Positions 1-64,000 of a DNA stretch of 64,000 nucleotides are shown here, piece by piece. Position 1 is the stretch's first letter. Every line of letters begins with the position of its first letter. This stretch comes from Tsuneonella suprasediminis (lineage in GTDB: Bacteria; Pseudomonadota; Alphaproteobacteria; Sphingomonadales; Sphingomonadaceae): contig NZ_RAHJ01000018.1 in NCBI RefSeq assembly GCF_003605755.1, positions 372,001-436,000 on the forward strand, read 5' to 3'. The notes beneath the pieces are model-generated. The model worked only from the letters and a program-made list of their open reading frames with translations, did not search any database and was not told the origin of the DNA. The translations under genes and the position numbers were made by a program.

Positions 1-450
1 GCCGCGATCAAGCTGGGCGAACAGGACAAGCTCTATCTCGGCAACCTCGATGCGCGTCGCGATTGGGGCCATGCACGCGACTATGTCCAGGGAATGTGGG
101 CTATTCTTCAGCAGGAAGAGCCCGACGATTATGTACTGGCAACGGGGGAAACGACTTCGGTGCGGCAATTTGTGGAATGGGCCTTCGCCGATGCCGGGAT
201 CGCGTTGCGCTGGGAAGGGCAAGGTATTGATGAAAAGGGCTTCTGCGTTGCGAGCGGACAATGCAGAGTGGAAGTGGACCCGCGATATTTCCGCCCGACT
301 GAAGTCGACATTCTGATTGGCGATGCGACCAAGGCGCGCCGCCAGCTCGGCTGGGAGCCTGAAACATCGGTGCGGGATCTTGTGCGCGAAATGGTTGCTG
401 CGGATATCAGTGCCTTGCAGCGTAATCCCGCTCTGAAAGCGGCGGTATGA
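1..450 (+). CDS. gmd: GDP-mannose 4,6-dehydratase, C-terminal part
   Basis: Cytoplasmic NADP-dependent enzyme that converts GDP-D-mannose to GDP-4-keto-6-deoxymannose, the first step towards GDP-L-fucose. The reading frame is open from base 1, so the N-terminal NAD-binding half and the catalytic Tyr-x3-Lys lie outside the window. Seen here are the family C-terminal blocks: [17 protein letters not shown] near the start, then [17 protein letters not shown] and [14 protein letters not shown]. It ends in a 4-base ATGA overlap with the GDP-fucose synthase gene, which is the next enzyme of the pathway. That context makes the assignment secure despite the missing half. Confidence 0.95.
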
Positions 451-1394
451 CGCGGCCGCTTTTCGACCTTTCAGGCAAGCGGGTCTATGTTGCCGGACAT
501 GCCGGGATGGTCGGTGCGGCTCTGGTCCGTCGCCTGCAGCGCGAGAGGTGCGCGATTCTTACGGCACCGCGCGAATGCGACTTGCGCGAACAGGCGCTAG
601 TGCTTGATTGGTTTGCTGAAAATCGGCCGCATGTCGTGGTTTTGGCGGCGGCAAAAGTCGGCGGTATCCTCGCCAACCAGCGTTTCCCCGCATCGTTTCT
701 ATATGACAACCTGATGATCGAAGCGAATGTGGTGGAGGCCGCTCGACAGCATGGGGTGGGCAAGCTGCTCTTGCTCGGATCATCTTGTATTTATCCGAAA
801 TTTTCGCCTCAGCCGATTAACGAGGATGCGTTGCTGACCGGCGCGCTTGAGCCGACCAACCAGTGGTACGCCATCGCCAAGATCGCCGGGGTGAAATTGT
901 GCCAGGCTTACCGTCAGCAATACGGGTGCGATTTCATCGCTGCCATGCCAACCAACCTCTATGGTCCGGGCGACAATTTCGACCTTAATAACAGCCATGT
1001 AATGCCCGCTCTGATCCGCAAGGCGCATGACGCGAAAGTGGCCGGCGCACAGGCGGTCACGATCTGGGGCACCGGCACTCCGCGTCGCGAATTTCTCTAC
1101 GTCGACGATCTGGCGGATGCCTGTGTGTGCCTGTTGCGGAACTACACCGGCGAACGGCCCGTCAACGTGGGAGCGGGTGCGGACGTGTCGATTGCCGAAG
1201 TCGCAAGGCTTGTCTGTGCCGAGATCGGGTTTGACGGCGCGATCGAAACCGATCGGGGCAAGCCCGATGGAACACTGCAAAAACTGTTGGACAGCAGCAA
1301 CTTGGTGCAGATGGGCTGGCGCCCGCAGATGCCCCTGCGCGCCGGGATCGCCGCGACATACCAATGGTTTCTCGCGAATGCGGCGAGAAGGTAG
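447..1394 (+). CDS. fcl: GDP-L-fucose synthase
   Basis: Epimerase/reductase (WcaG family, 315 aa, usual length) that turns GDP-4-keto-6-deoxymannose into GDP-L-fucose in the cytoplasm. An SDR Rossmann glycine pattern is seen at the N-terminus ([16 protein letters not shown]), then [11 protein letters not shown] carrying the catalytic serine, and YAIAKIAGV with the Tyr-x3-Lys pair. The ATG overlaps the gmd stop codon, and the TAG stop shares its last base with the GTG of the next gene, so the three genes are translationally coupled. With gmd it supplies the fucose donor for the polysaccharide genes downstream. Confidence 0.95.
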
Positions 1395-2614
1395 TGAAGG
1401 TGCTGATATTAAGTATGAATTATGCGCCCGAGCAGATCGGCATCGGCCCCTGTTCAACCGGTTGGGCGGAGCATCTGGCGCACGCAGGCCATCGGGTGAC
1501 GGTGGTAACAGCGCAACCTTACTATCCCGATTGGCGCATCGCGGCAGGCCATCGCAACCGGTGGCGGCGCACAGTGGAAAATGGCGTGAAAGTCGTGCGA
1601 TGCCCGCACTATGTCCCGCGGCAACCGACCGGGATGAGGCGCGTGTTGCATCAAGTCAGCTTTGCGCTTGCGGCAATGTGGCCCATGCTGGCGCGCGCAA
1701 TCGTTCGGCGGCCCGATCTGGTTGTCGCGGTCGCGCCATCGCTCATCGCTGCTCCCGTCGCGCGGTTTGCAGCGGTATTGGCTGGGGCGAAATCGTGGCT
1801 CCACGTTCAGGATTTCGAGCTGGAGGTGGCGCTCTCCACCGGGTTGCTGGCTGAGGGGGGCCTGCTCAATGTCGCCAGCCGGTTGGAACGGACGATGCTG
1901 GCAAGCTTCGATATTACCAGCACAATTTCCCCGCAAATGTGCCGCAAGCTGGTGGCGAAGGGTGTGCCAGAGGGGCAGATTCGCGAATTGCGAAACTGGG
2001 CGGATATCGATGCGATAAGGCCGCTCGATCAGCCGTCACCATTGCGTGATGAGTGGCAGATTTCCGCGTCGCATGTTGCGCTCTATTCGGGCAATATCGC
2101 CAATAAACAGGGGATCGATCTCGTGCTCGACGCCGCCCGGATATTGCGTGGGCGGGGTGATATCCAGTTCGTGATTTGCGGCAACGGTCCCGATCGCGCG
2201 CGGCTGGAAGCGAGCGCTGCCGATTTGCCGAATGTCTGCTTCCGCGATCTGCAACCGCGCGAACGACTGGCAGACCTGTTGGGGCTGGCCAGCGTCCATC
2301 TGTTGCCGCAAATCGCCGGAGTGGCGGATCTGGTTCTGCCGTCGAAGCTGGCCAACATGTTCGCTTCGGGGCGACCGGTGGTGGCCACCGCCGATCCCGG
2401 CACCGGAATTGCCGACGAGGTGAGCGGGGCAGGCGTGGCCGTTCCGCCCGGCGATGCTGTGGCCTTTGCCGATGCCATCGCCAGCTTGTTGCGCGATCCG
2501 CAACGCCGCGCGCGTCTGGGGCAGGCTGCGCGGATCAAGGCAGAGCGCAATTGGGCGCGAACCGCCATCTTGCAACGCTGCGATCATGAAATGAGGCAGT
2601 TGGTTTTCAAATAG
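1394..2614 (+). CDS. WcaI-like family 4 glycosyltransferase
   Basis: Predicted 406-aa cytoplasmic or peripheral-membrane glycosyltransferase of the GT-B fold, closest by eye to the colanic acid transferase WcaI (MNYAPEQIGIGPCSTGWAEHL near the N-terminus; the C-terminal donor domain has LYSGNIANKQG and LPSKLANMFASGRPVV). The acceptor and the sugar transferred cannot be read from sequence. I chose the GTG that overlaps the fcl stop: it begins directly at the KVLILSMNY strand, whereas the in-frame ATG 30 bases upstream lies inside fcl. It is the third gene of the gmd-fcl operon. A fucose-transferring role is plausible but unproven. Confidence 0.85.
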   Translation: MKVLILSMNYAPEQIGIGPCSTGWAEHLAHAGHRVTVVTAQPYYPDWRIAAGHRNRWRRTVENGVKVVRCPHYVPRQPTGMRRVLHQVSFALAAMWPMLARAIVRRPDLVVAVAPSLIAAPVARFAAVLAGAKSWLHVQDFELEVALSTGLLAEGGLLNVASRLERTMLASFDITSTISPQMCRKLVAKGVPEGQIRELRNWADIDAIRPLDQPSPLRDEWQISASHVALYSGNIANKQGIDLVLDAARILRGRGDIQFVICGNGPDRARLEASAADLPNVCFRDLQPRERLADLLGLASVHLLPQIAGVADLVLPSKLANMFASGRPVVATADPGTGIADEVSGAGVAVPPGDAVAFADAIASLLRDPQRRARLGQAARIKAERNWARTAILQRCDHEMRQLVFK

Positions 2615-2708
2615 TTCCTGTTTTGTTCTTTCCTACAATCACTGGTCCGACCTAGGTCGCTGCCTGCCGATTCGCGCCGCCGCGAACCCGTCTGCAGGAG
2701 AATGAACT

Positions 2709-3047
2709 ATGATCCCCTCCATCGCCAGCCCCGCACGCTATGTCACTCAAACAGCAATTGCATTCGCAAAAGCGGGCTCCGCAAGGCCTGTTGACGATGA
2801 AAATCCTCTGCCGATCGGGGAAGTGAGCTATTCCCATGCGCGCGCCGCGATCCCGGACACTGCGCTCGATCCCGGACGTGCGCTGATGATCGTTGCCACT
2901 GGTTCCGGACAAGTGCTGATCGAACTCGCCAATGGGGGCACCGTGGCCTTGCCGGTAACGGCCGGGGTGACGCTTTTGCCGTTCGCCGTCGCGGCAATCA
3001 CTGCCCTCGATGGCGCGGAACGCGCTGTTTTCACATTGCTCGACTGA
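2709..3047 (+). CDS. Small beta-rich protein resembling phage/GTA spike base proteins
   Basis: 112-aa protein with no signal peptide and no membrane segment. I do not recognise it with certainty. The C-terminal half (GRALMIVATGSGQVLIEL, NGGTVALPVTAGVTLLPF) follows the pattern of small head-spike base proteins such as Rcc01079 of the Rhodobacter gene transfer agent: a short strand, a Gly-x-Val/Leu strand, then 'G-x-x-LPv-V'. That similarity is by eye only. The start has a good AGGAGA ribosome site. It is followed after 12 bases by an SGNH hydrolase gene with tail-fibre features. The pair sits between polysaccharide genes and separates two glycosyltransferase blocks. Confidence 0.6.
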   Translation: MIPSIASPARYVTQTAIAFAKAGSARPVDDENPLPIGEVSYSHARAAIPDTALDPGRALMIVATGSGQVLIELANGGTVALPVTAGVTLLPFAVAAITALDGAERAVFTLLD

Positions 3048-3059
3048 GGGGGAACATCA

Positions 3060-4562
3060 TTGCTTTATTCCGCTTTTCCCACCGCCAGCGCTGCGAACGT
3101 TGGCCAGGCGAATGCGTTCGGCCATATCAAATGGCTGCTCGACGAAGGTCGCGACGTGTCGATTTATAACTGGGCGGACAGCCTTTCCAACAGCGGGCAG
3201 AACCCGCGCGAATGGATATTCCGGGTCGCCGATCTGATCGCAACCCACCATTCGAACCCGAATGTAGAGATTGCCACATGGGATGGGGAGGGTGCGTTCG
3301 CCCCTTCGGCTACCGAAGCGCGCGGCACCGGGCCGACCGTGAAGATCCGCAATTTTTCCGTGCCGGGTGCGCCGTTGCATTACGCGATGGGCCGATTGTG
3401 GGCAGGCAGCAGCGGACTGGCTTGGGATACGCCCGATGTCCTGATGCTATGTCATGGGCATAACCATGTCACCGGCACGACCACCGAAATGGTGGCTGGC
3501 GAGTTGCTGGCGGCGATCGAGTATTTCCGGCTTGCCCATCCCGGCGTGCCGATTGCCGCTCTGATCCAGAATCCGCAAAGTTCGAACGATGCGATGGCGA
3601 CTGCTTTCGGCGCGTGGAAGCGTCTTGAGCAGCTGCGTGATGTTACTGTGATCGATGGCTATTCACCGTGGATCGCGGCGGGCAAGCCGCTCGACTGGTA
3701 TTCAGAGAAAGGGGTGGCGCGTGGCGTTATCGCCGGCAAAACGCTGACTGTGTCCGAATGGATGGCGCAGCCGGGACAGAGCATTGCGGTGGGGGACCGT
3801 ATTGGCGGTGCCGAACCCGATACATGCGTGACCGCTCTGGGCAGCGGAAGAGGTGGCGTTGGAACCTATACCCTCAATCTGTCGCAAGATCGGCCCGATA
3901 TGCGGCTGAAACTCTACGATTCAGTCCATCCGAGCGATACCGGCATTGAGCATGGATTTGTCCCTGCGTTGCGCGCGGCATGGGGCGATGCATCCCCGCG
4001 GCCATGTGCGGGCCCGGTTTCATTATTGTCCCCCAATTTGGACCCGGCGCTGAACCTGTTGTCCAATGGGGACTTCGCCAGTTGGGACGATCCACTCGGC
4101 CTGCCCGATGGGTGGTTGCCTCAGGGGCCCGTGTCCGTGAAGCGGGAGGAGGCCATTCGGCGTTCGCCGCGCAATGGATACGCGGCCTCGGTTCTGGGGA
4201 CCGAAGGCGGCTGTGCGATCTATCAGGATGTGAACGATTTTGCTCAGATGCGGGGCCGACCGGTCAGCCTGCTGGTGTGGGTTTACCGACCGGCAGGGGC
4301 GCCCGGATCGGTGGGGCGTATTCAGATACGAGCCGCTGCACCGCAAGATGGCACGATTATCGCGACCACCCGCAGCTATGCGCTCAATCAGGCGGATAGC
4401 TGGGTGCCCTGGTGTATCAGCGGCGTGATAGTGCCTGCCGATGCGACTGCGATAAGAGTCACTCTGTTTCACGACAGCGCGGGCAATCCCGCACCGCAGC
4501 CCGCGCTGTTTCAGTCGGCTTCGCTGGTGCCCGGATATCTGCCGCGCGGATTGGCGGGGTAG
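3060..4562 (+). CDS. SGNH/GDSL hydrolase with a phage fibre-like insert
   Basis: 500-aa protein without signal peptide. SGNH landmarks are visible: block I as ADSLS (Ser41), block III as GHNH (Asn135) and block V as DSVHPSD (Asp287, His290). Between blocks III and V lies a segment (about residues 240-275, VGDRIGG then TALGSGRGGVGTYTLNLS) of the Gly/Thr-rich type common in phage tail fibres. Residues 340-500 look like a beta-sandwich carbohydrate-binding domain. Likely role: deacetylation or binding of a polysaccharide. The start is TTG with a strong GAGGGGGA site; no ATG lies nearby in frame. Coupled to the small spike-base-like gene upstream. Phage or gene-transfer-agent origin is my inference. 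Confidence 0.7.
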   Translation: MLYSAFPTASAANVGQANAFGHIKWLLDEGRDVSIYNWADSLSNSGQNPREWIFRVADLIATHHSNPNVEIATWDGEGAFAPSATEARGTGPTVKIRNFSVPGAPLHYAMGRLWAGSSGLAWDTPDVLMLCHGHNHVTGTTTEMVAGELLAAIEYFRLAHPGVPIAALIQNPQSSNDAMATAFGAWKRLEQLRDVTVIDGYSPWIAAGKPLDWYSEKGVARGVIAGKTLTVSEWMAQPGQSIAVGDRIGGAEPDTCVTALGSGRGGVGTYTLNLSQDRPDMRLKLYDSVHPSDTGIEHGFVPALRAAWGDASPRPCAGPVSLLSPNLDPALNLLSNGDFASWDDPLGLPDGWLPQGPVSVKREEAIRRSPRNGYAASVLGTEGGCAIYQDVNDFAQMRGRPVSLLVWVYRPAGAPGSVGRIQIRAAAPQDGTIIATTRSYALNQADSWVPWCISGVIVPADATAIRVTLFHDSAGNPAPQPALFQSASLVPGYLPRGLAG

Positions 4563-4623
4563 TGCTACTGTTCCTATACGGCATGGATAAATCGCAGTAA
4601 ATCTTGCGAGATGTGGGCATGTT

Positions 4624-4650
4624 CTGCAATATAGCATTTATATATTGCAG
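4624..4650. promoter_or_regulatory. Perfect AT-rich inverted repeat
   Basis: Arms CTGCAATATA and TATATTGCAG are exact complements around a 7-base centre GCATTTA. The length and AT-rich arms fit an operator or a small hairpin. It lies about 320 bases upstream of the glycosyltransferase start at 4974. Confidence 0.5.
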
Positions 4651-4664
4651 GTATTATTTATGAA

Positions 4665-4681
4665 TGGTAAAAAATTTACCA
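4665..4681. promoter_or_regulatory. 17-bp palindrome TGGTAAA-AAA-TTTACCA
   Basis: Seven-base arms are perfectly complementary around AAA. It lies 14 bases after the previous inverted repeat, within the AT-rich part of the intergenic region, so both could bind the same class of regulator. Confidence 0.45.
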
Positions 4682-4903
4682 GAAAACATTGCTGTATTTT
4701 GCTGATTTACGACTTCTTGCGTTCCTTTAGGGGTGCGCGATTGTCGCAGTGTGTCAACGCTTTGCTTCGCCCTGCCAGCTTTTATTCGGGGTTCGGCGCA
4801 TGGGGCGGCAGACGAAAGCATGCCGCTACTGCGCGCTATGCACGTTTACCGGGAGCGCAGGCAGGTCATGCATATCATGCGGTGACATGCGCCATTGGCG
4901 TGC

Positions 4904-4940
4904 CTGTGATCCGATGTCTTGCCTGGGCATCGGATCACGG
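4904..4940. promoter_or_regulatory. Inverted repeat just upstream of the 4974 gene
   Basis: Arms GTGATCCGATG (4906-4916) and CATCGGATCAC (4928-4938) are perfect complements around 11 bases, and two further base pairs (one G-U in RNA) extend the stem. The end is 33 bases from the ATG at 4974. It could be an operator or, if transcribed, a leader hairpin. There is no T-run, so it is not a typical terminator. Confidence 0.5.
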
Positions 4941-4973
4941 AAGGCATAGCGCACCGTCGAATTTGATCGGGAA

Positions 4974-6122
4974 ATGACCGGTTCCCGCCGCTTGCGCGTG
5001 GCTGTGGTTTATCACGTGTGGCCCCATTATCGGCGTGCCGTGATGCAGGCGATGGATCGATGTGCGGGTATCGAATACGCTTTCTATGGCTGGAATGCGC
5101 CCTATCAGGGGATTGAGCCGGTCGATCCGGCCTCCGTGCGCCGTTTTGTCGATGCGCCGTTTCGGACGTTTGGCCCGTTTATGTGGCAACCTGCCGCCGT
5201 TCGCGCTGCGCTTTCGCGTCGGTATGAGGCGATAATATTCCTTGCTGATCAGCACTTTATTGCGACGTGGCTGGGCGCGGTGCTGGCGCGGCTGACGGGC
5301 AAGCGGGTGCTGTTCTGGTCGCATGGCTGGTTGCGTCGTGAATCGGCGAACCGGCACCGCGTTCGCAATGCCTTCCATGCGTTGGCCCATTGCGTGATGG
5401 TCTATTCGCAGCGGTCCCGCAGTTTGGGGATCATGGGCGGGTTCGACCCGTCGCGCATTCGCGTGATCTACAACAGCCTCGATCTGGATGCGGCCGACCG
5501 TGTGGTGTCGCGGATCGAAGCTGGCACGCTGGCATCCGCCAACCCGCGGGTTTTGTTCGACGATCCGCAACGGCCGCTACTGGTCTATACTGGGCGGCTG
5601 ACGCGGAAGGTGCGGCTGGATCTGTTACTCGATGCAGCGGATCGGTTGGGGCGGCAGAGGCGACCGGTCAATATTGCGTTGCTGGGCGACGGGCCGGAAC
5701 GCGCCGTGCTGGAAGCCGACGCGACGCGGCGCAATCTGGCGGTTCGGTTCTACGGCGCCTGCTACGATGAAAAAATAATCGGTCCGGCGATCTATCACGC
5801 CGATATCGTCGTGGCGCCGGGCAAGATCGGCCTCTCTGCCATCCACGCTCTGATGTATGGCACTCCGGCGATCACTCACGATGATTTCGACCGCCAGATG
5901 CCGGAGGTGGAGGCAATTGAACCGGGCCGTACCGGTGCATTCTTCCATTATGGCGCGGCGCACGATCTGGCGCGGGCGATTGCCGACTGGCTCGATAACG
6001 CCCCTGCGCGAGCGGCGGTGCGTGTGGCTGCGCGGCAGGCAGTTCATGACAGATGGAACCCCGAAACGCAGGCCGCCGCAATCGAACGCTGCGTGATCGA
6101 AACGTGCGGAGGCAGCGCATGA
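4974..6122 (+). CDS. Family 4 glycosyltransferase of the polysaccharide locus
   Basis: 382-aa predicted cytoplasmic GT-B glycosyltransferase. The N-terminal acceptor domain contains FWSHGWLRRES. The donor domain begins near residue 200 with LLVYTGRLTRKVRLDLLLDA, followed by ALLGDGPERAVLEADA and the family Glu-rich region ADIVVAPGKIGLSAIHALMY. The sugar and acceptor are unknown. It is the first gene of an operon in which every gene pair down to 10323 overlaps by a few bases. Next is a hexapeptide acyltransferase (ATGA overlap), then pyruvyl transferase, flippase and polymerase, so it most likely helps assemble the repeat unit. Confidence 0.85.
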   Translation: MTGSRRLRVAVVYHVWPHYRRAVMQAMDRCAGIEYAFYGWNAPYQGIEPVDPASVRRFVDAPFRTFGPFMWQPAAVRAALSRRYEAIIFLADQHFIATWLGAVLARLTGKRVLFWSHGWLRRESANRHRVRNAFHALAHCVMVYSQRSRSLGIMGGFDPSRIRVIYNSLDLDAADRVVSRIEAGTLASANPRVLFDDPQRPLLVYTGRLTRKVRLDLLLDAADRLGRQRRPVNIALLGDGPERAVLEADATRRNLAVRFYGACYDEKIIGPAIYHADIVVAPGKIGLSAIHALMYGTPAITHDDFDRQMPEVEAIEPGRTGAFFHYGAAHDLARAIADWLDNAPARAAVRVAARQAVHDRWNPETQAAAIERCVIETCGGSA

Positions 6123-6688
6123 AAGCGCCATCGATGACATCGCCGCCCTTTCAGGCGCCAGTGAACAGGGGCGCTCCGTTTAGGCCCCGACCGTGGCCGC
6201 TCAGCAGTTTGCGGATCGGGCTGCATCGTCTGCGACTGGCGTGGGTCCGGTGCACGATGGCGGGCGACCTGGTCTGCGGCGAACATGTGGCCATCGCACG
6301 CAATGCCGACATACGCGCCCCGCATCACTGCCGCATCGGCAGCTATGTATCGTTTGGCAAGAACTTCACCTGCGAAACCGATCTCGAAATCGGCGATCAC
6401 GTTCTGGTTTCGAGCAACGTGGCGATTGTTGGCAACGACCATCCGTTCGATGATCCAGGCCGCACAGTGTACACTCAGCCACGTCGCGATGACAGCGCGG
6501 TCCGTGTCGGCAGCGATGTGCTGATCGGTTTCGGTACGATCATTGTCGGCCCGGTCGCTATCGGGGATGGCTGCATTGTCGGGGCCGGGGCAGTGGTGGT
6601 CAGGGATCTGCCGCCATATACGATTTGCGTCGGCAATCCGGCGCGACCGGTCCGCAGGCGGTTTGCCGATATCGGGCGGGTTGATTGA
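6119..6688 (+). CDS. Hexapeptide-repeat acyltransferase (polysaccharide O-acetylation)
   Basis: 189-aa protein of the left-handed beta-helix acyltransferase family (WcaF/WbbJ/LbH type). Hexad-like repeats run from about residue 55 to 175: VAIARNADIRAPHHCRIGSY, VGSDVLIGFGTIIVGPVAIG and DGCIVGAGAVVVRDLPPYTI, ending with the family tail VGNPARPVRRR. The probable catalytic His lies in GNDHPFDDP. It would move an acetyl (or other acyl) group from acetyl-CoA onto a sugar of the repeat unit. The ATG overlaps the previous stop codon; a longer in-frame start at 6053 lies within the glycosyltransferase gene and is rejected. Confidence 0.88.
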   Translation: MKAPSMTSPPFQAPVNRGAPFRPRPWPLSSLRIGLHRLRLAWVRCTMAGDLVCGEHVAIARNADIRAPHHCRIGSYVSFGKNFTCETDLEIGDHVLVSSNVAIVGNDHPFDDPGRTVYTQPRRDDSAVRVGSDVLIGFGTIIVGPVAIGDGCIVGAGAVVVRDLPPYTICVGNPARPVRRRFADIGRVD

Positions 6689-7754
6689 GCGCACGGTGAC
6701 ACGCCCTCTGTATATGATGTCGCTGCGGACGCAGTTCGACAACCTCGGCGATCTGACGATCAACGCCGTTCTCGCGGCATGTATTTCTGCCCGCGCGCCT
6801 CTGGTGTGCCTGACCGATGGTGTACCACAGGGATATCTCGCTGAATTCGATGCGCTCGCATCGCGTCTGGGGGCGTCTGACATTCGTTATGCCTCCACAC
6901 TGGCAGGCCTTTACGCCGCCGTGGGTGCGCTGTGCCGCAATGGTATAGCGCTGACCTTGTCGCCCGGTGATGTCGGCACCGGGCGTGGATGGATGCGACG
7001 CGGAACCTTGGCGGCACTGTCGCGTATCGCGCCGCAGAGGAGCGCTACGTTGCAGGTCGGGGCTTCGATGGCCGATCCCGCAGCGGGCGATGCGCGCTTG
7101 TTCGCGCTCTTGCTGGAGCGAAGCCAGCCGATCACGGTGCGCGATCCGGTTTCTCAGGCCACATTTGCGCGGATGGGGGTCGAGGTGCCAGTCGTGCCCG
7201 ATCTTGCGTTCGCGCTTCCCTGTGCGTCTGCCAACGGGGGGCGGGACGGCTTGATCGCTTTGCGGAAAGTGAACTCCATCCCGTTCGACAGTTTGCGGAT
7301 CGCGGTTCGCGCGCTGGCGTCGCAGATGCGCGAAGCCGGGCTGGAGCCGAAGCTGTATTGCCAGGTCGCGCACGATGCCAATCTGCATCGCAGGCTGGCC
7401 GCCGAACTCGATCTGCGAATGATCAACTTGGTTGGGGGGCGGCCCGGATTTGACGATGGGATGGCGGTTTATGCCAATGCCGGAGCGATCGTGTCCAATC
7501 GGCTCCATTCGCTGTTGCTGGCGGCAACGGCGGGCGCCACCCCATATGCTTTCGTCGGCCCTGCAGAGCGCAAGATAACTGCGGTGTTCGATCAGGCGGG
7601 CCTGAACGGGCAGATCATTCGGCTGGACGAAGCCGCGCGGGCGGGCGCACGTCTGGCGCATCGCGCGGCCTTGCATCGTGACAGTGTGGCCCCCGCATTC
7701 GAACGCAACGCCCGCTTGCTGGCCGATTTTTTCGACGAAGCTGTGGGGCGATGA
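6681..7754 (+). CDS. Polysaccharide pyruvyl transferase family protein
   Basis: About 357 aa, of the CsaB/WcaK family that adds ketal-pyruvate to sugars of exopolysaccharides, usually from phosphoenolpyruvate. Family features are the N-terminal FDNLGDLTINAVL (the 'GDxxI' motif), the central LSPGDVGTGRGWM, ITVRDPVSQATFARMGV (the 'vRD..S' strand) and near the end IVSNRLHSLLLAATAG. The start is uncertain: TTG 6681 overlaps the upstream stop, GTG 6696 and ATG 6714/6717 are alternatives, and none has a strong ribosome site. Overlap with the acyltransferase and flippase genes places it in the repeat-unit operon. Confidence 0.82.
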   Translation: MIERTVTRPLYMMSLRTQFDNLGDLTINAVLAACISARAPLVCLTDGVPQGYLAEFDALASRLGASDIRYASTLAGLYAAVGALCRNGIALTLSPGDVGTGRGWMRRGTLAALSRIAPQRSATLQVGASMADPAAGDARLFALLLERSQPITVRDPVSQATFARMGVEVPVVPDLAFALPCASANGGRDGLIALRKVNSIPFDSLRIAVRALASQMREAGLEPKLYCQVAHDANLHRRLAAELDLRMINLVGGRPGFDDGMAVYANAGAIVSNRLHSLLLAATAGATPYAFVGPAERKITAVFDQAGLNGQIIRLDEAARAGARLAHRAALHRDSVAPAFERNARLLADFFDEAVGR

Positions 7755-9004
7755 AGGCGCGCCTCGCCGGTGGCGTTCCGCTGCTGGCTGCATATGCTGC
7801 ATCGAAGGCGATGCAACTTGCCATAACTGTGCTGCTGGCGCGTTTGTTGAGCAAGGAGGAGGCAGGATCGGCGTTCTATCTGGTAGGGTTAATCGCGTTC
7901 GCACAAGCGATTGGCCCGTTGGGGCTGGATAGCTTTTCCGCCTATGTCCTGCCCCGTTTCCGCCGTTCGGGCGCACTGTGGAAGATGCGGCAGTATGCCG
8001 CGCTGGCGGTCTTGGTGTCGCTGCCGGTCGCGGCGCTGATCGCGGCCGGGCTGGTGTTCGAACGGGCAGAGCGCACGTGGGGCCAGAGTATCGCGCTGCT
8101 GTGCATCGTAGCGGTATGTTCGGCCAGCATGATCTATCGCCGGATCGCGCGAACGACGTTTTTGAGCGGGGCGCAGCGATTGCGGGCGGTGATGCATGAT
8201 ACCGCCACCGTGAACGGGCTGACTATCGCGATATTGCTGATCGCACCGATATCGACGGCATTTGCATTTGGCGTGGTGTTGCTGGGGGCCAACCTGCTGG
8301 CAGCGGTATGGGCGCACCGCGATTTAGGGCGGATCGTTGCGCCCGTGCCCGATGGCCGCCCCGCGCTACCGCACTGGCGGGTGAGGCGGGTAATCATGCC
8401 GATGGCGTTGCCCTCTCTGGTATCGCAGGGGCTGGCGCAGGCGCTCAACCGGATCGATGTCCTGCTGCTCGCGCCGCTATCGACTATCGATCAGGTGGCG
8501 GATTTCAGTGTCGCCATCCGCATCACTTTCTTTCTTCAGATCGTGCCCGAACTCGTGGGCCTGATCGCCGGGCCGCGCCTGTTGCTGCTGGGGCTGGGCA
8601 ATACTGACGCGCAGCATCGTTTCGTGCAGACGACATTGCTGGCCGCCGCCGGGCTCTCGCTGGCGATCGCACTGCCATTGATCCTGTTTCCCGGCCCGTT
8701 GCTGGCGGGCGTGTTTGGCCCGGAATATCGACAGGCGGGCGGTGTTCTGGCGGTGCTGGCTGCGGGCAAGCTGATTACTGCCCCGTTCAATGCCCTGATG
8801 CCGATGTTCGTAACGCTGGGCCAAAATGGCCGGATCGCCCGGATTGTTGGGGTAGGGGCGGCGATCAATCTGGTGGCTGGCTTTGTTTTGATCCCTGCCC
8901 ACGGCGCGATGGGCGCGGCGGTGGGCACTGCGCTGGCGCTGGCCGCTATGGGGATCGGTTATTGGCGGCTGTACTGCTCGCTCGTCGCCGGGTGGCGCGC
9001 ATGA
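7751..9004 (+). CDS. Wzx-like polysaccharide flippase
   Basis: 417-aa inner-membrane protein of the MATE/MVF/PST superfamily with about 12 predicted hydrophobic helices spread over the whole length (for example GVPLLAAYAASKAMQLAITV at the N-terminus and VGAAINLVAGFVLIP near the C-terminus). Known family role: moves undecaprenyl-linked repeat units from the cytoplasmic to the periplasmic face. Start and stop codons overlap those of both neighbours (pyruvyl transferase and putative polymerase), as expected for a Wzx/Wzy-type cluster. The exact subfamily cannot be decided by eye. Confidence 0.85.
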   Translation: MKARLAGGVPLLAAYAASKAMQLAITVLLARLLSKEEAGSAFYLVGLIAFAQAIGPLGLDSFSAYVLPRFRRSGALWKMRQYAALAVLVSLPVAALIAAGLVFERAERTWGQSIALLCIVAVCSASMIYRRIARTTFLSGAQRLRAVMHDTATVNGLTIAILLIAPISTAFAFGVVLLGANLLAAVWAHRDLGRIVAPVPDGRPALPHWRVRRVIMPMALPSLVSQGLAQALNRIDVLLLAPLSTIDQVADFSVAIRITFFLQIVPELVGLIAGPRLLLLGLGNTDAQHRFVQTTLLAAAGLSLAIALPLILFPGPLLAGVFGPEYRQAGGVLAVLAAGKLITAPFNALMPMFVTLGQNGRIARIVGVGAAINLVAGFVLIPAHGAMGAAVGTALALAAMGIGYWRLYCSLVAGWRA

Positions 9005-10323
9005 TCGATATCGTGGGATATGCAGCCGCTCTGCTTAGCTATACGGTGCTGATACTGGCACTGAGATACGCGCGATTTCCCACGATCTCTCCGGCGACGT
9101 TTCTGGTGGCGGTGTACCTGCTGCAATATGGTCCGCACACGCTGATCCGCAGCTTGCGCGATCTGAGCGCGGGTGTGAGCGATGCAGTGGAGATGCGATA
9201 CGTGCTCGCTGTCACGCTCGCCAGTTACTGTATCGCGCTGGCCATGCTGGCCGTGCGCGCCGCTTATCCAAGTGCGATTGCGCCGGAGATTGCCATCAGG
9301 GGTGCAAGCGCGCCGTTGTTGTTCCGCAACCGGCAGGCGGCGATCTGGCTGATCGCGATCAGCGCGATGTTCTGCATGGCGTTCCTTGCCGTCGAGCTGG
9401 CCGGTCCGCCTCGACTGAAAGGCATTGTCGATTATCTGCGCGGAACTTCGCCCCACAGCTACACCGCGTTGCGACGCCAGCTTTTCAGTGACGCACCGAT
9501 AGAGCTGCTGATGAACTATACCCGGCAAACGGTGTCGATCGTGCTGTTGCTGCTCAATGTGGTGGTCGCGACACGCTATCGCTCGCTGCGGATTGCGGCG
9601 ACGATCATGGCCGTGGCGGTTTTCGTTTTCACGATGGTCCAGTTGAACAAGTTCCCGCTGATCTACACGTTGTTCGCTGTGGGGATGGTGCTGTTCGCAT
9701 ACTCTCGCGGCAGACTGTCACTGACATCGAAAGAGAGGGCCGCCGCCGCCCTGGTGGTGGTGGCTGCGATGGGGCTGATATTCGTGCTCTATCTGGTGCA
9801 ATACCGTGCAGCCCTGGCCGATGGATTGCTGGCGCGCGGCGATCTGGTGAAGCTGGTGTTTTATCGAGCGGCCTTCGCTCAGGCCGATGCATTGCGGCTG
9901 TGGTTCAGCGAATTTCCGGCCCGCACCCCGTTTCTGGGCATTCGCAACTATGGCCTGCTGGCCGAATTGCTGGGGCAGAAGTACTTTAACGTAACCAGCT
10001 TCATTCCGCGCACTTATTTCGGCGCCGATACGACGTATCAGGTGGGTTTTATCGGATCGGGTTATGCCGGGTTCGGGTGGACGGGGATTGCAGTGTTTGC
10101 TCTGATGGCGGGTGGCATCGCGTCGTTTGCGACCGTAGCGACATCGCGCATCGCTTGGGCCGATCTGCGGCTGGTGCTGACTATCGCGCTATCGATGAAC
10201 ATGTATTTCTTCTGCAGCCGCGAATTCAGCACGGCGCTGCTTTCCGGCGGCATTCTGCCGTTGCTGGCGGTGGCATGGTGGCTGGCCGCCATCGGGCGAA
10301 GGGGCGCAGGCGGCCAGCGATAA
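9001..10323 (+). CDS. Putative Wzy-like repeat-unit polymerase
   Basis: 440-aa inner-membrane protein with roughly ten hydrophobic helices and a large polar loop around residues 260-350 (RAAFAQADALRLWFSEFPAR through RTYFGADTTYQVGF). Wzy polymerases diverge strongly, so the call rests on topology, the late large loop and position directly after a flippase in a polysaccharide operon. It would join flipped repeat units in the periplasm. The ATG at 9001 overlaps the flippase stop codon. It is the last gene of the operon and converges on the CHAT protease gene with only 20 bases between stops. Confidence 0.75.
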   Translation: MIDIVGYAAALLSYTVLILALRYARFPTISPATFLVAVYLLQYGPHTLIRSLRDLSAGVSDAVEMRYVLAVTLASYCIALAMLAVRAAYPSAIAPEIAIRGASAPLLFRNRQAAIWLIAISAMFCMAFLAVELAGPPRLKGIVDYLRGTSPHSYTALRRQLFSDAPIELLMNYTRQTVSIVLLLLNVVVATRYRSLRIAATIMAVAVFVFTMVQLNKFPLIYTLFAVGMVLFAYSRGRLSLTSKERAAAALVVVAAMGLIFVLYLVQYRAALADGLLARGDLVKLVFYRAAFAQADALRLWFSEFPARTPFLGIRNYGLLAELLGQKYFNVTSFIPRTYFGADTTYQVGFIGSGYAGFGWTGIAVFALMAGGIASFATVATSRIAWADLRLVLTIALSMNMYFFCSREFSTALLSGGILPLLAVAWWLAAIGRRGAGGQR

Positions 10324-10343
10324 TTCACCGCTGCGTTATCTCC

Positions 10344-13121
10344 TTACCCCTCGATCAGTACGAACGGCCCCCACACGCCGGGGTTGGCTTCCCCCGGCAT
10401 TCCGGCCCTATCAGCGATCATCTGCAATTGCGCCTCTCGCAAGGCCTGCGCCCGGTCTGCCCCGGTTTCAGCGCGGCGCAGGGTTTCGACCGACAGGAAG
10501 GCTGCTGCATCGTCGCGCACCGGCCAGTGTGACAGCAACAACGAGCGCGCACCCGCCACCTGAAACGCGCGTGCCAGTCCGCCATAAGTCGCGCCGCCGC
10601 GCCCATTTCCAGCGGCGGTGTTGCAGGCAGACAGGATCACCCAGTCGGCGGCAAGGTCCATCGCGGCGATTTCCGATGCAGTCAGCAAGCCATCTTCGGC
10701 AGAAGTCGGCGCGTCGGGTGGCGTCAGCACCAGCGCCGGTTCAGCCAGATCGCGAATTTGCCCACCGACCAGTCCGTGGGTGGAAAACGCCAGCACCCGG
10801 TAATCGCCCAGTGGCGCGGCGCGGACGCTGGCTTCGGTCGCATCAGCGCCAGTCAGCAGCAGGGCATCGTCGTGTGCGAAGGCGTTGCCCATCGCCGTCA
10901 GTTCGGCCAGCGATCCCGGCAAGGACGGCAATGCGCGCAATGTCTTGAGGTCGATATCCATCCCCCTCAACGAACGCGCGTCGCCATTTACGGCGGACAA
11001 AGCAGGCGCGCCGATCCCGGCAAAGGCATGCGACGGCGCTTTGTCCGATGGGGCCAGCGGGCGTAGCGACGGGCGCACGGCAATGGCAAAATCGCGGATC
11101 AGGAAGCGGGGTGTTTTCCCGGCGACCGGGGCCTTGCTCACCAGAACCGAGGGTGGAATCTGCGCCAGTGGCCCGCCTGCGGGGAAGATCAGCTTGCTTT
11201 TCCCTGTCAGCGCGGGCGCAAGCGCGGGGCCGAAGAAACGGCGATAGACTTCGTGCGCGGTGGCGCTGTCGAACGGGGTGGCCGCGCCATTCGCCATGCT
11301 GGATTCTTCCAGCGAAGCGCGCAGCCGGTCGATCAGCGCAGTGGTGGAATTATACGGCGAAGTCGTTTCATGCCAGATCACCGCATCGCGGGTGACAGCG
11401 ATCGTGACATTGCGATCTTCCACTATCAGCGGGATCACAACCGCCTCTGCATCGCTCAGCCCTGCCTGCGTTTCCGCCAGCGTCAGCGGCGTGGGGCGCA
11501 GGATTTCGGCGTGGCGCGGATAATCGCTGTCGAGCTGGCGCTCGACTGCTTCGCGCTGCGCGATGGCGGTGGACAGTGCAGCGGCACCGGCCTTCCCATC
11601 GGCCAGTTGCTGGCGCGTGTCCGCCTCTGCCGCGCGGGCGGCCTGCACCCCTTCCAGCGCAGTGCGGAATCCCTCGGGATCCCCGGGATAGCTGAGTTTG
11701 GCGGACGATATCGCCAGTTCGCCCAGCGTGGCGAGCTGCGCGGCGCGCCATGCCTGTTCCATCCGGCCGGTCTTCAGCGCGACCCATGCGAAATCGCGGA
11801 ACAGCGTGTTGTTCGATGCCGCTACGCTTCGCACATCCTGCGACCGGGCATATGCGTCGAGCATCTTGCTCTCGTTAGTCGCCACGCTGGCCTGCAACAT
11901 CGCGAAGGCGCGGTCCGGATCGCCGGTGCGGGCGAATGTCTTGGCGATCATCACCTCTGCCGTGATCCGCGCCGGGTGCGTAGCAGGCAGCTTGGCGGCA
12001 AAGCCGGTTTCAGCCAGTTCGGCCATCGCGCGCGCATCGGCATTCTGCCCCAGAAAGCTGAGCGCGCGGGCGAGGCGGGACTGGATGAAGGCCCAGCGCA
12101 GATCGCCGGGGTCGGTCCCGTCGAGCAGAGCCAGTCCCTCGCGGTAAGACGCGGCGGCTTCTGCCACTTGCCCTTCGCCCAGCAACAGGCCGCCAATCAG
12201 CTCGCGGTGCATCGCGCGGTCCCCCGCCGGACGACCGCCTTCGACAGTGATCGCAAGCCGGGCAATGTCGAGCGCGGCCTGCCGTTCGCCCAGCCCGGAT
12301 AGCGCGATCGCGCGGTATTGCAGGATGGGGTAGAGCCGCCGATCATCCCGCCCCCATTCGCGGGCCGCCAGATCGGTGATCCGGGCATAGATCGCTGCCG
12401 CTTCGCCAAACCGCCCCGCCGATTGCGCGCGGGCCGCCATATCGTACCATACGTCGATCCACAGCGGGTGGCCTTCGGGCAGGATATCGAGCGCGAGCCG
12501 TTCGGTCCGTTCGACAGCAGCGCGCCCCGCTGTGCGGTCGGCATATTGCAGGTGGCGGCCATATACGTTGGCGAACATGACTTGTGCCGGATCGTCCGCA
12601 GGCAGATCGCGCTGCGCCAGTTCCATCGCCTTGCGGAAAAACGCGACCGCACCGGGAAGATCGTCTCGCAGCATCGCATCGGCGCCCAGCGTCGCCTGCG
12701 ATACCGCGGGGGCAAGCAGGGCGTCTCCCGCCGGTCGAGTGACGAACGCGGCCAGCCGGTTGCGCGCCTTGTCCTTTGCCGCAGCATCGTCGCTGGTTTG
12801 CAGGATCGCGCCTAGCCCGGTCACGGTGGCCAGCGGATCGAGGGCAGACCCCTGATAGCGCGCAAACAGATCGGCGGCGGCCTGATATCGCTCGGAAAAG
12901 TATGCGGCGGTGATCGCTTGCGAAGCGAGCGCGGCGATTTGCTGCGGGTCGAGATCGCCGTCGCCGGATTGCAGCGTGGCAGCGGCAGCTTCGTAGCGGG
13001 CGACGGTGCCGATAAACGGATCGTCCCCCACCGGCGGTGCGCTGTATGCCGGAACTGCGACAGCCATCAGAGCGGCAGCGATAACCGCTCTAGTCGAACA
13101 CCAGGTAATACGATGCCTCAT
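10344..13121 (-). CDS. Exported TPR-CHAT domain protease-like protein
   Basis: 925 aa. A Sec signal peptide is visible (basic start, AVIAAALMAVAVPAYSA, cleavage near residue 27), so it is predicted periplasmic. Residues about 35-500 are alpha-helical TPR-type repeats. The CHAT caspase-like domain fills about residues 560-925, with the catalytic histidine in LAFSTHG (His782) and the cysteine in VILSACNTA (Cys833), followed by GGLARAFQVAGARSLLLSHW. Both catalytic residues are intact. CHAT proteins are known caspase-related peptidases, often part of regulated protein-cleavage systems. The start overlaps the lipoprotein gene by 32 bases. It is the last gene of an operon headed by a two-component system. 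Substrate unknown. Confidence 0.9.
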   Translation of the reverse strand: MRHRITWCSTRAVIAAALMAVAVPAYSAPPVGDDPFIGTVARYEAAAATLQSGDGDLDPQQIAALASQAITAAYFSERYQAAADLFARYQGSALDPLATVTGLGAILQTSDDAAAKDKARNRLAAFVTRPAGDALLAPAVSQATLGADAMLRDDLPGAVAFFRKAMELAQRDLPADDPAQVMFANVYGRHLQYADRTAGRAAVERTERLALDILPEGHPLWIDVWYDMAARAQSAGRFGEAAAIYARITDLAAREWGRDDRRLYPILQYRAIALSGLGERQAALDIARLAITVEGGRPAGDRAMHRELIGGLLLGEGQVAEAAASYREGLALLDGTDPGDLRWAFIQSRLARALSFLGQNADARAMAELAETGFAAKLPATHPARITAEVMIAKTFARTGDPDRAFAMLQASVATNESKMLDAYARSQDVRSVAASNNTLFRDFAWVALKTGRMEQAWRAAQLATLGELAISSAKLSYPGDPEGFRTALEGVQAARAAEADTRQQLADGKAGAAALSTAIAQREAVERQLDSDYPRHAEILRPTPLTLAETQAGLSDAEAVVIPLIVEDRNVTIAVTRDAVIWHETTSPYNSTTALIDRLRASLEESSMANGAATPFDSATAHEVYRRFFGPALAPALTGKSKLIFPAGGPLAQIPPSVLVSKAPVAGKTPRFLIRDFAIAVRPSLRPLAPSDKAPSHAFAGIGAPALSAVNGDARSLRGMDIDLKTLRALPSLPGSLAELTAMGNAFAHDDALLLTGADATEASVRAAPLGDYRVLAFSTHGLVGGQIRDLAEPALVLTPPDAPTSAEDGLLTASEIAAMDLAADWVILSACNTAAGNGRGGATYGGLARAFQVAGARSLLLSHWPVRDDAAAFLSVETLRRAETGADRAQALREAQLQMIADRAGMPGEANPGVWGPFVLIEG

Positions 13122-13683
13122 CTGCCCCCCGATTGGCGATCTCTATCGAATAACGTTGTGTGAAGATGGGTGTAAAGCGGCACGACCGGCCATAGGCAGG
13201 TTCGTGTTCGCACACGACTTTCGCTTTGGCGTCCAGCAGGCGCAGACGCAGCGGATGGCCTTTGCCCCCGGCCACGGAAATCTCGGTCGGCTTCCCGGCG
13301 AGGAAAATCTGGCTGGTCGCGCGCAGCTCTTCAGGTTTCAGTCGCCCGCGCAGGAACCCCGGCCCCAGCGCGCGGCCCCGCAGCGGCGGCCCGCTTTCGG
13401 TGGCGGCCTGTGACCAGCGATCGACTGTCTGTTCCCCGTCGGCATCGAGTGGCTTGACGCCGCGGTTACGCAACCGGTCGAGCAGGGTGGCCAGCGCCGT
13501 GCGGTCGCCCGCGTCATAGGCATCCTGCGCCGCCGCCAGATCGGTCGCGGCGAATACGGCAGAGCCTGCATCGGCAGGCAGGGCGGCGCGTATAGTCCCC
13601 TCGGCAGGCGCAGTGGCACATCCGGCCAGCGCAAATGGCAGCGCAATGGCGATGAACGTCAGCAAGCGGGCCGGGATCGTCAT
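13090..13683 (-). CDS. Hypothetical lipoprotein preceding the CHAT protein
   Basis: 197 aa with a lipoprotein signal peptide and lipobox LAGC (Cys22), so it is probably anchored in the outer or inner membrane facing the periplasm. After an alanine-rich linker, residues 90-197 look beta-rich (GRLKPEELRATSQIFLAG, EISVAGGKGHPLRLRLLDA, RYSIEIANRGADEASYYLV), somewhat like pre-peptidase C-terminal type binding domains. I do not recognise the family. The ATG overlaps the kinase stop codon (ATGA type) and the 3' end overlaps the CHAT gene, so it is translated with both. A role as membrane anchor or partner of the CHAT protein is an inference. Confidence 0.8.
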   Translation of the reverse strand: MTIPARLLTFIAIALPFALAGCATAPAEGTIRAALPADAGSAVFAATDLAAAQDAYDAGDRTALATLLDRLRNRGVKPLDADGEQTVDRWSQAATESGPPLRGRALGPGFLRGRLKPEELRATSQIFLAGKPTEISVAGGKGHPLRLRLLDAKAKVVCEHEPAYGRSCRFTPIFTQRYSIEIANRGADEASYYLVFD

Positions 13684-15071
13684 ACGGCGTCCTCGCTTTC
13701 GGGTTCGACCACGAAGCGCGCGCCAATGGTGCCGGGTACGAGGTGGATTTGCAGCCCGTGGCGCGCCGCGATGGCGCGGGCCAGTGCAAGGCCCAGCCCG
13801 CTGCCCGATTGACCCCCGCTGGCCGCTTTGCCGCGATAGAACCGGTCGAACACCCGCTCGCGGTCGGCATCGGGGATACCGGGGCCATCGTCGCTGACTG
13901 TCAGGACCGGTCCGGGCGCCAGCTCCACCCGGATGGCGCCGTTATCGCGGTTATATTTGAAGGCATTGTCGAGAAGGTTGGTCACGATCCGGCCCAGTTG
14001 CGCTGCATCCCCGATCATGGTCACATCGGGGGCGATTTGCCACTGGAAATCATACCCGGCCTCTTCCGCGCTGTCGGCATAGAGTTCGCAGATACCGCTG
14101 ACCATCGTGCTGAGATCGACCGGCTTCATCCCCTGACTATCACCGGTGCGCGCCTTGCTGGATGCGATGTCGAGCAGCGCCTCCAGCGTGCCGACCAGAC
14201 GGCGGATTTCGCCCCGCGCTTCGGCCAGATGCGCTGCCGTTGTCGGGTCGCTGCCCTGCTGTTTGAGCGCCTTCACCAATCGCGTGTCGAGATGCATCAG
14301 CGGGGTACGGATTTCGTGCGCGATCTGTTCGGATGTTTCGCGGTTCGCTTCGGATAGCTGGCGCGCCCGCTTGATCGCGTCGGCGGCCTGACTGGCGATG
14401 CGGTCGATTTCGTCGGGGCGGTCCGGCATTGTCAGCCGCTTTAGCGCGTCGTCGTCGCTCGCTCTGAATGCGCTGCTGACTTGCGATACGCGCTGGCGAA
14501 TGCGTCCGCTCGCCGCTTGCGCGAACAGCGCGATACAGGCGACGAAAATCGCCCCGCCCAGCAGGAACACTGTCGCTACCCGTGCCAGCAATGGCCCTTC
14601 GTCCAGCGGTTCGTGCGCGACCAGCAGGCGTAGGCCCGGCGCGATCAGCGTGGCGCGGGCATAGGCCTGCGTGCGGTCTCCGATAGGGATGGTTCCGCTT
14701 TCGGATATCGCGGGATCGAGCGCTGGCCACGACTGGATGTCGCCTGCTATCGCGCCGCCCTTTGCATCGGCCAGCAGATAGTGCGGGCGGCTGCCATCCA
14801 CCGGCACCACGGCCAGACGATCGGCAATCCGCCGCTCCAGTTCCGACCGGCCACCGCTGGCGTGAATATCGATCAGACCCGCAAGGTCCACGTCCACATT
14901 GTTGCGGGTGGAGGTGGCCAGCGTTTCGCGGATCGTCTGGTCTGTCACCCACCACAGCCCGAGCAGGAGCACCGCCGACAGGATGGCCGACAGAAAAACG
15001 ATATGCGTGAAGATGGAGCGGCGAGCGATTATGATGTGCGCCCCTGCAACAACCGATATCCCGCGCCCCAC
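13680..15071 (-). CDS. Two-component sensor histidine kinase
   Basis: 463-aa inner-membrane kinase. A transmembrane helix spans about 20-42, a periplasmic sensor domain of about 120 residues follows, and a second helix lies at about 164-186. Then come HAMP, HisKA with the phospho-acceptor His252 (SEQIAHEIRTPL) and HATPase_c with N box TNLLDNAFKYN, G1 VSDDGPGIPD and G2 GSGLGLALARAIAARHG. All expected catalytic motifs are present. The GTG start lies 43 bases inside the response regulator gene; no good start exists further downstream before the first helix. The location of the sensor fits detection of an envelope signal, since all other products of the cluster appear exported. Confidence 0.93.
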   Translation of the reverse strand: MGRGISVVAGAHIIIARRSIFTHIVFLSAILSAVLLLGLWWVTDQTIRETLATSTRNNVDVDLAGLIDIHASGGRSELERRIADRLAVVPVDGSRPHYLLADAKGGAIAGDIQSWPALDPAISESGTIPIGDRTQAYARATLIAPGLRLLVAHEPLDEGPLLARVATVFLLGGAIFVACIALFAQAASGRIRQRVSQVSSAFRASDDDALKRLTMPDRPDEIDRIASQAADAIKRARQLSEANRETSEQIAHEIRTPLMHLDTRLVKALKQQGSDPTTAAHLAEARGEIRRLVGTLEALLDIASSKARTGDSQGMKPVDLSTMVSGICELYADSAEEAGYDFQWQIAPDVTMIGDAAQLGRIVTNLLDNAFKYNRDNGAIRVELAPGPVLTVSDDGPGIPDADRERVFDRFYRGKAASGGQSGSGLGLALARAIAARHGLQIHLVPGTIGARFVVEPESEDAV

Positions 15072-15712
15072 ACCGTTTCCAGCGCGGGGCTGTCGAAGCC
15101 TTCTTCCAGTTTACGGCGCAGGCGGCCGATATTCACGTCCACTACGTTGGTCTGTGGGTCGAACGACATGTTCCACACATCGCGCAGCAGCATTTCGCGG
15201 GTTACGACTTCGCCGGCGTTTTCCATGAAATAGCGGAACAGTTCGAACTCGCGCGGGCTGAGCGGCAAGTGCCGGTTGTCGCGGAACGCGGTGCGCGCCT
15301 TCACATGACATTCGAACGCACCGAACAGGATCACGGCGCTGTGTTCACGCCCCGATGCCCGGCGGTGGAGCGCGCGGATGCGGGCGAGCAGTTCCAGGGC
15401 TTCGAATGGTTTGGCGAGGTAATCGTCGGCCCCGGCCTCCAGTCCTTCGGCCCGGTCGCCGGTGCGGCCCAGCGCGCTGAGCATCAGGATCGGCGTGCTG
15501 ACTCCGCTGCCGCGCAGCCGCTGGACCAGTTCCAGCCCGTCGGCATCGCCCAGCATCCGGTCCATGATAATCACGTCGAACGGTTCCAGCCCGGCACGCT
15601 TCAGCCCGTCGGTGCCGTTGTTTTCGACTACGATGGTGTCGCCCTGTTGCCAGGCGAGTTCGCGCACCTCGGTTGCTGCGCGGGCATCGTCTTCGATGTA
15701 AAGGACTTTCAT
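15029..15712 (-). CDS. OmpR-family response regulator
   Basis: 227 aa. Receiver domain at residues 1-115 with acidic pair EDD (8-9), phosphorylation site Asp51 (VIIMDRML) and Lys in DYLAKPFEALE. A winged-helix DNA-binding domain of OmpR/PhoB type follows (LPLSPREFELFRYFM, GEVVTREMLLRDVW, NVVDVNIGRLRRKLE). I chose the ATG directly before KVLYIEDD; a 42-residue upstream extension in frame has no domain character. It is the first gene of the leftward operon. Its promoter faces the rightward eight-gene operon across 359 bases, so it is the obvious candidate to control both. Confidence 0.94.
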   Translation of the reverse strand: MKVLYIEDDARAATEVRELAWQQGDTIVVENNGTDGLKRAGLEPFDVIIMDRMLGDADGLELVQRLRGSGVSTPILMLSALGRTGDRAEGLEAGADDYLAKPFEALELLARIRALHRRASGREHSAVILFGAFECHVKARTAFRDNRHLPLSPREFELFRYFMENAGEVVTREMLLRDVWNMSFDPQTNVVDVNIGRLRRKLEEGFDSPALETVWGAGYRLLQGRTS

Positions 15713-16071
15713 GCCAGTACCGTAGCCCCCAAACCGCGTGACATATCCTGCGCGCACTGTGCCGATGGATCGATCCCCTCGCAAGCGCGCGCGGACGATT
15801 GCGACGGAAAGGGAATGCCGAAAAGGCGGGCCCCGCAACAGGAGCAGGGCCCGCTAGGTGTCAGGGCAAATGCCCCTCGGGTCGCAATGCCTGTGTAGCA
15901 ACGATCGCTGGCAGCGACCCGTGACAAATCTCGTTAGGAATTCGATTGCGGCCCTTTGCCGGGCGCAGAAACAGACACTTAACAGCAAATGTCATGATTC
16001 TAACGGCAATCGTGTCTGCGCCCTGTACACCGCGCTGAGTAAGAGTGAGCCATCACGGAAGGGATGGGTTC
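15713..16071. promoter_or_regulatory. Shared divergent control region of the CHAT and Sel1 operons
   Basis: 359 bases without a gene between two divergent operons. It contains an 8-bp-stem hairpin GCGGGCCC...GGGCCCGC (15826-15854) and a pair of similar 11-mers, CTTAACAGCAA at 15978 and TCTAACGGCAA at 15999. The 21-base spacing is two helical turns, as for OmpR-family direct repeats. The rightward gene has a clear ribosome site (GGAAGGGATGGG) before 16072. No promoter could be assigned with confidence. Confidence 0.5.
15978..16009. promoter_or_regulatory. Candidate response-regulator direct repeat
   Basis: CTTAACAGCAA and TCTAACGGCAA match at 8 of 11 positions and start 21 bases apart on the same face of the helix. 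They lie 63-94 bases upstream of the first gene of the rightward operon. OmpR-family regulators commonly bind such repeats, and one is encoded next door. No second copy was found elsewhere by eye. Confidence 0.35.
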
Positions 16072-16422
16072 ATGACAATACGGAAAACGATTTGCGGGGC
16101 GGCGATGGTTGCCGTTGCGGTACTGGTTGCAGGGCAGGCACAGGCCAAGGCCAGCAACGAAGCGGTGATGAAGGCGACCGGCGAATGCGTCTATGTCGTG
16201 CATGTTGCGGAATCGAACGGTGCGCGGCTCAACCACTCCAGCGAGCAGTGGGCGCAAGTGATCCATATGTTCGCGGAGCGGTATAAACTCGACGCGAAAT
16301 CCTATGTCGACAAAGCCAAGGCGAAATACCGCAAGCGTTCCAAGGTGATGGGCGCTGACGAAGCGCTGTCGCACATGATGCAGCGCGCGAAAGCCTGCGA
16401 CAAGGAACTGGAGGGGCTGTGA
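16072..16422 (+). CDS. Small exported protein, first gene of the Sel1 operon
   Basis: 116 aa with a clear signal peptide (MTIRKTICGAAMVAVAVLVA, cleavage after AQA near 27). The mature part of about 90 residues is charged and helical, with two cysteines (in GECVYVVHVAES and RAKACDKELEG) that could form a disulfide. No family recognised. I chose ATG 16072 because GGAAGGGATGGG precedes it; an in-frame GTG at 16045 lacks a site. The stop overlaps the next start (ATGA). Resemblance of its 'GECVYV...E' opening to the start of the next protein's mature region (FECGAALNVSESKGIKL) hints at distant paralogy. Confidence 0.8.
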   Translation: MTIRKTICGAAMVAVAVLVAGQAQAKASNEAVMKATGECVYVVHVAESNGARLNHSSEQWAQVIHMFAERYKLDAKSYVDKAKAKYRKRSKVMGADEALSHMMQRAKACDKELEGL

Positions 16423-17375
16423 TGATCCGCCCCGCCAACCCGCCGCGACGGGCAACGATGGCCGCTGCGGCGCTTGCGCTGATCATCTGTGCCGTGCCCG
16501 CTGTGCCGGTGGCGCAGGAAAGCGACGGGGCGGAATACCTGTTCGAATGCGGCGCGGCGCTGAACGTATCGGAATCGAAAGGCATCAAGCTGCCGATTTC
16601 CAGCAAGTTCGCCACCGATCACTTCGTGAAGGAAACCGGCGGCAGCGAAGAGGTGCAGGAACGCGCCGACGCCGAAGTGCGGCGGACATGGACCCGGATC
16701 CGCAAGGAGAAAGGGCAGGCGGGACTGGAAGCATATGTGCTGGGCACTGCACGCGATTGTTCCGATCTCTATCAGGAACTCGCCGCGCGCAAGGCCGGTA
16801 CATACAAGCCGGGTGCCCGGAACGCGGCCACCCGGCAGGCCAGCGCACAGGCTCCGCAGCAAGCCCCAAAACAAGCCCCAAAACAAGCCAGCGCGCCGAT
16901 GCAGTTGAATTCGCTGGGCACATTGTCCGCCGCATCGCTCCGCGCGCATGTCGCCAAAACCGGGGACTATGCAGCGGTCGCGGACTATCTCGTCTATCAC
17001 TATCCCTATGGCAAAGACCTGTTCAAACCGAACGAGGATGGCGATTATCTGGGCGAAATTATCGCGCAGATCGGCGCCAAAGGGGTGCGTAGTTTCAGCG
17101 ACGAAGCGATCTATGCCATCGCCTACAAGCATTACTGGCAATACAACCCGCCAGCCTCGCGCATCATAGAGGCGGAATATACCCGCCGCTTGCGGGCGAA
17201 GCGGCAATCGGTGGATGAAGGGCGCCGCTGGGCCGAACGCGCCGCTGCCGACCGCGCGCAGAAAGCGCGTCAGGCGAATGCGCGCCCCGTCGGCTCCATC
17301 GGGCGGCACTGCGAGAAGAACTATCGCCCGGCCGAACCCGGCAGCCCCGGTGCATGGGTCACCAAATGCTGGTGA
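16419..17375 (+). CDS. Exported protein of unknown function
   Basis: 318 aa with a signal peptide (hydrophobic TMAAAALALIICAVPAVPVA, cleavage near 33). An N-terminal helical domain of about 90 residues contains FECGAALNVSESKG and ARDCSDLYQEL. A low-complexity linker follows (about 145-160) built from repeated QAPKQA. The C-terminal half is helical and aromatic-rich (YLVYHYPYGKDLF, AYKHYWQYNPPAS, RHCEKNYRPAEPG). No family recognised. Its coding sequence overlaps both neighbours, so it is co-translated with the small exported protein and the first Sel1-like protein. Confidence 0.78.
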   Translation: MMIRPANPPRRATMAAAALALIICAVPAVPVAQESDGAEYLFECGAALNVSESKGIKLPISSKFATDHFVKETGGSEEVQERADAEVRRTWTRIRKEKGQAGLEAYVLGTARDCSDLYQELAARKAGTYKPGARNAATRQASAQAPQQAPKQAPKQASAPMQLNSLGTLSAASLRAHVAKTGDYAAVADYLVYHYPYGKDLFKPNEDGDYLGEIIAQIGAKGVRSFSDEAIYAIAYKHYWQYNPPASRIIEAEYTRRLRAKRQSVDEGRRWAERAAADRAQKARQANARPVGSIGRHCEKNYRPAEPGSPGAWVTKCW

Positions 17376-18532
17376 TCCGCCTTTCGTCGGCCGCGCGCGC
17401 CGCTATCCCCGCCATTGCCACCATGGCGATTGCGGCGGCAGCGTGGCTGTCCGCTCTGTCGCCCGCGTACGCGCAACCGGGGGGCGCGGTGAGTGCCGCG
17501 ATTGCGCGCTGCGAAGCGGGTGACAGAGCGGCTTGCGGCGAAGCGGGCATGGCGCTGTCCGACACAGCCAGCCCGGCATACGATGCGTTTCTGAGCCTGC
17601 GGTTCCTGCAACAGGCGTGCGCGGCCAGTCAGGCCCCGGCCTGCGGGCGGCTGGCGCTGATCTTCTTCGCGGGGGAAGGGGATGTCGAGCGCGATCTGCC
17701 CAGCGCCGCCAATTTCGCCCAACGCGCCTGTGCAGAACAGGATCGCGACGGCTGCGAAGTGGCCGAAGCGGTGTTTGCCGACAGTGCATCGCCGCTGTTC
17801 GATGCGGAACAGGCGCTGCACTGTCGCCGGGTGAACTGCGACAGCGGCAACCGGCAGTCGTGCATCGATCTGGCGCATATTTATTACACGTTCGACGATT
17901 ATCTGCCCGCGGAACAGATCGCACTCAACGCCTGCCGCCCTGCCGATCCGGCAAGTGCGGACATCTGCCGGTTCGGCAATCAGTTGCAGGCCCGCCGGCA
18001 CAAGATCGAGGCGGAGCAGCAAGCAAAGAAGCAGGCCGCGCTGGATGCACAGGCGCAACGGAATGCGGTGTTCGATGCCTTCATGCAGCGGCGCGATTAT
18101 GACGGGGCGCTGTATTACGCACTCTATCGCACGCGTTCGAAATCGCAGGCGGAGACCGCTGTGATGGCGGCAGCGCGCGCGGGGGCGATGTCGCGCATTT
18201 TCGAAGACCATCTCTACGTGCTGGAATACTGGTTCCCCAGCGGCGCCATCGCCGGAATCGTCGCGTCGGAAATGGCGAAGCGCAAGCGCGGTCGTGGCAA
18301 CGACTGCGGCATCTGGAACTGCACCAATATGCCCGGCGCCAGCACGCGCCGGTGGCAGGCGGCGGGCGGATCGCGCGGGTCGGGGTATCGCTCATCGTCG
18401 GGCGGCAGTTCGTTCACACCGGTCCGCGTACCGAGCAGCGCGCAGATCGCGAAGCAGACCCGCGACCGATACCGATCGTACAATTGCACTGGCAGCAGGC
18501 GGCTCTCCAGCAGCCACCCGACCTGCCAATAA
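17366..18532 (+). CDS. Exported cysteine-rich Sel1/Hcp-like repeat protein, divergent
   Basis: 388 aa with a signal peptide (cleavage near SPAYAQP). Residues about 45-210 hold four or five helix-pair units with regularly spaced cysteines (CEAGDRAACGEAGMALSD, CAASQAPACGRLALIFFAGE, CAEQDRDGCEVAEAVFAD, CRRVNCDSGNRQSCIDLAH), the pattern of disulfide-bridged Helicobacter cysteine-rich proteins. A charged, Gln-rich helix follows, then a Gly/Ser/Arg-rich tail with several cysteines. Such solenoids are known to bind proteins or peptides; Hcp proteins also bind beta-lactams. The start ATG lies 10 bases before the previous stop codon ends. Confidence 0.82.
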   Translation: MLVIRLSSAARAAIPAIATMAIAAAAWLSALSPAYAQPGGAVSAAIARCEAGDRAACGEAGMALSDTASPAYDAFLSLRFLQQACAASQAPACGRLALIFFAGEGDVERDLPSAANFAQRACAEQDRDGCEVAEAVFADSASPLFDAEQALHCRRVNCDSGNRQSCIDLAHIYYTFDDYLPAEQIALNACRPADPASADICRFGNQLQARRHKIEAEQQAKKQAALDAQAQRNAVFDAFMQRRDYDGALYYALYRTRSKSQAETAVMAAARAGAMSRIFEDHLYVLEYWFPSGAIAGIVASEMAKRKRGRGNDCGIWNCTNMPGASTRRWQAAGGSRGSGYRSSSGGSSFTPVRVPSSAQIAKQTRDRYRSYNCTGSRRLSSSHPTCQ

Positions 18533-18552
18533 ACCGAAAATGGGGTGAGACG

Positions 18553-19656
18553 ATGAAGAAGAACATGCCGATCGCGGCACTGGCATTATTGATGGCGGCG
18601 CTGATCGCCGGGCCGGCCAGTGCACAGGCCAATCCCAATTCACCGGCAGAGCGGGCGTGCAAGGCGCGGTACGACGATATTTCCCGCAATCTCAATTCCA
18701 CCCGCCCCGATAAACGCCGGGTCAGCGACGAAGAAATCGGCTGGGCCTTGCGGTATGAACAGGTGAACAAGGCAGGCAAGCCATGTTCCGAAGCCGATCA
18801 ATCGCCGCAGCAGGCCACGGCATCGGCCAAGCCGGAAGCGCAGGCAGTGCGAATGGTCGAAGCGGGCGGCACCGGCAATGCGATGGAAGGGCAGAAAGCC
18901 TACAACTCCGGCGATTTCGCTACGGCCCGCACGAAATATCGCGCCGGGTGCATGACCGATGGCAACGCCGCCGCCTGCACCAATCTGGGCGCGATGGCGC
19001 GCACTGGCAAAGGCGGGGCGAAAGACCTGCCGCTGGCCCGCAGCGCATATCAGCGCGGCTGCGCCAAGGGCATGGCCGAAGCGTGCGAAAACTATGGCTC
19101 CATGCTGAAGAACGGTGTCGGCGGGCCGAAGGATTTTGCCGGAGCAATCGCTCCGCTGACCACTGCCTGCAACGCCAAAATGGCTACGTCGTGCTATGAT
19201 CTGGGCACCAGCTATTTCTATGGCCGGGTGGGCAACGGGCCGGATTATGCCAGGGCGCGGCAATATCTGGCCAAGGCGTGCCCCGGCTATGCCGCCGATG
19301 GCTGCTATGCGCTGGCGATCCTGCAACGCGATGGCAAGGGCGGCGCGGTCGATCTGGCCGGTGCGGCCAAGGCATTTGCCCTGTCGTGCGAAGCGGGCAA
19401 ATCCGACGGCTGCCTCGAATATGGCGTGGCGCAATATGGCGGCGCGGGGATCAGGATCGATATGGCCGGTGCCCGCAGCAGTTTCGGCAAGGCGTGCAAT
19501 ACCGGCAATGCCGGGGCCTGCATGAACGCAGCGATCATGTCGCGCGAAGGGCAGGGCGGTGCGCGCGATCCGGCGGCAGCGAAGCGGTATTTCAACCTCG
19601 GTTGCAAACTGGGCATTCAGGAAGGCTGCAAGCTGGCCGGGCAGGTGGGCGCATGA
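18553..19656 (+). CDS. Exported Sel1-like repeat protein
   Basis: 367 aa with a signal peptide (MKKNMPIAALALLMAALIAG, cleavage after ASA). From about residue 110 there are six or seven 36-residue Sel1-like units, each with paired cysteines, such as CTNLGAMARTGKGG, CENYGSMLKNGVGG, CYALAILQRDGKGG and CMNAAIMSREGQGG. This is the clearest Sel1/Hcp protein of the operon. Predicted location: periplasm, with disulfides formed there. The start has GGGGTGAGACG before it; a longer frame upstream lies within the previous gene. The stop overlaps the next ATG. Confidence 0.9.
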   Translation: MKKNMPIAALALLMAALIAGPASAQANPNSPAERACKARYDDISRNLNSTRPDKRRVSDEEIGWALRYEQVNKAGKPCSEADQSPQQATASAKPEAQAVRMVEAGGTGNAMEGQKAYNSGDFATARTKYRAGCMTDGNAAACTNLGAMARTGKGGAKDLPLARSAYQRGCAKGMAEACENYGSMLKNGVGGPKDFAGAIAPLTTACNAKMATSCYDLGTSYFYGRVGNGPDYARARQYLAKACPGYAADGCYALAILQRDGKGGAVDLAGAAKAFALSCEAGKSDGCLEYGVAQYGGAGIRIDMAGARSSFGKACNTGNAGACMNAAIMSREGQGGARDPAAAKRYFNLGCKLGIQEGCKLAGQVGA

Positions 19657-20105
19657 TCCGCGCAGCAACATTCGCGCTGGCAGCGGTGGCGGCATTGGGT
19701 GCCGCTCAGCCGGGTAGCGCCAGCGAACAGGGCGCACGCGATGCCGCCACCCACAACGCCTTGTACGAAGACGCAAAGAAACTCGGCCTGTCGCCTCAGT
19801 CGGTTTCGGAAATGTACGAATGCGCGGCGATGTGGGACCGCTGGATCTATATCGTCGAAAGCGCGGCAGATGCCGATTTCGTACAGGCGCTGCATCCCGA
19901 ACTCTCGGTCGGCAATGCCAAAGCGCGGCGTATCAAATGGACGCGCGAGGCCCGCCGGTTCGTCGATGCAGACCATGACGAAGACTATCTGGCAGAAAAC
20001 AAGGCCGATGCCGAAAGCGAGGCCGACCGGCGATACACCCGCTATGCCAACGGTGAAGAGCGCGGGTTGAAGGTGATGATGGAATATCTGGGGATATGCC
20101 AGTGA
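19653..20105 (+). CDS. Small exported protein of unknown function
   Basis: 150 aa with a signal peptide (MIRAATFALAAVAALGAAQ, cleavage near GSAS). The mature part is helical and charged (QSVSEMYECAAMWDRWIYIV, DHDEDYLAENKADAESEA, EERGLKVMMEYLGICQ) and has two cysteines, one near each end, that could pair. No family recognised. It resembles the product of 16072 in size, export and cysteine count, but I cannot show homology. Its start overlaps the stop of the Sel1 gene, and its end overlaps the next gene by 10 bases. Confidence 0.78.
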   Translation: MIRAATFALAAVAALGAAQPGSASEQGARDAATHNALYEDAKKLGLSPQSVSEMYECAAMWDRWIYIVESAADADFVQALHPELSVGNAKARRIKWTREARRFVDADHDEDYLAENKADAESEADRRYTRYANGEERGLKVMMEYLGICQ

Positions 20106-20941
20106 CCGGGTGGCATAGGCCCTGCTTGCTCGCCGCGCTGCTGGCCCCGGTCGGTCTGGCGCAACCGGCGCTGGCGCAGGAAGTGACCGGCGATGGCGAG
20201 ATTGCTTACGTCGATCAGGTCGAAACCGTGCTCGTCTGCCCCGACGGCAAATATCAGAGCGGGTGCGACGAATCCGATCTGATCCGCGCGGTGGAGCGGA
20301 TCGAAGACCTGCCGACCGATATCGAAACCCGCTGCCTCTATGAAACGAAGGCGCGGTGTTACCCGGTGGCGTTCGGGCGCATCATCACTGTCGAACAAGG
20401 GCGCCCGCTGACCTGGCAGCATATGGTGCTCTATCCCGAAGACGGGCCACGGGTCGAAATGATGGCGATCCTCGAAGGGGTGACTGCCAACGATTTGTAT
20501 GTGCTGGTCGCGCGGCAGACAGAGGGGTGGTTCGCGCCGCCGCAACTGGTGGAAAACACCAACGAACTGATGCTGCTTCACGGACCGGGCCGCACCGGCG
20601 GCACCGGCATGGGCAATGCCGATATCGTCCTCTCCCGCCACGAACAGGGATGGACCACGTTCGATGTCAACGAACTGCTTTTCGAAGCGGAGCAGATGCT
20701 GCCGGCCGGGTTTTCGCTGGCGAGCGGAGTGAACTTCGATTTCCGCGAGATGTTCGTGGCCGTGCCGGTGAAGCGCGAGAGCGACGGCGGTTGCTGCGCC
20801 ACCGGCGGCACGGCCTTCATCGACCTGGCAATGCCTGCGGGCAATCTGATGAACGTGGCTTCCATCACATTCAACGAAACAAAGCCGGTCGAAACCCACC
20901 GGATACAGGCACCCGGCAGCGAGGCGAATACACATGAATAA
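20096..20941 (+). CDS. Exported protein of unknown function
   Basis: 281 aa with a signal peptide (CLLAALLAPVGLAQPALAQ). The mature protein appears beta-rich with scattered cysteines (VLVCPDGKYQSGCDES, ETRCLYETKARCYPV, DGGCCATGGTAF). Strands such as MVLYPEDGPRVEMMAILEGV and NDLYVLVARQTEGWF suggest a sandwich fold. No family recognised. The start may be ATG 20096 or GTG 20102; both lie inside the previous gene's end. It is the fifth exported orphan or repeat protein in a continuous overlapping series. Confidence 0.78.
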   Translation: MPVTGWHRPCLLAALLAPVGLAQPALAQEVTGDGEIAYVDQVETVLVCPDGKYQSGCDESDLIRAVERIEDLPTDIETRCLYETKARCYPVAFGRIITVEQGRPLTWQHMVLYPEDGPRVEMMAILEGVTANDLYVLVARQTEGWFAPPQLVENTNELMLLHGPGRTGGTGMGNADIVLSRHEQGWTTFDVNELLFEAEQMLPAGFSLASGVNFDFREMFVAVPVKRESDGGCCATGGTAFIDLAMPAGNLMNVASITFNETKPVETHRIQAPGSEANTHE

Positions 20942-22166
20942 GCCATTCAAGACAGCGATACGGGTAGCTCTGGCAGCGGCGCTGGCGATGGCGTTGCCTG
21001 CTGGCGCGAATGCTCAGGCGCAAACCACGGCGCAGCAGCAACAGATGCAGCAGCAGATCCGCCAGTTTGCCAACATGTACATGGTGACGGACTATGCCCT
21101 CGGCGCCAACGAAAATTGCGACCTGTTCACGCTTGGCGAATATCGCGGCTTGCGGGTGTTTCGCGATCTGCTGCGATCCGATCTCGGCAAAGTGCTGAAG
21201 AAGGAGCAGGTCGATCAACTGAGCCTGTACGACAAAGCAAAGGCCGAATGGAAAGGGTGCCTCGCCCGCGCGAGCCATCCCAAGCAGTGGAAGACGATTG
21301 AGGACGCGCATGTGATGGCGCTGGCGATGATTGCGGCCCCTTCGAATATCGCCAGCGATTCCAAAACCTGCAAAGTGGACGGGGTGTACCAGGCGCTCAA
21401 TCCGACCGAATGGAGGTTCGCGCGCACGGCCTCGGAAAGCGCAGCCGTTATCGCCAAGCGACGGACGGATTACGATGCGTTGACGAAGGAGTTCGCTGCG
21501 ATCATCGACCGGCAGTGCCAGAAAGGCGTGTCGCAGATGATGCAGCCGGGATACGATTCGATCCTGCTGACAGAAGAAAACAATCTGTATCTCCAGAAAG
21601 GCAAAAAGCCGGTTCAGGTGTTCACATCGGTCGGCACCTACATCTCCGCCACCCCGATTTCGGCGGACATGGGAGCGTGGCGCTCGCGGCTTGGTAGCTT
21701 TCTTGGCACCCGCCCATCGCGGGGCCTGAACGTCTATCGCGTGCTCGACCGGGGGGATAAGCCGGTGGTGTTCTTCCACCTCTCCCGCCCCGGCACATTC
21801 GATCCGCACGGCAAGATACTGGTTGCCCGGCAGGGCGGCTGGATCGCCAGATTACGGAGCAATGTGGACGAAGTCGCGCTGAACCTGCCCGATGGATCGC
21901 GCATTGCGCTGACCAAGCAATCGGGCAGCGGCACCAACGTAATCGGCTCATCGGAATTCGTCCTGCCGCCCGATGGCAAAGCGAAGCTGGCGCGGCTGAG
22001 CGACGATGCGGCGGTCACGGTATCCTATCGCATGAATGGCAAGGAATGGACGCCATTCCTCGAAATCGGGCGCGACCCACCGGTGCAGAGCCAGAAAATG
22101 GGCAATATCCGCAAGGCGCTGATCTGGGCGAATGCGCCGATGCCTGCGAAGGAGGGCCGGCTGTGA
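20934..22166 (+). CDS. Exported Gln-rich protein of unknown function
   Basis: 410 aa with a signal peptide (AIRVALAAALAMALPAGANA). A short Gln-rich stretch follows (TTAQQQQMQQQIRQF, residues 31-45), then a helical domain to about 200 with four cysteines (NENCDLFTLGEY, WKGCLARASH, SKTCKVDGVYQ, RQCQKGVSQMM). A beta-rich C-terminal half follows (VQVFTSVGTYISATPI, KPVVFFHLSRPGTFD, AAVTVSYRMNGKEW). No family recognised. The ATG overlaps the preceding stop by 8 bases, and the stop overlaps the GTG of the last gene. Confidence 0.78.
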   Translation: MNKPFKTAIRVALAAALAMALPAGANAQAQTTAQQQQMQQQIRQFANMYMVTDYALGANENCDLFTLGEYRGLRVFRDLLRSDLGKVLKKEQVDQLSLYDKAKAEWKGCLARASHPKQWKTIEDAHVMALAMIAAPSNIASDSKTCKVDGVYQALNPTEWRFARTASESAAVIAKRRTDYDALTKEFAAIIDRQCQKGVSQMMQPGYDSILLTEENNLYLQKGKKPVQVFTSVGTYISATPISADMGAWRSRLGSFLGTRPSRGLNVYRVLDRGDKPVVFFHLSRPGTFDPHGKILVARQGGWIARLRSNVDEVALNLPDGSRIALTKQSGSGTNVIGSSEFVLPPDGKAKLARLSDDAAVTVSYRMNGKEWTPFLEIGRDPPVQSQKMGNIRKALIWANAPMPAKEGRL

Positions 22167-23329
22167 GCGCGCTGATCCTTCGTTTCCTCGCGCCGGTTGT
22201 GCTGATCACGCTCGGCCTTGCTCCTCTCCCTGTACAGGCGACGGAGCCTGCCGCCGATCCTGCCCCGGCTGCCGATCCGGCCACCGGGTGCGAGGCCGAT
22301 CGCAACGGGCGGGCCTGTCTCGATCAGGCGATCCGGCTCTATCATGGCAAGGATATCGCGCAGGATTACACCGCTTCCCGCCGGTTCGCGGCCAGGGCTT
22401 GCGCGCTGGAGGAAATGCTGGGCTGCAACTACCTCGGCGCACTGCTGGAAGATGGGCTGGGTGGCCCGGTCGATGTGCCCGGCGCGGTGCGGAATTACCG
22501 CCGCGCGTGTGATGGCGGCTATAGCGGGGCGTGTCACAATCTGGGGCAGACGCTGTATGAAAACGCAGTGAAAGGCTCCCCCGAACTGGCAGATGCCCGT
22601 GCCGCCTTTGTCAAAGGGTGCGAGGCCAGCATCCCGGATTCGTGCAACAATTATGCCGTGATGATGAAATTCGGGGAAGGCGGGCCACAGGATCTGGTCG
22701 GCGCGGTGTCGATGTTCGAGGCGGTGTGCGAAGAAGGCAAGAACGTCGATGCCTGCGCCAATCAGGGTTACATGCTGATAATGGGCGAAGGCATCGCGAA
22801 AGACCCGGCCCGCGCGGCAAAGCTGCTGAGCGGTGCGTGCGAACAAGGCTCCACTTTCGCCTGCGACAATTACGGGCTGATTCTCGTCAACGGTCTTGCC
22901 GGGGATCGCGATCCGTCGCGTGCGAAATCGCTGTTTGCCGCTGCCTGCAAGAGCGGTGAAACCAACGCCTGCTACAATCTGGGTGAAGTGCTGATAGACG
23001 ATCTGGCCGGGGCGAAAGATCTGCCCGCCGCCCGCGCCGCTTACAGCACAGCCTGCGATGGCGGCATCGTCAGCGCGTGCAGCAAACTGGCGCAGATGAA
23101 GTTCGATGGTCAGGGCGGCCCGCAGGATCGCCCCGCCGCGCGGCAGATGTATGCCGACCTGTGCAGCGGCGGCGATGCCCGTTCTTGCATGACCTTCAAC
23201 GTGCTGGCCGAATTGGGCGAAGGCGGCCCACGTGACCGTGCGGCATCGAACCACGCGCTGGAAAAGGGATGCAGCCTTGGTCATGAGATCGCCTGTTCGG
23301 CGCTGAAGATACGCCAGGGCGAGAAATAG
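22163..23329 (+). CDS. Exported Sel1-like repeat protein, last gene of operon
   Basis: 388 aa. The GTG start overlaps the previous stop and gives a good signal peptide (SALILRFLAPVVLITLGLAP, cleavage after VQA). Eight or nine Sel1-like units cover residues about 45-385, most starting with a cysteine that precedes the second helix: CNYLGALLEDGLGG, CNNYAVMMKFGEGG, CANQGYMLIMGEG, CDNYGLILVNGLAG, CYNLGEVLIDDLAG, CMTFNVLAELGEGG. The repeat pattern closely matches that of the 18553 product, so they are paralogues. Predicted periplasmic solenoid for protein or peptide binding. Confidence 0.9.
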   Translation: MSALILRFLAPVVLITLGLAPLPVQATEPAADPAPAADPATGCEADRNGRACLDQAIRLYHGKDIAQDYTASRRFAARACALEEMLGCNYLGALLEDGLGGPVDVPGAVRNYRRACDGGYSGACHNLGQTLYENAVKGSPELADARAAFVKGCEASIPDSCNNYAVMMKFGEGGPQDLVGAVSMFEAVCEEGKNVDACANQGYMLIMGEGIAKDPARAAKLLSGACEQGSTFACDNYGLILVNGLAGDRDPSRAKSLFAAACKSGETNACYNLGEVLIDDLAGAKDLPAARAAYSTACDGGIVSACSKLAQMKFDGQGGPQDRPAARQMYADLCSGGDARSCMTFNVLAELGEGGPRDRAASNHALEKGCSLGHEIACSALKIRQGEK

Positions 23330-23389
23330 CGGGAGGCGGCAGCACTTTCCCCTTTCGTCCCACTGTCGCCAGCGATGCTAATCGCTTGC

Positions 23390-23406
23390 CAAATTGTGCA
23401 AATTTG
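23390..23406. promoter_or_regulatory. Candidate TetR operator
   Basis: CAAATT-N5-AATTTG, a perfect 6-bp inverted repeat, lies 60 bases upstream of the TetR-family gene. Autoregulation through such a site is usual in the family. It is in a locally AT-rich stretch suitable for a promoter. Confidence 0.45.
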
Positions 23407-23466
23407 TATGAAAGAAGCCCCATAAGGCTGGTTATTCAACGCAAGCGGCCATGCATGGGGGAGAAT

Positions 23467-24114
23467 ATGGCATCACGTAGCGTGGCAACAGGCCGCGCGC
23501 GGGGCGATCCGGCGAATTCGGAATCCGCGCAGCAACTGGTGCAGGCCGCAATCGATCTGATGCGCGAACGCGACACACTGGATGTGTCGTTCGTCGATAT
23601 TGCCGAGCGGGCAGGGCACCCGCAGGGCCTGATCGGATATTATTTCGGCAACAAACAGGGGCTGCTGGTCGCCGCGCTCGAACGCAGCATCGCCCGCGCG
23701 CTGGCCCAACTGGAAAGCCTGCTCGCTGCCGATTACGATCCGGTCGAAAAGATGCGGATGCATCTGAACGGTATTGCCGAGGCATATTACCGCTTCCCGT
23801 TTTTCAACCGACTGTTGCAGGCGATGGTCCGCGATGGTTCCCCCGAATATGCCGCCCGGCTGACGCAGCGGCTGATCCAGCCGATGATGGATGCACAGGC
23901 AGCGATCATCGACGCCGGGGTGGCGCAAGGGGTGTTTCGTCCGGTCGATAAGAAGCTGTTCTATTTCGCAACAGTGGGCGCGGCAGACGGGCTGAATGCG
24001 GCGCGCTTTATCCTCGGTGGGGCGTTGGGGCAGGAAATCGACGCCGAATCCAGCAAGCGCAATGCCGCGGCGATCATCGATTTCTTCCTCGCCGGCCTGA
24101 TGAGCAGGGATTGA
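23467..24114 (+). CDS. TetR-family transcriptional regulator
   Basis: 215 aa. The N-terminal helix-turn-helix (residues about 18-65) includes VQAAIDLMRERDTLDVSFVD, IAERAGHPQGLIGYYFGNKQ and GLLVAALERSIARAL. The rest is an all-helical ligand/dimer domain of the usual size. I chose ATG 23467 because GGGGGAG precedes it at ideal distance. It is followed after 145 bases by an acyl-CoA dehydrogenase gene in the same direction, which suggests control of fatty acid or acyl-CoA degradation, but no shared operator was found. Confidence 0.88.
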   Translation: MASRSVATGRARGDPANSESAQQLVQAAIDLMRERDTLDVSFVDIAERAGHPQGLIGYYFGNKQGLLVAALERSIARALAQLESLLAADYDPVEKMRMHLNGIAEAYYRFPFFNRLLQAMVRDGSPEYAARLTQRLIQPMMDAQAAIIDAGVAQGVFRPVDKKLFYFATVGAADGLNAARFILGGALGQEIDAESSKRNAAAIIDFFLAGLMSRD

Positions 24115-24259
24115 TCGCGGCGCGCTGGCGATCATGGCGCGGCACCGGTTTCGAAATATGGGTATGGCCAGCGGTCTGCGGTTGGACTAGGTATTCTTTC
24201 GCAACCCGGCTCGATATCGGGGGCTGCGTATGCCGCGCAGCGGGGACGAGAGGATTATT

Positions 24260-25447
24260 ATGAGCGAAGCGACCGTCAATCCCGGCATGGACCCGGAACT
24301 GTTCGAACAGTTCATCGACCAGCTCGACCGCTATGTTCGCGAACGCCTGATCCCGGCGGAACGCGAAGTGATCGAAAACGATCGCATCCCCGACGATATC
24401 GTTCAGGAAATGAAGGATATGGGGCTGTTCGGGCTTTCTATTCCCGAAGAGTTCGGCGGTGCTGGGCTGAACACCACGCAATATGCCCGCACAGTGAAAA
24501 CCATCGCCTATGCCGCGCCAGCCTATCGTTCGATCTTCTCGATCAATATCGGGATGTTCAATTCCGCGATCAAAAACGGCGGGACAGACGCGCAGAAGGC
24601 CGAATGGTGGCCCCGCATCGCCGGGGGCGAAATCGCCTGTTTCGGCCTGACAGAGCCGGGATCGGGCAGCGACAGCGCGGCGATGGCGACAACTGCGCGC
24701 CCCGATCCAGATGGCAACGGCTGGATATTGAACGGCACCAAACGCTACATCACCAATGCCCCGCACGCGCAGGTCGGCCTGATCATGGCGCGCACGGAGA
24801 AAGAGAATCTGCCCAAGAACGCGCATGTTTCCGCATTCATCGTGTCGATGGATGCGCCGGGCGTGTCGGTCGGCAGCCCGGACAAGAAAATGGGGCAGGC
24901 AGGCAGCCATATCGCAGATATCATGCTCGACGATGTGCACGTGCCGGGCGACGCGCTGCTGGGTGGGGAAACCGGCAAAGGTTTCGTGTTCGCGATGAAG
25001 AGCCTCGACAACGGGCGTATTTCGGTGGGCGCGGCCAGCACCGGCTATGCCCGCCGCGCGCTCGACAGTGCCTTGCGCTATGCGACGGAGCGCAAGGCGT
25101 TTGGCGAACCGATTGCCAACTTTCAGCTGATCCAGCAGATGCTGGCTGAAAGCGAGACGGAGATCTACGCCGCCGAATGCATGATGGCCGACGTAACCGC
25201 GCGCGCCGACCGGGGGGAGAATATCCTGCGAAAAGCCGCGGCATTCAAAGTGTTCGCCAGCGAAATGTGCGGCCGGGTGGTAGACCGCGTGGTGCAGATA
25301 TACGGCGGCGCGGGCTATCTGGCGGAGTACGATGCAGAGCGGTTTTTCCGCGATGCCCGCATCTATCGCATCTACGAAGGCACCACGCAGATCCTCCAGC
25401 TCCAGATCGCCAAACACATGCTGCGCGAATTCGCCGCGCAGGGGTGA
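24260..25447 (+). CDS. Acyl-CoA dehydrogenase
   Basis: 395-aa cytoplasmic FAD enzyme that oxidises acyl-CoA to trans-2-enoyl-CoA, passing electrons to ETF. Family motifs are present: IACFGLTEPGSGSDSAAM (the FAD and substrate signature), KRYITNAPHAQVGLIMARTE, the central VSVGSPDKKMGQAGSH and the C-terminal VVDRVVQIYGGAGYLAEY with RIYRIYEGTTQILQLQIAKH. The catalytic glutamate is probably that in YEGTTQI. Start ATG 24260 has a GAGAGGA site. Chain-length preference cannot be read. It is probably linked to the TetR gene upstream. Confidence 0.92.
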   Translation: MSEATVNPGMDPELFEQFIDQLDRYVRERLIPAEREVIENDRIPDDIVQEMKDMGLFGLSIPEEFGGAGLNTTQYARTVKTIAYAAPAYRSIFSINIGMFNSAIKNGGTDAQKAEWWPRIAGGEIACFGLTEPGSGSDSAAMATTARPDPDGNGWILNGTKRYITNAPHAQVGLIMARTEKENLPKNAHVSAFIVSMDAPGVSVGSPDKKMGQAGSHIADIMLDDVHVPGDALLGGETGKGFVFAMKSLDNGRISVGAASTGYARRALDSALRYATERKAFGEPIANFQLIQQMLAESETEIYAAECMMADVTARADRGENILRKAAAFKVFASEMCGRVVDRVVQIYGGAGYLAEYDAERFFRDARIYRIYEGTTQILQLQIAKHMLREFAAQG

Positions 25448-25514
25448 GGCCGGGGGCGGGGGCGTTCTGCTCCGTCTCGCCTCCGTGCCTGTCCCGGCAC
25501 CCGCCCGCAACGCT

Positions 25515-25636
25515 CGTCATTGCGAACGGAGTGACGTAATCCATGGACCGAGGGCGCAGCCCATCGCGTGTGTTGTGGCCGGGGGCGAAGTGCGGGTCAT
25601 GGATTGCCACGTCGCCTGCGGCTCCTCGCAATGACG
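25515..25636. repeat. REPIN/MITE-like palindromic element
   Basis: A 122-bp element. The left end is CGTCATTGCGAACGGAGTGA and the right end is the inverted form TCCTCGCAATGACG, so both termini read CGTCATTGCGA outward. The internal halves carry AATCCATGG and CATGGATTG. It has no coding capacity. Similar elements occur at 26061, 55754 and 57664. Confidence 0.7.
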
Positions 25637-25816
25637 AGGGGAGGGGGTGGGCGTGATAGTATTGACCCAAGCATCGGAAGTGCGGGCCCAAATCCACTCC
25701 GTGCCTTCGTGCCTTCGTGTGACAAGCCTCCGCCCGCCTCCCCTCCATCGCGGCGGTTGTGGCCGGGGAAGGGCGGCCCTTGGATTGCCACGTCGCCTGC
25801 GGCTCCTCGCAATGGC
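25515..25816. repeat. 302-bp duplicated unit, copy 1
   Basis: Nearly identical over its whole length to 26061-26362, with a few substitutions and small indels. It starts CGTCATTGCGAACGGAGTGA and ends in a half-element reading TCCTCGCAATGGCG. The distance between copy starts is 546 bases. Confidence 0.8.
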
Positions 25817-25872
25817 GAGGGGAGGGGGTGGGCGTGGCTGCCAGCCAATCGGCATGCTCCACTAACATCGTC

Positions 25873-25894
25873 ACCCCGGCCTCCGAGCCGGGGT
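25873..25894. terminator. GC-rich hairpin ACCCCGGC-N6-GCCGGGGT
   Basis: A perfect 8-bp stem with a 6-base loop, followed by CCAGCTTT. The same hairpin, loop included, is found at 57787-57808. It may act as a transcription terminator or be part of a dispersed repeat family. Confidence 0.5.
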
Positions 25895-25931
25895 CCAGCT
25901 TTCACTGGCGCCGCGTTGGAAAAAAGCGGGG

Positions 25932-25950
25932 CCCCGGATCAGGTCCGGGG
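25932..25950. terminator. GC-rich hairpin CCCCGGA-N5-TCCGGGG
   Basis: A perfect 7-bp stem around TCAGG. It lies 38 bases after the previous hairpin. There is no T-run, so it may be a repeat-family stem rather than a terminator. Confidence 0.4.
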
Positions 25951-26060
25951 CGACGTGGGTGGGGAGTGGGTCCGTTCCGCTTTGCCTCACCTCCGTGCCT
26001 GCCGTGTCACCGTGGCCCTTGAGCCAGAGGCCGGACTACCCGCACCCCCGCCTTGCCACT

Positions 26061-26362
26061 CGTCATTGCGAACGGAGTGACGCAATCCATGGACCGAGGG
26101 CGCAGCCCATCGCGTGTGTTGTGGCCGGGGAGAAGTGCGGGTCAGGGATTGCCACGTCGCCTTCGGCTCCTCGCAATGACGAGGGGAGGGGATACGCGTG
26201 ATAGTATTGGCCAAGCATCGGCAGTGCGGGCCCAAATCCACTCCGTGCCTTCGTGCCTTCGTGTGACAAGCCTCCGCCCGCCTCCCCTCCATCGCGGCGG
26301 TTGTGGCCGGGGCAAGGGCGGTCCCTGGATTGCCACGTCGCCTTCGGCTCCTCGCAATGACG
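26061..26362. repeat. 302-bp duplicated unit, copy 2
   Basis: Direct repeat of 25515-25816, same length. The first 121 bases (26061-26181) form the second palindromic element, with ends CGTCATTGCG and CGCAATGACG; the last 40 bases hold another half-element ending in CGCAATGACG. Confidence 0.8.
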
Positions 26363-26401
26363 AAGGCGGGACGGTCGGGTGACGCGGTGTTCGGGCCTGC
26401 G

Positions 26402-26929
26402 TTAGCTGAGTCCTGCGCCGACCCCGGTGATCGTGCCTGACGCGTCCCGCCTGCCTCCGGGCTTCGCGCTGTCGGCTCGCGTCTCGCGTTCGGTCGCCAT
26501 ATTCTCGGCGCTCGATGCGGTGCAGTATTCCTTTAGAAAGCGGGTGACCGTTGCCAGATCGTCATCCGAAAAGCGATCGATCACGCTTTGCCCCTGCGCG
26601 ATGGTCGAAAGGTAGGGGCGGAGGAACTCTTCGATTTTGTCGTCCCTCAGCGAAATCCATACTTTGCGGCGATCCTGCCGGTCGACTGTGCGTTCGACCA
26701 GATCGTTGGCTTGCAGGCGCTTGACCAGCGCAGTCACCGATCCGCTGGTCAGCGCGAGGGCGCGGCCCAGGTCGCCTGCTGTCATCGGGCCGGACAGGTA
26801 AAGCTGTTCGATGGCGCGCACTTCGGTCGTTCCCAGGTCGAAGTGGCGCGCAACCATCACCGCCTTTTCAAGCAGTTGAGACGCCAGCTCGCGCGTCAGG
26901 CGCGCTATTTCCAGATGTGGCTCTAGCAT
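26402..26929 (-). CDS. MarR-family transcriptional regulator
   Basis: 175 aa. A winged helix-turn-helix of MarR type spans about residues 38-105: AIEQLYLSGPMTAGDLGRAL, LTSGSVTALVKRLQANDLVE and RTVDRQDRRKVWISL (the wing with its DRQDRR). The C-terminal 35 residues after FLKEYCTASSAE are polar and probably disordered. The gene lies downstream of tolC on the same strand after 119 bases and has its own palindromic site upstream, so it may regulate the efflux operon or itself. Confidence 0.88.
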   Translation of the reverse strand: MLEPHLEIARLTRELASQLLEKAVMVARHFDLGTTEVRAIEQLYLSGPMTAGDLGRALALTSGSVTALVKRLQANDLVERTVDRQDRRKVWISLRDDKIEEFLRPYLSTIAQGQSVIDRFSDDDLATVTRFLKEYCTASSAENMATERETRADSAKPGGRRDASGTITGVGAGLS

Positions 26930-26963
26930 TGACCGGTCATGCGAAATTGTCCTCCCGCTAACC

Positions 26964-26983
26964 GATTAATGTAATTGTTAATC
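26964..26983. promoter_or_regulatory. Candidate MarR operator
   Basis: GATTAA-N8-TTAATC inverted repeat in an AT-rich stretch 35 bases upstream of the marR ATG. MarR proteins usually bind such 16-20 bp palindromes in their own promoters. Confidence 0.5.
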
Positions 26984-27048
26984 CGTGAAAAGAGCGGGCG
27001 GCCAATTAATCAAAAGCCTGATTTATCGCACCAATGCGGTGGCGGGGG

Positions 27049-28347
27049 TTACTGCTGCTCCATCCCGGTGACGCTGCGAAGGGTATAGGCGGCGGTCAGC
27101 AACTGGCCTTGCGCCGCGATCCGGGCGGATTCGGCAGACAGCGCCTCGCGCGTGGCGTCGAGCAGGGCGAGTTGCGGCTTGGCCCCAGCTTTCACTTCCA
27201 GACGGGTGCCGCGCAGCGCCTCTTGCGTGGCGGTGGCGCGCTTTTCCGCGGCGGCGAGCATCGCGCGGGCCGATTGCACGGCCTCGAAGCCCTGCACGGC
27301 CTGTATCCGCACCCCTTGCTCGGCCAGCCGCGCATCGGCGGCGGCGGCGCGGGCTTCGGCCTCTGCCTTGTCGACTTTGGCCCCGACTCTGCCGCCGGTG
27401 AAGAATTTCCACTCCCCGCGCAGGCCCACGCTGGCGCTGTCGGCGGCGTATCCGGGGAAGAACTGGTCGCGCACGCTGGACGCTTCGGCATAGGCGCCGA
27501 CTGTCGGCATTCGCTCTGCTTTGGCGGCGCGGACTCCGGCACCGGCCATGTCGGCGGCCTTGCGTGCCTGCGCCACTTGCGGGTTGTCCGCTGCGGCGAG
27601 CGTGGCGGCCTGTTCGGCACTGGCGGGCACCACCGGCGGCGGGGGCAGCGCGGTGTCGGGCGCGATCGGGCGCCCGGCCAGCGCGCTCAGCCGGGCCTGC
27701 GCTTCGTTCAGCGCGCCTTTTGCCCCGGCGCGGCCTGCCTCCGCCTCTGCCAGACGCGCCTCTGCCTGTGCGACATCGGTCGAGGTGGCGGAGCCGACTT
27801 TGAACATCAGCTGCGAATGCCGCACCGCTTCCTGCAAAGTATCGATCATCGCGCCATAGCTGGCGACCTGCTGCTGCGCCGCGAGCGCCTGCGTGTAGGC
27901 GGCGATTACCTGCAACCGCAGGTTGAGCGCAGCGGCATCGGCACCGATCGCGGCCATTTCGCGCCCGGCCTGCGCCTGTGCCACCGCAGCCCCGATCCGC
28001 CCGCCAGTGAACAGTGGCATTTCCGCCCCCACTTGCGCCACGCGGGGGGTGACGTTTTCCGCCTGCAAGCCGAAGAACCCGCGCGGATCGATCCGGCCAT
28101 AGCCGATCTGCCCCTGCACACTGGCGCTGGGATTCCGCTCTGCCCGCGCCTGCGCCACAGCGGCATCGGCGGCATCGGCGCGGGCCTGCGCCGCCTCTAT
28201 CGCAGGCGAATGCGCCAGCGCGGCAGCCAGCGTTTCATCCAGCGTTTCAGCAGCGACGGGGGTCGCGAGCGCAGCGGATGCCAGCGCGACGGCCAGCGCG
28301 ACCGAAGGCAGTGCGGCAGAAGGGGAGCGGGGGAAAACGATACGCAT
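27049..28347 (-). CDS. TolC-family outer-membrane efflux protein
   Basis: 432 aa with a signal peptide (ALPSVALAVALASAALATPV, cleavage after VAA). Two tandem OEP domains are rich in long Ala/Gln/Glu coiled-coil helices (AAQARADAADAAVAQARAER in the first; EAEARAAAADARLAEQGVRI and AMLAAAEKRATATQEALRG in the second). It forms the outer-membrane channel of a tripartite pump. It is on the same strand as the DUF2892 and SQR-like genes, while the matching MFP and RND genes are transcribed divergently 2 kb away. The pump parts are thus split over the two arms of one regulated region. Confidence 0.9.
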   Translation of the reverse strand: MRIVFPRSPSAALPSVALAVALASAALATPVAAETLDETLAAALAHSPAIEAAQARADAADAAVAQARAERNPSASVQGQIGYGRIDPRGFFGLQAENVTPRVAQVGAEMPLFTGGRIGAAVAQAQAGREMAAIGADAAALNLRLQVIAAYTQALAAQQQVASYGAMIDTLQEAVRHSQLMFKVGSATSTDVAQAEARLAEAEAGRAGAKGALNEAQARLSALAGRPIAPDTALPPPPVVPASAEQAATLAAADNPQVAQARKAADMAGAGVRAAKAERMPTVGAYAEASSVRDQFFPGYAADSASVGLRGEWKFFTGGRVGAKVDKAEAEARAAAADARLAEQGVRIQAVQGFEAVQSARAMLAAAEKRATATQEALRGTRLEVKAGAKPQLALLDATREALSAESARIAAQGQLLTAAYTLRSVTGMEQQ

Positions 28348-28384
28348 CGGTTCTCTCAGCTAAGGGCGATCAGCGGCCAGGCGA

Positions 28385-28588
28385 TCAGCGAAAGGCGCAG
28401 CCCGGTGCCACACCCAGACGGCGGAAAATCATCGCCGCGGGGCAGAATCCGGTCACGCTCGCCTGCAACATGTTCAGCCCGGCAAAGATCGTCAGCGCGA
28501 TCCAGTATGGGTGGACAGTGACCGACAGGATCGATCCCGCCAGCACGACAATCGCGGCAAAGGCCAGCACGGCACGGTCGAGGTTCAT
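28385..28588 (-). CDS. DUF2892 small membrane protein
   Basis: 67 aa with two hydrophobic helices (AVLAFAAIVVLAGSILSV and PYWIALTIFAGLNMLQASV) followed by the family signature GFCPAAMIFRRLG. DUF2892 (the membrane part of YgaP-like proteins) is often found with rhodaneses and sulfide-handling enzymes; its biochemical role is not established. It lies 24 bases downstream of the SQR-like gene and 37 bases before tolC. A second DUF2892 protein is encoded at 38042 in the same functional region. Confidence 0.88.
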   Translation of the reverse strand: MNLDRAVLAFAAIVVLAGSILSVTVHPYWIALTIFAGLNMLQASVTGFCPAAMIFRRLGVAPGCAFR

Positions 28589-28612
28589 CGCAACATCTCC
28601 TTCAACACGAGG

Positions 28613-29896
28613 TCAGTCCATCGTCAGTTTCTTGATCCCCAGCACATGCAGCGCGAGCTTTTCATAGAACGGCTCGCTCTCACCCTTGCGGATCTTGCGG
28701 AGGAAATATTTTTCGAAGCCGATCTTCGCCAGATGGACCCATTTCCCTTCGGATGCCCAGTTGGTGTTGCGCGGCGGGATCTGCGGCTTGGCGACGAAGG
28801 CCACCCCGCCATCCCCGAAATCGGCCAGACAGATCGCGTTCCAGCTCGCCTCGTGCGTCGGTTCCTGCCCGTCGAGAATTTCCTTCAGGTTCTGCGCGAT
28901 GGCGGTGACCATGCTTTCGATCATAAAGCCGGTCTTGGGCACGCCCACCGGCACCGGGGTCGGCCCGGTCGGCGGGATCGCGATGCACACGCCCAGCCCG
29001 AAGACATTGCTGTATTTCGGATTGCGCTGATGTTCGTCCACCAGCACGAAACCGCGCGGGTTGACCAGCCCGTCCAGCCCCATCAGCGCGGGGATGCCGC
29101 GGAACGGCGGCATCAGCATGCACCACCCGAAATCGAGATCGTGGCGCTTCTTCTCGCTGCCGTCTTCGTTCACTTCGGTGATGTGGATCGTGCCGGGTTC
29201 GACACTGTCCACTTTCGCATTGGTGACCCATTTGATGTGCCGGTCGCGCATTTCGCTTTCCAGCAAGCCCTTGGTATCGCCCACGCCGTCCAGCCCGAGG
29301 TGCCCGATATAGGGTTCGGGGGTGACGAACGTCATTGGCACTTTGTGGCGAATGCCGCGCTTCTTCAGCTCGGTATCGAGGATCATCGCCATTTCGTAGG
29401 CCGGGCCATAGCAACTGGCCCCCTGCGCCGCGCCGACCACAACCGGGCGCGGGTTGGCGCAAAGCTCTTCGAACCGTGCACGCGCCTGCTGTGCACTGGC
29501 GGTTTCGCAGATCGACACAGTGTTGCGATCCGGGCCGAAGCCGTCGATTTCATCCCACGCCAGATCGGGGCCGGTGGCAATCACCAGATAATCATAATCG
29601 ATATATGAGTCATCGTTCAGCTCGATCCGGTTATTCACCGGGTCCACCTTGCGCGCGCCCGTGCCGGTGAAGGCGATACCGTGTTTTTCCATCACCGGCG
29701 GCAAATGCACCTGCAGCGCCTCCGGCTCCCGCCAGCCCACGGCGACCCACGGATTCGACGGTACGAACCAGTAATCGTCGCCTTTGTTGACGACCGATAC
29801 GCGCGCCTTGCCCCGCGTGGCGCTGGCGATCTCGTAAGCGGCGATCGTGCCGCCCAGACCGGCGCCCAGGACAACGATATGGGGTTGGGACATCAT
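28613..29896 (-). CDS. SQR-like FAD-dependent oxidoreductase
   Basis: 427-aa flavoprotein of the sulfide:quinone oxidoreductase/flavocytochrome c family. The FAD Rossmann motif is VVLGAGLGGTIAAYEIA at the N-terminus; YLVIATGPDLAW and the second nucleotide/FAD block FGLGVCIAIPP follow. Cysteines that could form the redox and sulfur-binding set occur in SICETAS, GASCYGPAYE, GWCML and GVCIA. The C-terminus is amphipathic, as in peripheral membrane SQRs. It would oxidise sulfide and pass electrons to quinone. Start: the first of two adjacent ATGs after GAGAGGA. Divergent from rhodanese across an operator-bearing promoter. Confidence 0.82.
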   Translation of the reverse strand: MMSQPHIVVLGAGLGGTIAAYEIASATRGKARVSVVNKGDDYWFVPSNPWVAVGWREPEALQVHLPPVMEKHGIAFTGTGARKVDPVNNRIELNDDSYIDYDYLVIATGPDLAWDEIDGFGPDRNTVSICETASAQQARARFEELCANPRPVVVGAAQGASCYGPAYEMAMILDTELKKRGIRHKVPMTFVTPEPYIGHLGLDGVGDTKGLLESEMRDRHIKWVTNAKVDSVEPGTIHITEVNEDGSEKKRHDLDFGWCMLMPPFRGIPALMGLDGLVNPRGFVLVDEHQRNPKYSNVFGLGVCIAIPPTGPTPVPVGVPKTGFMIESMVTAIAQNLKEILDGQEPTHEASWNAICLADFGDGGVAFVAKPQIPPRNTNWASEGKWVHLAKIGFEKYFLRKIRKGESEPFYEKLALHVLGIKKLTMD

Positions 29897-29920
29897 CGAA
29901 TCCTCTCTTGCGATTACGGG

Positions 29921-29950
29921 TTGACGGATAAAACATATACACGATATATG
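29921..29950 (+). promoter_or_regulatory. Promoter with ArsR-type operator, rhodanese/SQR region
   Basis: TTGACG (29921-29926) as -35 and TATATG (29945-29950) as -10 with 18 bases between. Overlapping the spacer and the -10 is a perfect inverted repeat CATATA-CACGA-TATATG (29934-29950). The 13-mer ACATATACACGAT recurs with one change at 37007. The position suits repression of the rhodanese-MFP-RND operon and probably of the divergent SQR operon. Confidence 0.65.
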
Positions 29951-29976
29951 CAAATCAATAATCGAAAGGATCGAAA

Positions 29977-30306
29977 ATGTTCGGTTTCGGCAAAAAATCT
30001 CCCGTCCGCGAAGTGTCTGCGGGCGAACTGCACACGATGGTCTCCAATGGTCAGGCGGTGGTGGTCGATGTGCGCGAACCCGGCGAATTCGCGGGCGGGC
30101 ACATTCCCGGCGCGATCAATCTGCCGCTGTCGCAATTCGATCCCGCGCAACTGCCCGCTGCGGAAGGCAAGACCGTGGTGCTCAACTGCGCGGGCGGGGT
30201 TCGTTCGGCCAAAGCGCTGGCGAAATGTTCGGATGTGCCGGTCGACACCCACCTTGCCGGTGGCATGGGCGCATGGAACAGTGCAGGCCTACCGGTCGAG
30301 AAATAA
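29977..30306 (+). CDS. Rhodanese-domain sulfurtransferase
   Basis: 109 aa, a single rhodanese domain without signal peptide. Family motifs are VVVDVREPGEFAGGHIPGAI (substrate-binding acid region) and VLNCAGGVRSAKAL, with the catalytic cysteine in the active-site loop CAGGVRS. It would transfer persulfide sulfur, consistent with its place next to the SQR-like gene. Start ATG has GAAAGGA before it. It is followed after 25 bases by the periplasmic adaptor gene of an RND pump, and the three genes seem to form one operon. Confidence 0.9.
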   Translation: MFGFGKKSPVREVSAGELHTMVSNGQAVVVDVREPGEFAGGHIPGAINLPLSQFDPAQLPAAEGKTVVLNCAGGVRSAKALAKCSDVPVDTHLAGGMGAWNSAGLPVEK

Positions 30307-30331
30307 GGCCAAAAACGAAATGAGGGCAACG

Positions 30332-31387
30332 ATGCGGGCAACGGCACTGATCCTTGCACTGGGCGGCAGTCTGGCGCTGGCGGCATGTGGCGACAGCGAA
30401 GTGGCGCAGGCACCGGCGAAAACGGCGGCCAGCGGCCCCGTGCTGGTGGTGCGTCAGGCCGAAGTGCCCAACTGGACAGCAGTGAGCGCGGAAGTCGCCA
30501 CTGTCGATCAGGCGCAAGTCATGGCCCGCATCCCCGGCATCCTCACCGCACTTTCCGTGAAGGAAGGCGATTATGTGAAGCGCGGGCAGGCGATTGGCCG
30601 TGTGGTCGATAGCCAGCTTGGCTATCAGTCGGGGGCCTATGGTGCGCAGGCCGCCGCGGCGCAGGCGCAGGCGGCACAGGCGCAGGCGGAGCTGTCGCGC
30701 ACCCGATACCTTTATGAAAACGGCGTCTATGCCAAGGCGCGACTGGAACAGGCGCAGGCGGCCGCCGCTGCCGCGCAGGCGCAGGTCCGCGCTGCGCGTG
30801 AACAGCAGAAAGCGGTGGGCGCGGTGGCCGGGCAGGGCGCATTGATCGCCCCTGCCAGTGGCCGTGTGCTGGCGGCAGACGTGCCCGCCGGATCGGCGGT
30901 CGCCCCTGGAATGGTGATCGCCACGATCACCTCCGGCCCGGTGGTCCTGCGGCTCGATCTGCCTGAATCGCTGGCGGCGAAGGTTCATCCCGGCTCTGCC
31001 GTGCGGGTCACTACCGATGACGGGACCGAGCGGACCGGCACGATTGCGCGGGTCTATCCCTCGGTCGCGGCGGGGCAGGTGCGCGCCGATGCCGATGTGC
31101 CGGGGCTGGATGCCGCGCTGATCGGGCGGCGGGTGGCCGCGCAGGTCGATGGCGGATCGCGCAAGGGGCTGATCGTGCCCGCCGATTATGTCGTCACCCG
31201 CTTTGGCGTCGATTACGTGACGGTTAAGCCGAAACAGGGTGAAGCCGCCGCTGTACCGGTGCAGACCGCACCGGCGGGCGAAGCGGGCAAAGTCGAAATC
31301 CTCTCCGGCGTGTCGGCGGGCGATATGCTGGTGAAGCCCGCTGCCAAAAGCGGTGCCCCAACGAAAGGCGGGGCGGCGCAGAAATGA
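30332..31387 (+). CDS. RND efflux periplasmic adaptor lipoprotein
   Basis: 351-aa membrane-fusion protein. A lipoprotein signal has lipobox LAAC (near residue 18). A barrel-sandwich hybrid domain (ARIPGILTALSVKEGDYVKR and GALIAPASGRVLAADVPAGS) flanks an alpha-hairpin rich in Ala/Gln (about 110-165). A beta-barrel and membrane-proximal part follow. It links the inner-membrane RND pump to the TolC channel. I chose the second of two close ATGs because of GAGGG before it. The stop overlaps the start of the pump gene. Confidence 0.92.
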   Translation: MRATALILALGGSLALAACGDSEVAQAPAKTAASGPVLVVRQAEVPNWTAVSAEVATVDQAQVMARIPGILTALSVKEGDYVKRGQAIGRVVDSQLGYQSGAYGAQAAAAQAQAAQAQAELSRTRYLYENGVYAKARLEQAQAAAAAAQAQVRAAREQQKAVGAVAGQGALIAPASGRVLAADVPAGSAVAPGMVIATITSGPVVLRLDLPESLAAKVHPGSAVRVTTDDGTERTGTIARVYPSVAAGQVRADADVPGLDAALIGRRVAAQVDGGSRKGLIVPADYVVTRFGVDYVTVKPKQGEAAAVPVQTAPAGEAGKVEILSGVSAGDMLVKPAAKSGAPTKGGAAQK

Positions 31388-34300
31388 GCGGTGAAGCGGT
31401 GAACCTGGGCATTTCCGGGCGGCTGACGCGGGCGACGATCCAGTCTCCGCTCACGCCGCTGCTGCTGCTGGCTGCGATCCTCGTCGGCCTGATCGCGACG
31501 ATGACGATCCCGCGCGAGGAAGAGCCGCAGATCAAAGTGCCGATGGTCGATATCCGTGTCGCCGCGCCCGGCCTGTCGGCCAGCGATGCGGTGGAACTGG
31601 TGGGAAAGCCGCTGGAAACCATCGTCAAATCGATCGACGGGGTGGAACACGTCTATACTCAGGCGGAAGATAACGGGGTGATGGTCACTGCCCGCTTCCT
31701 CGTCGGGTCGGACCCGGAAGACGCCGCGGTGCGGGTCAACGAGAAGATACAGGCCAATATCGACCGCATCCCCGTGGGCATCCCGCCGCCGCAGATCACT
31801 GTGCGCGGGATCAACGATGTGCCGATTGTCGTGCTGACGCTGACGCCCAAACCCGGTGCGCCCGGTAACTGGAGCGATCAGTCGCTCTATGAACTGGCCG
31901 ACCGGCTCAAGACCGAAATCGCCAAAGTGGGCGATGTCGGCCTCACCTTCGTCGTCGGCGGGCAACAGCAGGCGATCCGTATCGTCCCCGATCCGGCGAA
32001 GCTGGCCGCGCATCAGGTGCCGCTCAATGCCGTGATCGATGCCGCCAGTCAGGCCAACCGTTCGTTCCCCACTGGCACTGTGCGCGAAAACGGGCGGGCG
32101 GCCACGGTGGTGGTGGGCCAGACGGTGTCGGGCGCGCAGGAAGTGGGCAATCTGCAAGTCCGCTCTGTCACCGGCGCGCCGGTATATCTGCGCGATGTCG
32201 CGACCGTTACCGAAGGGGCGACACAGGATCAGGCCCGCGTGTGGGACTGGTCGGGCGATGGCAAGGATGGCGCGTGGAACACGGCACCGGCGGTGAGTCT
32301 GGCGGTGGCCAAGCGGGCCGGGGCCAATGCCGTGACGGTGTCCGAAAATGTCGTCGAGCGGGTGCACGAACTCGAAGGGTCGCTGATACCCGAAAGCGTG
32401 AACGTGCAGGTCACCCGCAATTACGGCGAAACCGCGAACGAGAAAGCGAACGAGCTGCTGTTCCATCTCGCGCTGGCAACAGTGTCGATCGTGCTGCTGA
32501 TCGGTTTCGCCATCGGCTGGCGCGAAGCGGGGGTGACAGCCATCGTGATCCCCACCACGATCCTGCTGACGATGTTCGCCAGCAATGTGATGGGATTTAC
32601 CATTAACCGGGTCAGCCTGTTCGCGTTGATCTTCTCCATCGGCATTCTGGTCGACGATGCGATCGTGATGATCGAAAACATCGCCCGCCACTGGGCCATG
32701 CCCGATGTCGGCACCGATGGCGGCCGCACCCGCCAGCAAGCCGCGATCGAAGCCGTGGCCGAAGTGGGCAACCCCACTATCGTCGCAACGCTGACTGTGG
32801 TCGCGGCGCTGCTGCCGATGCTGTTCGTGTCGGGCCTGATGGGGCCGTACATGGCGCCGATCCCGATCAACGCCAGCGCGGCAATGGTGTTCAGCTTTTT
32901 CGTGGCTGTGATCATCGCGCCGTGGCTGATGATCCGGTTTGCTCGCGCGACATTGGCCAATCACGGGCATGACGCGGGTCATCCCGATAAATTGGGGGCG
33001 CTTTATGGCAGATTCGCCGCCCGTGTGGTGAAAGACCGCAAGTCGGCACGAAATTTCCTTATATTTGTGGGGATTGCGACTCTCATATCGTGTTCAATGT
33101 TCTATCTTGAACTGGTCACGGTGAAGCTGCTGCCATTCGATAATAAGTCGGAAGTTCAACTGGTTGTGGACCTTCCCGAAGGCACCAGTCTGGAACAGAC
33201 CGGGCGCGTGCTGGAACAGGCGGCCACCGTCGCCCGGCAAATGCCCGAAGTGGTCAGTATGCAGGCCTATGCCGGGGCAAGCGCACCGTTTAATTTCAAC
33301 GGGTTGGTGCGGCATTACTTCCTGCGCGACCGCCCGTGGATGGGTGACGTGATGGTCACTCTGCTGCCCAAGGGGGATCGCTCCCGCTCCAGCCACGAAA
33401 TCGCTGTCGATATGCGTAAGCGTTTGGAAACAATCGCTTTACCGCCCGGTGGATCGATCAAGGTTGTCGAAACGCCACCCGGCCCGCCGGTTCTCGCCAC
33501 GCTGCTGGCCGAAATCTACGGCCCCGACGAAGCGAGCCGCCGCGCGACCGCTTTGCAGGTAGAAAAGATATTTAAATCAGTGCCTTTCATCGTCGATGTC
33601 GACAACAGCTTTGGCCAGCAGACCCCGCAATTGCGGCTGGTGGCGGACCGCGACCGGCTCGACCATTACGGCCTCTCCGAACGGCAGGTGTACGACAGTA
33701 TCGGTGCACTTATGGCTGATCAAACAGTGGGTTACGCCCCGCAAGGGCTGGGCCGTACTCCCCTGCCGATCCGCATCGGCCTCGACCAGTCGCAACGCAG
33801 CTGGAGCCAGTCGCTCGGCGCCACCCCGGTTGCCGCCGCGCAAGGCCCGATGGGACCGCAATTAATCCGTCTGGATCAAGTAGTTGACGCGCGCGAGAGC
33901 AAGGGCAGCGAAGCGCTGTTCCGCCGCGACGGACGCGGCGTGGCGATGGTCACCGCCGAACTTGCTGGCCGCTACGAAGCGCCGATTTACGGGATGCTGG
34001 CGGTGGACAAGGCCATCGATGAATTCGATTGGGCAGCGCATGGTCTTGAAAAACCAGAGATAAGTCTGAACGGCCAGCCAGCGAACGAACAGCAGACCAC
34101 ATTGCTGTGGGATGGCGAATGGGAAATTACCTGGGTCACCTTCCGCGATATGGGCGGCGCCTTTATGGTCGCTTTGCTGGGCATCTATGTGCTGGTTGTC
34201 GGGCAATTCCGCAACTTCAAGATTCCGCTGGTGATCCTCACTCCCATCCCGCTGACGCTGATTGGTATCGTATTGGGTCATATGCTTTTTTCCGCGCCAT

Positions 34301-34668
34301 TCACGGCCACCAGCATGATCGGTTTCATCGCGCTGGCGGGGATTATCGTTCGCAATTCGATCCTGCTGGTCGACTTTATCCGCCACGCCCGCAGCCCGGA
34401 CAGGTCGCTGCGCGACACGCTGCTGGAAGCGGGCATGATCCGCTTCAAACCGATTGTGCTGACTGCAGCGGCTGCGATGATCGGGGCGGCGGTGATCCTG
34501 ACGGACCCTATTTTTCAAGGGCTTGCGATCTCTCTCCTGTTCGGTCTGGCCAGTTCGACTCTGCTGACGGTGTTGGTTATCCCGGCGATCTACGTCGTGC
34601 TGCGCGATGATGGCCGTCCGCTCACCTTGTTCGATAAGCCGCAGGATGAAGAACCCGACGCCGCTTGA
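31384..34668 (+). CDS. RND-family efflux pump, inner-membrane subunit
   Basis: 1094-aa proton-driven transporter with AcrB/CusA-like architecture. It has a first helix (SPLTPLLLLAAILVGLIATM), a large periplasmic porter domain, a helix bundle with SIGILVDDAIVMIENIARHW (TM4 proton-relay region carrying the Asp pair), a second porter domain and a final bundle (ALAGIIVRNSILLVDFIRHA). Both halves of the internal duplication are complete. Substrate is not readable. Encoded directly after a rhodanese and an adaptor and controlled by a sulfide-type operator, it might export a sulfur-derived or thiol-stress compound. That is inference. Confidence 0.93.
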   Translation: MSGEAVNLGISGRLTRATIQSPLTPLLLLAAILVGLIATMTIPREEEPQIKVPMVDIRVAAPGLSASDAVELVGKPLETIVKSIDGVEHVYTQAEDNGVMVTARFLVGSDPEDAAVRVNEKIQANIDRIPVGIPPPQITVRGINDVPIVVLTLTPKPGAPGNWSDQSLYELADRLKTEIAKVGDVGLTFVVGGQQQAIRIVPDPAKLAAHQVPLNAVIDAASQANRSFPTGTVRENGRAATVVVGQTVSGAQEVGNLQVRSVTGAPVYLRDVATVTEGATQDQARVWDWSGDGKDGAWNTAPAVSLAVAKRAGANAVTVSENVVERVHELEGSLIPESVNVQVTRNYGETANEKANELLFHLALATVSIVLLIGFAIGWREAGVTAIVIPTTILLTMFASNVMGFTINRVSLFALIFSIGILVDDAIVMIENIARHWAMPDVGTDGGRTRQQAAIEAVAEVGNPTIVATLTVVAALLPMLFVSGLMGPYMAPIPINASAAMVFSFFVAVIIAPWLMIRFARATLANHGHDAGHPDKLGALYGRFAARVVKDRKSARNFLIFVGIATLISCSMFYLELVTVKLLPFDNKSEVQLVVDLPEGTSLEQTGRVLEQAATVARQMPEVVSMQAYAGASAPFNFNGLVRHYFLRDRPWMGDVMVTLLPKGDRSRSSHEIAVDMRKRLETIALPPGGSIKVVETPPGPPVLATLLAEIYGPDEASRRATALQVEKIFKSVPFIVDVDNSFGQQTPQLRLVADRDRLDHYGLSERQVYDSIGALMADQTVGYAPQGLGRTPLPIRIGLDQSQRSWSQSLGATPVAAAQGPMGPQLIRLDQVVDARESKGSEALFRRDGRGVAMVTAELAGRYEAPIYGMLAVDKAIDEFDWAAHGLEKPEISLNGQPANEQQTTLLWDGEWEITWVTFRDMGGAFMVALLGIYVLVVGQFRNFKIPLVILTPIPLTLIGIVLGHMLFSAPFTATSMIGFIALAGIIVRNSILLVDFIRHARSPDRSLRDTLLEAGMIRFKPIVLTAAAAMIGAAVILTDPIFQGLAISLLFGLASSTLLTVLVIPAIYVVLRDDGRPLTLFDKPQDEEPDAA

Positions 34669-34713
34669 CCGAACGCAATGACCGGATAGCGAAGCGGCGC
34701 GATCACTTGCCGC

Positions 34714-35952
34714 ATGTCACACGAAACGCTCGATAATATCATCATCGTCGGCGCTGGTCCGGCAGGTTTGGCACTGGCGCGGAGTCTGGCCGATGCGCCG
34801 GTGCGCATCACCCTGCTGGAATATCAATCCGAAGAGAGCATTGTCGATCCCGCACCCGATGGCAGAGAGATCGCACTGACGCTCCGGTCCCAACGCATCC
34901 TGAATGATCTGGGCGTCTGGCCTTTGATTCCAAAGGAAGAAATTCACCCGCTGCGGGGCGCGCGCGTGCGCGACGGCAGATCTTCGTTCGCGATGGCCAT
35001 CGATCCTGTTGGGCGAGATAGCGATAACCTCGGCAATCTGGTTCCCAATCACGCGATCCGACGCGCGCTCTATCAATCGGTTACGGGGCAGGCGCGGCTG
35101 GATCTGCGCACTGAACAGCGCGTGATCGGTGCAGCCGTCACCGAAGGCGGTGCAGAGGTTCGTCTGGCGTCTGGCGAGACACTGCGCGGCGCAATGGTGG
35201 TGGCAGCGGACTCGCGCTTTTCCGCAGTGCGTGGGATGTTGGGCATAGGGGCACGAATCCATAAAACGGAACGGACGATGATCTGTATGCGGGTGCGTCA
35301 TTCGGACGACCCGCTGGGTGGTAAGGCACTGGAATGGTTCGACCACGGGCGCACGGTTGCGCTGCTCCCGCTCGGCCTCGGACTGACTTCGTTTGTGCTT
35401 ACTTTGCCTGACGCGAAAGCGGCGGATTTCCTCGCCTGGCCCGAGGCATGTCGCGAATCCTATGCCAAGGCGATCCTCGTCGGGGAACTGGGCGATATCG
35501 AAGCGGTGGAGCAACCGTTCGCCTATCCACTGACGATGACCTTCTCCGAACGCTTCGTGCGCCCACGTGCGGCGTTAGTGGGTGATGCGGCGGTAGGTAT
35601 GCACCCGGTGACGGCGCACGGATTCAACTTCGGTCTCGCGGGTGCATGGGAGCTGGGGCGCGTTCTGCGTGGCGGAATGCCACGCTATGCCCGTCTGGTG
35701 CGATATGCGATCGAGCAGCAGATGGCGACTTTGCCGCTGTACGAAGCGACGCGCCATCTCGTGGGGCTCTATACCGACGATACGCCCTTTGCCCGTCCGG
35801 TGCGGAAAGCAGTCTTGCGGTTGGGCGCGAGCAAACCGGTATCCGGCGCGCTGGCCCTTTTGCTATCGGGCAATCGCAGGCTGGGCATTCCGGCCAGGTC
35901 TGCCGGGTTGCCCAGCCTGCCGCCCGGCCCGCTTAGTCGTTTGAGCGGCTGA
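34714..35952 (+). CDS. UbiH/UbiF-like FAD-dependent monooxygenase
   Basis: 412-aa flavoprotein hydroxylase of the UbiH/UbiF/VisC family. N-terminal FAD motif IIVGAGPAGLALARSLA, then VVAADSRFSAVRGMLGI (the DG-like motif) and, near residue 290, ALVGDAAVGMHPVTAHGFNF (the GD motif with family signature). Members hydroxylate the ubiquinone ring or small aromatics with NAD(P)H and O2. It is downstream of the RND gene by 45 bases and converges on the ArsR gene with a 20-base overlap. Whether it belongs to the sulfide regulon or is a neighbour only is unclear. Confidence 0.87.
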   Translation: MSHETLDNIIIVGAGPAGLALARSLADAPVRITLLEYQSEESIVDPAPDGREIALTLRSQRILNDLGVWPLIPKEEIHPLRGARVRDGRSSFAMAIDPVGRDSDNLGNLVPNHAIRRALYQSVTGQARLDLRTEQRVIGAAVTEGGAEVRLASGETLRGAMVVAADSRFSAVRGMLGIGARIHKTERTMICMRVRHSDDPLGGKALEWFDHGRTVALLPLGLGLTSFVLTLPDAKAADFLAWPEACRESYAKAILVGELGDIEAVEQPFAYPLTMTFSERFVRPRAALVGDAAVGMHPVTAHGFNFGLAGAWELGRVLRGGMPRYARLVRYAIEQQMATLPLYEATRHLVGLYTDDTPFARPVRKAVLRLGASKPVSGALALLLSGNRRLGIPARSAGLPSLPPGPLSRLSG

Positions 35953-36316
35953 CGATACGGGCGAAAGTCGCCGCCCCGCCGCCACTGTGGAGTTGCGCTG
36001 CCCGCCGGTCGCGCTGTGCGCCCAGATTGGTGCCGGCGAGCGCATCGAGCAGGTCGCTCGCGCCCAGCATTTGCTCGCGATCGACGCGGTAGTAGATCTT
36101 CTTCCCGTCGCGCCGGGTAGTGACCAGGTCCGCTTTACGCAAAATGGCCAGTTGCTGCGACAGGCCCGGCTGCGAAATGCCGGTGAGATCCTCGATCTCG
36201 CTCACCGCGTGATCTGTATCCTTGATCGCACAGAGGATCTGCAGGCGTACCGGATGGGCAATGGCGCGCAGCAATTCGGCGCTGCCTTCGAAATCGCGTT
36301 CTGGATTACTGGCCAT
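35933..36316 (-). CDS. BigR/SqrR-like ArsR-family regulator
   Basis: 127 aa with a winged helix (AELLRAIAHPVRLQILCAIK, EIEDLTGISQPGLSQQLAIL, KADLVTTRRDGKKIYYRVDR). The cysteine in LQILC matches the first conserved cysteine of the sulfide sensors BigR and SqrR. The second cysteine of those sensors, near the C-terminus, is absent: this is the only cysteine in the protein. It is co-transcribed with the peroxiredoxin (11-base overlap) from a promoter carrying the ACATATACA motif. It is the best candidate repressor for both operator sites. I chose ATG 36316; an upstream in-frame start lies in the peroxiredoxin gene. Confidence 0.88.
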   Translation of the reverse strand: MASNPERDFEGSAELLRAIAHPVRLQILCAIKDTDHAVSEIEDLTGISQPGLSQQLAILRKADLVTTRRDGKKIYYRVDREQMLGASDLLDALAGTNLGAQRDRRAAQLHSGGGAATFARIVSRSND

Positions 36317-36968
36317 CGCGCCCTCCGGCCCTGAACGGGGAATAGAACCAGTCGTTTGCTTTGCTGTCGGAGAGGACCTTCCCAATAGTCTCTTCAGGAT
36401 CGCGCAACAATGCGTCGCCCGGTTGCCAGTTTGCCGGAGCCAGTGCGTCGTTGCGTTCCGCCTCCTGCAAAGCCTTCACCAGACGCAGCATTTCGGGGAT
36501 CGATCGCCCGACATTGAGCGGGTAGCAGATCGAGGCATGCAAAATGCCGCCCGGCCCGATGAAATACGTGGTGCGAACAGTGGTCGCATCGGCGGCATCG
36601 CAGCTCATCATTCCGTAAGCGCGGGCGATCTCCATCGATGGATCTTCCACCAGTGGAAAGCCGACCTTCACCCCAGACAGTTCGTGGATCGCACGCAGCC
36701 ACGCGAGGTGAGAGTAAAGACTATCGACGGAATGGCCAATCAGCGCGCAATCGAGCGCGGCAAAATCTGCCTCAGCCTTCGCCAGTTCGATCAGCTCACT
36801 GGTGCAAACAGGTGTGAAATCAGCGGGGTGGGCAAACAGGATGAACCACCGATCGTCATAATCGGCGAGGTCGATCGCCCCTTGCGTGCTGCGCGCTGCA
36901 AAACGTGGCACGATATCCCCAATGCGAAGCGGTGGGGTGTCCTGAGTGTTGTCTGAAAATGGCGCCAT
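36306..36968 (-). CDS. 1-Cys peroxiredoxin (Prx6 type)
   Basis: 220-aa cytoplasmic thiol peroxidase, the usual length for the Prx6 subfamily. The peroxidatic Cys55 is in PADFTPVCTSELIEL. Further Prx6-type elements are HSVDSLYSHLAWLRAI and FPLVEDPSMEIARAYGM. It reduces peroxides and possibly persulfides with an external thiol. The long C-terminal arm is present. It is the first gene of a leftward operon with arsR and diverges from the persulfide-dioxygenase-like gene across a shared operator region. Confidence 0.92.
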   Translation of the reverse strand: MAPFSDNTQDTPPLRIGDIVPRFAARSTQGAIDLADYDDRWFILFAHPADFTPVCTSELIELAKAEADFAALDCALIGHSVDSLYSHLAWLRAIHELSGVKVGFPLVEDPSMEIARAYGMMSCDAADATTVRTTYFIGPGGILHASICYPLNVGRSIPEMLRLVKALQEAERNDALAPANWQPGDALLRDPEETIGKVLSDSKANDWFYSPFRAGGRDGQ

Positions 36969-36996
36969 CAGCCTTGTCTTTAGTTTCCCTCTCGCC

Positions 36997-37024
36997 TTGA
37001 CGCAAGACATATACATGATTACTT
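36997..37024 (+). promoter_or_regulatory. Promoter with ArsR-type operator, MBL/peroxiredoxin region
   Basis: TTGACG (36997-37002) precedes the 13-mer ACATATACATGAT (37007-37019), which differs in one base from the copy at 29933. The second half of the inverted repeat is degenerate here (TTACTT instead of TATATG). A weak -10 (TACTTA) starts at 37020, 17 bases after the -35. It is divergent: peroxiredoxin-arsR to the left, MBL hydrolase to the right. Confidence 0.6.
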
Positions 37025-37053
37025 ACTATCTGAAAATGAATATGGAGTTATCG

Positions 37054-37992
37054 ATGGTTGATCGCGAACAGGATCGGGCCTTGGCGAAAGCGACCGGAAT
37101 CGTCGAAAATGCTCTGTTGGGCAAAACGCGGGCACCGGTCGTTCACACGTTTTTCGATGAAGCGACGTTCACTGCCACCCATGTCGTGCATGACCCTGAA
37201 AACCGGGCTGCTGCGATTATCGATCCGGTGTTGGATTATGATCCGGCATCGGGCCGCATATCGTACGAATCCGCTGATAAGGTAATCGCTTACGTCAAAG
37301 AGCAGGGGTTGCAGATCGCCTGGCTTCTGGAAACCCATGCTCATGCCGATCACTTGTCTGCCGCCCCCTATCTGAAAGGGGCGCTGGGTGGCCGGATTGC
37401 GATTGGCGCCCACATAGTGGAGGTGCAGGATACGTTCGGCGCTATGTTCAACGCAGGGGATGAATTTCAGCGCGATGGAACGCAGTTCGATCACCTGTTC
37501 GCTGACGGGGATACCTTCACAATTGGTGAAATCGATGCGGTGGTGTTGCACGTTCCCGGTCATACGCCAGCGGATCTTGCCTATGTCGTGGGCGATGCAG
37601 TGTTTCCCGGAGACACGATTTTCATGCCCGATTTTGGAACCGCGCGGGCCGATTTTCCCGGCGGCGATGCCCGTACACTTTACCGATCGATCCGTCGATT
37701 GCTGGAGCTGCCGGGCAAGGCGCGGCTGTTCCTGTGCCACGATTACAAGGCACCGGGGCGCGACGAATTCGTGTGGGAGACGACGATCGCGGAAGAGCGT
37801 GACGGCAATATTCATGCTGCCTCCGGTGTGAACGAGGACGATTTCGTCACTATGCGCGAGGCCCGCGATGCCACGCTGGGAATGCCGCGACTGATCCTGC
37901 CTTCAATTCAGGTCAACATGCGCGCAGGCCATTTCCCTCCGCCGGAAGACAACGGAACGCGCTATCTCAAGATACCCGTGCAAGGGGTATGA
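37054..37992 (+). CDS. MBL-fold persulfide dioxygenase-like protein (ETHE1/Blh type)
   Basis: 312-aa metallo-beta-lactamase-fold protein. The metal-binding motif THAHADH occupies residues 94-100; further ligands are in HVPGHTPADLAYV and CHDYKAPGRDEF, with the bridging Asp in FPGDTIFMPDFGTARADFPG. The last string (GTARADFPGG) is characteristic of ETHE1 and Blh persulfide dioxygenases, which oxidise glutathione persulfide to sulfite. ATG 37054 has a GGAG site; several ATGs further upstream in frame overlap the promoter. The following genes encode DUF2892 and a TauE/SafE exporter, fitting sulfite production and removal. Confidence 0.9.
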   Translation: MVDREQDRALAKATGIVENALLGKTRAPVVHTFFDEATFTATHVVHDPENRAAAIIDPVLDYDPASGRISYESADKVIAYVKEQGLQIAWLLETHAHADHLSAAPYLKGALGGRIAIGAHIVEVQDTFGAMFNAGDEFQRDGTQFDHLFADGDTFTIGEIDAVVLHVPGHTPADLAYVVGDAVFPGDTIFMPDFGTARADFPGGDARTLYRSIRRLLELPGKARLFLCHDYKAPGRDEFVWETTIAEERDGNIHAASGVNEDDFVTMREARDATLGMPRLILPSIQVNMRAGHFPPPEDNGTRYLKIPVQGV

Positions 37993-38041
37993 ACCGGCAG
38001 CCCAATGGCGGGTCTTGCCATGCGATGAAGGAGCCAAGGCA

Positions 38042-38242
38042 ATGTTGAACATGGGAAAATCTGACCGGACAATGCGCGTGATCGGTGCGATTATTCTGGC
38101 GGTGCTCGCGGCCACCGGGGTTTTGACGGGCACTGTGGCGACTGTCGCATGGATCGTAGCGGCTGTGTTGCTGCTGACGAGCCTGATCGGCTTCTGCCCG
38201 GCATACAAACTGATCGGCCTCGATACCCGTAAGAAAGGCTGA
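38042..38242 (+). CDS. DUF2892 small membrane protein
   Basis: 66 aa with an opening NMGKSDRTMRVIGAI typical of the family. Two hydrophobic helices follow (GAIILAVLAATGVLTG and TVAWIVAAVLLLTSLIG) and then the signature GFCPAYKLIGLDT. It lies between the persulfide dioxygenase-like gene (49 bases) and the TauE/SafE gene (41 bases), clearly in one operon. Paralogue of the protein encoded at 28385; both are next to sulfide-oxidising enzymes. Function unproven. Confidence 0.9.
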   Translation: MLNMGKSDRTMRVIGAIILAVLAATGVLTGTVATVAWIVAAVLLLTSLIGFCPAYKLIGLDTRKKG

Positions 38243-38283
38243 CCGCCGCTCGCTCGTCAGCAGGGTAATTTCAGGAGCTTGCA

Positions 38284-39060
38284 GTGCTCGATCCGTTGCA
38301 TATGGCGCTCGGCGCGTTGTCGGGCGGGGTGGTCGGCTTTTCGCTGGGTCTCGTCGGAGGCGGCGGGTCGATACTTGCCGTGCCGCTGATGGTTTATCTC
38401 GTCGGGGTGTCCAGTCCGCACGTGGCCATCGGCACCAGTGCATTGGCTGTCGCTGCCAACGCCGCCAGCGGCCTGTTGCAACATGCGCGTGAGAGAACTG
38501 TGCGCTGGCGCTGCGGACTGGTCTATGCCGCCGCCGGGATCGTGGGGGCGTTCGGGGGATCGACGCTTGGCAAGAGCGTGGATGGCCACAAGTTGCTGTT
38601 TCTGTTCGCGCTTCTGATGCTGGTGGTGGGCGCGCTAATGCTGCGTGGACGGCGCAATCAGGGCACGCCGGGGGTCCAGTGCACCCGGACCAATGCGCCC
38701 AAGGTGCTGGGCTACGGGTTCGGCACAGGGGCTTTCAGCGGCTTTTTCGGCATTGGCGGTGGCTTCCTGATAGTGCCGGGGTTGATGGCGGCGACCGACA
38801 TGGCAATGATCAATGCTGTCGGCACCAGTCTTGTGGCGGTGACGGCATTCGGCCTGACGACGGCTGCGAATTACGCTTTCTCCGGGCTGGTCGACTGGGT
38901 GCTTGCCGGTACGTTCATCGTCGGGGGCGTTATCGGCGGCTTCTTCGGAACCCGGCTGGCGAAGCGGCTTTCGGGCGGTGGGCAGCTCAAGACTGTCTTC
39001 GCGGTACTGATCTTCGTTGTCGCGATTTATATGCTGTGGAGGAGCTGGAGTGCGATGTAG
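38284..39060 (+). CDS. TauE/SafE-family anion exporter
   Basis: 258-aa inner-membrane protein with seven or eight predicted helices and the two-fold family layout: GALSGGVVGFSLGLVGGGGS in the first half and YGFGTGAFSGFFGIGGGFLI in the second. Family members move sulfite, sulfoacetate or other organosulfur anions. With the persulfide dioxygenase-like enzyme upstream, sulfite export is the natural reading. The start is GTG with CAGGAGC before it. It is the last gene of the operon. Confidence 0.9.
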   Translation: MLDPLHMALGALSGGVVGFSLGLVGGGGSILAVPLMVYLVGVSSPHVAIGTSALAVAANAASGLLQHARERTVRWRCGLVYAAAGIVGAFGGSTLGKSVDGHKLLFLFALLMLVVGALMLRGRRNQGTPGVQCTRTNAPKVLGYGFGTGAFSGFFGIGGGFLIVPGLMAATDMAMINAVGTSLVAVTAFGLTTAANYAFSGLVDWVLAGTFIVGGVIGGFFGTRLAKRLSGGGQLKTVFAVLIFVVAIYMLWRSWSAM

Positions 39061-39106
39061 CTGCTGACCATGAAGGCCCACGACCACAAGGAAGCGGCCG
39101 CTGTGT

Positions 39107-39379
39107 TTATCGGGGAGTAAGGGCGGGTTGTCGCGACGCATTTGCGCGGTCCAACCGTTTCTGCACTTGCTTCATCGCGATCATCGGTACGATGACCGAC
39201 AGCGCGATCCCGGCGAGTGAGCAGAATCCGATCCAGATTGCCATCAGCGTACCGCCAGACTGATAGATTGCGTAGATCACCGGCACAGCCAGAACCACAC
39301 CGCGCACTTCGTTGAGCACGAGTGCAACCACGCCAAATTTCAGCATCGAACTCAACAGGGTAGAGAGTAGTCCAGTCAT
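39107..39379 (-). CDS. Small hypothetical membrane protein
   Basis: 90 aa with two hydrophobic segments (VVALVLNEVRGVVLAVPVIY and MAIWIGFCSLAGIALSVIVP) and a basic, proline-containing tail. I do not recognise the family. It lies between the TauE/SafE gene (convergent) and the Tad pilus genes on the same strand, 60 bases from cpaA. No clear relation to either. Confidence 0.6.
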   Translation of the reverse strand: MTGLLSTLLSSMLKFGVVALVLNEVRGVVLAVPVIYAIYQSGGTLMAIWIGFCSLAGIALSVIVPMIAMKQVQKRLDRANASRQPALTPR

Positions 39380-39439
39380 ACCGTGCGGTATGAACCGATA
39401 GTCTTGAAATCCCCTTAAAGCCGCGTGTGCACAATCCGA

Positions 39440-39892
39440 TCAGAGCTGGAGAACGGTGAGCACGAATCCTGCGAATATCGCTACGCCATAGGGCACCGAC
39501 CATTCGCCGTGTTTGAATACCTTTCTGCCCGCTATCCTGCGACTAATCGCCATAACGAACAATAGCAGCAGGCCAGACAGCGATACCCAGCCCAGAAAAT
39601 GATACCATTCCTGTGATGGCAGGCCGCATGCGGCGGCGGCGTAGAATTTGGCGTCTCCCCCGCCGATCATCCCGGCTGCAAACAATGCCATGCCGATCAG
39701 CACGGCAACCAGTGCAATCAGCAGGCTCCACGGCAATGCGCCGACGCCTGCTGACAGGGCCAGTGTGGCGATGCCCACCAATGCCAGTGCGATACACAGC
39801 AGGTTCGGTATCCGGCGCGAACGGATATCGGTGATCGCCCCCGCCGCCGCCAGTGCGAGGGCGGGGAGGTAATACAAAACGATATCGTTCAT
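39440..39892 (-). CDS. cpaA: Prepilin peptidase, Flp/Tad type
   Basis: 150-aa inner-membrane aspartic peptidase of family A24 (CpaA/TadV), with about five helices. Both catalytic aspartates are visible: in TDIRSRRIPNLL near residue 22 and in GGGDAKFYAAAA. It cleaves the leader of Flp prepilins. The start overlaps the end of tadD. It is the last gene of a Tad gene run that lacks, in this window, the pilin, cpaB, cpaC, cpaE and the front of cpaF. Confidence 0.9.
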   Translation of the reverse strand: MNDIVLYYLPALALAAAGAITDIRSRRIPNLLCIALALVGIATLALSAGVGALPWSLLIALVAVLIGMALFAAGMIGGGDAKFYAAAACGLPSQEWYHFLGWVSLSGLLLLFVMAISRRIAGRKVFKHGEWSVPYGVAIFAGFVLTVLQL

Positions 39893-40635
39893 CGGTCGAG
39901 ATGAATTCTCAACGGATACACCGATTTACTCTGCGTTTGCGCCAGATCGATCCGCACGGGATATACCGATTTGCCGGCAGGTTTCGCGGATGCTTCGTCA
40001 GCGATGCTTTCCACGGAGGCCTTTCCTGGCTGGTCTTTGCTCTCTGCTGCTTTGTTGGCGGTATTCAAGGCCACAAGGATTGGCGGTTTGCTCCCGGTAT
40101 CCGTGCTGGTGCGAATAAATGTGAAGCCGCGGGTCGTTTCGACAGGATCGGCGGCGGCGATGTTCACTTCCCTGAGGACGGGTTGGGTCGCATTGCCTGG
40201 GATTGCCCGCTCAGCGGTGCTGGCCAGTTGGACATCCCGACTTCCAAGCGGGCTCGACAGGCCCTGTGCCTGCAATCGCAGGAGATTGGCCGCAAACCGC
40301 TGATCGCCGGGCGCGATATCGACGGCTACCCGGAAATACCGTTCAGCCAGATCGTCACGGCCAAGTCTGGCATATGTCACGCCCAGCGCATTCGATGCTT
40401 CAGCGCGCAAGGAGGGATCTTGTTGAGCCACACGCAACAGAGCTGCCGCTGCGGAGAGATTGCCATCGCGCAGTTGTGCGCGTCCGTCGTCCAGTGCCGC
40501 GCGATAGTCGCTGGATGGTGCCCAGCGATCGGCAGGCGCGCGCGAATGGAGCCCGAACGACGGCAAGCCCAGCGCCTGGCATCCGCTCAAAGCAATCAGC
40601 GCGATTGCTGCCGATCCATGTCGAAGTATCTTCAT
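39889..40635 (-). CDS. tadD: TadD-like TPR lipoprotein of the Tad pilus
   Basis: 248 aa with a lipoprotein signal (MKILRHGSAAIALIALSGCQ, lipobox LSGC). TPR-like helices occupy residues about 45-125 (YRAALDDGRAQLRDGNLSAA, LGVTYARLGRDDLAERYFRV, AVDIAPGDQRFAANLLRLQA), then a less ordered C-terminal part. TadD proteins serve as pilotins for assembly of the Tad secretin. Its ATG overlaps the tadC stop (TAATG), and its end overlaps the cpaA start. Confidence 0.85.
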   Translation of the reverse strand: MKILRHGSAAIALIALSGCQALGLPSFGLHSRAPADRWAPSSDYRAALDDGRAQLRDGNLSAAAALLRVAQQDPSLRAEASNALGVTYARLGRDDLAERYFRVAVDIAPGDQRFAANLLRLQAQGLSSPLGSRDVQLASTAERAIPGNATQPVLREVNIAAADPVETTRGFTFIRTSTDTGSKPPILVALNTANKAAESKDQPGKASVESIADEASAKPAGKSVYPVRIDLAQTQSKSVYPLRIHLDR

Positions 40636-41606
40636 TATCCACTCCCCAAAGCAGGCAACAGAACTCTCATTGTACGGACGACCCCCGGTAGCATCAGCAC
40701 GCCGACCATCACCGGCAGCATGCAGACCACCAGAGGGATCGAGATCAGCACAGGCAAGCGGTGCGCCTTCTCCTCGGCCCGCATCCGACGCTTTTCGCGC
40801 ATTTCATCGGAATAGACGCGCAAGGTATCGGACAGGCTGGTGCCGAGCTTGTCCGACTGAATCAGCAGAGTCACGAAACTGCGGATCTCGTCGACCCCGC
40901 TCGATTGGCCCATCCGCCGCAAGGCGTCGTCGCGCTGTGCACCTGCACGCAGTTGCAGCGTTGCGCCTGACAGCAGCTCAGCAACCAGGGGGTGCGATGT
41001 GGTCATTTCGCGTCCCACCCGGTCCATTGCCGATTCCAGCCCCAGACCGGCCTCTACGCATACCAGCATCAGATCGAGACAATCGGGGAAGCCGTTGGTG
41101 ATCGCTTCCTTGCGCCGGTCTGCCTTGGCCGTGATGAACAGGTTGGGCAGATAAAGGCCCGCCAACGCGAGCACGAAACCGATAACATAGAGCTTGAACA
41201 GCGAAACCGGCTCGGCACTTCCTGCCACGACCAGCACATAGATTGTTGGCAGTGCAAGGACGAGAAACAGCCGTATCAGCGTGAACAGACGCGGAGCGGC
41301 CGGAGAGGTGTACCCCGCCGCGATCAGTTTCTGCCGTAAGGCATCTCCGCTGCTGTCGTTGAGATTGAGGCCCGATTTCTCGATCCTGTCAGCCAGCTTG
41401 CTCCACGCGGTATCGGTTCTTTCCTGCAACGAAGCGCGGTTGAGTGAAGTGCCGCCGATAGAGTCGATCTCCCTGAGCGATTTTCGTACTGTGCTGCGCC
41501 GGCTCAACTGTCGGATCACAGTCTGGACCAGCACCATTACGATGGCGAACAGTGCGACCAGAAAGGCGATCCGGGCGACAAGGTTGTTGGCGAGCAGCTC
41601 TACCAT
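40635..41606 (-). CDS. tadC: Tad pilus inner-membrane platform protein TadC
   Basis: 323-aa type II secretion F-domain protein. The cytoplasmic GspF domain is at about 180-300, with DCLDLMLVCVEAGLGLESAM and FVTLLIQSDKLGTSLSDTLR, which are characteristic of TadC. Helices lie at the N-terminus, the centre and the extreme C-terminus (IPLVVCMLPVMVGVLMLPG). It forms, with TadB, the platform on which the CpaF ATPase acts. One base separates it from tadB. Confidence 0.92.
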   Translation of the reverse strand: MVELLANNLVARIAFLVALFAIVMVLVQTVIRQLSRRSTVRKSLREIDSIGGTSLNRASLQERTDTAWSKLADRIEKSGLNLNDSSGDALRQKLIAAGYTSPAAPRLFTLIRLFLVLALPTIYVLVVAGSAEPVSLFKLYVIGFVLALAGLYLPNLFITAKADRRKEAITNGFPDCLDLMLVCVEAGLGLESAMDRVGREMTTSHPLVAELLSGATLQLRAGAQRDDALRRMGQSSGVDEIRSFVTLLIQSDKLGTSLSDTLRVYSDEMREKRRMRAEEKAHRLPVLISIPLVVCMLPVMVGVLMLPGVVRTMRVLLPALGSG

Positions 41607-41607
41607 G

Positions 41608-42609
41608 TCAGACTTTCAGATCGATCATGCGACGGATGGCAAACACGCCGACGAAATACCATCCCACCAGCAGAGGGAACCCGATATAGAACACCGGATC
41701 GGTCGCGACATCGAGGTAGAACGCCGGGTTCATCGAAAACAGCATGACGAATGCGATCACTGGCAGAACCGATAGCAACCAGCCTGTCATCCGCCCTTCG
41801 GAACTAAGCGCTCTGACTTTCAGGTACAGACTGGCGCGTTCGCGAATGACCGATGACAGGTTGTTGAGGATTTCCGCGAGGTTGCCACCTGTTTCGCTTT
41901 GTACGGCCAGAGAGACGACGAACATACGGATATCGTCGAGATCCCACCGTTCAGCCATCGCGGACAGTGCCGCTGTCAGATCGGCACCGTAAGAAACTTC
42001 GTCGGAAATCAGCCCGAATTCGGAGCCGATGGGATCGTCCATCTCTTCGGTCAGCAGACGGATAGCTGAGGCGACCGGATGGCCCGAGCGCAGTGCGCGG
42101 ACGAAAATGTCGAGCGCGACCGGAAATTGCGCCTGCATCTTCTTGCGCCGCCGCTGCGCCAGAAACGACATCACGAACACCGGCAGCCCCACCGCCGCCG
42201 CGCCGGCGAAGGCCAGCACGATCTGAACCGACCCGAAACCGATGGGGATGTTCCACGACCATGCAAGCAAGAACAGCAGCAGGACGATGATCGCGAACAG
42301 CAATCCCATCAGCATCAGCGACCGATTCACATCGAGCGGGACACCGGCCATCATCAGGTTACGACGGAAAGAACCGGTGGCTCTGCCGATCATGCCATCG
42401 CCATAGCCGCCGCTCGCCGGGTGGTTCTTGCGGAGATAGGAGACGACATCCTCACGCTCCACACCCTTGGCGATCAGTTCGAGCCGCTTGTTCACCGCCC
42501 GGCTGCGGGCAGTCTTGTCGACAGTGACACGCAGGATCGCCTGGCCAATCAGGAAAATTGAAGCGAATACTGCCAGCAAGATGAAGAACCGGACGAATTC
42601 GGATGTCAT
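41608..42609 (-). CDS. tadB: Tad pilus inner-membrane platform protein TadB
   Basis: 333-aa F-domain platform protein, paralogue of TadC. N-terminal helix ILLAVFASIFLIGQAILRVT, a central pair of helices, the GspF domain with ALDIFVRALRSGHPVASAIR and FVVSLAVQSETGGNLAEILN (the TadB form), and a C-terminal hydrophobic region. Intact in length. It begins three bases after the stop of the truncated cpaF, so its natural upstream gene and promoter have been cut off. Confidence 0.92.
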   Translation of the reverse strand: MTSEFVRFFILLAVFASIFLIGQAILRVTVDKTARSRAVNKRLELIAKGVEREDVVSYLRKNHPASGGYGDGMIGRATGSFRRNLMMAGVPLDVNRSLMLMGLLFAIIVLLLFLLAWSWNIPIGFGSVQIVLAFAGAAAVGLPVFVMSFLAQRRRKKMQAQFPVALDIFVRALRSGHPVASAIRLLTEEMDDPIGSEFGLISDEVSYGADLTAALSAMAERWDLDDIRMFVVSLAVQSETGGNLAEILNNLSSVIRERASLYLKVRALSSEGRMTGWLLSVLPVIAFVMLFSMNPAFYLDVATDPVFYIGFPLLVGWYFVGVFAIRRMIDLKV

Positions 42610-42612
42610 CGC

Positions 42613-42900
42613 TCAGATCCCGCCAAGCCGGAGGGATGGGCGGAACAGCTCTGCGGACAGATCGATGCCATAATCGGCGGCGTCTTGCAGGAACTTGGGG
42701 CGGATGCCGGTCGCCTCAAAATGGCCGAGCACCGATCCGTCTTCGCCGCGTCCGGCCATTTTGAAGCGGAATATTTCCTGCATCGTGATCGTCGGCCCTT
42801 CCATCCCGACCACTTCGGACAGGCTCAACAGGCGACGGCGACCATCGGCCTGGCGACCGATCTGAATGACTACATTGATGGCAGAGGCGATCTGCGCGGA
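42613..42900 (-). pseudogene. cpaF: 5'-truncated cpaF/tadA ATPase remnant
   Basis: About 95 C-terminal residues of the Tad secretion ATPase: QIASAINVVIQIGRQADGRR, LLSLSEVVGMEGPTITMQE, IFRFKMAGRGEDGSVLGHF and EATGIRPKFL are conserved CpaF C-terminal blocks. The Walker motifs and the first 350 or so residues are missing. Homology ends abruptly near 42900, exactly where HlyD homology begins on the other strand. The frame stays open a few codons further (to an ATG at 42927), but those residues are the antisense of the HlyD remnant. Confidence 0.85.
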
Positions 42901-43108
42901 CAGCATCTTCGACGATGTCGAACGCAAAGCCTATTATTCGGTGGTGGTCGAAACCGATCGTTCCTACCTGATGAAAGATGGCAAACGCTTGCCGATTGTG
43001 CCCGGTATGATCTGCGATGTGGAGATCGTGACTGGAAGTCGTTCGATCTTGGGATACCTGCTCAAGCCGGTTGAAAAGGCATTCGGCACAGCGCTTACCG
43101 AACGGTAA
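42895..43108 (+). pseudogene. 5'-truncated HlyD-family adaptor remnant (type I secretion)
   Basis: About 70 C-terminal residues of a type I secretion membrane-fusion protein. ADSIFDDVERKAYYSVVVET, DRSYLMKDGKRLPIVPGMIC, DVEIVTGSRSILGYLLKPVE and KAFGTALTER match the end of HlyD/LapC proteins, including the YLLKP signature. The N-terminal helix and hairpin parts are missing. It starts at the junction with the cpaF remnant and converges on the LapG-like protease gene. Confidence 0.85.
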
Positions 43109-43140
43109 GCGACGCGGCGATCAGCAGGTGGTGAGTGTGA

Positions 43141-44220
43141 TCAGTATCCGTGGAGCCACGCCTGCCGCGATCCGAAGCTGAGGATCGGACGGTAATCCTG
43201 CGCCGTGCTACCATCGAGCAAAGCGTCGGTTGCATTGTCGAGCATCACGCGCTCATCCCCGATTTTCACCATCAGTACAGCGTGGTCCGCCCGGCGTACA
43301 TTGTCGCGTGCTATCGTCAGGATCATGTCGTCGCGCGGGATACCTGCGCGGGCCAGCAATTGCATCTTGGTAATCGCGAAATCTTCGCAGTCGCCCTTGC
43401 CGATCCGCAGCGTCTCACGCGCACCGGCCCAATAATCGGAGCGACCGAACGGGTCGGCATCTTCGACATAACTGATGCGCCGATTGACCCAGGCATTGAT
43501 CGCGCGGACCGTCGCCAGCTTGTCTGCCGTGCTTTGCCCCGCCTTGAACGTGGGCAGCCCCAGACGGCGGACATTGCCCAGACTTTCCGATTTTACGCGG
43601 GCCCAGTTGCGGTCGAACTGTGTTTTGCCGATTGCCACCCGCTTTGACCCCAGAATCAGGTCGCTATCACGTGCGCTTGCAGGCGGCACGGCGAACGGGA
43701 CAGATAAAGCAGGGGGCACATTCTGGGCGAATTGCAGTGGTTTCAACGCCAGAACCGGGGGGGTCAAGATTGACGCGGTGGGGAATGACAATGTTATGAT
43801 TGGAGGGGTCATCCGCCCGGCGTCAGGGGTGGCAATCGGTGCAGCGCTGCGTGCGAATGCCGGATTGATACAGGCCTGCGATACAGTGCTGTTGAAGCCG
43901 GCCGATGCTGGCGTCAGTGGTTCGATTACGGCCAGCTTCAGTCCATCGACCAGCGATTGTGTTGTGGCATCCCCGCTGATTTGCGCTGCACGAATGCGTT
44001 CCAGCGCACTGACCTGTCCGCCCAATACAGCCTGCGCCTTGCTTTGCGGTGTAATGATCGCAACCTGTGTCACCGCCAGCGGTGAAAGCGAGCAGTTGGT
44101 GATTTCGGGAAACATCAGCGCCGCCGATAAGGGCAGTGGAGTGGCCATGGCACTCCCCGAAATGCCCGCGCCCGCCGCCATTGCAGCGATCCCGAGGGAA
44201 TAGCGGACCTTGCGGGCCAT
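43141..44220 (-). CDS. LapG-like transglutaminase-fold cysteine protease (BTLCP)
   Basis: About 359 aa with a signal peptide (SLGIAAMAAGAGISGSAMA), so periplasmic. An alanine- and proline-rich region of about 170 residues precedes the C-terminal peptidase domain (BTLCP family). Its triad is visible: Cys in RIGKGDCEDFAITK, His in RRADHAVLMVKI and Asp in VMLDNATDALL. LapG, the best known member, releases large surface adhesins exported by a LapBCE type I system. The neighbouring gene is a remnant of just such an HlyD adaptor. The start is uncertain (44220 or 44241); neither has a strong ribosome site. Confidence 0.87.
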   Translation of the reverse strand: MARKVRYSLGIAAMAAGAGISGSAMATPLPLSAALMFPEITNCSLSPLAVTQVAIITPQSKAQAVLGGQVSALERIRAAQISGDATTQSLVDGLKLAVIEPLTPASAGFNSTVSQACINPAFARSAAPIATPDAGRMTPPIITLSFPTASILTPPVLALKPLQFAQNVPPALSVPFAVPPASARDSDLILGSKRVAIGKTQFDRNWARVKSESLGNVRRLGLPTFKAGQSTADKLATVRAINAWVNRRISYVEDADPFGRSDYWAGARETLRIGKGDCEDFAITKMQLLARAGIPRDDMILTIARDNVRRADHAVLMVKIGDERVMLDNATDALLDGSTAQDYRPILSFGSRQAWLHGY

Positions 44221-44836
44221 GATGGAGCCATGTGCGAACATGGTCCGGGGTTTGCCAATATTGAGTCAAGGCTGGCTTTCCCGATAGGGTTAACTGATAT
44301 TAGCCATATTTTTAACCGTGATGGCCTGCCATCGGGTCGCGCCACGTCCGCTTGTTCTGGCGAAATGATCTGATTGGGCATCCGCACTGACCCAGGCACG
44401 GAACTGAAAATCACCAGTCCTGATTTCGGCTCGTTAGCAGTTTTGCGGACTATTGTCGTTCGGTGGGTCAGCGCCAATCCCTTTCATCACAAAGGCTTGA
44501 TCGCGCGATCCCAGCGCATCCCGCATTGTAGAATGCCGGTGCTGCAACAGTCCACCCGCAACTCGCATCACGCCGACTAAAGCGAAAAAGGGGCGGCAAG
44601 TTCGTCACTTGCCGCCCTGAAAGGAGGATTCGGGAGAGCTACAACGACTACGTTATCGCTCGAATATCGAAATACGCGTGAGGTGCACCGTCGGATTTGT
44701 CGCGCGTCAAACGGATGATGCCTTGTCTTCAACACAGGTTTCGCTTGGTGCAACGATCCGTATTTTGCGATAGTATTGGGTAATCCTGTCTGACCACTTC
44801 ACATCGCTGCAATAGGCGCTATAGGGGGCCGCCTGC
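44221..44836. other. Intergenic region without protein gene
   Basis: 616 bases between the protease gene and tRNA-Gln. Base composition is lower in GC than the coding neighbours. It holds a leftward intrinsic terminator (44591-44617) whose upstream transcript has no clear gene except phoH 430 bases away. A short leftward frame with GTG start (44707-44802, 31 codons) is protein-like but has no ribosome site, so I do not annotate it as a gene. Confidence 0.5.
44591..44617 (-). terminator. Intrinsic terminator, leftward
   Basis: An 11-bp perfect stem GGGCGGCAAGT/ACTTGCCGCCC with a 5-base loop. Read on the minus strand it is followed by C and five T. On the plus strand there is no T-run. Confidence 0.75.
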
Positions 44837-44911
44837 TGGGGCGTAGCCAAGCGGTAAGGCACCGGTTTTTGGTACCGGCATGCGCAGGTTCGAATCCTGC
44901 CGCCCCAGCCA
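44837..44911 (+). tRNA. tRNA-Gln (anticodon TTG)
   Basis: Full cloverleaf: acceptor stem TGGGGCG/CGCCCCA, D arm GCC...GGC, anticodon stem CCGGT/ACCGG with 7-base loop TTTTGGT (anticodon TTG, reads CAA), variable loop, T arm GCAGG-TTCGAAT-CCTGC, discriminator G and encoded CCA at 44909-44911. Confidence 0.97.
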
Positions 44912-45044
44912 GCAGTTTTCCCTCCCCGCCTTTGATGCTTATTGAAAGCGTGCCTCGCGCACAGGCGCGCTATGGTTACAGGTGTGGTGTGGGAAAGAGG
45001 TACTCTTCTCCCCAGATACCGCGCGCGCTTTCCGTGTCGTTGAA

Positions 45045-46076
45045 TTACGCCCCCGGCCCCTCATACGCTTCGACGATACGACCCACGATGGGATGGCGCA
45101 CCACGTCGCTGGCGGTGAAGCGCGACACAGCGATGCCTTCGATCCCTTCCAGTTTGGTTACGGCATCCGCCAGTCCGCTCATCGAATCGCCGCCGGGAAT
45201 GTCGACCTGTTTCGGGTCTCCGCAGACGACCATCCGGCTGTTCTGGCCAAACCGGGTTAGGAACATCTTCATTTGTTCGCGCGTGGTGTTTTGCGCTTCG
45301 TCGAGAATTACGAATGCATCGGCCAGCGTCCGTCCGCGCATGAAGGCGATGGGGGCCACTTCGATCACGCCGCTTTCGATGTGGCGCTCGACCTGTTCGG
45401 GCGGCATGCAATCGTACAGCGCGTCGTAAAGCGGGCGCAGGTACGGATCGACCTTTTCCTTCATGTCGCCGGGCAGGAAGCCCAGCTTCTCCCCCGCTTC
45501 CACCGCCGGGCGCGACAGGATCATGCGTTGTACGCTGCCGCTGATCAGCTGGCTGACCGCCTGCGCCACGGCGAGGTATGTCTTGCCAGTGCCCGCGGGG
45601 CCGAGCGCGAAGACGATATCCTTGCTCGCCAGTTGCTGCATATAGGGGATCTGCCCCGCGCTGCGCGGAACGATGGTCTTGCGGCGGGTGCGGATCATCA
45701 CTTTGGGTGCGTCGTCCCCACCGCGCACGATCCCGTCCAGCGTCGGTTCGTTGGACATCGCGATCAGCGATTCGATCGCGCCGGTATCGAGATCTTCGCC
45801 CCGCGCCAGCCGATCGTACATCGCATTGAGCGTGTCGCGCGCGCGGGCCACCGAATCCGTGCTCCCTTCGATCAGGATGCGATCCCCGCGGGCGGATATG
45901 AACACGCCCAGCCGGTTTTCCACCTGCACCAGATTGGCATCGAATTGCCCGAACAGCGGGCCCAGCAATGACTGGTCTTCGAATGACAGCTCCGCACGGG
46001 CGCGACGCGATTCGCGCAAAGGTGCGGGGGGAGGTGAAATCGCCGGTTGCCCGGCGCGGGCGGGTTTACGGGCCAT
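45045..46076 (-). CDS. phoH: PhoH family ATPase
   Basis: 343 aa. N-terminal KH-like region (RLGVFISARGDRILIEGST), then a P-loop ATPase with Walker A VFALGPAGTGKTYLAVA and Walker B FVILDEAQNTTREQMKMFL, and the sensor strand RMVVCGDPKQVDIPGG. Bacterial PhoH/PhoL proteins are linked to RNA metabolism together with YbeY. The first ATG has an AAGGAG site. No ybeY follows in this window; the next leftward element is the terminator at 44591. Confidence 0.95.
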   Translation of the reverse strand: MARKPARAGQPAISPPPAPLRESRRARAELSFEDQSLLGPLFGQFDANLVQVENRLGVFISARGDRILIEGSTDSVARARDTLNAMYDRLARGEDLDTGAIESLIAMSNEPTLDGIVRGGDDAPKVMIRTRRKTIVPRSAGQIPYMQQLASKDIVFALGPAGTGKTYLAVAQAVSQLISGSVQRMILSRPAVEAGEKLGFLPGDMKEKVDPYLRPLYDALYDCMPPEQVERHIESGVIEVAPIAFMRGRTLADAFVILDEAQNTTREQMKMFLTRFGQNSRMVVCGDPKQVDIPGGDSMSGLADAVTKLEGIEGIAVSRFTASDVVRHPIVGRIVEAYEGPGA

Positions 46077-46198
46077 GCGCTCCTTTCGGGTTTGCGATTC
46101 GGCAGTCTAGGGGTGCGTTCGGATACGGCAAGCGGCCTGCGACCAGTGGGTGGTGGAAAAGCACGATTGTCCGCACACTGTCCTGCAAGGGTCAGAGC

Positions 46199-47686
46199 CT
46201 AGCTCGCGCTGCCGTGTTGTGTTGCTTCATCGTCCTGCACATCGCGGCGCTTGCGGCGGCGCTCTTCGCGCAGGCCCACACCGATGCTGGCGCGCGGCTG
46301 GTCCATTTCGGTGCTGGCGACAGGGTAGGCGCAGTAATCGGCAGCGTAATAGGCCGCCGGGCGATGGTTACCCGACAGGCCCAGCCCGCCGAACGGCGCC
46401 TTGGAACTGGCGCCATTGGTCGGGCGGTTCCAGTTGACGATTCCGGCACGGACATTGGCCCAGAACTTGTTGTAATCCTGAGGCGAGCCACCGATCAGCG
46501 ATGCCGACAGGCCAAACCGGGTATAATTCGCCTCTGCAATCGCGGCCGCGAAATCGGGCACCCGGATCACTTGCAGCAGCGGGCCGAACAGCTCGACATC
46601 GGGCCGTTCCTTCATCGCGGTGACATCGATCAGGCCGGGGCTGAGGAACGGCTTGTCGTTATCAGGCCGCTGCATGTGCTTGATCGCCTTGCCCCCGTGA
46701 GAGAGTAGGTAGAGGAAGCTTTCCATCAACTGATCGGCGGCATTGTTGTCGATCACGCAGCCCATAAAGGGGGCTGGATTGGCAAACGGTTCGTCGAACA
46801 CGATCCGGTCGGCCAGGTTCTTCACTTCGTCGATGATCGCATCATACATACTGTCGACCACGACCAGACGCCGTGCAGCGGTGCACCGCTGGCCCGCGCT
46901 GGTGAATGCGCTTTGCACGATCAGCGCGGCGGCATCGTTTATTTTGGGAGTGTCGAGCACCACGATGGGGTTGTTGCCGCCCATCTCTAGCGCCAGAATC
47001 TTGCCCGGATTGCCCGCCAGCCGCTTGTTAATCGCAATCCCTGCCTGTGCGCTGCCGGTGAACAGCACCCCGTTGATATCGTGGTGCGCGACAAGCGCCT
47101 TGCCCTCTTCCGGGCCGCCGATCAGCAACTGGATCACATCTGACGGAACACCTGCGCGGTGGAAACAACCGATCAGGAATTCGCCCACGGCGGGGGTTTT
47201 TTCGCTTGGCTTAAAGACCACGGTATTGCCCGCAATCAGCGCCGGGATGATATGCCCGTTGGGCAGATGCGCGGGGAAGTTATACGGACCCAGCACTGCC
47301 ATCACACCGTGCGGTTTGTGCCGAACCGCTGCCGTGCCCTGCAGCGCGCTGTCGAATTTTTTCTGACCGGTCCGTTCGGCATAGGCGGTGACCGAAATAT
47401 CTACTTTGCCCATCACCGTTTCGACTTCGGTGCGGGCTTCCCACAGAGGCTTGCCGTTTTCGCGGGCGATCAGTTCCGCGAACTGATCCTGTGCCTTCAG
47501 CACTTCGTTGGCGAAGCGGCGGCACAGTTCGATCCGGTTGGCCAGCGGGCGGGAGGCCCAGTCGGGCCAGGCGTTGCGGGCGCGCGCCACGATGGCATCG
47601 ACGTCGCCCACGGCACCACGCCACAGTTCGGCGCCGGTGGCTGGTTCGAAGGAGACGATTTCGGTTACAGGTTCGGTGTTAGACAA
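46199..47686 (-). CDS. astD: Succinylglutamate-semialdehyde dehydrogenase
   Basis: About 495-aa NAD-dependent aldehyde dehydrogenase, fourth enzyme of the arginine succinyltransferase pathway. The AstD-type opening IVSFEPATGAELWRG, KPHGVMAVLGPYNFPAHLPN, the glutamate region LALEMGGNNPIVV and the catalytic cysteine in SAGQRCTAARRL are seen. The C-terminus is extended by about 35 charged residues (GLREERRRKRRDVQDDEAT). Start: TTG 47686 has GGGGAAA before it; ATG 47716 is the alternative and adds 10 residues. No other ast genes are adjacent, so the AstD label versus a broader ALDH rests on motif resemblance. Confidence 0.85.
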   Translation of the reverse strand: MSNTEPVTEIVSFEPATGAELWRGAVGDVDAIVARARNAWPDWASRPLANRIELCRRFANEVLKAQDQFAELIARENGKPLWEARTEVETVMGKVDISVTAYAERTGQKKFDSALQGTAAVRHKPHGVMAVLGPYNFPAHLPNGHIIPALIAGNTVVFKPSEKTPAVGEFLIGCFHRAGVPSDVIQLLIGGPEEGKALVAHHDINGVLFTGSAQAGIAINKRLAGNPGKILALEMGGNNPIVVLDTPKINDAAALIVQSAFTSAGQRCTAARRLVVVDSMYDAIIDEVKNLADRIVFDEPFANPAPFMGCVIDNNAADQLMESFLYLLSHGGKAIKHMQRPDNDKPFLSPGLIDVTAMKERPDVELFGPLLQVIRVPDFAAAIAEANYTRFGLSASLIGGSPQDYNKFWANVRAGIVNWNRPTNGASSKAPFGGLGLSGNHRPAAYYAADYCAYPVASTEMDQPRASIGVGLREERRRKRRDVQDDEATQHGSAS

Positions 47687-47953
47687 GCGGTATTTCCCCC
47701 ACGCCTGCGATCCCATGCAGGCCTTTTGAGTGCGACGTGGGTGGTGCGTCACTGCCGCCGAAACGGGCCTTGAACAGGAGGACGCAGCCACGCGCCTGAC
47801 TTAGAGATACCGTACAGCAGGTTCAAGCAAACTCGTCCCCACACGGGGCACCGGCTATCTGCCGCCCACCTGCGCGCTTGCGGAACGGCGCGCATCGGGC
47901 GATAACCACGCCGCTGCCAATCCGCGCACAGATACGGGACCGTTTCGCACTTT

Positions 47954-48865
47954 ATGCACAATACTGCCAGTTTTACCGGTGCTCCCGATGCGGGCGGCAA
48001 GTCTGCCGAACGGGCATGGGCAGATCGCACCTGGCAAACCGCAGACGGGCTGGAACTGCATTATCGCGATTATCCGGGGCGCGACGATCGACCGCCGGTA
48101 ATCTGTCTGCACGGCCTGACGCGCAATGCGCGCGACTTTGCAGAACTGGCCGAAATGATCGCGGGCGAATGGCGTGTGATCGTGCCTGAAATGCGCGGAC
48201 GCGGCGAATCCGATTATGCGAAGGATTCGGCCACTTACACGCCGATGCATTATGTGGCGGATGTGATGGCGTTGCTGGCCGATCAGGGGATCGAGCGCTT
48301 CGTATCGGTCGGTACGTCGCTGGGCGGGCTGATGACAATGCTGATCGCAGCCACTACGCCCGATCGCATTGCCGCGGCGCTGCTCAACGATGTAGGCCCT
48401 CAGCTGGAGGCGGCGGGGCTGGAACGGATCGTCGACTATGTCGGGCAAGGGCGCAGTTTCCCGACATGGATGCACGCCGCCCGCGCGCTGGAGGCGCAGC
48501 ATAAGGAATCGCATCCCGGCTTCACTATCGACGACTGGCTGGCAATGGCGAAGCGGGTAATGGTGCTGGGCTCCGGCGGGCGCATCGCGTTCGATTACGA
48601 CATGGCGATTGCCGATCCTTTCGAAGATGCCGATCCATCCGCCGCCCCTGATATGTGGCCGATGTTCGAAGCGCTGGCAGGCCGTCCGCTGGTGCTGGTG
48701 CGGGGGGAACGCTCGAATGTGCTGTCGGCTGCAACCGCGCAGGAAATGCAGCGGCGCATTCCTGCGCTGGATTATGTGACCGTGCCCAACGTCGGGCATA
48801 CTCCGCTGTTGACCGAACCCGAAGCGGTTGCCGCGCTCGACCGCCTGCTCGCGCAAATCGTATGA
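47954..48865 (+). CDS. Alpha/beta hydrolase
   Basis: 303-aa cytoplasmic alpha/beta-fold hydrolase. Oxyanion region VICLHGLTRNARDFAELA, nucleophile elbow SVGTSLGGLMTML (Gly-Thr-Ser-Leu-Gly, Ser nucleophile), probable acid in the RPLVLVRGERSNVLSA strand and the His in VPNVGHTPLLTEPEA. The substrate is unknown; the sequence resembles esterase/epoxide-hydrolase type enzymes. Its stop overlaps the start of a glycosyltransferase gene (ATGA). Confidence 0.9.
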   Translation: MHNTASFTGAPDAGGKSAERAWADRTWQTADGLELHYRDYPGRDDRPPVICLHGLTRNARDFAELAEMIAGEWRVIVPEMRGRGESDYAKDSATYTPMHYVADVMALLADQGIERFVSVGTSLGGLMTMLIAATTPDRIAAALLNDVGPQLEAAGLERIVDYVGQGRSFPTWMHAARALEAQHKESHPGFTIDDWLAMAKRVMVLGSGGRIAFDYDMAIADPFEDADPSAAPDMWPMFEALAGRPLVLVRGERSNVLSAATAQEMQRRIPALDYVTVPNVGHTPLLTEPEAVAALDRLLAQIV

Positions 48866-50016
48866 CGGGTGGCGCGCAGAACGCGATCCCGCGTATCCTT
48901 CACCTCCACTCGACCTTTTCCGCCGGCGGAAAGGAGCGCCGCGCGGTGCGGCTGATGAACGCCTTTGGCAAGAACGTGGCCCATGCAGTGGTTTCGGGGG
49001 AGCCGGGCGAACTGTCCGCCGCAAACGAGATCGCCCACGGAATCGATGTCGATTATCCCGATGAATTTCCTCCGCTGGTGGGCAAGCCGACACCGTGGCG
49101 GTTGCAGGCGATGGCGCAAGCGATGGCTGAATATGATCTAGTGCTGACATACAACTGGGGTGCGATAGATGCGGTGATGGCGCATACCCTGTTCGGCAAG
49201 GCCATTGCGCTGCCCCCGCTGATCCATCACGAAGACGGCTTTAATGCCGATGAACAACAGAAGCTGAAGCCGAGCCGCAACTGGTATCGCCGCATTGCGC
49301 TGGGCCGGGCGAGTGCGCTGGTGGTTCCGTCGGAAAAGCTGGAGGGTATTGCGCTCACCGAATGGGCGCAGCCGTTCGGGCGGGTGCGGCGAATTCCCAA
49401 CGGGATCGACGTCGCCTCTTTCGCGAAGACGCCGAAGGCCGATGCCTTGCGCGGGATCATCAAGCATCCCGGCGAGCTGTGGGTCGGCACGGTCGCCGGC
49501 TTGCGCCCGATCAAGGCATTGCACCTGCTGGTCCGCGCCTTCGCCTCGCTGCCAGAGCCGTGGCAACTGGTGATCGTGGGCGAAGGGCCGGAAGTGTCGA
49601 CTATCCGGGCGGAGGCACAGGCTCATGGCATCGAACATCGTGTGCATTTGCCCGGTTTCGCCAGCGATCCTGCGAAGTTCGTCGGCCTGTTCGATATCTT
49701 TGCGTTGTCTTCACAAAGCGAGCAGTTTCCGATCTCGCTGGTGGAAGCGATGGCGGCGGGGCTTCCTGCTGCGGCTCCGGCAGTGGGCGACATCGGTGCG
49801 ATGGTGGCGGATGAAAACCTGCCCTTTATCGTTGGGCCGGGCGATATCGGCGGGCTGTCCAATGCGCTGGCCACATTGGCGAGCGATGCAGCATTGCGCG
49901 AATCGGTTGGTGAAGCCAACCGGGCGAAGGCAGTGGCCCAATTCGGGGAAGACCGGATGATTGGCGCCTATCGCCGCCTCTATTCGGGCATCATGGGGCG
50001 CGAAATCCCTGCCTGA
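48862..50016 (+). CDS. Family 4 glycosyltransferase
   Basis: 384-aa GT-B glycosyltransferase. N-terminal domain starts with ILHLHSTFSAGGKERRAVRL (the Gly-rich acceptor loop), includes PPLIHHEDGFNADEQQKLK; the donor domain has WVGTVAGLRPIKALHLLVRA, LVIVGEGPEVSTIRAEA and the E-x7-E motif region SSQSEQFPISLVEAMAAGLP. The acceptor is not identifiable; the pair with an alpha/beta hydrolase suggests envelope or storage glycan work. The start overlaps the hydrolase stop; the longer upstream frame is within the hydrolase. Confidence 0.88.
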   Translation: MTGGAQNAIPRILHLHSTFSAGGKERRAVRLMNAFGKNVAHAVVSGEPGELSAANEIAHGIDVDYPDEFPPLVGKPTPWRLQAMAQAMAEYDLVLTYNWGAIDAVMAHTLFGKAIALPPLIHHEDGFNADEQQKLKPSRNWYRRIALGRASALVVPSEKLEGIALTEWAQPFGRVRRIPNGIDVASFAKTPKADALRGIIKHPGELWVGTVAGLRPIKALHLLVRAFASLPEPWQLVIVGEGPEVSTIRAEAQAHGIEHRVHLPGFASDPAKFVGLFDIFALSSQSEQFPISLVEAMAAGLPAAAPAVGDIGAMVADENLPFIVGPGDIGGLSNALATLASDAALRESVGEANRAKAVAQFGEDRMIGAYRRLYSGIMGREIPA

Positions 50017-50147
50017 TACGCCGTGCCTATGCTTAAGCCGCGGTTCACGCGGGCGGGGACAGGCGGGTTTGACGATTGAATTGACTGCCCCATCGTTTAA
50101 AGACGCGCGTTACCCGAAACTTTGTATTGAATAAGGTGAGCCGCCAC

Positions 50148-50939
50148 GTGGCCCTGAAACCCGGCAATTCCCTCTCCCGCGAAGAGAAACGCGCCCAGCA
50201 ACAGGCCGCGCAGGACGATGTCCTGTTGCGCGAAGTCGACGATGCCGTGCGGCAGGATCAATATGCGGACTTCAGCCGTAAATATGGCAGGCCTCTGCTG
50301 GCGATCGTGGTTGTGGGGCTGCTGGCGTTCGGCGGATACCTCTGGTGGCACGAACACCGTGAGGGTCAATACGAAGCGGATTCGGAAACGTTCGTATCCG
50401 CCCTCGACAAAGTGCAGGCAGGCGATCTGGCCAGCGGTGACAAGGGGCTGGCCCCTGTTATCGAAAATGGCGAACCGGGCGCCGCAGCATCGGCACAACT
50501 GCTGAAAGCCGGCATCGCGATGGAACAGGGCAAGGCGGCCGAGGCAGGCAAACTGTTTGAAGCGGTCGCCGCCGATGCCAAGGCGCCGCAAACATTGCGC
50601 GATCTGGCGACGGTGCGTGCAGTCGCTGCCAACTACGACACGATGAAGCCCGCCGATGTCGTTTCCCGCCTGCAACCGCTGGTCGCGCCGGACAAGCCGT
50701 GGTTCCCCGTGGCCGGGGAAATGCTGGCAATGGCCTATCTCGATCAGGGCAAGAATGCCGAAGCGGGCAAGCTGTTCGCACAGATCGTGCGGGACAAGAA
50801 TACATCGGAAACATTGAAATCGCGGGCGCGGCAGATGGCCGGGTTGCTGGGTGTCGATGCGATCGACGATGTGGACAAAGTGCTGAAAGAGCAAGAAGTT
50901 GGCCCTGCATCGCAAGGCGGCGCGGGGGCGCCCCAATAA
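50148..50939 (+). CDS. TPR membrane protein, YfgM-like
   Basis: 263 aa. A charged cytoplasmic N-terminus (SREEKRAQQQAAQDDVLLRE), one transmembrane helix (PLLAIVVVGLLAFGGYLWW) and a periplasmic TPR domain with repeats such as LLKAGIAMEQGKAAEAGKLF and EMLAMAYLDQGKNAEAGKLF. YfgM-type proteins work with periplasmic chaperones at the Sec translocon, and the gene is commonly directly upstream of bamB, as here. I chose GTG 50148; TTG 50127 and GTG 50136 in the same frame are possible. Confidence 0.85.
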   Translation: MALKPGNSLSREEKRAQQQAAQDDVLLREVDDAVRQDQYADFSRKYGRPLLAIVVVGLLAFGGYLWWHEHREGQYEADSETFVSALDKVQAGDLASGDKGLAPVIENGEPGAAASAQLLKAGIAMEQGKAAEAGKLFEAVAADAKAPQTLRDLATVRAVAANYDTMKPADVVSRLQPLVAPDKPWFPVAGEMLAMAYLDQGKNAEAGKLFAQIVRDKNTSETLKSRARQMAGLLGVDAIDDVDKVLKEQEVGPASQGGAGAPQ

Positions 50940-50980
50940 TGAATGCAGGCCGCGACGCAATCACAGGAAATGGATACCGC

Positions 50981-52324
50981 ATGACTGGCAAGGCAATTTC
51001 CATCACCGGGCGCGTGCTGCTGATCGCAGCATTGTCGGTCGGTCTGACTGGCTGCAAGGTATTTGGCGGTAAAGACGCCAAAGTGACCCCTACGGTCGGT
51101 AATCGTATGCCGATCCTGTCGCGCATCGAAAGCGGCGCGAAAGTCGATCCGGCGTTGGCCGGGGTCTCCGTGGTGTTGCCGACGCCGCAAGCCAACACCG
51201 AATGGGCACAGCCAGGAGGCACTGCAGGCAAGACACCCGGCAATCTGGCATTGTCCGATAGCCCGCAACGGATATGGACCGCGCAGATCGCCGGTTCGAG
51301 CGATCGCCGCCGACTGGCTGCGGCCCCGGTGGTCGGCGCAGGCAAGCTGTTCGTGTCCGATACCAACGGCACGGTGAACGCGTTCGATGCCAATACCGGC
51401 GCAAAGCTGTGGTCGCGCAGCACCGAAACCGAAGGTGCCCCGGCGGCGGCCAATTTTGGCGGCGGGGCCAGTTTCGCCAACGGCCATGTTTATGCCACCA
51501 ACGGTGTGGGTGAGGTGGTGGCGCTCGATGCGGAAACCGGCAACGAACTGTGGCGCGCGCATCCCTCGGGCCCGCTGCGCGGTTCACCGACGGTGGCGTT
51601 CGGTTCGGTCTATGTCATGACACAGGACAACCAGATTTTCGCGTTGTCCGAAACCGATGGCTCGTTGCAATGGCAGGAATCGGGATCGAGTGCGCAGACC
51701 GGTGTGTTCGGCGTGGCCGCCCCCGCTGCGGGGCAAGGCACTGTGATCGCCGGTTATTCGACTGGCGAGCTGGCGGCATATCGTTATGAAAACGGGCGCA
51801 CTTTGTGGTCGGATGCACTGGCGCGCACGTCGATTTCCACCGAAGTGGGATCGCTGACCGATATCGATGCCGATCCGATCATCGACAGCGGCCGGGTCTA
51901 TGCTCTGGGGCAGGGTGGCCGCATGGCCGCTTACGAACTGGCCACCGGGCAGCGTATCTGGGAACTCAATCTGGCGGGCATCTCGACCCCGGCAGTGGCG
52001 GGTGAATGGATCTTCACTCTGACCGACAGCGCCAAGCTGCTGGCGATTGCCCGCAATACCGGCAAAGTCCGCTGGCTGACCGATCTGCCGCAGTATCGCA
52101 ACGAGAAGAAGAAAACCGACCCGATCTTCTGGACCGGGCCGGTGCTGGCTGGAAACCAGCTGTGGATCGCCAATACGCAAGGCGAAATCTGGCGAGTCAG
52201 CAGCGGGGAAGGCTCGGCTACGTCGTGGACCAAGTTCAAGAGCGCGATCAGCCTGCCGCCGATCGTCGCCAACCAGACGCTGTATGTACTGGACGACAGC
52301 GGCCGGATCACCGCTTTCCGTTAA
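50981..52324 (+). CDS. bamB: Outer membrane assembly factor BamB
   Basis: 447-aa lipoprotein: signal ITGRVLLIAALSVGLTGC with lipobox LTGC. Eight-bladed PQQ-type beta-propeller repeats follow, for example GKLFVSDTNGTVNAFDANTG, GEVVALDAETGNELWRAH and DNQIFALSETDGSLQWQ. It is a BAM-complex accessory that assists insertion of outer-membrane beta-barrels. ATG 50939, which overlaps the previous stop, would add 14 residues before the signal peptide; I prefer 50981 with AGGA upstream. The next gene is not der, which commonly follows bamB in related genomes. Confidence 0.92.
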   Translation: MTGKAISITGRVLLIAALSVGLTGCKVFGGKDAKVTPTVGNRMPILSRIESGAKVDPALAGVSVVLPTPQANTEWAQPGGTAGKTPGNLALSDSPQRIWTAQIAGSSDRRRLAAAPVVGAGKLFVSDTNGTVNAFDANTGAKLWSRSTETEGAPAAANFGGGASFANGHVYATNGVGEVVALDAETGNELWRAHPSGPLRGSPTVAFGSVYVMTQDNQIFALSETDGSLQWQESGSSAQTGVFGVAAPAAGQGTVIAGYSTGELAAYRYENGRTLWSDALARTSISTEVGSLTDIDADPIIDSGRVYALGQGGRMAAYELATGQRIWELNLAGISTPAVAGEWIFTLTDSAKLLAIARNTGKVRWLTDLPQYRNEKKKTDPIFWTGPVLAGNQLWIANTQGEIWRVSSGEGSATSWTKFKSAISLPPIVANQTLYVLDDSGRITAFR

Positions 52325-52413
52325 AGCGACCGTTGCTGCTGCTGTAATGGCGAGGGCGGGATGGGGCCAGGTTTCCAGCCTCTTAACCCTTTTGCCCTAA
52401 GGCGGACGCGCAT

Positions 52414-53781
52414 ATGAGCGCTCACCGCCCCGACACCTCCGCTCGCCGCCCGGCGAGCGATGTATCTGCCGCAGTCGGCATGGCCGGTCTCGCTGGTCTG
52501 TTCGTATGGGTGATGATCTGCCGCCATTGGCCGTGGCTGATCGATATGTTCGGCTTGCCGGGGCCCGATGCCCGGCTCGACGGTCCGAACGCCGCGCTGG
52601 CCGGGCTGGTGTTTACCTCGCTGCCAATGGCGGCGGTGTCGTTGTTGAAAGACAAGGTTCACCGTCGCCCGTCCACCGGGATATCCTGGGGTCTGCGCCG
52701 CAAACTGTCGGAAACGCAGGAGATTTCCTGTACCAAGCTGGTCGGTCTGTGGGCGACATGGGCGGCGATCGCTGCGATCTATTGCCTCGCGCGGTGGTAT
52801 TGGGACGGGCAGTATCTGTTTGCGATGGAAGTGCTGAAATATGCCGCGCTACCGATGTTCGCGCTGTCGATCCCTTATGTCCTGTGGCTCGACAGGTTTA
52901 TGATCGAACCGCGCGATCATGCGTGGCATTTCGGTGCGTTGCTGCTGGGGCGGGAGGCATACGATCCGGCGGAAGTGAAGAAGCACTGGCGTGCATGGGT
53001 TATCAAGGGGTTCTTCGGCGCGTTCATGATCTCGATCCTGCCGCCGGGGTTTCAGGAAGCGGTCAACGTCGATTTAAGCGCCATCGCCGCCGATCCGGTG
53101 AAACTGGGCATGGCGCTGGTCAGCTTGCTGTTTCTGGTGGACGTGCAACTGGGCACAGTCGGCTATCTCGTCACGTTCCGCCCGCTCGACGCACATATCC
53201 GCAGCGGCAATCCATTCGTGGCCGGATGGGTCGCGGCGCTGCTGTGCTACCCCCCGCTGAACGGCGTGGGCCTGCTCGATTACAATGTTGGCACACCGGG
53301 CTGGGCGGAGAATAACTGGGCGTTCTGGTTCGCCGGGCACACCTATCTGATGTGGATATGGGCGGCACTGCTGATGGTGCTGACCGCGATCTATGCCTGG
53401 GCGACGGTGGCGTTTGGTCTGCGTTTTTCCAACCTTACCTATCGCGGTGTCATCACCAACGGCCCTTATGCGTTTACCCGCCATCCGGCTTATCTGGCGA
53501 AAAACACGTTCTGGTGGCTGTCCACTCTGCCGTTTCTGGTGACCTCGGGATCGTGGACCGACCCGATTCGCAATGTCTTCTTCCTCGCCTGTGTTAGCGG
53601 AATTTACTACTGGCGCGCCCGGACGGAAGAGATGCACCTGCTGTCCGAAGATGCGAAGTATCGGGAATACCACGCGTGGATGGCCGAACACGGCCTTGTC
53701 ACGGCGCGCCTCCGCAAATTGCTGCGGCTTCTGCGCCCGCGTGGCCCGGTGATGCGTCGGGCACCCGCCCCGGCGAAGTAG
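52414..53781 (+). CDS. Isoprenylcysteine carboxyl methyltransferase-like membrane protein
   Basis: 455-aa polytopic membrane protein with about ten helices. The C-terminal 130 residues match the ICMT/phospholipid methyltransferase (PEMT-like) fold: NGPYAFTRHPAYLAKNTFWW carries the R-H-P-x-Y SAM-site motif and YYWRARTEEMHLLSEDAKYR the E-E-x-x-L motif. The N-terminal 300 residues are an additional membrane domain of unknown role. A substrate (lipid or small molecule) cannot be inferred. It lies 89 bases after bamB in the same direction. Confidence 0.8.
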   Translation: MSAHRPDTSARRPASDVSAAVGMAGLAGLFVWVMICRHWPWLIDMFGLPGPDARLDGPNAALAGLVFTSLPMAAVSLLKDKVHRRPSTGISWGLRRKLSETQEISCTKLVGLWATWAAIAAIYCLARWYWDGQYLFAMEVLKYAALPMFALSIPYVLWLDRFMIEPRDHAWHFGALLLGREAYDPAEVKKHWRAWVIKGFFGAFMISILPPGFQEAVNVDLSAIAADPVKLGMALVSLLFLVDVQLGTVGYLVTFRPLDAHIRSGNPFVAGWVAALLCYPPLNGVGLLDYNVGTPGWAENNWAFWFAGHTYLMWIWAALLMVLTAIYAWATVAFGLRFSNLTYRGVITNGPYAFTRHPAYLAKNTFWWLSTLPFLVTSGSWTDPIRNVFFLACVSGIYYWRARTEEMHLLSEDAKYREYHAWMAEHGLVTARLRKLLRLLRPRGPVMRRAPAPAK

Positions 53782-53853
53782 TGCTGGGCTGTGGATGGCG
53801 TTGCGCCAGAAGAAAACCGGGATTGCGGTTCGTGAAGCGGGGAGACGTGTGGT

Positions 53854-53892
53854 CCCTGGATCGCCACGTCGCCTGCGGCTCTTCGCAGTGAC
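53854..53892. repeat. Half copy of the dispersed palindromic element
   Basis: CCCTGGATCGCCACGTCGCC, then TGCGGCTCTTCGCAGTGAC, corresponds to the right half of the element at 25515-25636 with several changes. It lies in the 203-base gap between two convergent genes. Confidence 0.6.
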
Positions 53893-53984
53893 AAGTTAAG
53901 GAGGTGGTTGCTACCGCTCCACTGCGTCGTGCCGACCTGATCGGCAGGCCTGCTCAATTTCGCATCGCAGTTCCGGGTAATCCG

Positions 53985-54284
53985 TCAGACCGGTTCACCT
54001 TCGTCGGTTTCGTATAGCTTCAGATCGCGGTCGGTAATGCGCAGCTGAGCGAACTGTGCGCGCCATGAAGCGAGGTGCGGTGTGGCGAAGTGCGCGGCCA
54101 GCACAGCACGGTCGCGCCATGCTTCCGATACGTGGATCACTGTCGGGTCCAAAACATCCTGAGCATAGGAATAGCGGATGCAGCCGTCTTCTGCCCGACT
54201 GGCAGCAACCATTGCGGCCATGGCGGGGAGCGCCGCTTGCAGCCCGTCTGCCCGGATGCGAACTGTGCCGACGACCAGGATCAT
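53985..54284 (-). CDS. Antibiotic biosynthesis monooxygenase (ABM) domain protein
   Basis: 99-aa ferredoxin-like dimeric alpha/beta-barrel protein. Seen are the N-terminal strand ILVVGTVRIRADG, helix ALPAMAAMVAASRAEDGCIR, the strand YSYAQDVLDPTVIHVSEAWR and helix RAVLAAHFATPHLASWRA. YgiN/ABM proteins include quinol monooxygenases and many of unknown role. ATG 54284 lies 8 bases after the gshA stop on the same strand, so the two are probably co-transcribed. A link to redox stress is possible. Confidence 0.85.
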   Translation of the reverse strand: MILVVGTVRIRADGLQAALPAMAAMVAASRAEDGCIRYSYAQDVLDPTVIHVSEAWRDRAVLAAHFATPHLASWRAQFAQLRITDRDLKLYETDEGEPV

Positions 54285-54291
54285 ACGCGGC

Positions 54292-55662
54292 TCAGAAACT
54301 GTATTTGTACACCCGGCTGATATCGCCGCCCCATTCGCCATTGTACATGTCGAGCAGGCGCTGTGCGGGCACTTTGCCGCTGGCGACGATTTCATCGAGC
54401 GTTTCGAGGAAGCCGGTTTCGTTGTCGCCGCCCGAATTGAGCCGCGCCCGCGATTTCAGCCCGTTGCGCGCGATGGCGAGCACTTCGGGGCCGATATCGC
54501 GCAAAGTCTTGCCGCCGGGGATCGGCGCGTCGAGCGCCAGACGGGGCACCGATGTTCGCAGCGTTTCACGCTCTTCCATCGACCAGTCTTTCACCAGATC
54601 CCATGCGGCATCGAGCGAGCCTTGATCGTACAGCAGCCCGACCCACAGTGCGGGCAGCGCACAGATCCGGCTCCACGGCCCGCCATCGGCACCGCGCATT
54701 TCGAGGAACGACTTGAGCCGCACTTCGGGGAATGCGGTGGACAAGTGATCCCACCAGTCGCCTTCGGTCGGTTTCTCGCCCGGCAGGGCAGGTAGTTTGC
54801 CTTCCAGAAAATCGCGGAAGCTCTGCCCGGCGGCGTCGATGTATTTGCCGTCGCGGAACACGAAATACATCGGCACGTCGAGCATGTAATCGACATAGGC
54901 TTCGTATCCGAAACCGTCTTCGAACACGAACGGCAGCATGCCGGTGCGCGCCGGATCGGTGTCCGACCAGATGTGGCTGCGGTAAGAAAGGAAGCCGTTG
55001 GGCTTGCCTTCGGTAAAGGGCGAATTGGCGAACAATGCCGTGGCCAGCGGTTGCAGCGCCAGACTGGTGCGGAACTTCTGCGCCATGTCGGCTTCGCTGC
55101 TATAATCGAGATTGACCTGAATAGTGCAGGTCCGCAGCATCATATCGAGGCCGAGCGAGCCGACGCGCGGCATGTGCCGCATCATAATCTCGTACCGCCC
55201 CTTGGGCATGACCGGCAGTTCCGCGCGCGTCTTGTCGGGCCACATGCCCAGACCGAGAAAGCCGACGCCGAAGCGTTCGCCGATTGCCTTCACCTGTTCC
55301 AGATGGCGGCCGGTTTCAGCGCATGTCTGGTGGAGGTTTTCCAGCGGCGCGCCCGACAGTTCCAGCTGTCCGGCGGGTTCGAGGCTGACAGTTCCGTCGT
55401 CTCCGCTCATCGCGATGACTTTGCCGCCTTCTTCCACCGGGCTCCAGCCGAATTCCTGCAATGCCAGCAGGATATCGCGGATGCCGCCGGGCTCGTCATA
55501 ACTCGGCGCGGCAAAATCCTTGCGCCGGAACACCAGCTTTTCATGCTCGGTGCCGATGCGCCATTTGTCCGCCGGTTTCGCACCGGAGGCAAGGGGGGCA
55601 ATTAGCTGGTCGCGGCTCTCGATAACCGGATCGGCCTGCTCGGATGTGGTCCGCGTGCTCAT
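54292..55662 (-). CDS. gshA: Glutamate-cysteine ligase, plant/alphaproteobacterial type
   Basis: 456-aa ATP-dependent enzyme that joins glutamate and cysteine, the first step of glutathione synthesis. The family blocks KWRIGTEHEKLVFRRKD, VSLEPAGQLELSGAPLENLH, TCTIQVNLDYSSEADMAQKF and LEMRGADGGPWSRICALPAL are present. The length fits the class shared by plants and alphaproteobacteria. ATG 55662 was preferred over 55686. Glutathione would also be the carrier thiol for the persulfide enzymes encoded at 28-38 kb, though the loci are separate. Confidence 0.95.
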   Translation of the reverse strand: MSTRTTSEQADPVIESRDQLIAPLASGAKPADKWRIGTEHEKLVFRRKDFAAPSYDEPGGIRDILLALQEFGWSPVEEGGKVIAMSGDDGTVSLEPAGQLELSGAPLENLHQTCAETGRHLEQVKAIGERFGVGFLGLGMWPDKTRAELPVMPKGRYEIMMRHMPRVGSLGLDMMLRTCTIQVNLDYSSEADMAQKFRTSLALQPLATALFANSPFTEGKPNGFLSYRSHIWSDTDPARTGMLPFVFEDGFGYEAYVDYMLDVPMYFVFRDGKYIDAAGQSFRDFLEGKLPALPGEKPTEGDWWDHLSTAFPEVRLKSFLEMRGADGGPWSRICALPALWVGLLYDQGSLDAAWDLVKDWSMEERETLRTSVPRLALDAPIPGGKTLRDIGPEVLAIARNGLKSRARLNSGGDNETGFLETLDEIVASGKVPAQRLLDMYNGEWGGDISRVYKYSF

Positions 55663-55753
55663 GGTCGTTGGCCGTAAGCAACCCAATCTTCACGCGCCAG
55701 AGAATTCTTCTTTCAGCACGTTCGTATGGCCTGTGACGCAGGAAACCCTCACC

Positions 55754-55876
55754 CGTCATTGCTAGGGGCTGCAGGCGATGTGGCAATCCATGAGGCGAGG
55801 GTGGCTGCGGTTGGCGACTGTTGTGTTAGGGCGGAGAGGGCGGTCCATGGATTGCTTCGCTACGCTAGCAATGACG
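55754..55876. repeat. REPIN/MITE-like palindromic element
   Basis: A 123-bp element in the gap between gshA and rsmE. Left end CGTCATTGCTAGGGGCTGCA with GGCAATCCATGAGG; right end CCATGGATTGCTTCGCTACG and TAGCAATGACG. Termini and internal ATCCATG/CATGGAT parts match the elements at 25515 and 26061; the middle differs. Confidence 0.7.
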
Positions 55877-55900
55877 AGGGAGTAGCGAGGGCGGAGCCTC

Positions 55901-56659
55901 TTACCAGTCGCCAGCAGCACCCATCCATAGCGCCATTGCCGCAATCGCTGCGGTTTCGCCGCGGAGGATTCGCGGGCCGAGAGTGATCGCACAGGCGGCC
56001 GGGTGGGCGCGGATAGCGGTGCGTTCGGCATCGTCGAACCCGCCTTCCGGCCCGATCAGGATCGCGGCAGGCGCCCCGGCGGCGGTGAAGGCGGCGGCGG
56101 CAGGTTCGCCGCCCAGTTCATCGGCAAAGAACAGCGCGCGTTCAGCGGGCCAGTCGCGCAGCAACGCGTCGAGCGTAACCGGCGCGGCCAGTTCGGGGAG
56201 CGCGGTGCGGGCGCATTGTTCGGCGGCCTCTGTCGTAACGGTCCGTGCCCGGTCGAGGTTGAGCTTGTCCGCCACGCAGCGGCGCGTCACCACCGCACGG
56301 ATCGCGGCCACGCCCAGTTCGGTTGCCTTTTCCAGCACGGTGTCGAACCGGTCTTTCTTCAGCAAAGCCGGGCACAACCACAGATCGGGCACAGCCTCGC
56401 GCAAGCGCAGCCGTTCCACCGGTTCCAGCACGACATCGCGCTTGCCAGCCGATACCATGCGTGCGGCCCATTCGCCGGTCGCGTCGTCGCACAGGATCAC
56501 GGCGTCGCCTTCGCTCACCCGCATCACGCGGCAGAGATAGTGCGCAGGGTTGCCTGAAACTGTCACCGGCATTCCTGCCGCCAGCGGAGCGGGAACGAAC
56601 AGGCGCGGCGCGCTGCGGGGCGGCCAGGCGGGAACCTTCGGATCGTGTGTTACAGCCAT
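55901..56659 (-). CDS. rsmE: 16S rRNA m3U1498 methyltransferase
   Basis: 252 aa. An N-terminal PUA-like domain (RLFVPAPLAAGMPVTVSGNP, HYLCRVMRVSEGDAVILCD) precedes a SPOUT-knot methyltransferase domain with CPALLKKDRFDTVLEKATEL, AILIGPEGGFDDAERTAI and the knot LGPRILRGETAAIAA. It methylates U1498 of 16S rRNA in the 30S subunit with S-adenosylmethionine. ATG 56659 was chosen; the long upstream frame is antisense to ubiA. Divergent from ubiA with 39 bases between starts. Confidence 0.94.
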   Translation of the reverse strand: MAVTHDPKVPAWPPRSAPRLFVPAPLAAGMPVTVSGNPAHYLCRVMRVSEGDAVILCDDATGEWAARMVSAGKRDVVLEPVERLRLREAVPDLWLCPALLKKDRFDTVLEKATELGVAAIRAVVTRRCVADKLNLDRARTVTTEAAEQCARTALPELAAPVTLDALLRDWPAERALFFADELGGEPAAAAFTAAGAPAAILIGPEGGFDDAERTAIRAHPAACAITLGPRILRGETAAIAAMALWMGAAGDW

Positions 56660-56698
56660 GACTATGCAGTTGGCACGCGCGGCGTTAGGGGACAAGCC

Positions 56699-57616
56699 GT
56701 GACCGAACAGGCAACGCCCGAACCCATCGTCCCAGACAGCGAACATCGCGGACTGATCGCGCGCCTGCCGCAAGTGCCGCGCGATCTGGCCATGCTTGCC
56801 CGGTTCGATCGACCGATTGGCTGGTGGCTGCTGTTCTGGCCGTGCACATGGGGTGTGTGGCTGGCCGGCGGCGGATTGCAGATCGCGCTGGTGGCATGGA
56901 TGTTGCTCGGCTCGATCGCGATGCGCGGGGCCGGGTGCGTTTACAACGATATCGTCGATGCCGATCTGGACCGGCAGGTGGCGCGCACTGCCAGCCGCCC
57001 GGTTGCCAGCGGTCGTATTTCCGCGAAGCTGGCGTGGATCTGGTTGCTGGCGCTGTGTGCGGTGGGGCTTGTCGTGCTGTTGCAATTGCGCTGGCAGGCG
57101 CAGGTTGTGGCGCTAGGCAGTATCGCGCTGGTCATCGCCTATCCTTTCATGAAGCGGATTACATGGTGGCCGCAGGCCTGGCTGGGGCTGGTGTTCACAT
57201 GGGGCGCGCCGACCGGATGGGTCGCGATGCGGAGCGACCGGCTCGACGTGCTCGCTGCGCTTTATGGCGGGGCAATCCTGTGGTGCATCGCATACGATAC
57301 GATCTACGCCTTGCAGGATCGGGAGGATGACGCGCTGGTCGGTATCCGCTCCAGCGCGCTCCGGCTGGGCGGCCATGTCAAAGCGGGCGTGGCATTGTTT
57401 TACGGCGGTGCAGTGGCGCTGTGGGCGCTGGCGTTCTGGCTGCTGCGGCACGACTGGATCGCGCTGCTTGCGCTGATCCCGGCGGCGGCGCATCTGAGCT
57501 GGCAGGTCGCCACTCTTGACGAGCGCGACCCGACCAATCCCCTGACCCGCTTCCGCGCCAACCGCTTCGCCGGGGCGCTGATGGCAGCGGCCTGTTTCGT
57601 GGTCGGCAGTTCGTAA
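56699..57616 (+). CDS. ubiA: 4-hydroxybenzoate octaprenyltransferase
   Basis: 305-aa inner-membrane prenyltransferase with about eight helices. The first Asp-rich motif is VYNDIVDADLDRQVARTASR (NDxxDxxxD) and the second is YALQDREDDALVGIRSSA (DxxxD region). It attaches the polyprenyl chain to 4-hydroxybenzoate in ubiquinone synthesis. The start is GTG with AGGGGA before it. Divergent from rsmE. Confidence 0.94.
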   Translation: MTEQATPEPIVPDSEHRGLIARLPQVPRDLAMLARFDRPIGWWLLFWPCTWGVWLAGGGLQIALVAWMLLGSIAMRGAGCVYNDIVDADLDRQVARTASRPVASGRISAKLAWIWLLALCAVGLVVLLQLRWQAQVVALGSIALVIAYPFMKRITWWPQAWLGLVFTWGAPTGWVAMRSDRLDVLAALYGGAILWCIAYDTIYALQDREDDALVGIRSSALRLGGHVKAGVALFYGGAVALWALAFWLLRHDWIALLALIPAAAHLSWQVATLDERDPTNPLTRFRANRFAGALMAAACFVVGSS

Positions 57617-57663
57617 CCTCTATGCGTGTGGGGGGCATGATTTGGTCCGTGTCGCTCCACTTG

Positions 57664-57728
57664 TCGTTGCGAGGAGCCGTCAGGCGACGTGGCAGTCCGC
57701 GGATTGCTTCGCGGCGCTCGCAATGACG
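57664..57728. repeat. Short copy of the dispersed palindromic element
   Basis: A 65-bp form: TCGTTGCGAGGAGCCGTCAG, GCGACGTGGCAGTCCGCGGA, then TTGCTTCGCGGCGCTCGCAA and TGACG. Outer ends are inverted copies (CGTTGCGAG / CTCGCAATGACG). Compared with the 120-bp elements, the central spacer is almost absent. It lies just after ubiA. Confidence 0.6.
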
Positions 57729-57786
57729 AGAGGGGGGAGGGGAATTGCAATGATGCAGGGGTGGGTCGTATCTTCCCTGTCCCGTC

Positions 57787-57808
57787 ACCCCGGCCTCCGA
57801 GCCGGGGT
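57787..57808. terminator. GC-rich hairpin between ubiA and the VOC gene
   Basis: ACCCCGGC-CTCCGA-GCCGGGGT, identical to 25873-25894 including the loop. Placed between two convergent genes (ubiA and VOC protein), where a bidirectional terminator would be useful. Confidence 0.55.
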
Positions 57809-57873
57809 CCAGCCTATCTTCCGGCGTGACGCTTCAAAAACAGCGCCGCCATCGCAAACCCTGCCAGCGAATC

Positions 57874-58245
57874 TCACGAATAGCTGACGATTTCCCATTC
57901 GATCCCGTCCCAGTCGTAGAAATAGAACCGCCGTCCCGGTTCGTAATCGGCGTGGTTGAATGGCTCCAGCCCGGCGTCGCTCACAACTGTCTCCGCTGCG
58001 TCGAGATCGTCGACCACTACCCCGATGTGGTTGAGCGGCACACCCTTCTGGAAGCTGCCTTTGGTGCTGGGGTGCGTGTAGAGCGCGACATACGTATCGT
58101 CGTTACCGCAATGAATCGAATGGCCACCGCCGATAGCGGGGCCTTCCCAGCGCACCCGCCATCCGGCCAGCTTGCTGAGGAAGTCCGCGCTGCGGCGGGG
58201 GTCGGTGACGGAGATATTCACGTGTTCGAGTGTTCCGGTGGGCAT
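57874..58245 (-). CDS. VOC-family (glyoxalase/dioxygenase-fold) protein
   Basis: 123 aa, two beta-alpha-beta-beta-beta modules. LEHVNISVTDPRRSADFLSK opens the first with a metal-ligand His; PLNHIGVVVDDLDAAETVVS opens the second; RRFYFYDWDGIEWEIVSY ends with the expected Glu. Members are glyoxalases, dioxygenases or resistance proteins; the substrate is open. It is divergent from soxR, whose box lies between the two genes, so induction by redox-cycling compounds is likely. Confidence 0.88.
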   Translation of the reverse strand: MPTGTLEHVNISVTDPRRSADFLSKLAGWRVRWEGPAIGGGHSIHCGNDDTYVALYTHPSTKGSFQKGVPLNHIGVVVDDLDAAETVVSDAGLEPFNHADYEPGRRFYFYDWDGIEWEIVSYS

Positions 58246-58323
58246 TGCCTCAATCCTTCGTATCAATCGGTGTCCGGTCAGTGCCGGGCGGGGCGGCGAA
58301 TCGCCCGCTTGTCGTTGATGCAA

Positions 58324-58341
58324 CCTCAAGCTAACTTGAGG
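58324..58341. promoter_or_regulatory. SoxR box
   Basis: CCTCAAGCTAACTTGAGG, an 18-bp near-perfect dyad that matches the known SoxR operator CCTCAAGTTAACTTGAGG at all but one position. It lies 17 bases upstream of the soxR ATG and 79 bases from the divergent VOC gene start. Confidence 0.9.
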
Positions 58342-58357
58342 TCAAGGAGTTTGTGTA

Positions 58358-58807
58358 ATGCCCCGTCATTTGCGCGCCAGCGATCTGCTGACCATCGGTG
58401 AACTGGCTCGGCGCACCGGGTTGTCTGTGTCAGCGATCCGTTATTACGAGGAACGCGGGCTGGTCGAACCGATCCGCACCGGCGGCAATCAGCGGCGCTT
58501 CCCGCGTAGCGATATCCGGCGGCTCAGCTTCGTGCTGATCGCGCAGCAGCTTGGCCTGTCGCTGGGCGATATAGAGGAGGAGCTGCGCCGTCTGCCGCAT
58601 GGCCGCACACCCGACGCGCGCGACTGGCAGCGGATCAGCGGGCGGGTACGCGAAGCCATCGACGCGAAAATCGCCATTCTGAAAAAGACTCGCGAGGATC
58701 TCGACGGGTGTATCGGTTGCGGATGCCTCAGCCTGGCGCGGTGCAAGCTCTATAACCCGCAGGATAAATGGGCGGCGGAGGGGGCAGGGCCGCGCGTGCT
58801 GCGTTGA
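58358..58807 (+). CDS. soxR: Redox-sensitive transcriptional activator SoxR
   Basis: 149-aa MerR-family regulator. The N-terminal winged helix (TIGELARRTGLSVSAIRYYE, NQRRFPRSDIRRLSFVLIAQ) is followed by a dimerisation helix and the [2Fe-2S] cluster motif CIGCGCLSLARC (Cys118, 121, 123 and 129, spacing C-x2-C-x-C-x5-C). Oxidation of the cluster by redox-active compounds activates transcription. ATG has AAGGAG upstream. The cluster-bearing SoxR has its own box in front and a VOC-family gene as the divergent target; no soxS is expected outside enterics. Confidence 0.96.
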   Translation: MPRHLRASDLLTIGELARRTGLSVSAIRYYEERGLVEPIRTGGNQRRFPRSDIRRLSFVLIAQQLGLSLGDIEEELRRLPHGRTPDARDWQRISGRVREAIDAKIAILKKTREDLDGCIGCGCLSLARCKLYNPQDKWAAEGAGPRVLR

Positions 58808-59338
58808 TTACGATTCCGGCCCCAGTTCCGGGTCGAGATCGCGCGGGCGGGCAAAATGGACCAGCTTGCCGCAATCCTTGCCCAGATCGGCCCAGTCGTC
58901 GATTGCCAGTTCCAGCACTGCGAATGTTGCCGTGGGGAATTTCACCGCCGCTTCATCGAACAGCGCGTTTTCGTTGGCGGGGGATACCAGCGTGAACAGC
59001 AGATCCTGCAAACCGGGGTTGTGCCCCGCCAGCAGTACGCAGGATGCATCGCCCGCATGATCGCGGATCGCATCGATCAGAGTGTCGGCATCGGCCAGAT
59101 AGACGCGCTTGTCGAATTCGGGTGTCAGTTCGGGAAGGGCAGCAGCCAGTGTTTGCCGGACACGTTCGGCCGGGCTGGCGATCACGCGGTCCCACTTTAC
59201 ACCGTGATCGCGGATATGATCCCCGATCACCTTCGCTCCGCGTCGCCCGCGATCGTTCAGGCCCCGGTCGAAATCGCGGGTGCCCATATCGTCCCAGTCG
59301 GACTTGGCGTGGCGCAGGAGGCCGAGCAACTTGGGCAC
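58808..59338 (-). CDS. SixA-like histidine phosphatase
   Basis: 176 aa of the histidine (phosphoglycerate mutase-like) phosphatase superfamily, SixA subgroup. The catalytic RH motif is LLGLLRHAKSDWDD; RDFDRGLNDRGRRGAKVIGD, VIASPAERVRQT and the second His in VLLAGHNPGLQDLLF follow. SixA acts on phosphohistidine in phosphorelay or PTS proteins; the role of this homologue is open. I chose GTG 59338 (AGGATG upstream), since ATGs further up lie in the helicase gene end. It converges on soxR with no gap. Confidence 0.87.
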   Translation of the reverse strand: MPKLLGLLRHAKSDWDDMGTRDFDRGLNDRGRRGAKVIGDHIRDHGVKWDRVIASPAERVRQTLAAALPELTPEFDKRVYLADADTLIDAIRDHAGDASCVLLAGHNPGLQDLLFTLVSPANENALFDEAAVKFPTATFAVLELAIDDWADLGKDCGKLVHFARPRDLDPELGPES

Positions 59339-59345
59339 GGTCAGA

Positions 59346-62072
59346 TCATCCTTCGAACGGTGGGGCCGAGGCATCGGCATGGCTCGCCGTTTCGAAAACA
59401 CTGTTGGCGAGCCGTTGTAAAGCCTCCTCCAGCGTCAGACGCAAAACAGGCGTCCCTTCAGGGAAGGCAGAGAGCAAGCGGCTGGGGAATGCAGGCGACA
59501 GGACAACGAAGTGCCCGGCATCGTTTCGGCTGCGAATCAGCCGCCCGAATGCCTGCGCTAGCCGGGCGCGGATCAGGCGGTCGTCATACGCGCTGCCGCC
59601 GCCCGCCGCGCGGCGGGCGCGGTGCAGGATCGTCGGGCGCGGCCAAGGGACTTGTTCCATCACGACGCAGCGCAAGCTGCGGCCCGGCACATCGACCCCG
59701 TCGCGCAGGGCATCGGTGCCCAGCAGACTGGCCGCCGGATCGTCTCGGAAAATGTCCACCAATGTGCCGGTGTCGATCGGATCGACGTGCTGCGCGTACA
59801 GCGGCAATCCGCTGCGCGCGAGCCGGTCGGCAATGCGGCCATGCACCGCGCGCATCCGGCGGATCGCAGTGAACAGGCCCAGCACGCCGCCACCGCACGC
59901 CTCGATAATCCGCCCATAGGCCCCTGCCAGCGCGGGAATGTCGCCCTTGCGGATATCGGTTACGATCAGCACTTCGGCGCGGTTGGCGTAATCGAACGGG
60001 CTTTCGAATTCGCCCAGCATCGGTGCGCTGTCGATATGCGCCGCGCCGCTGCGGGCGATGGCGGCATCCCATTCGGCCCCGTCTTTCAATGTCGCGCTGG
60101 TCAGCATCACGCCATGGGCGGGTTCGAGCACGACACGGGCAAACGGCTTCATCGGATCGAGCCAGTGGCGGTGCAGCCCGATATCGAATTCGCGCGCTTC
60201 GTTGCGGTCGACCGCCAGCCAGTCCACGAATTCGGGATCGCCCGGCCCGCCCAGCCGGTCGAGCAAAGCCTCCCACGCGGACAGCAAGTCGCACCGCCAG
60301 GTCAGCGAATGTCGCGCGCCTTCGATCCGCGCCCGGCCCTGCGCGTCGAGCCAGTCGGGAGGGTCAGCCAGTATCGCCTCCAGCCGCCCGCCCAGTCGCA
60401 ACAATGGCGAACGGATCGCGGCCAGCGCCTCTGCTGCTTGCCCGGCCAGTTCCACCACCGGGCCATCCAGCCCGGCCGCTTCTGTTTCGATGCCATAGCC
60501 TGCTTCCTGCCCGCCGCTTTCATCGCGGGCATATGTCACCGCGCGCACTGCACCCAGCAATGCCTCCACCGGGCCGGCAGGTACGCTTTCGTTCAGCCGT
60601 TGCAGCCAGCCATCGGCGGGCAAGGCCTGCGCCGCTTCCACCGCGGCCTCTATCGCGTCGCCGCCTGCGTCGTCGTAACTGGCGATATCGGCAAGGCGTG
60701 CGGAGAGGCCCCGTCGGCGGCCCTTGTGCGATTTTTCCGGGCCGATGATCCAGCGGCGCAATTCGATCGCCTCCGCCCCGGTCAGCGCAGCGGCGAACGT
60801 GCTGTCGGCAGCTTCGAATACGTGGTGCCCTTCGTCGAACACCACGCGGGTCGGGCGCTGGGCATGGTCGCGGCCCCGCGCTGCGTTGACCATCACCAGC
60901 GCATGATTGGCGATCACCAGATCGGCCTGCGCGCTGGCCCGCGCGGCATGTTCGATGAAGCATTTGCGGTAATGCGGGCACCCGGCATAGACGCATTCGC
61001 CGCGCTGATCGGTGAGTGCGGCAATGCCGCGCTTGCGGAACAGCGAGCCGAGCCAACCGGGCAGATCGCCACCGATCATATCGCCATCCTGCGAAAATGC
61101 CGCCCATCGCGCCACCAGATGCGCCAGCACAGCGGGGCGCCCGGAAAAGCCGCCTTGCAGCGCGTCTTCCAGATTGAGCAGGCAGAGATAGTTTTCGCGC
61201 CCTTTCCGCACGACCACGGGGCGGCTGCCATCGCGGCGCACCGGCGGCCACGCGCGCCCGCTTTCCTGCCGCAACTGGCGTTGCAGGTTCTTGGTATAAG
61301 TCGAAACCCACACGGTTCCGCCCGACCGTTCGGCCCACAGCGATGCCGGAGCGAGATAGCCCAGCGTCTTGCCGATCCCGGTGCCTGCCTGCGCCAGCAA
61401 CAAATGCGGCACTTCACGGCGGGGGCGCGGGGCGAACACTTTGCTGGCATCGCGCGAATAACGGCGCTGTCCCTCGCGCTGTTCGGCGCCGTCACCGGTG
61501 AGCCGTTCGAGCCGCGCTTCCACTTCCGCCTCTTCGATCAGGACATTGGCGGGTTGGCCGCGTTCGGGGCTTTCTTCCCACTCGGACAATCGGGCGAACA
61601 GCCATTTTTCTGCCCGTTCTGGCTTGCGGACATGCGGGGCGAGGATGTTCGCCCATGGCCAGCGCAGACGGACCAGCGATTGCAGGCTGGACCATGCGCC
61701 GTCGCGTTCGGCCCACTCCTCGCTCTCGCACGTGGCCAGCAGATGACCGGCAGCGCGCTGCAGGAATGCCGGCACGCCATCGTCGCTGGCCGGTTCGTCT
61801 ATGCCCAGAGCATGGGCCAGTCCGCGCGGGGTCGGCACCGCGAACCGTGCCGGATGGACGAAAGCGAACAGTTCCAGCAGATCGAGCCCCGACAGATCGG
61901 GATAGCCCAGCCGGTTGGCGACCAGCGGGGCATTGAGGATCAGCAGCGGCGTATCGGCCACGGCCATCACCGCCTCGCCCTTGCTCACACCGCGTGTGCC
62001 GCCAATGCCATCGCGCAACCATGTGCCCGCGTGGCTGGCATGAAGGGCGGGGAGGGGCAGCGGTTCGGCCAT
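59346..62072 (-). CDS. DinG-like ATP-dependent DNA helicase
   Basis: About 908-aa superfamily 2 XPD/DinG-type helicase. Walker A region LLAQAGTGIGKTLGYLAPAS, iron-sulfur cysteine cluster around CVYAGCPHYRKCFIEHAARA, Walker B/DEAH box as VVFDEGHHVFEAAD, and C-terminal motifs LLGTDALRDGVDVPGRSL and IRARLAQAFGRLIRSRNDAG. The first 180 residues are an extra domain lacking helicase motifs, seen in alphaproteobacterial homologues. DNA repair or R-loop processing is likely. Of three possible starts (62144, 62084, 62072) I use the last, which begins MAEPLPLPALHASHAG. Confidence 0.9.
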   Translation of the reverse strand: MAEPLPLPALHASHAGTWLRDGIGGTRGVSKGEAVMAVADTPLLILNAPLVANRLGYPDLSGLDLLELFAFVHPARFAVPTPRGLAHALGIDEPASDDGVPAFLQRAAGHLLATCESEEWAERDGAWSSLQSLVRLRWPWANILAPHVRKPERAEKWLFARLSEWEESPERGQPANVLIEEAEVEARLERLTGDGAEQREGQRRYSRDASKVFAPRPRREVPHLLLAQAGTGIGKTLGYLAPASLWAERSGGTVWVSTYTKNLQRQLRQESGRAWPPVRRDGSRPVVVRKGRENYLCLLNLEDALQGGFSGRPAVLAHLVARWAAFSQDGDMIGGDLPGWLGSLFRKRGIAALTDQRGECVYAGCPHYRKCFIEHAARASAQADLVIANHALVMVNAARGRDHAQRPTRVVFDEGHHVFEAADSTFAAALTGAEAIELRRWIIGPEKSHKGRRRGLSARLADIASYDDAGGDAIEAAVEAAQALPADGWLQRLNESVPAGPVEALLGAVRAVTYARDESGGQEAGYGIETEAAGLDGPVVELAGQAAEALAAIRSPLLRLGGRLEAILADPPDWLDAQGRARIEGARHSLTWRCDLLSAWEALLDRLGGPGDPEFVDWLAVDRNEAREFDIGLHRHWLDPMKPFARVVLEPAHGVMLTSATLKDGAEWDAAIARSGAAHIDSAPMLGEFESPFDYANRAEVLIVTDIRKGDIPALAGAYGRIIEACGGGVLGLFTAIRRMRAVHGRIADRLARSGLPLYAQHVDPIDTGTLVDIFRDDPAASLLGTDALRDGVDVPGRSLRCVVMEQVPWPRPTILHRARRAAGGGSAYDDRLIRARLAQAFGRLIRSRNDAGHFVVLSPAFPSRLLSAFPEGTPVLRLTLEEALQRLANSVFETASHADASAPPFEG

Positions 62073-62175
62073 CGCCGGGACCATGAAGTCGCCGGAACGA
62101 AAAGTAAACAGATCAGCGGATTGCGTGTGGCATGGCCTATCCATTCACCGCGCCCGATCGGCAGCTTGCCGCGAA

Positions 62176-62199
62176 TTTCAAATGAAAATTCATTTGAAA
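62176..62199. promoter_or_regulatory. 24-bp perfect AT-rich palindrome
   Basis: Arms TTTCAAATGAA and TTCATTTGAAA around AA. It lies between the divergent helicase gene (104 bases away) and the exported-protein gene at 62271 (71 bases away), in a position suitable for an operator serving either promoter. Confidence 0.6.
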
Positions 62200-62270
62200 A
62201 CAATGCAATATGAATTTTGGCCAATTGGGCTGTCTGGAACTGTGGCGAAACAGTGACCGTTTTTAATGGC

Positions 62271-63386
62271 ATGACGAAGACCCCCAATCCGCTCGCTTGC
62301 GCCCCCGTCGCGATTGCGATGGCCGCGCTCCTCCCCGCTGCCGCGATGGCTCAGGATGCCACGAGCACGTCGCAGCCTGTAATCGTGCTCGACAGTGCCT
62401 CCGCCGGATCGCAAAGTCGGCCCGACACGGTAACGCTGCCCGTCACTACACCTGCACCGCAGCCGCCCGCAGCCAGCGTGCCGCTGGATATGCCGATGGC
62501 TGCGCCGGTCGATGCCACGGCAGTGCCACCGCCGGTCGCGACCACCCGCACCGCGCCTGCTTCCCTGTCTGAGGCCGCTAATGAGGCGCCCATCGAGCGA
62601 AGCGTTGCCCCGGCTCAGCAGAATCGCTCCACGGCAACAACCGGTGCACGTGCCGATTCCGCGCGGAATGCATCGGCGGTGACCGACGGGCGCGATGCGA
62701 TAGCCGCCGGCAACGCCGCCCCCAATGCGGTGTCGGAAATGACCGTGGATGGCGAACCGCTGGCAGAAGACGCGCCGGTTGCTGCTCCGCTGGCAGCCAA
62801 CGTTGCCGCCAATCCCGCCCAGCAACCCGATCGGGGAGAAGGCATTCCGCTCGAAGTCCTGATCGCTTTGCTGGCCGCCGGTGGCATTAGTGCGGGCACC
62901 TATCTTATGCTGCGTTCGCGGAGCCGTCGCCGTGCCTCCACCACAGCGCAGATTGCGCCGGTCAGGCCGCGCCAGCCTGCCCCGTCCGCCGCTGAGCCGG
63001 TGTTCGAGCGCGAGCCCCAGGTCACCGCGCTGGATGCTGCCCCGGCGCTGGCCATTCCCGCTGCAAGGACTGCGCCGCAAGCTGATGCGTTTGCCGGAAA
63101 CTATGCGCCGTATCGGCCTGAACCAGCTAGCGACCGCAGTGGAGTGCCGCTGCCTGACGAATTGCCGCAGACATTCGAGGAGCGCGATGCGCTGCTGCAC
63201 CGCATGATTGCCGCAGCGCCGGATCGCGCGAACCCGTTCCGTTCGCCCCGTGCGCGTGCCCGCCGCGCCCGGCTGATCCTCCAGTCGCTTGGCCGTCGCT
63301 TTGAAAAGGTGAAGCCACGGATCGATTTGCGGCAGTACGCCTATCACTGGCCTGCGCTGCGCGGCTGGAAACCGGCATCTGCATAA
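62271..63386 (+). CDS. Hypothetical envelope protein with signal peptide and one helix
   Basis: 371 aa. The N-terminal signal (ACAPVAIAMAALLPAAAMA) is followed by a 190-residue Ala/Pro/Thr-rich region without visible domains, a transmembrane helix near residue 205 (VLIALLAAGGISAGTYLML) with the basic RSRSRRRAS after it, and a tail to the C-terminus containing FEERDALLHRMIAAAPDRA and RARRARLILQSLGRRFEKVK. Predicted topology: low-complexity part outside, basic tail inside. No family recognised. Composition resembles a linker or scaffold between cell wall and cytoplasm. Confidence 0.75.
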   Translation: MTKTPNPLACAPVAIAMAALLPAAAMAQDATSTSQPVIVLDSASAGSQSRPDTVTLPVTTPAPQPPAASVPLDMPMAAPVDATAVPPPVATTRTAPASLSEAANEAPIERSVAPAQQNRSTATTGARADSARNASAVTDGRDAIAAGNAAPNAVSEMTVDGEPLAEDAPVAAPLAANVAANPAQQPDRGEGIPLEVLIALLAAGGISAGTYLMLRSRSRRRASTTAQIAPVRPRQPAPSAAEPVFEREPQVTALDAAPALAIPAARTAPQADAFAGNYAPYRPEPASDRSGVPLPDELPQTFEERDALLHRMIAAAPDRANPFRSPRARARRARLILQSLGRRFEKVKPRIDLRQYAYHWPALRGWKPASA

Positions 63387-63722
63387 CTTGGGGCCAAGCC
63401 CCGGCGTCCCTTCCTTCAATGACTCTCCCTGTCGGATGGAAGGAGCGCACTTTATTGGCAATCCGCCCGTCTGTCCTACAGACGGGCGGATCGTTTATTG
63501 TCGGGTTATGACCACCGGTTGCACACTATCGATTTGCCGTTCCAACTGTCGATTTGGCGAAGTCCACAGTGTGCTTTGGAAAGTCACACGTAATATATTG
63601 AAAGATAATATAAAACGGGCAAAAGTCACACTTTTCAAAACTCGAAGGAGCGTTCCATGTCTGTGCCGCACAGCGTTGTTCGCACTTGCAACCGGGGCGG
63701 GCATGGGCATAGGCGCGCTGAT
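63387..63722. other. Intergenic region before lysK
   Basis: 336 bases. The first part holds a terminator hairpin. Bases 63580-63640 are AT-rich and probably carry a promoter. A frame ending at 63726 (tail [20 protein letters not shown]) looks hydrophobic, but it has no good start and is not called as a gene. Confidence 0.5.
63461..63491 (+). terminator. Hairpin downstream of the 62271 gene
   Basis: A 14-bp perfect stem ATCCGCCCGTCTGT/ACAGACGGGCGGAT with loop CCT, followed by CGTTTATTG. The T-run is weak, but the stem is strong and lies 75 bases after the stop codon. Confidence 0.65.
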
Positions 63723-64000
63723 ATGACCGATAATGCACTGACAGAAGCCGCTCGCGTGTCCAAGGCATGGCCGTTTGAGGAAGCGCGCAAGCTGCTCAAA
63801 CGCTATCCCGATGGCAAACCGGGCGGCGAACCGGTGCTGTTCGAAACGGGGTATGGTCCCAGCGGCCTGCCGCATATCGGCACATTTCAGGAAGTGCTCC
63901 GCACGACGCTGGTGCGCCGCGCATACGAGGCGTTGACCGGTGGTGCGCCTACCCGGCTGGTGGCATTCAGCGACGATATGGACGGGCTGCGTAAAGTGCC
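63723..64000 (+). CDS. lysK: Class I lysyl-tRNA synthetase, N-terminal part
   Basis: The first 92 residues of the class I LysRS that charges tRNA-Lys in archaea, spirochaetes and alphaproteobacteria. The HIGH-type motif is [20 protein letters not shown] (PHIG), preceded by [14 protein letters not shown] and followed by [14 protein letters not shown], typical of the Rossmann fold of this class. The KMSKS motif and the rest lie beyond the window. Start uncertain: ATG 63723 fits the family N-terminus, but an in-frame ATG at 63657 with an ideal AAGGAG site would add 22 unusual His/Arg/Cys-rich residues. Confidence 0.92.

Follow-up and report, generated by a model that had tools for sequence, protein, structure and literature searches.

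The window analysed here, a 64,000-nucleotide stretch of the Tsuneonella suprasediminis genome, contains a conserved divergent module of 12 genes, in which a two-component system, a lipoprotein and a TPR-CHAT protein with a candidate catalytic dyad face eight genes for predicted exported proteins across a control region that carries opposed copies of a regulator box and an RNA-like element. The explanation that we favor, with modest confidence, is that these genes form a dedicated envelope regulon.

Gene content of the divergent module

The 12 genes form two divergent runs that flank 359 bp (15713-16071, from the start of the response regulator gene to the start of E1), and adjacent genes overlap within both runs, with the sole exception of E3 and E4, which are separated by 20 bp. 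The left run, on the minus strand, encodes an OmpR/PhoB-type response regulator (RR; 227 aa, 15029..15712), a histidine kinase (HK; 463 aa, start uncertain, 13680..15071), a lipoprotein (197 aa, 13090..13683) and a TPR-CHAT protein (925 aa, 10344..13121) that, given its hydrophobic N-terminus, is predicted to be exported. The right run, on the plus strand, comprises E1 (116 aa, 16072..16422), E2 (318 aa, 16419..17375), E3 (starting at 17354 or 17366, ending at 18532), E4 (18553..19656), E5 (150 aa, 19653..20105), E6 (281 aa, 20096..20941), E7 (410 aa, 20934..22166) and E8 (22163..23329). All 12 genes occur in the same order in Tsuneonella flava, with 82-99% identity (99% for RR), and this ordered conservation implies that they are real genes. 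The gene coordinates, together with this synteny, confirm the two-run layout around a 359-bp control region described in the first-pass annotation, and its assignment of CHAT and two-component genes to the left run is borne out by Pfam matches and by the presence of the dyad residues.

RR matches Response_reg and Trans_reg_C above the Pfam cut-offs (74.8 and 92.4 bits, respectively), as HK does for HATPase_c (82.2 bits, E 4.7e-23), whereas its HisKA match stays below the cut-off (19.4 vs 26.9 bits). The lipoprotein carries a lipobox pattern, and its structure model (pLDDT 83) and fold matches point to N-terminal helices followed by a C-terminal PPC/GOLD-like beta sandwich. The CHAT domain (PF12770) scores 162.5 bits against a cut-off of 24 (E 1.9e-47), and the dyad candidates are the His of FSTHG and the Cys of LSACNT, with THG present in all 22 CHAT sequences compared and the Cys motif likewise in 22 of 22 (19 by pattern and three by eye). 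We take these two residues to be the catalytic pair; Csx29-type TPR-CHAT proteases have a His/Cys dyad. In Csx29 of Craspase, TPR-like repeats precede a caspase-like CHAT domain (PMC10028731, PMC9729208). The window protein shows the same succession of TPR-like repeats and CHAT domain but, unlike Csx29, is predicted to be exported, and profile scans of the 12 genes recognized no gRAMP/Cas7-11, CRISPR protein or Csx30. To our knowledge, those CHAT proteases whose trigger has been described reside in the cytoplasm. No CHAT relatives were found in viral contigs, and PADLOC anti-phage profiles, compared with 10 of the 12 proteins (all except RR and E8), yielded a single weak match, to HK (E 0.00025).

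The exported set is in part readily classified. The Sel1 scores of E4 (32.0 bits) and E8 (72.8 bits) exceed the Pfam cut-off of 30.7, whereas that of E3 (16.9 bits) does not, although the first three Cys pairs of E3 show the same spacing. In E8, 20 Cys residues fall in ten steps of about 36 residues, and in E4, 14 of the 16 Cys residues fit a spacing of 8-9/28-29; the pattern of paired cysteines per repeat of about 36 residues, with putative disulfides, holds for E8, E4 and the first three pairs of E3. In structure-profile searches, E8 matches 4bwr (c5321; E 1.5e-26) and 1ouv, which we take to be HcpC (E 8.7e-25). The window solenoids thus resemble the Hcp/SLR proteins, such as HcpC and EsiB (c5321), in their Sel1-like architecture but differ from them in being encoded in a kinase-linked operon along with orphan proteins. 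The HcpC solenoid is stabilized by disulfides (PMC3851747). The remaining members are orphans: profile scans found no family above cut-off for E1, E2, E5 and E6 and no Pfam family for E7. The predicted model of E7 is poor (mean pLDDT 51) and has no fold match with E <= 0.001; a search of solved structures with the E7 profile gave one match at E 0.072, and a search with the E6 profile gave none. By a home-made hydrophobicity scan, all eight proteins have a hydrophobic N-terminal stretch, and five of them (not E2, E5 and E8) have a strict A-x-A motif. Accordingly, of the initial description of eight signal peptides and three Cys-rich Sel1-like solenoids, the hydrophobic N-termini and the assignments of E4 and E8 stand, whereas the cleavage motif is confined to five proteins and E3 is a weak case.

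A kinase core with differing neighbors

Among 296 genomes of the order, relatives of the lipoprotein are present in at least 28, those of E6 in at least nine and those of E7 in at least four; within the genus, E7 occurs in at least two of 11 genomes. These counts are lower bounds because the search scored only some candidates per genome. Genes in the other genomes were called by a home-made script, so their starts are sometimes trimmed. RR and HK adjoin the lipoprotein gene at 25 of the 28 lipoprotein loci fetched (with 24 of the 25 lipoprotein genes called directly and that of L067 assigned by position). This three-gene kinase core is reused with varying neighbors, a point that the first-pass annotation missed: an SH3-like protein is encoded at 10 of the 25 core loci, a giant repeat protein at six and a Slam-like protein at five, and a CHAT gene lies within ten genes of the core at 14.

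The divergent module is also present outside the genus, in the genomes G329 and G263 of one other genus, where E6 and E7 are 41-46% identical to their window counterparts. Relatives of E1 are present at loci L055 and L056, and E2 (88% identical in T. flava) has no match at either, being confined, among loci with the exported set, to the Tsuneonella pair. The patchiness of this distribution, with E7 found in as few as two of the 11 genomes of the genus by the lower bound, would fit two unrelated operons that came to lie divergently by accident. However, the divergent gene order persists in another genus at an identity of about 40%, with the boxes and the RNA element in place, and already speaks against chance proximity, which we consider highly improbable. 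The flanking TetR gene, considered as an anchor for locating an empty site, is closely matched (95%) in T. flava alone; the match in G155 is 47% identical, and the others are weak.

That the rightward genes travel with the CHAT and two-component genes, as originally proposed, is corroborated in T. flava, G329 and G263, but the association is not exclusive, and the outcome that the first-pass annotation named as refuting is half borne out. Genome G252 encodes E7 and three Sel1-type proteins in a fetched 20 kb without a CHAT or core kinase gene; in G133, E7 occurs without CHAT or the lipoprotein and lies next to another two-component pair, which is distantly related (33% and 26% identity); and in six genomes, an E6-like gene stands apart from modules of any kind, and one of the six, G323, carries the core at another locus. 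In a tree of RR-HK (FastTree; 22 of the 25 loci, with L068, L075 and L077 omitted, plus the window and its T. flava counterpart), these last two group beside G329 and G263 with support of 1.0. The CHAT tree is at odds with the kinase tree, and a single CHAT clade of the window, T. flava, L055 and L056 is rejected (p 8e-59, for a group that was chosen after inspection of the tree, with long branches present). Other CHAT genes of the genus, for example, those beside ShlB and CHASE2-cyclase genes, are similarly long and close to genes for large or secreted proteins, but the stretches fetched around them lack the core, and they belong to a separate CHAT clade.

Apparent exchange of CHAT, but not of the kinase, between loci, the E7-Sel1 cluster without CHAT nearby, the variety of core neighbors and the 11 core loci without CHAT within ten genes (though G239, one genome with no CHAT near the core, has one elsewhere, at L171) are all compatible with a looser scenario in which the kinase core controls assorted envelope proteins, whereas CHAT has another target or serves only as a TPR scaffold, with no exported partner as its substrate. 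We regard this scenario as possible but doubtful, given that, in all four genomes with the full divergent module, CHAT is the fourth gene of the left operon, whatever its lineage.

The other comparison that has to be weighed is with the ExoR-ExoS-ChvI system of Rhizobiales, which, as the window module may do, combines a two-component pair and an exported protein of Sel1 repeats with proteolysis in the periplasm: in Sinorhizobium, the Sel1-repeat protein ExoR keeps ExoS inactive and is itself cleaved by a periplasmic protease of unestablished identity (PMC4550343). Following this precedent, a periplasmic Sel1 member of the window set would silence the kinase until CHAT removed that member on cue, and E4 indeed matches ExoR faintly (16.9 bits, E 0.0029). 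However, by NCBIfam equivalog cut-offs (in a scan that covered the set apart from E8), the kinase scores 79.3 bits against 740 for ChvG, and the E4 match compares with a cut-off of 450 for ExoR; the exported CHAT protein and the lipoprotein are additional components; and Sel1-type matches are found at only four of the 25 core loci (L055, L056, L076 and L078). Such feedback, therefore, seems improbable.

The shared control region

The sequence TAAC-N6-TGTCA occurs in the control region in both orientations: on the minus strand at 15922..15936, directed at the RNA element and the RR operon, and on the plus strand at 15980..15994, directed at the E operon, with a degenerate second copy (about 16001-16016) 21 bp beyond the latter. 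Across the core loci, exact boxes number 29 in intergenic and none in genic sequence over 466,810 bases and occur at 20 of the 25 loci or, without L055 and L056, which were used in defining the box, number 25 at 18 of 23 loci; because the loci are related, these are non-independent events. By comparison, 100 letter-shuffled patterns averaged 0.19 matches, with a maximum of two, and other gaps of 2-13 gave 0-2. The window's own genome as a whole shows no enrichment (six exact matches, two of them at the module, vs 16 for the reversed control), 15 of the 20 off-core sites fetched in other genomes lack an adjoining module-type gene, and one exact match at L005 is inside a called gene. In G089, a distant E3-E4 pair, with E3 51% identical, lies directly behind an exact box. 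Counted from the start of the box, a -10-like CTA is found at 38-40 nt in 10 of 32 sites and suggests a promoter class; a consensus scan of the control region found no sigma-70 or terminator consensus.

The candidate small RNA or attenuator (15817..15888, minus strand) consists of a conserved UGCGACCC, a hairpin, ACACCU, a terminator-like hairpin and a U run. Five genomes contain this candidate of about 72 nt, at a distance of 50-51 nt from where the box begins; the fifth copy (L164) was also recovered by a model from which it had been left out (E 3e-4), and the weaker U run of the hairpin was detected by a separate home-made scan. The element was absent from the first-pass annotation. Identity with suhB/mmgR (RF00519) was rejected, with 19.3 bits against the Rfam gathering threshold of 41 and no match in the L055 (G329) region. 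In G329 and G263, an exact complement of UGCGACCC reaches the start codon of the gene that opens the E operon and extends into it. In a ranking of potential targets, that gene is 5th of 446 in G329 and 248th, with a trimmed start, in G263; in the window, E1 is 294th and CHAT 15th of 446. In Caulobacter, the two-component system ChvI-ChvG controls the trans-acting small RNA ChvR (PMC6237742). The window module resembles it in pairing a two-component system with a candidate small RNA, but the window kinase falls far below the ChvG cut-off.

Joint control is well supported in silico because the conserved boxes are opposed, the E3-E4 pair in G089 is led by a box and the RNA element accompanies them. 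The initial proposal that the two-component pair governs both operons is thereby strengthened, by the opposed boxes and the G089 pair in particular, and it appears likely that the regulator controls both.

Implications

As a dedicated envelope regulon, the module might function as follows. The kinase and the PPC-like lipoprotein, the genes of which keep company, would sense an envelope cue; the phosphorylated regulator would bind the TAAC-N6-TGTCA boxes of the shared control region and switch on both operons as well as the RNA of about 72 nt, whose start lies a short way downstream of the left box. The exported products, namely, the TPR-CHAT protease, the Cys-paired Sel1 solenoids and the orphan proteins, would act on the cell surface or protect it, and CHAT would be the proteolytic member of the set. 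CHAT could, perhaps, be active in the periplasm and cut another member. A still more specific version, in which a kinase-controlled envelope circuit uses one box to drive the periplasmic CHAT protease, its exported solenoid substrates and a tuning RNA, with the core serving as a platform for swapping exported cargo and CHAT genes between lineages, strikes us as unlikely; if true, it would be, as far as we know, the first CHAT cleavage system to be exported and to have a sensor of its own. The co-occurrence of an exported CHAT protein, a sensor, a box, an RNA and a few candidate partners makes a role for a periplasmic caspase-like protease directly testable, and five orphan exported families (E1, E2, E5, E6 and E7) gain a regulatory context.

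Gene content and setting of the module

In the window, the first-pass annotation had described 12 genes in two divergent runs, and our re-examination agrees with it on the gene set, the gene order, the overlaps and the 359-bp gap: the left operon encodes an OmpR-type response regulator (RR), a kinase (HK), a lipoprotein and a TPR-CHAT protein, and the right operon encodes E1 to E8. Pfam and NCBIfam scans place the CHAT, kinase, regulator and Sel1 proteins in named families; the lipoprotein, E1, E2, E5 and E6 fall below every cut-off of both collections, and E7 below every Pfam cut-off, the NCBIfam scan having been run without E7 and E8. The predicted model of the lipoprotein combines helices with a C-terminal beta sandwich resembling the PPC, GOLD and PliG domains. 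E8 carries 20 cysteines, spaced in ten steps of about 36 residues, and matches SLR structures; E4 has fourteen cysteines in the same spacing and E3 the first pairs only, and the E7 model is of poor quality. The GC content of the module lies within the window's own range, and TetR and acyl-CoA dehydrogenase genes are among those to its right. To its left, a polysaccharide cluster (447-10323) ends next to the CHAT gene and includes genes for a sugar epimerase, glycosyltransferases, a pyruvyl transferase and two membrane proteins that have no Pfam match and look flippase-like and polymerase-like by eye.

A recurrent kinase core and a rarer module

All 12 genes recur, in the same order and with 82-99% identity, in Tsuneonella flava, the nearest named relative found. 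Across the genus, at least 2 of 11 genomes carry a full-length CHAT gene, 2 carry E7, and 6 have some CHAT match; the other CHAT genes of the genus (loci L017-L022) adjoin genes for giant proteins, and that of L019 also ShlB and CHASE2-cyclase genes. Within the order, E7 was found in at least 4, E6 in 9 and the lipoprotein in 28 of 296 genomes. When genomes were drawn from the whole class, the profile of the lipoprotein matched at least 5 of 385, namely our own and four with partial or weak matches, so the core of RR, HK and lipoprotein may be mostly restricted to this order.

RR and HK adjoin the lipoprotein gene in 25 of 28 loci fetched from 27 other genomes (the exceptions are L079, L080 and L081), and, excluding the truncated L075, the RRs at these core loci share 46-86% identity with that of the window. 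Within ten genes of the kinase lie a CHAT gene (14 of the 25), a member of an SH3-like family (10; the member scanned does not reach the SH3_3 cut-off), a giant repeat protein (6) and a Slam-like TPR-barrel protein (5). At L054 (2273-7594) and L061 (13574-19891), the Slam-like gene adjoins that of the giant repeat protein, which by eye has a FecR-like start and a TbpB-like end. A divergent E operon is present at two core loci, in genomes G329 and G263 of a single genus, with relatives of E4, E6, E7, E8 and E1, one more Sel1-like protein that scores under the cut-off, a DUF3617 protein in the place of E5, and no E2. Elsewhere, in G252 (L101, 8370-13072), Sel1-like, E7, E8 (49%) and Sel1 genes are consecutive near a gene resembling a relaxase by eye, with neither kinase nor CHAT in the 20 kb.

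A shared box and a candidate small RNA

The aligned control regions of the four module genomes contain short conserved blocks, and TAAC-N6-TGTCA, a putative regulator site, is the element common to all four, one copy facing RR and one, with a degenerate second copy 21 bp further, facing the E operon. At the 25 core loci, the box occurs 29 times between called genes and never within them, in 20 loci; in L059, L062, L070 and L074 the intergenic copies differ from it at one position, and the truncated L075 has neither an exact nor a one-mismatch copy. For the stricter TAACNGNNNTTGTCA, 24 genomes gave 42 copies, spread over 21 of them, compared to 13 for the reversed control, and by our count 16 of the 42 are at core loci. 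Among the 20 of the 26 remaining sites that were fetched, one box directly precedes an E3-E4 pair (G089; 51% and 48% identity), one precedes a copy of the RNA element described below (G348), and three have an SH3-like gene on one side and a divergent gene on the other, oriented to the latter, in one case (G239) with a CHAT gene three genes away; 15 have no module-type protein beside them. Three of these 15 (L160, L161 and L168), all distant from the core locus, lie directly upstream of genes whose 227-aa products look exported on visual inspection. In our own genome, the exact box occurs 6 times against 16 for the control, 2 of the 6 at the module and the other four adjoining no module protein. 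In G133 (L005, 12608), an exact box lies within a called gene, about 580 bp upstream of that genome's lone E7 relative.

In each of the four module genomes, the interval from the left box to RR contains a 71-72 nt stretch (window 15817-15888, minus strand) with two predicted hairpins, one small and one strong, the latter with a U run; UGCGACCC and ACACCU are invariant, and the stem letters of the strong hairpin vary between the two genera. It folds better than shuffled sequences (z -3.4 to -4.7). A covariance model of the four sequences recovered no further copy in 30 sources; a scan of another 44 gave the T. flava sequence a second time and one copy in G348 (L164, 6050-6118, plus strand; z -3.5). 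The latter is far from the G348 core locus, 51 nt from one of the 20 non-core boxes and upstream of an unrelated gene on the same strand; in all five genomes, the element lies 50-51 nt from the box start. The element may represent either a small RNA that stops at its own terminator or a leader attenuator; the small RNA is favored because two quite different genes lie downstream. In G329 (L055, 7382) and G263 (L056, 12582), the gene that opens the E operon has an exact complement of UGCGACCC extending into its start codon; E1 of the window has none.

Probable CHAT exchange and the proposed scheme

The RR-HK tree, which took in 22 of the 25 core loci, groups G329 and G263 with the window. The CHAT tree places the window CHAT with G375 and G315, and those of G329 and G263 with G317, G328 and G348; a single clade of the module CHATs is rejected. 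Because the two trees disagree in this way, the CHAT gene was probably swapped between loci while the kinase and the E set stayed together.

Among the papers retrieved from an open-licence library, which lacks most subscription titles, none describes such a system in its title or opening abstract. CHAT is mentioned in PMC10907252 and PMC11854122, among others, and the Burkholderia BiofilmReg paper deals with a four-gene operon from a different bacterial order (PMC5192318). The strongest evidence against the scheme proposed here is the CHAT exchange together with the E7/Sel1 cluster that has no CHAT nearby, and the protease step is suggested by a predicted dyad and a hydrophobic N-terminus only. 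For the regulatory part, we infer from strong comparative evidence that a cue would act through the kinase and the lipoprotein on the regulator, which would, via the box, control both operons and the RNA, the products of the operons being exported.
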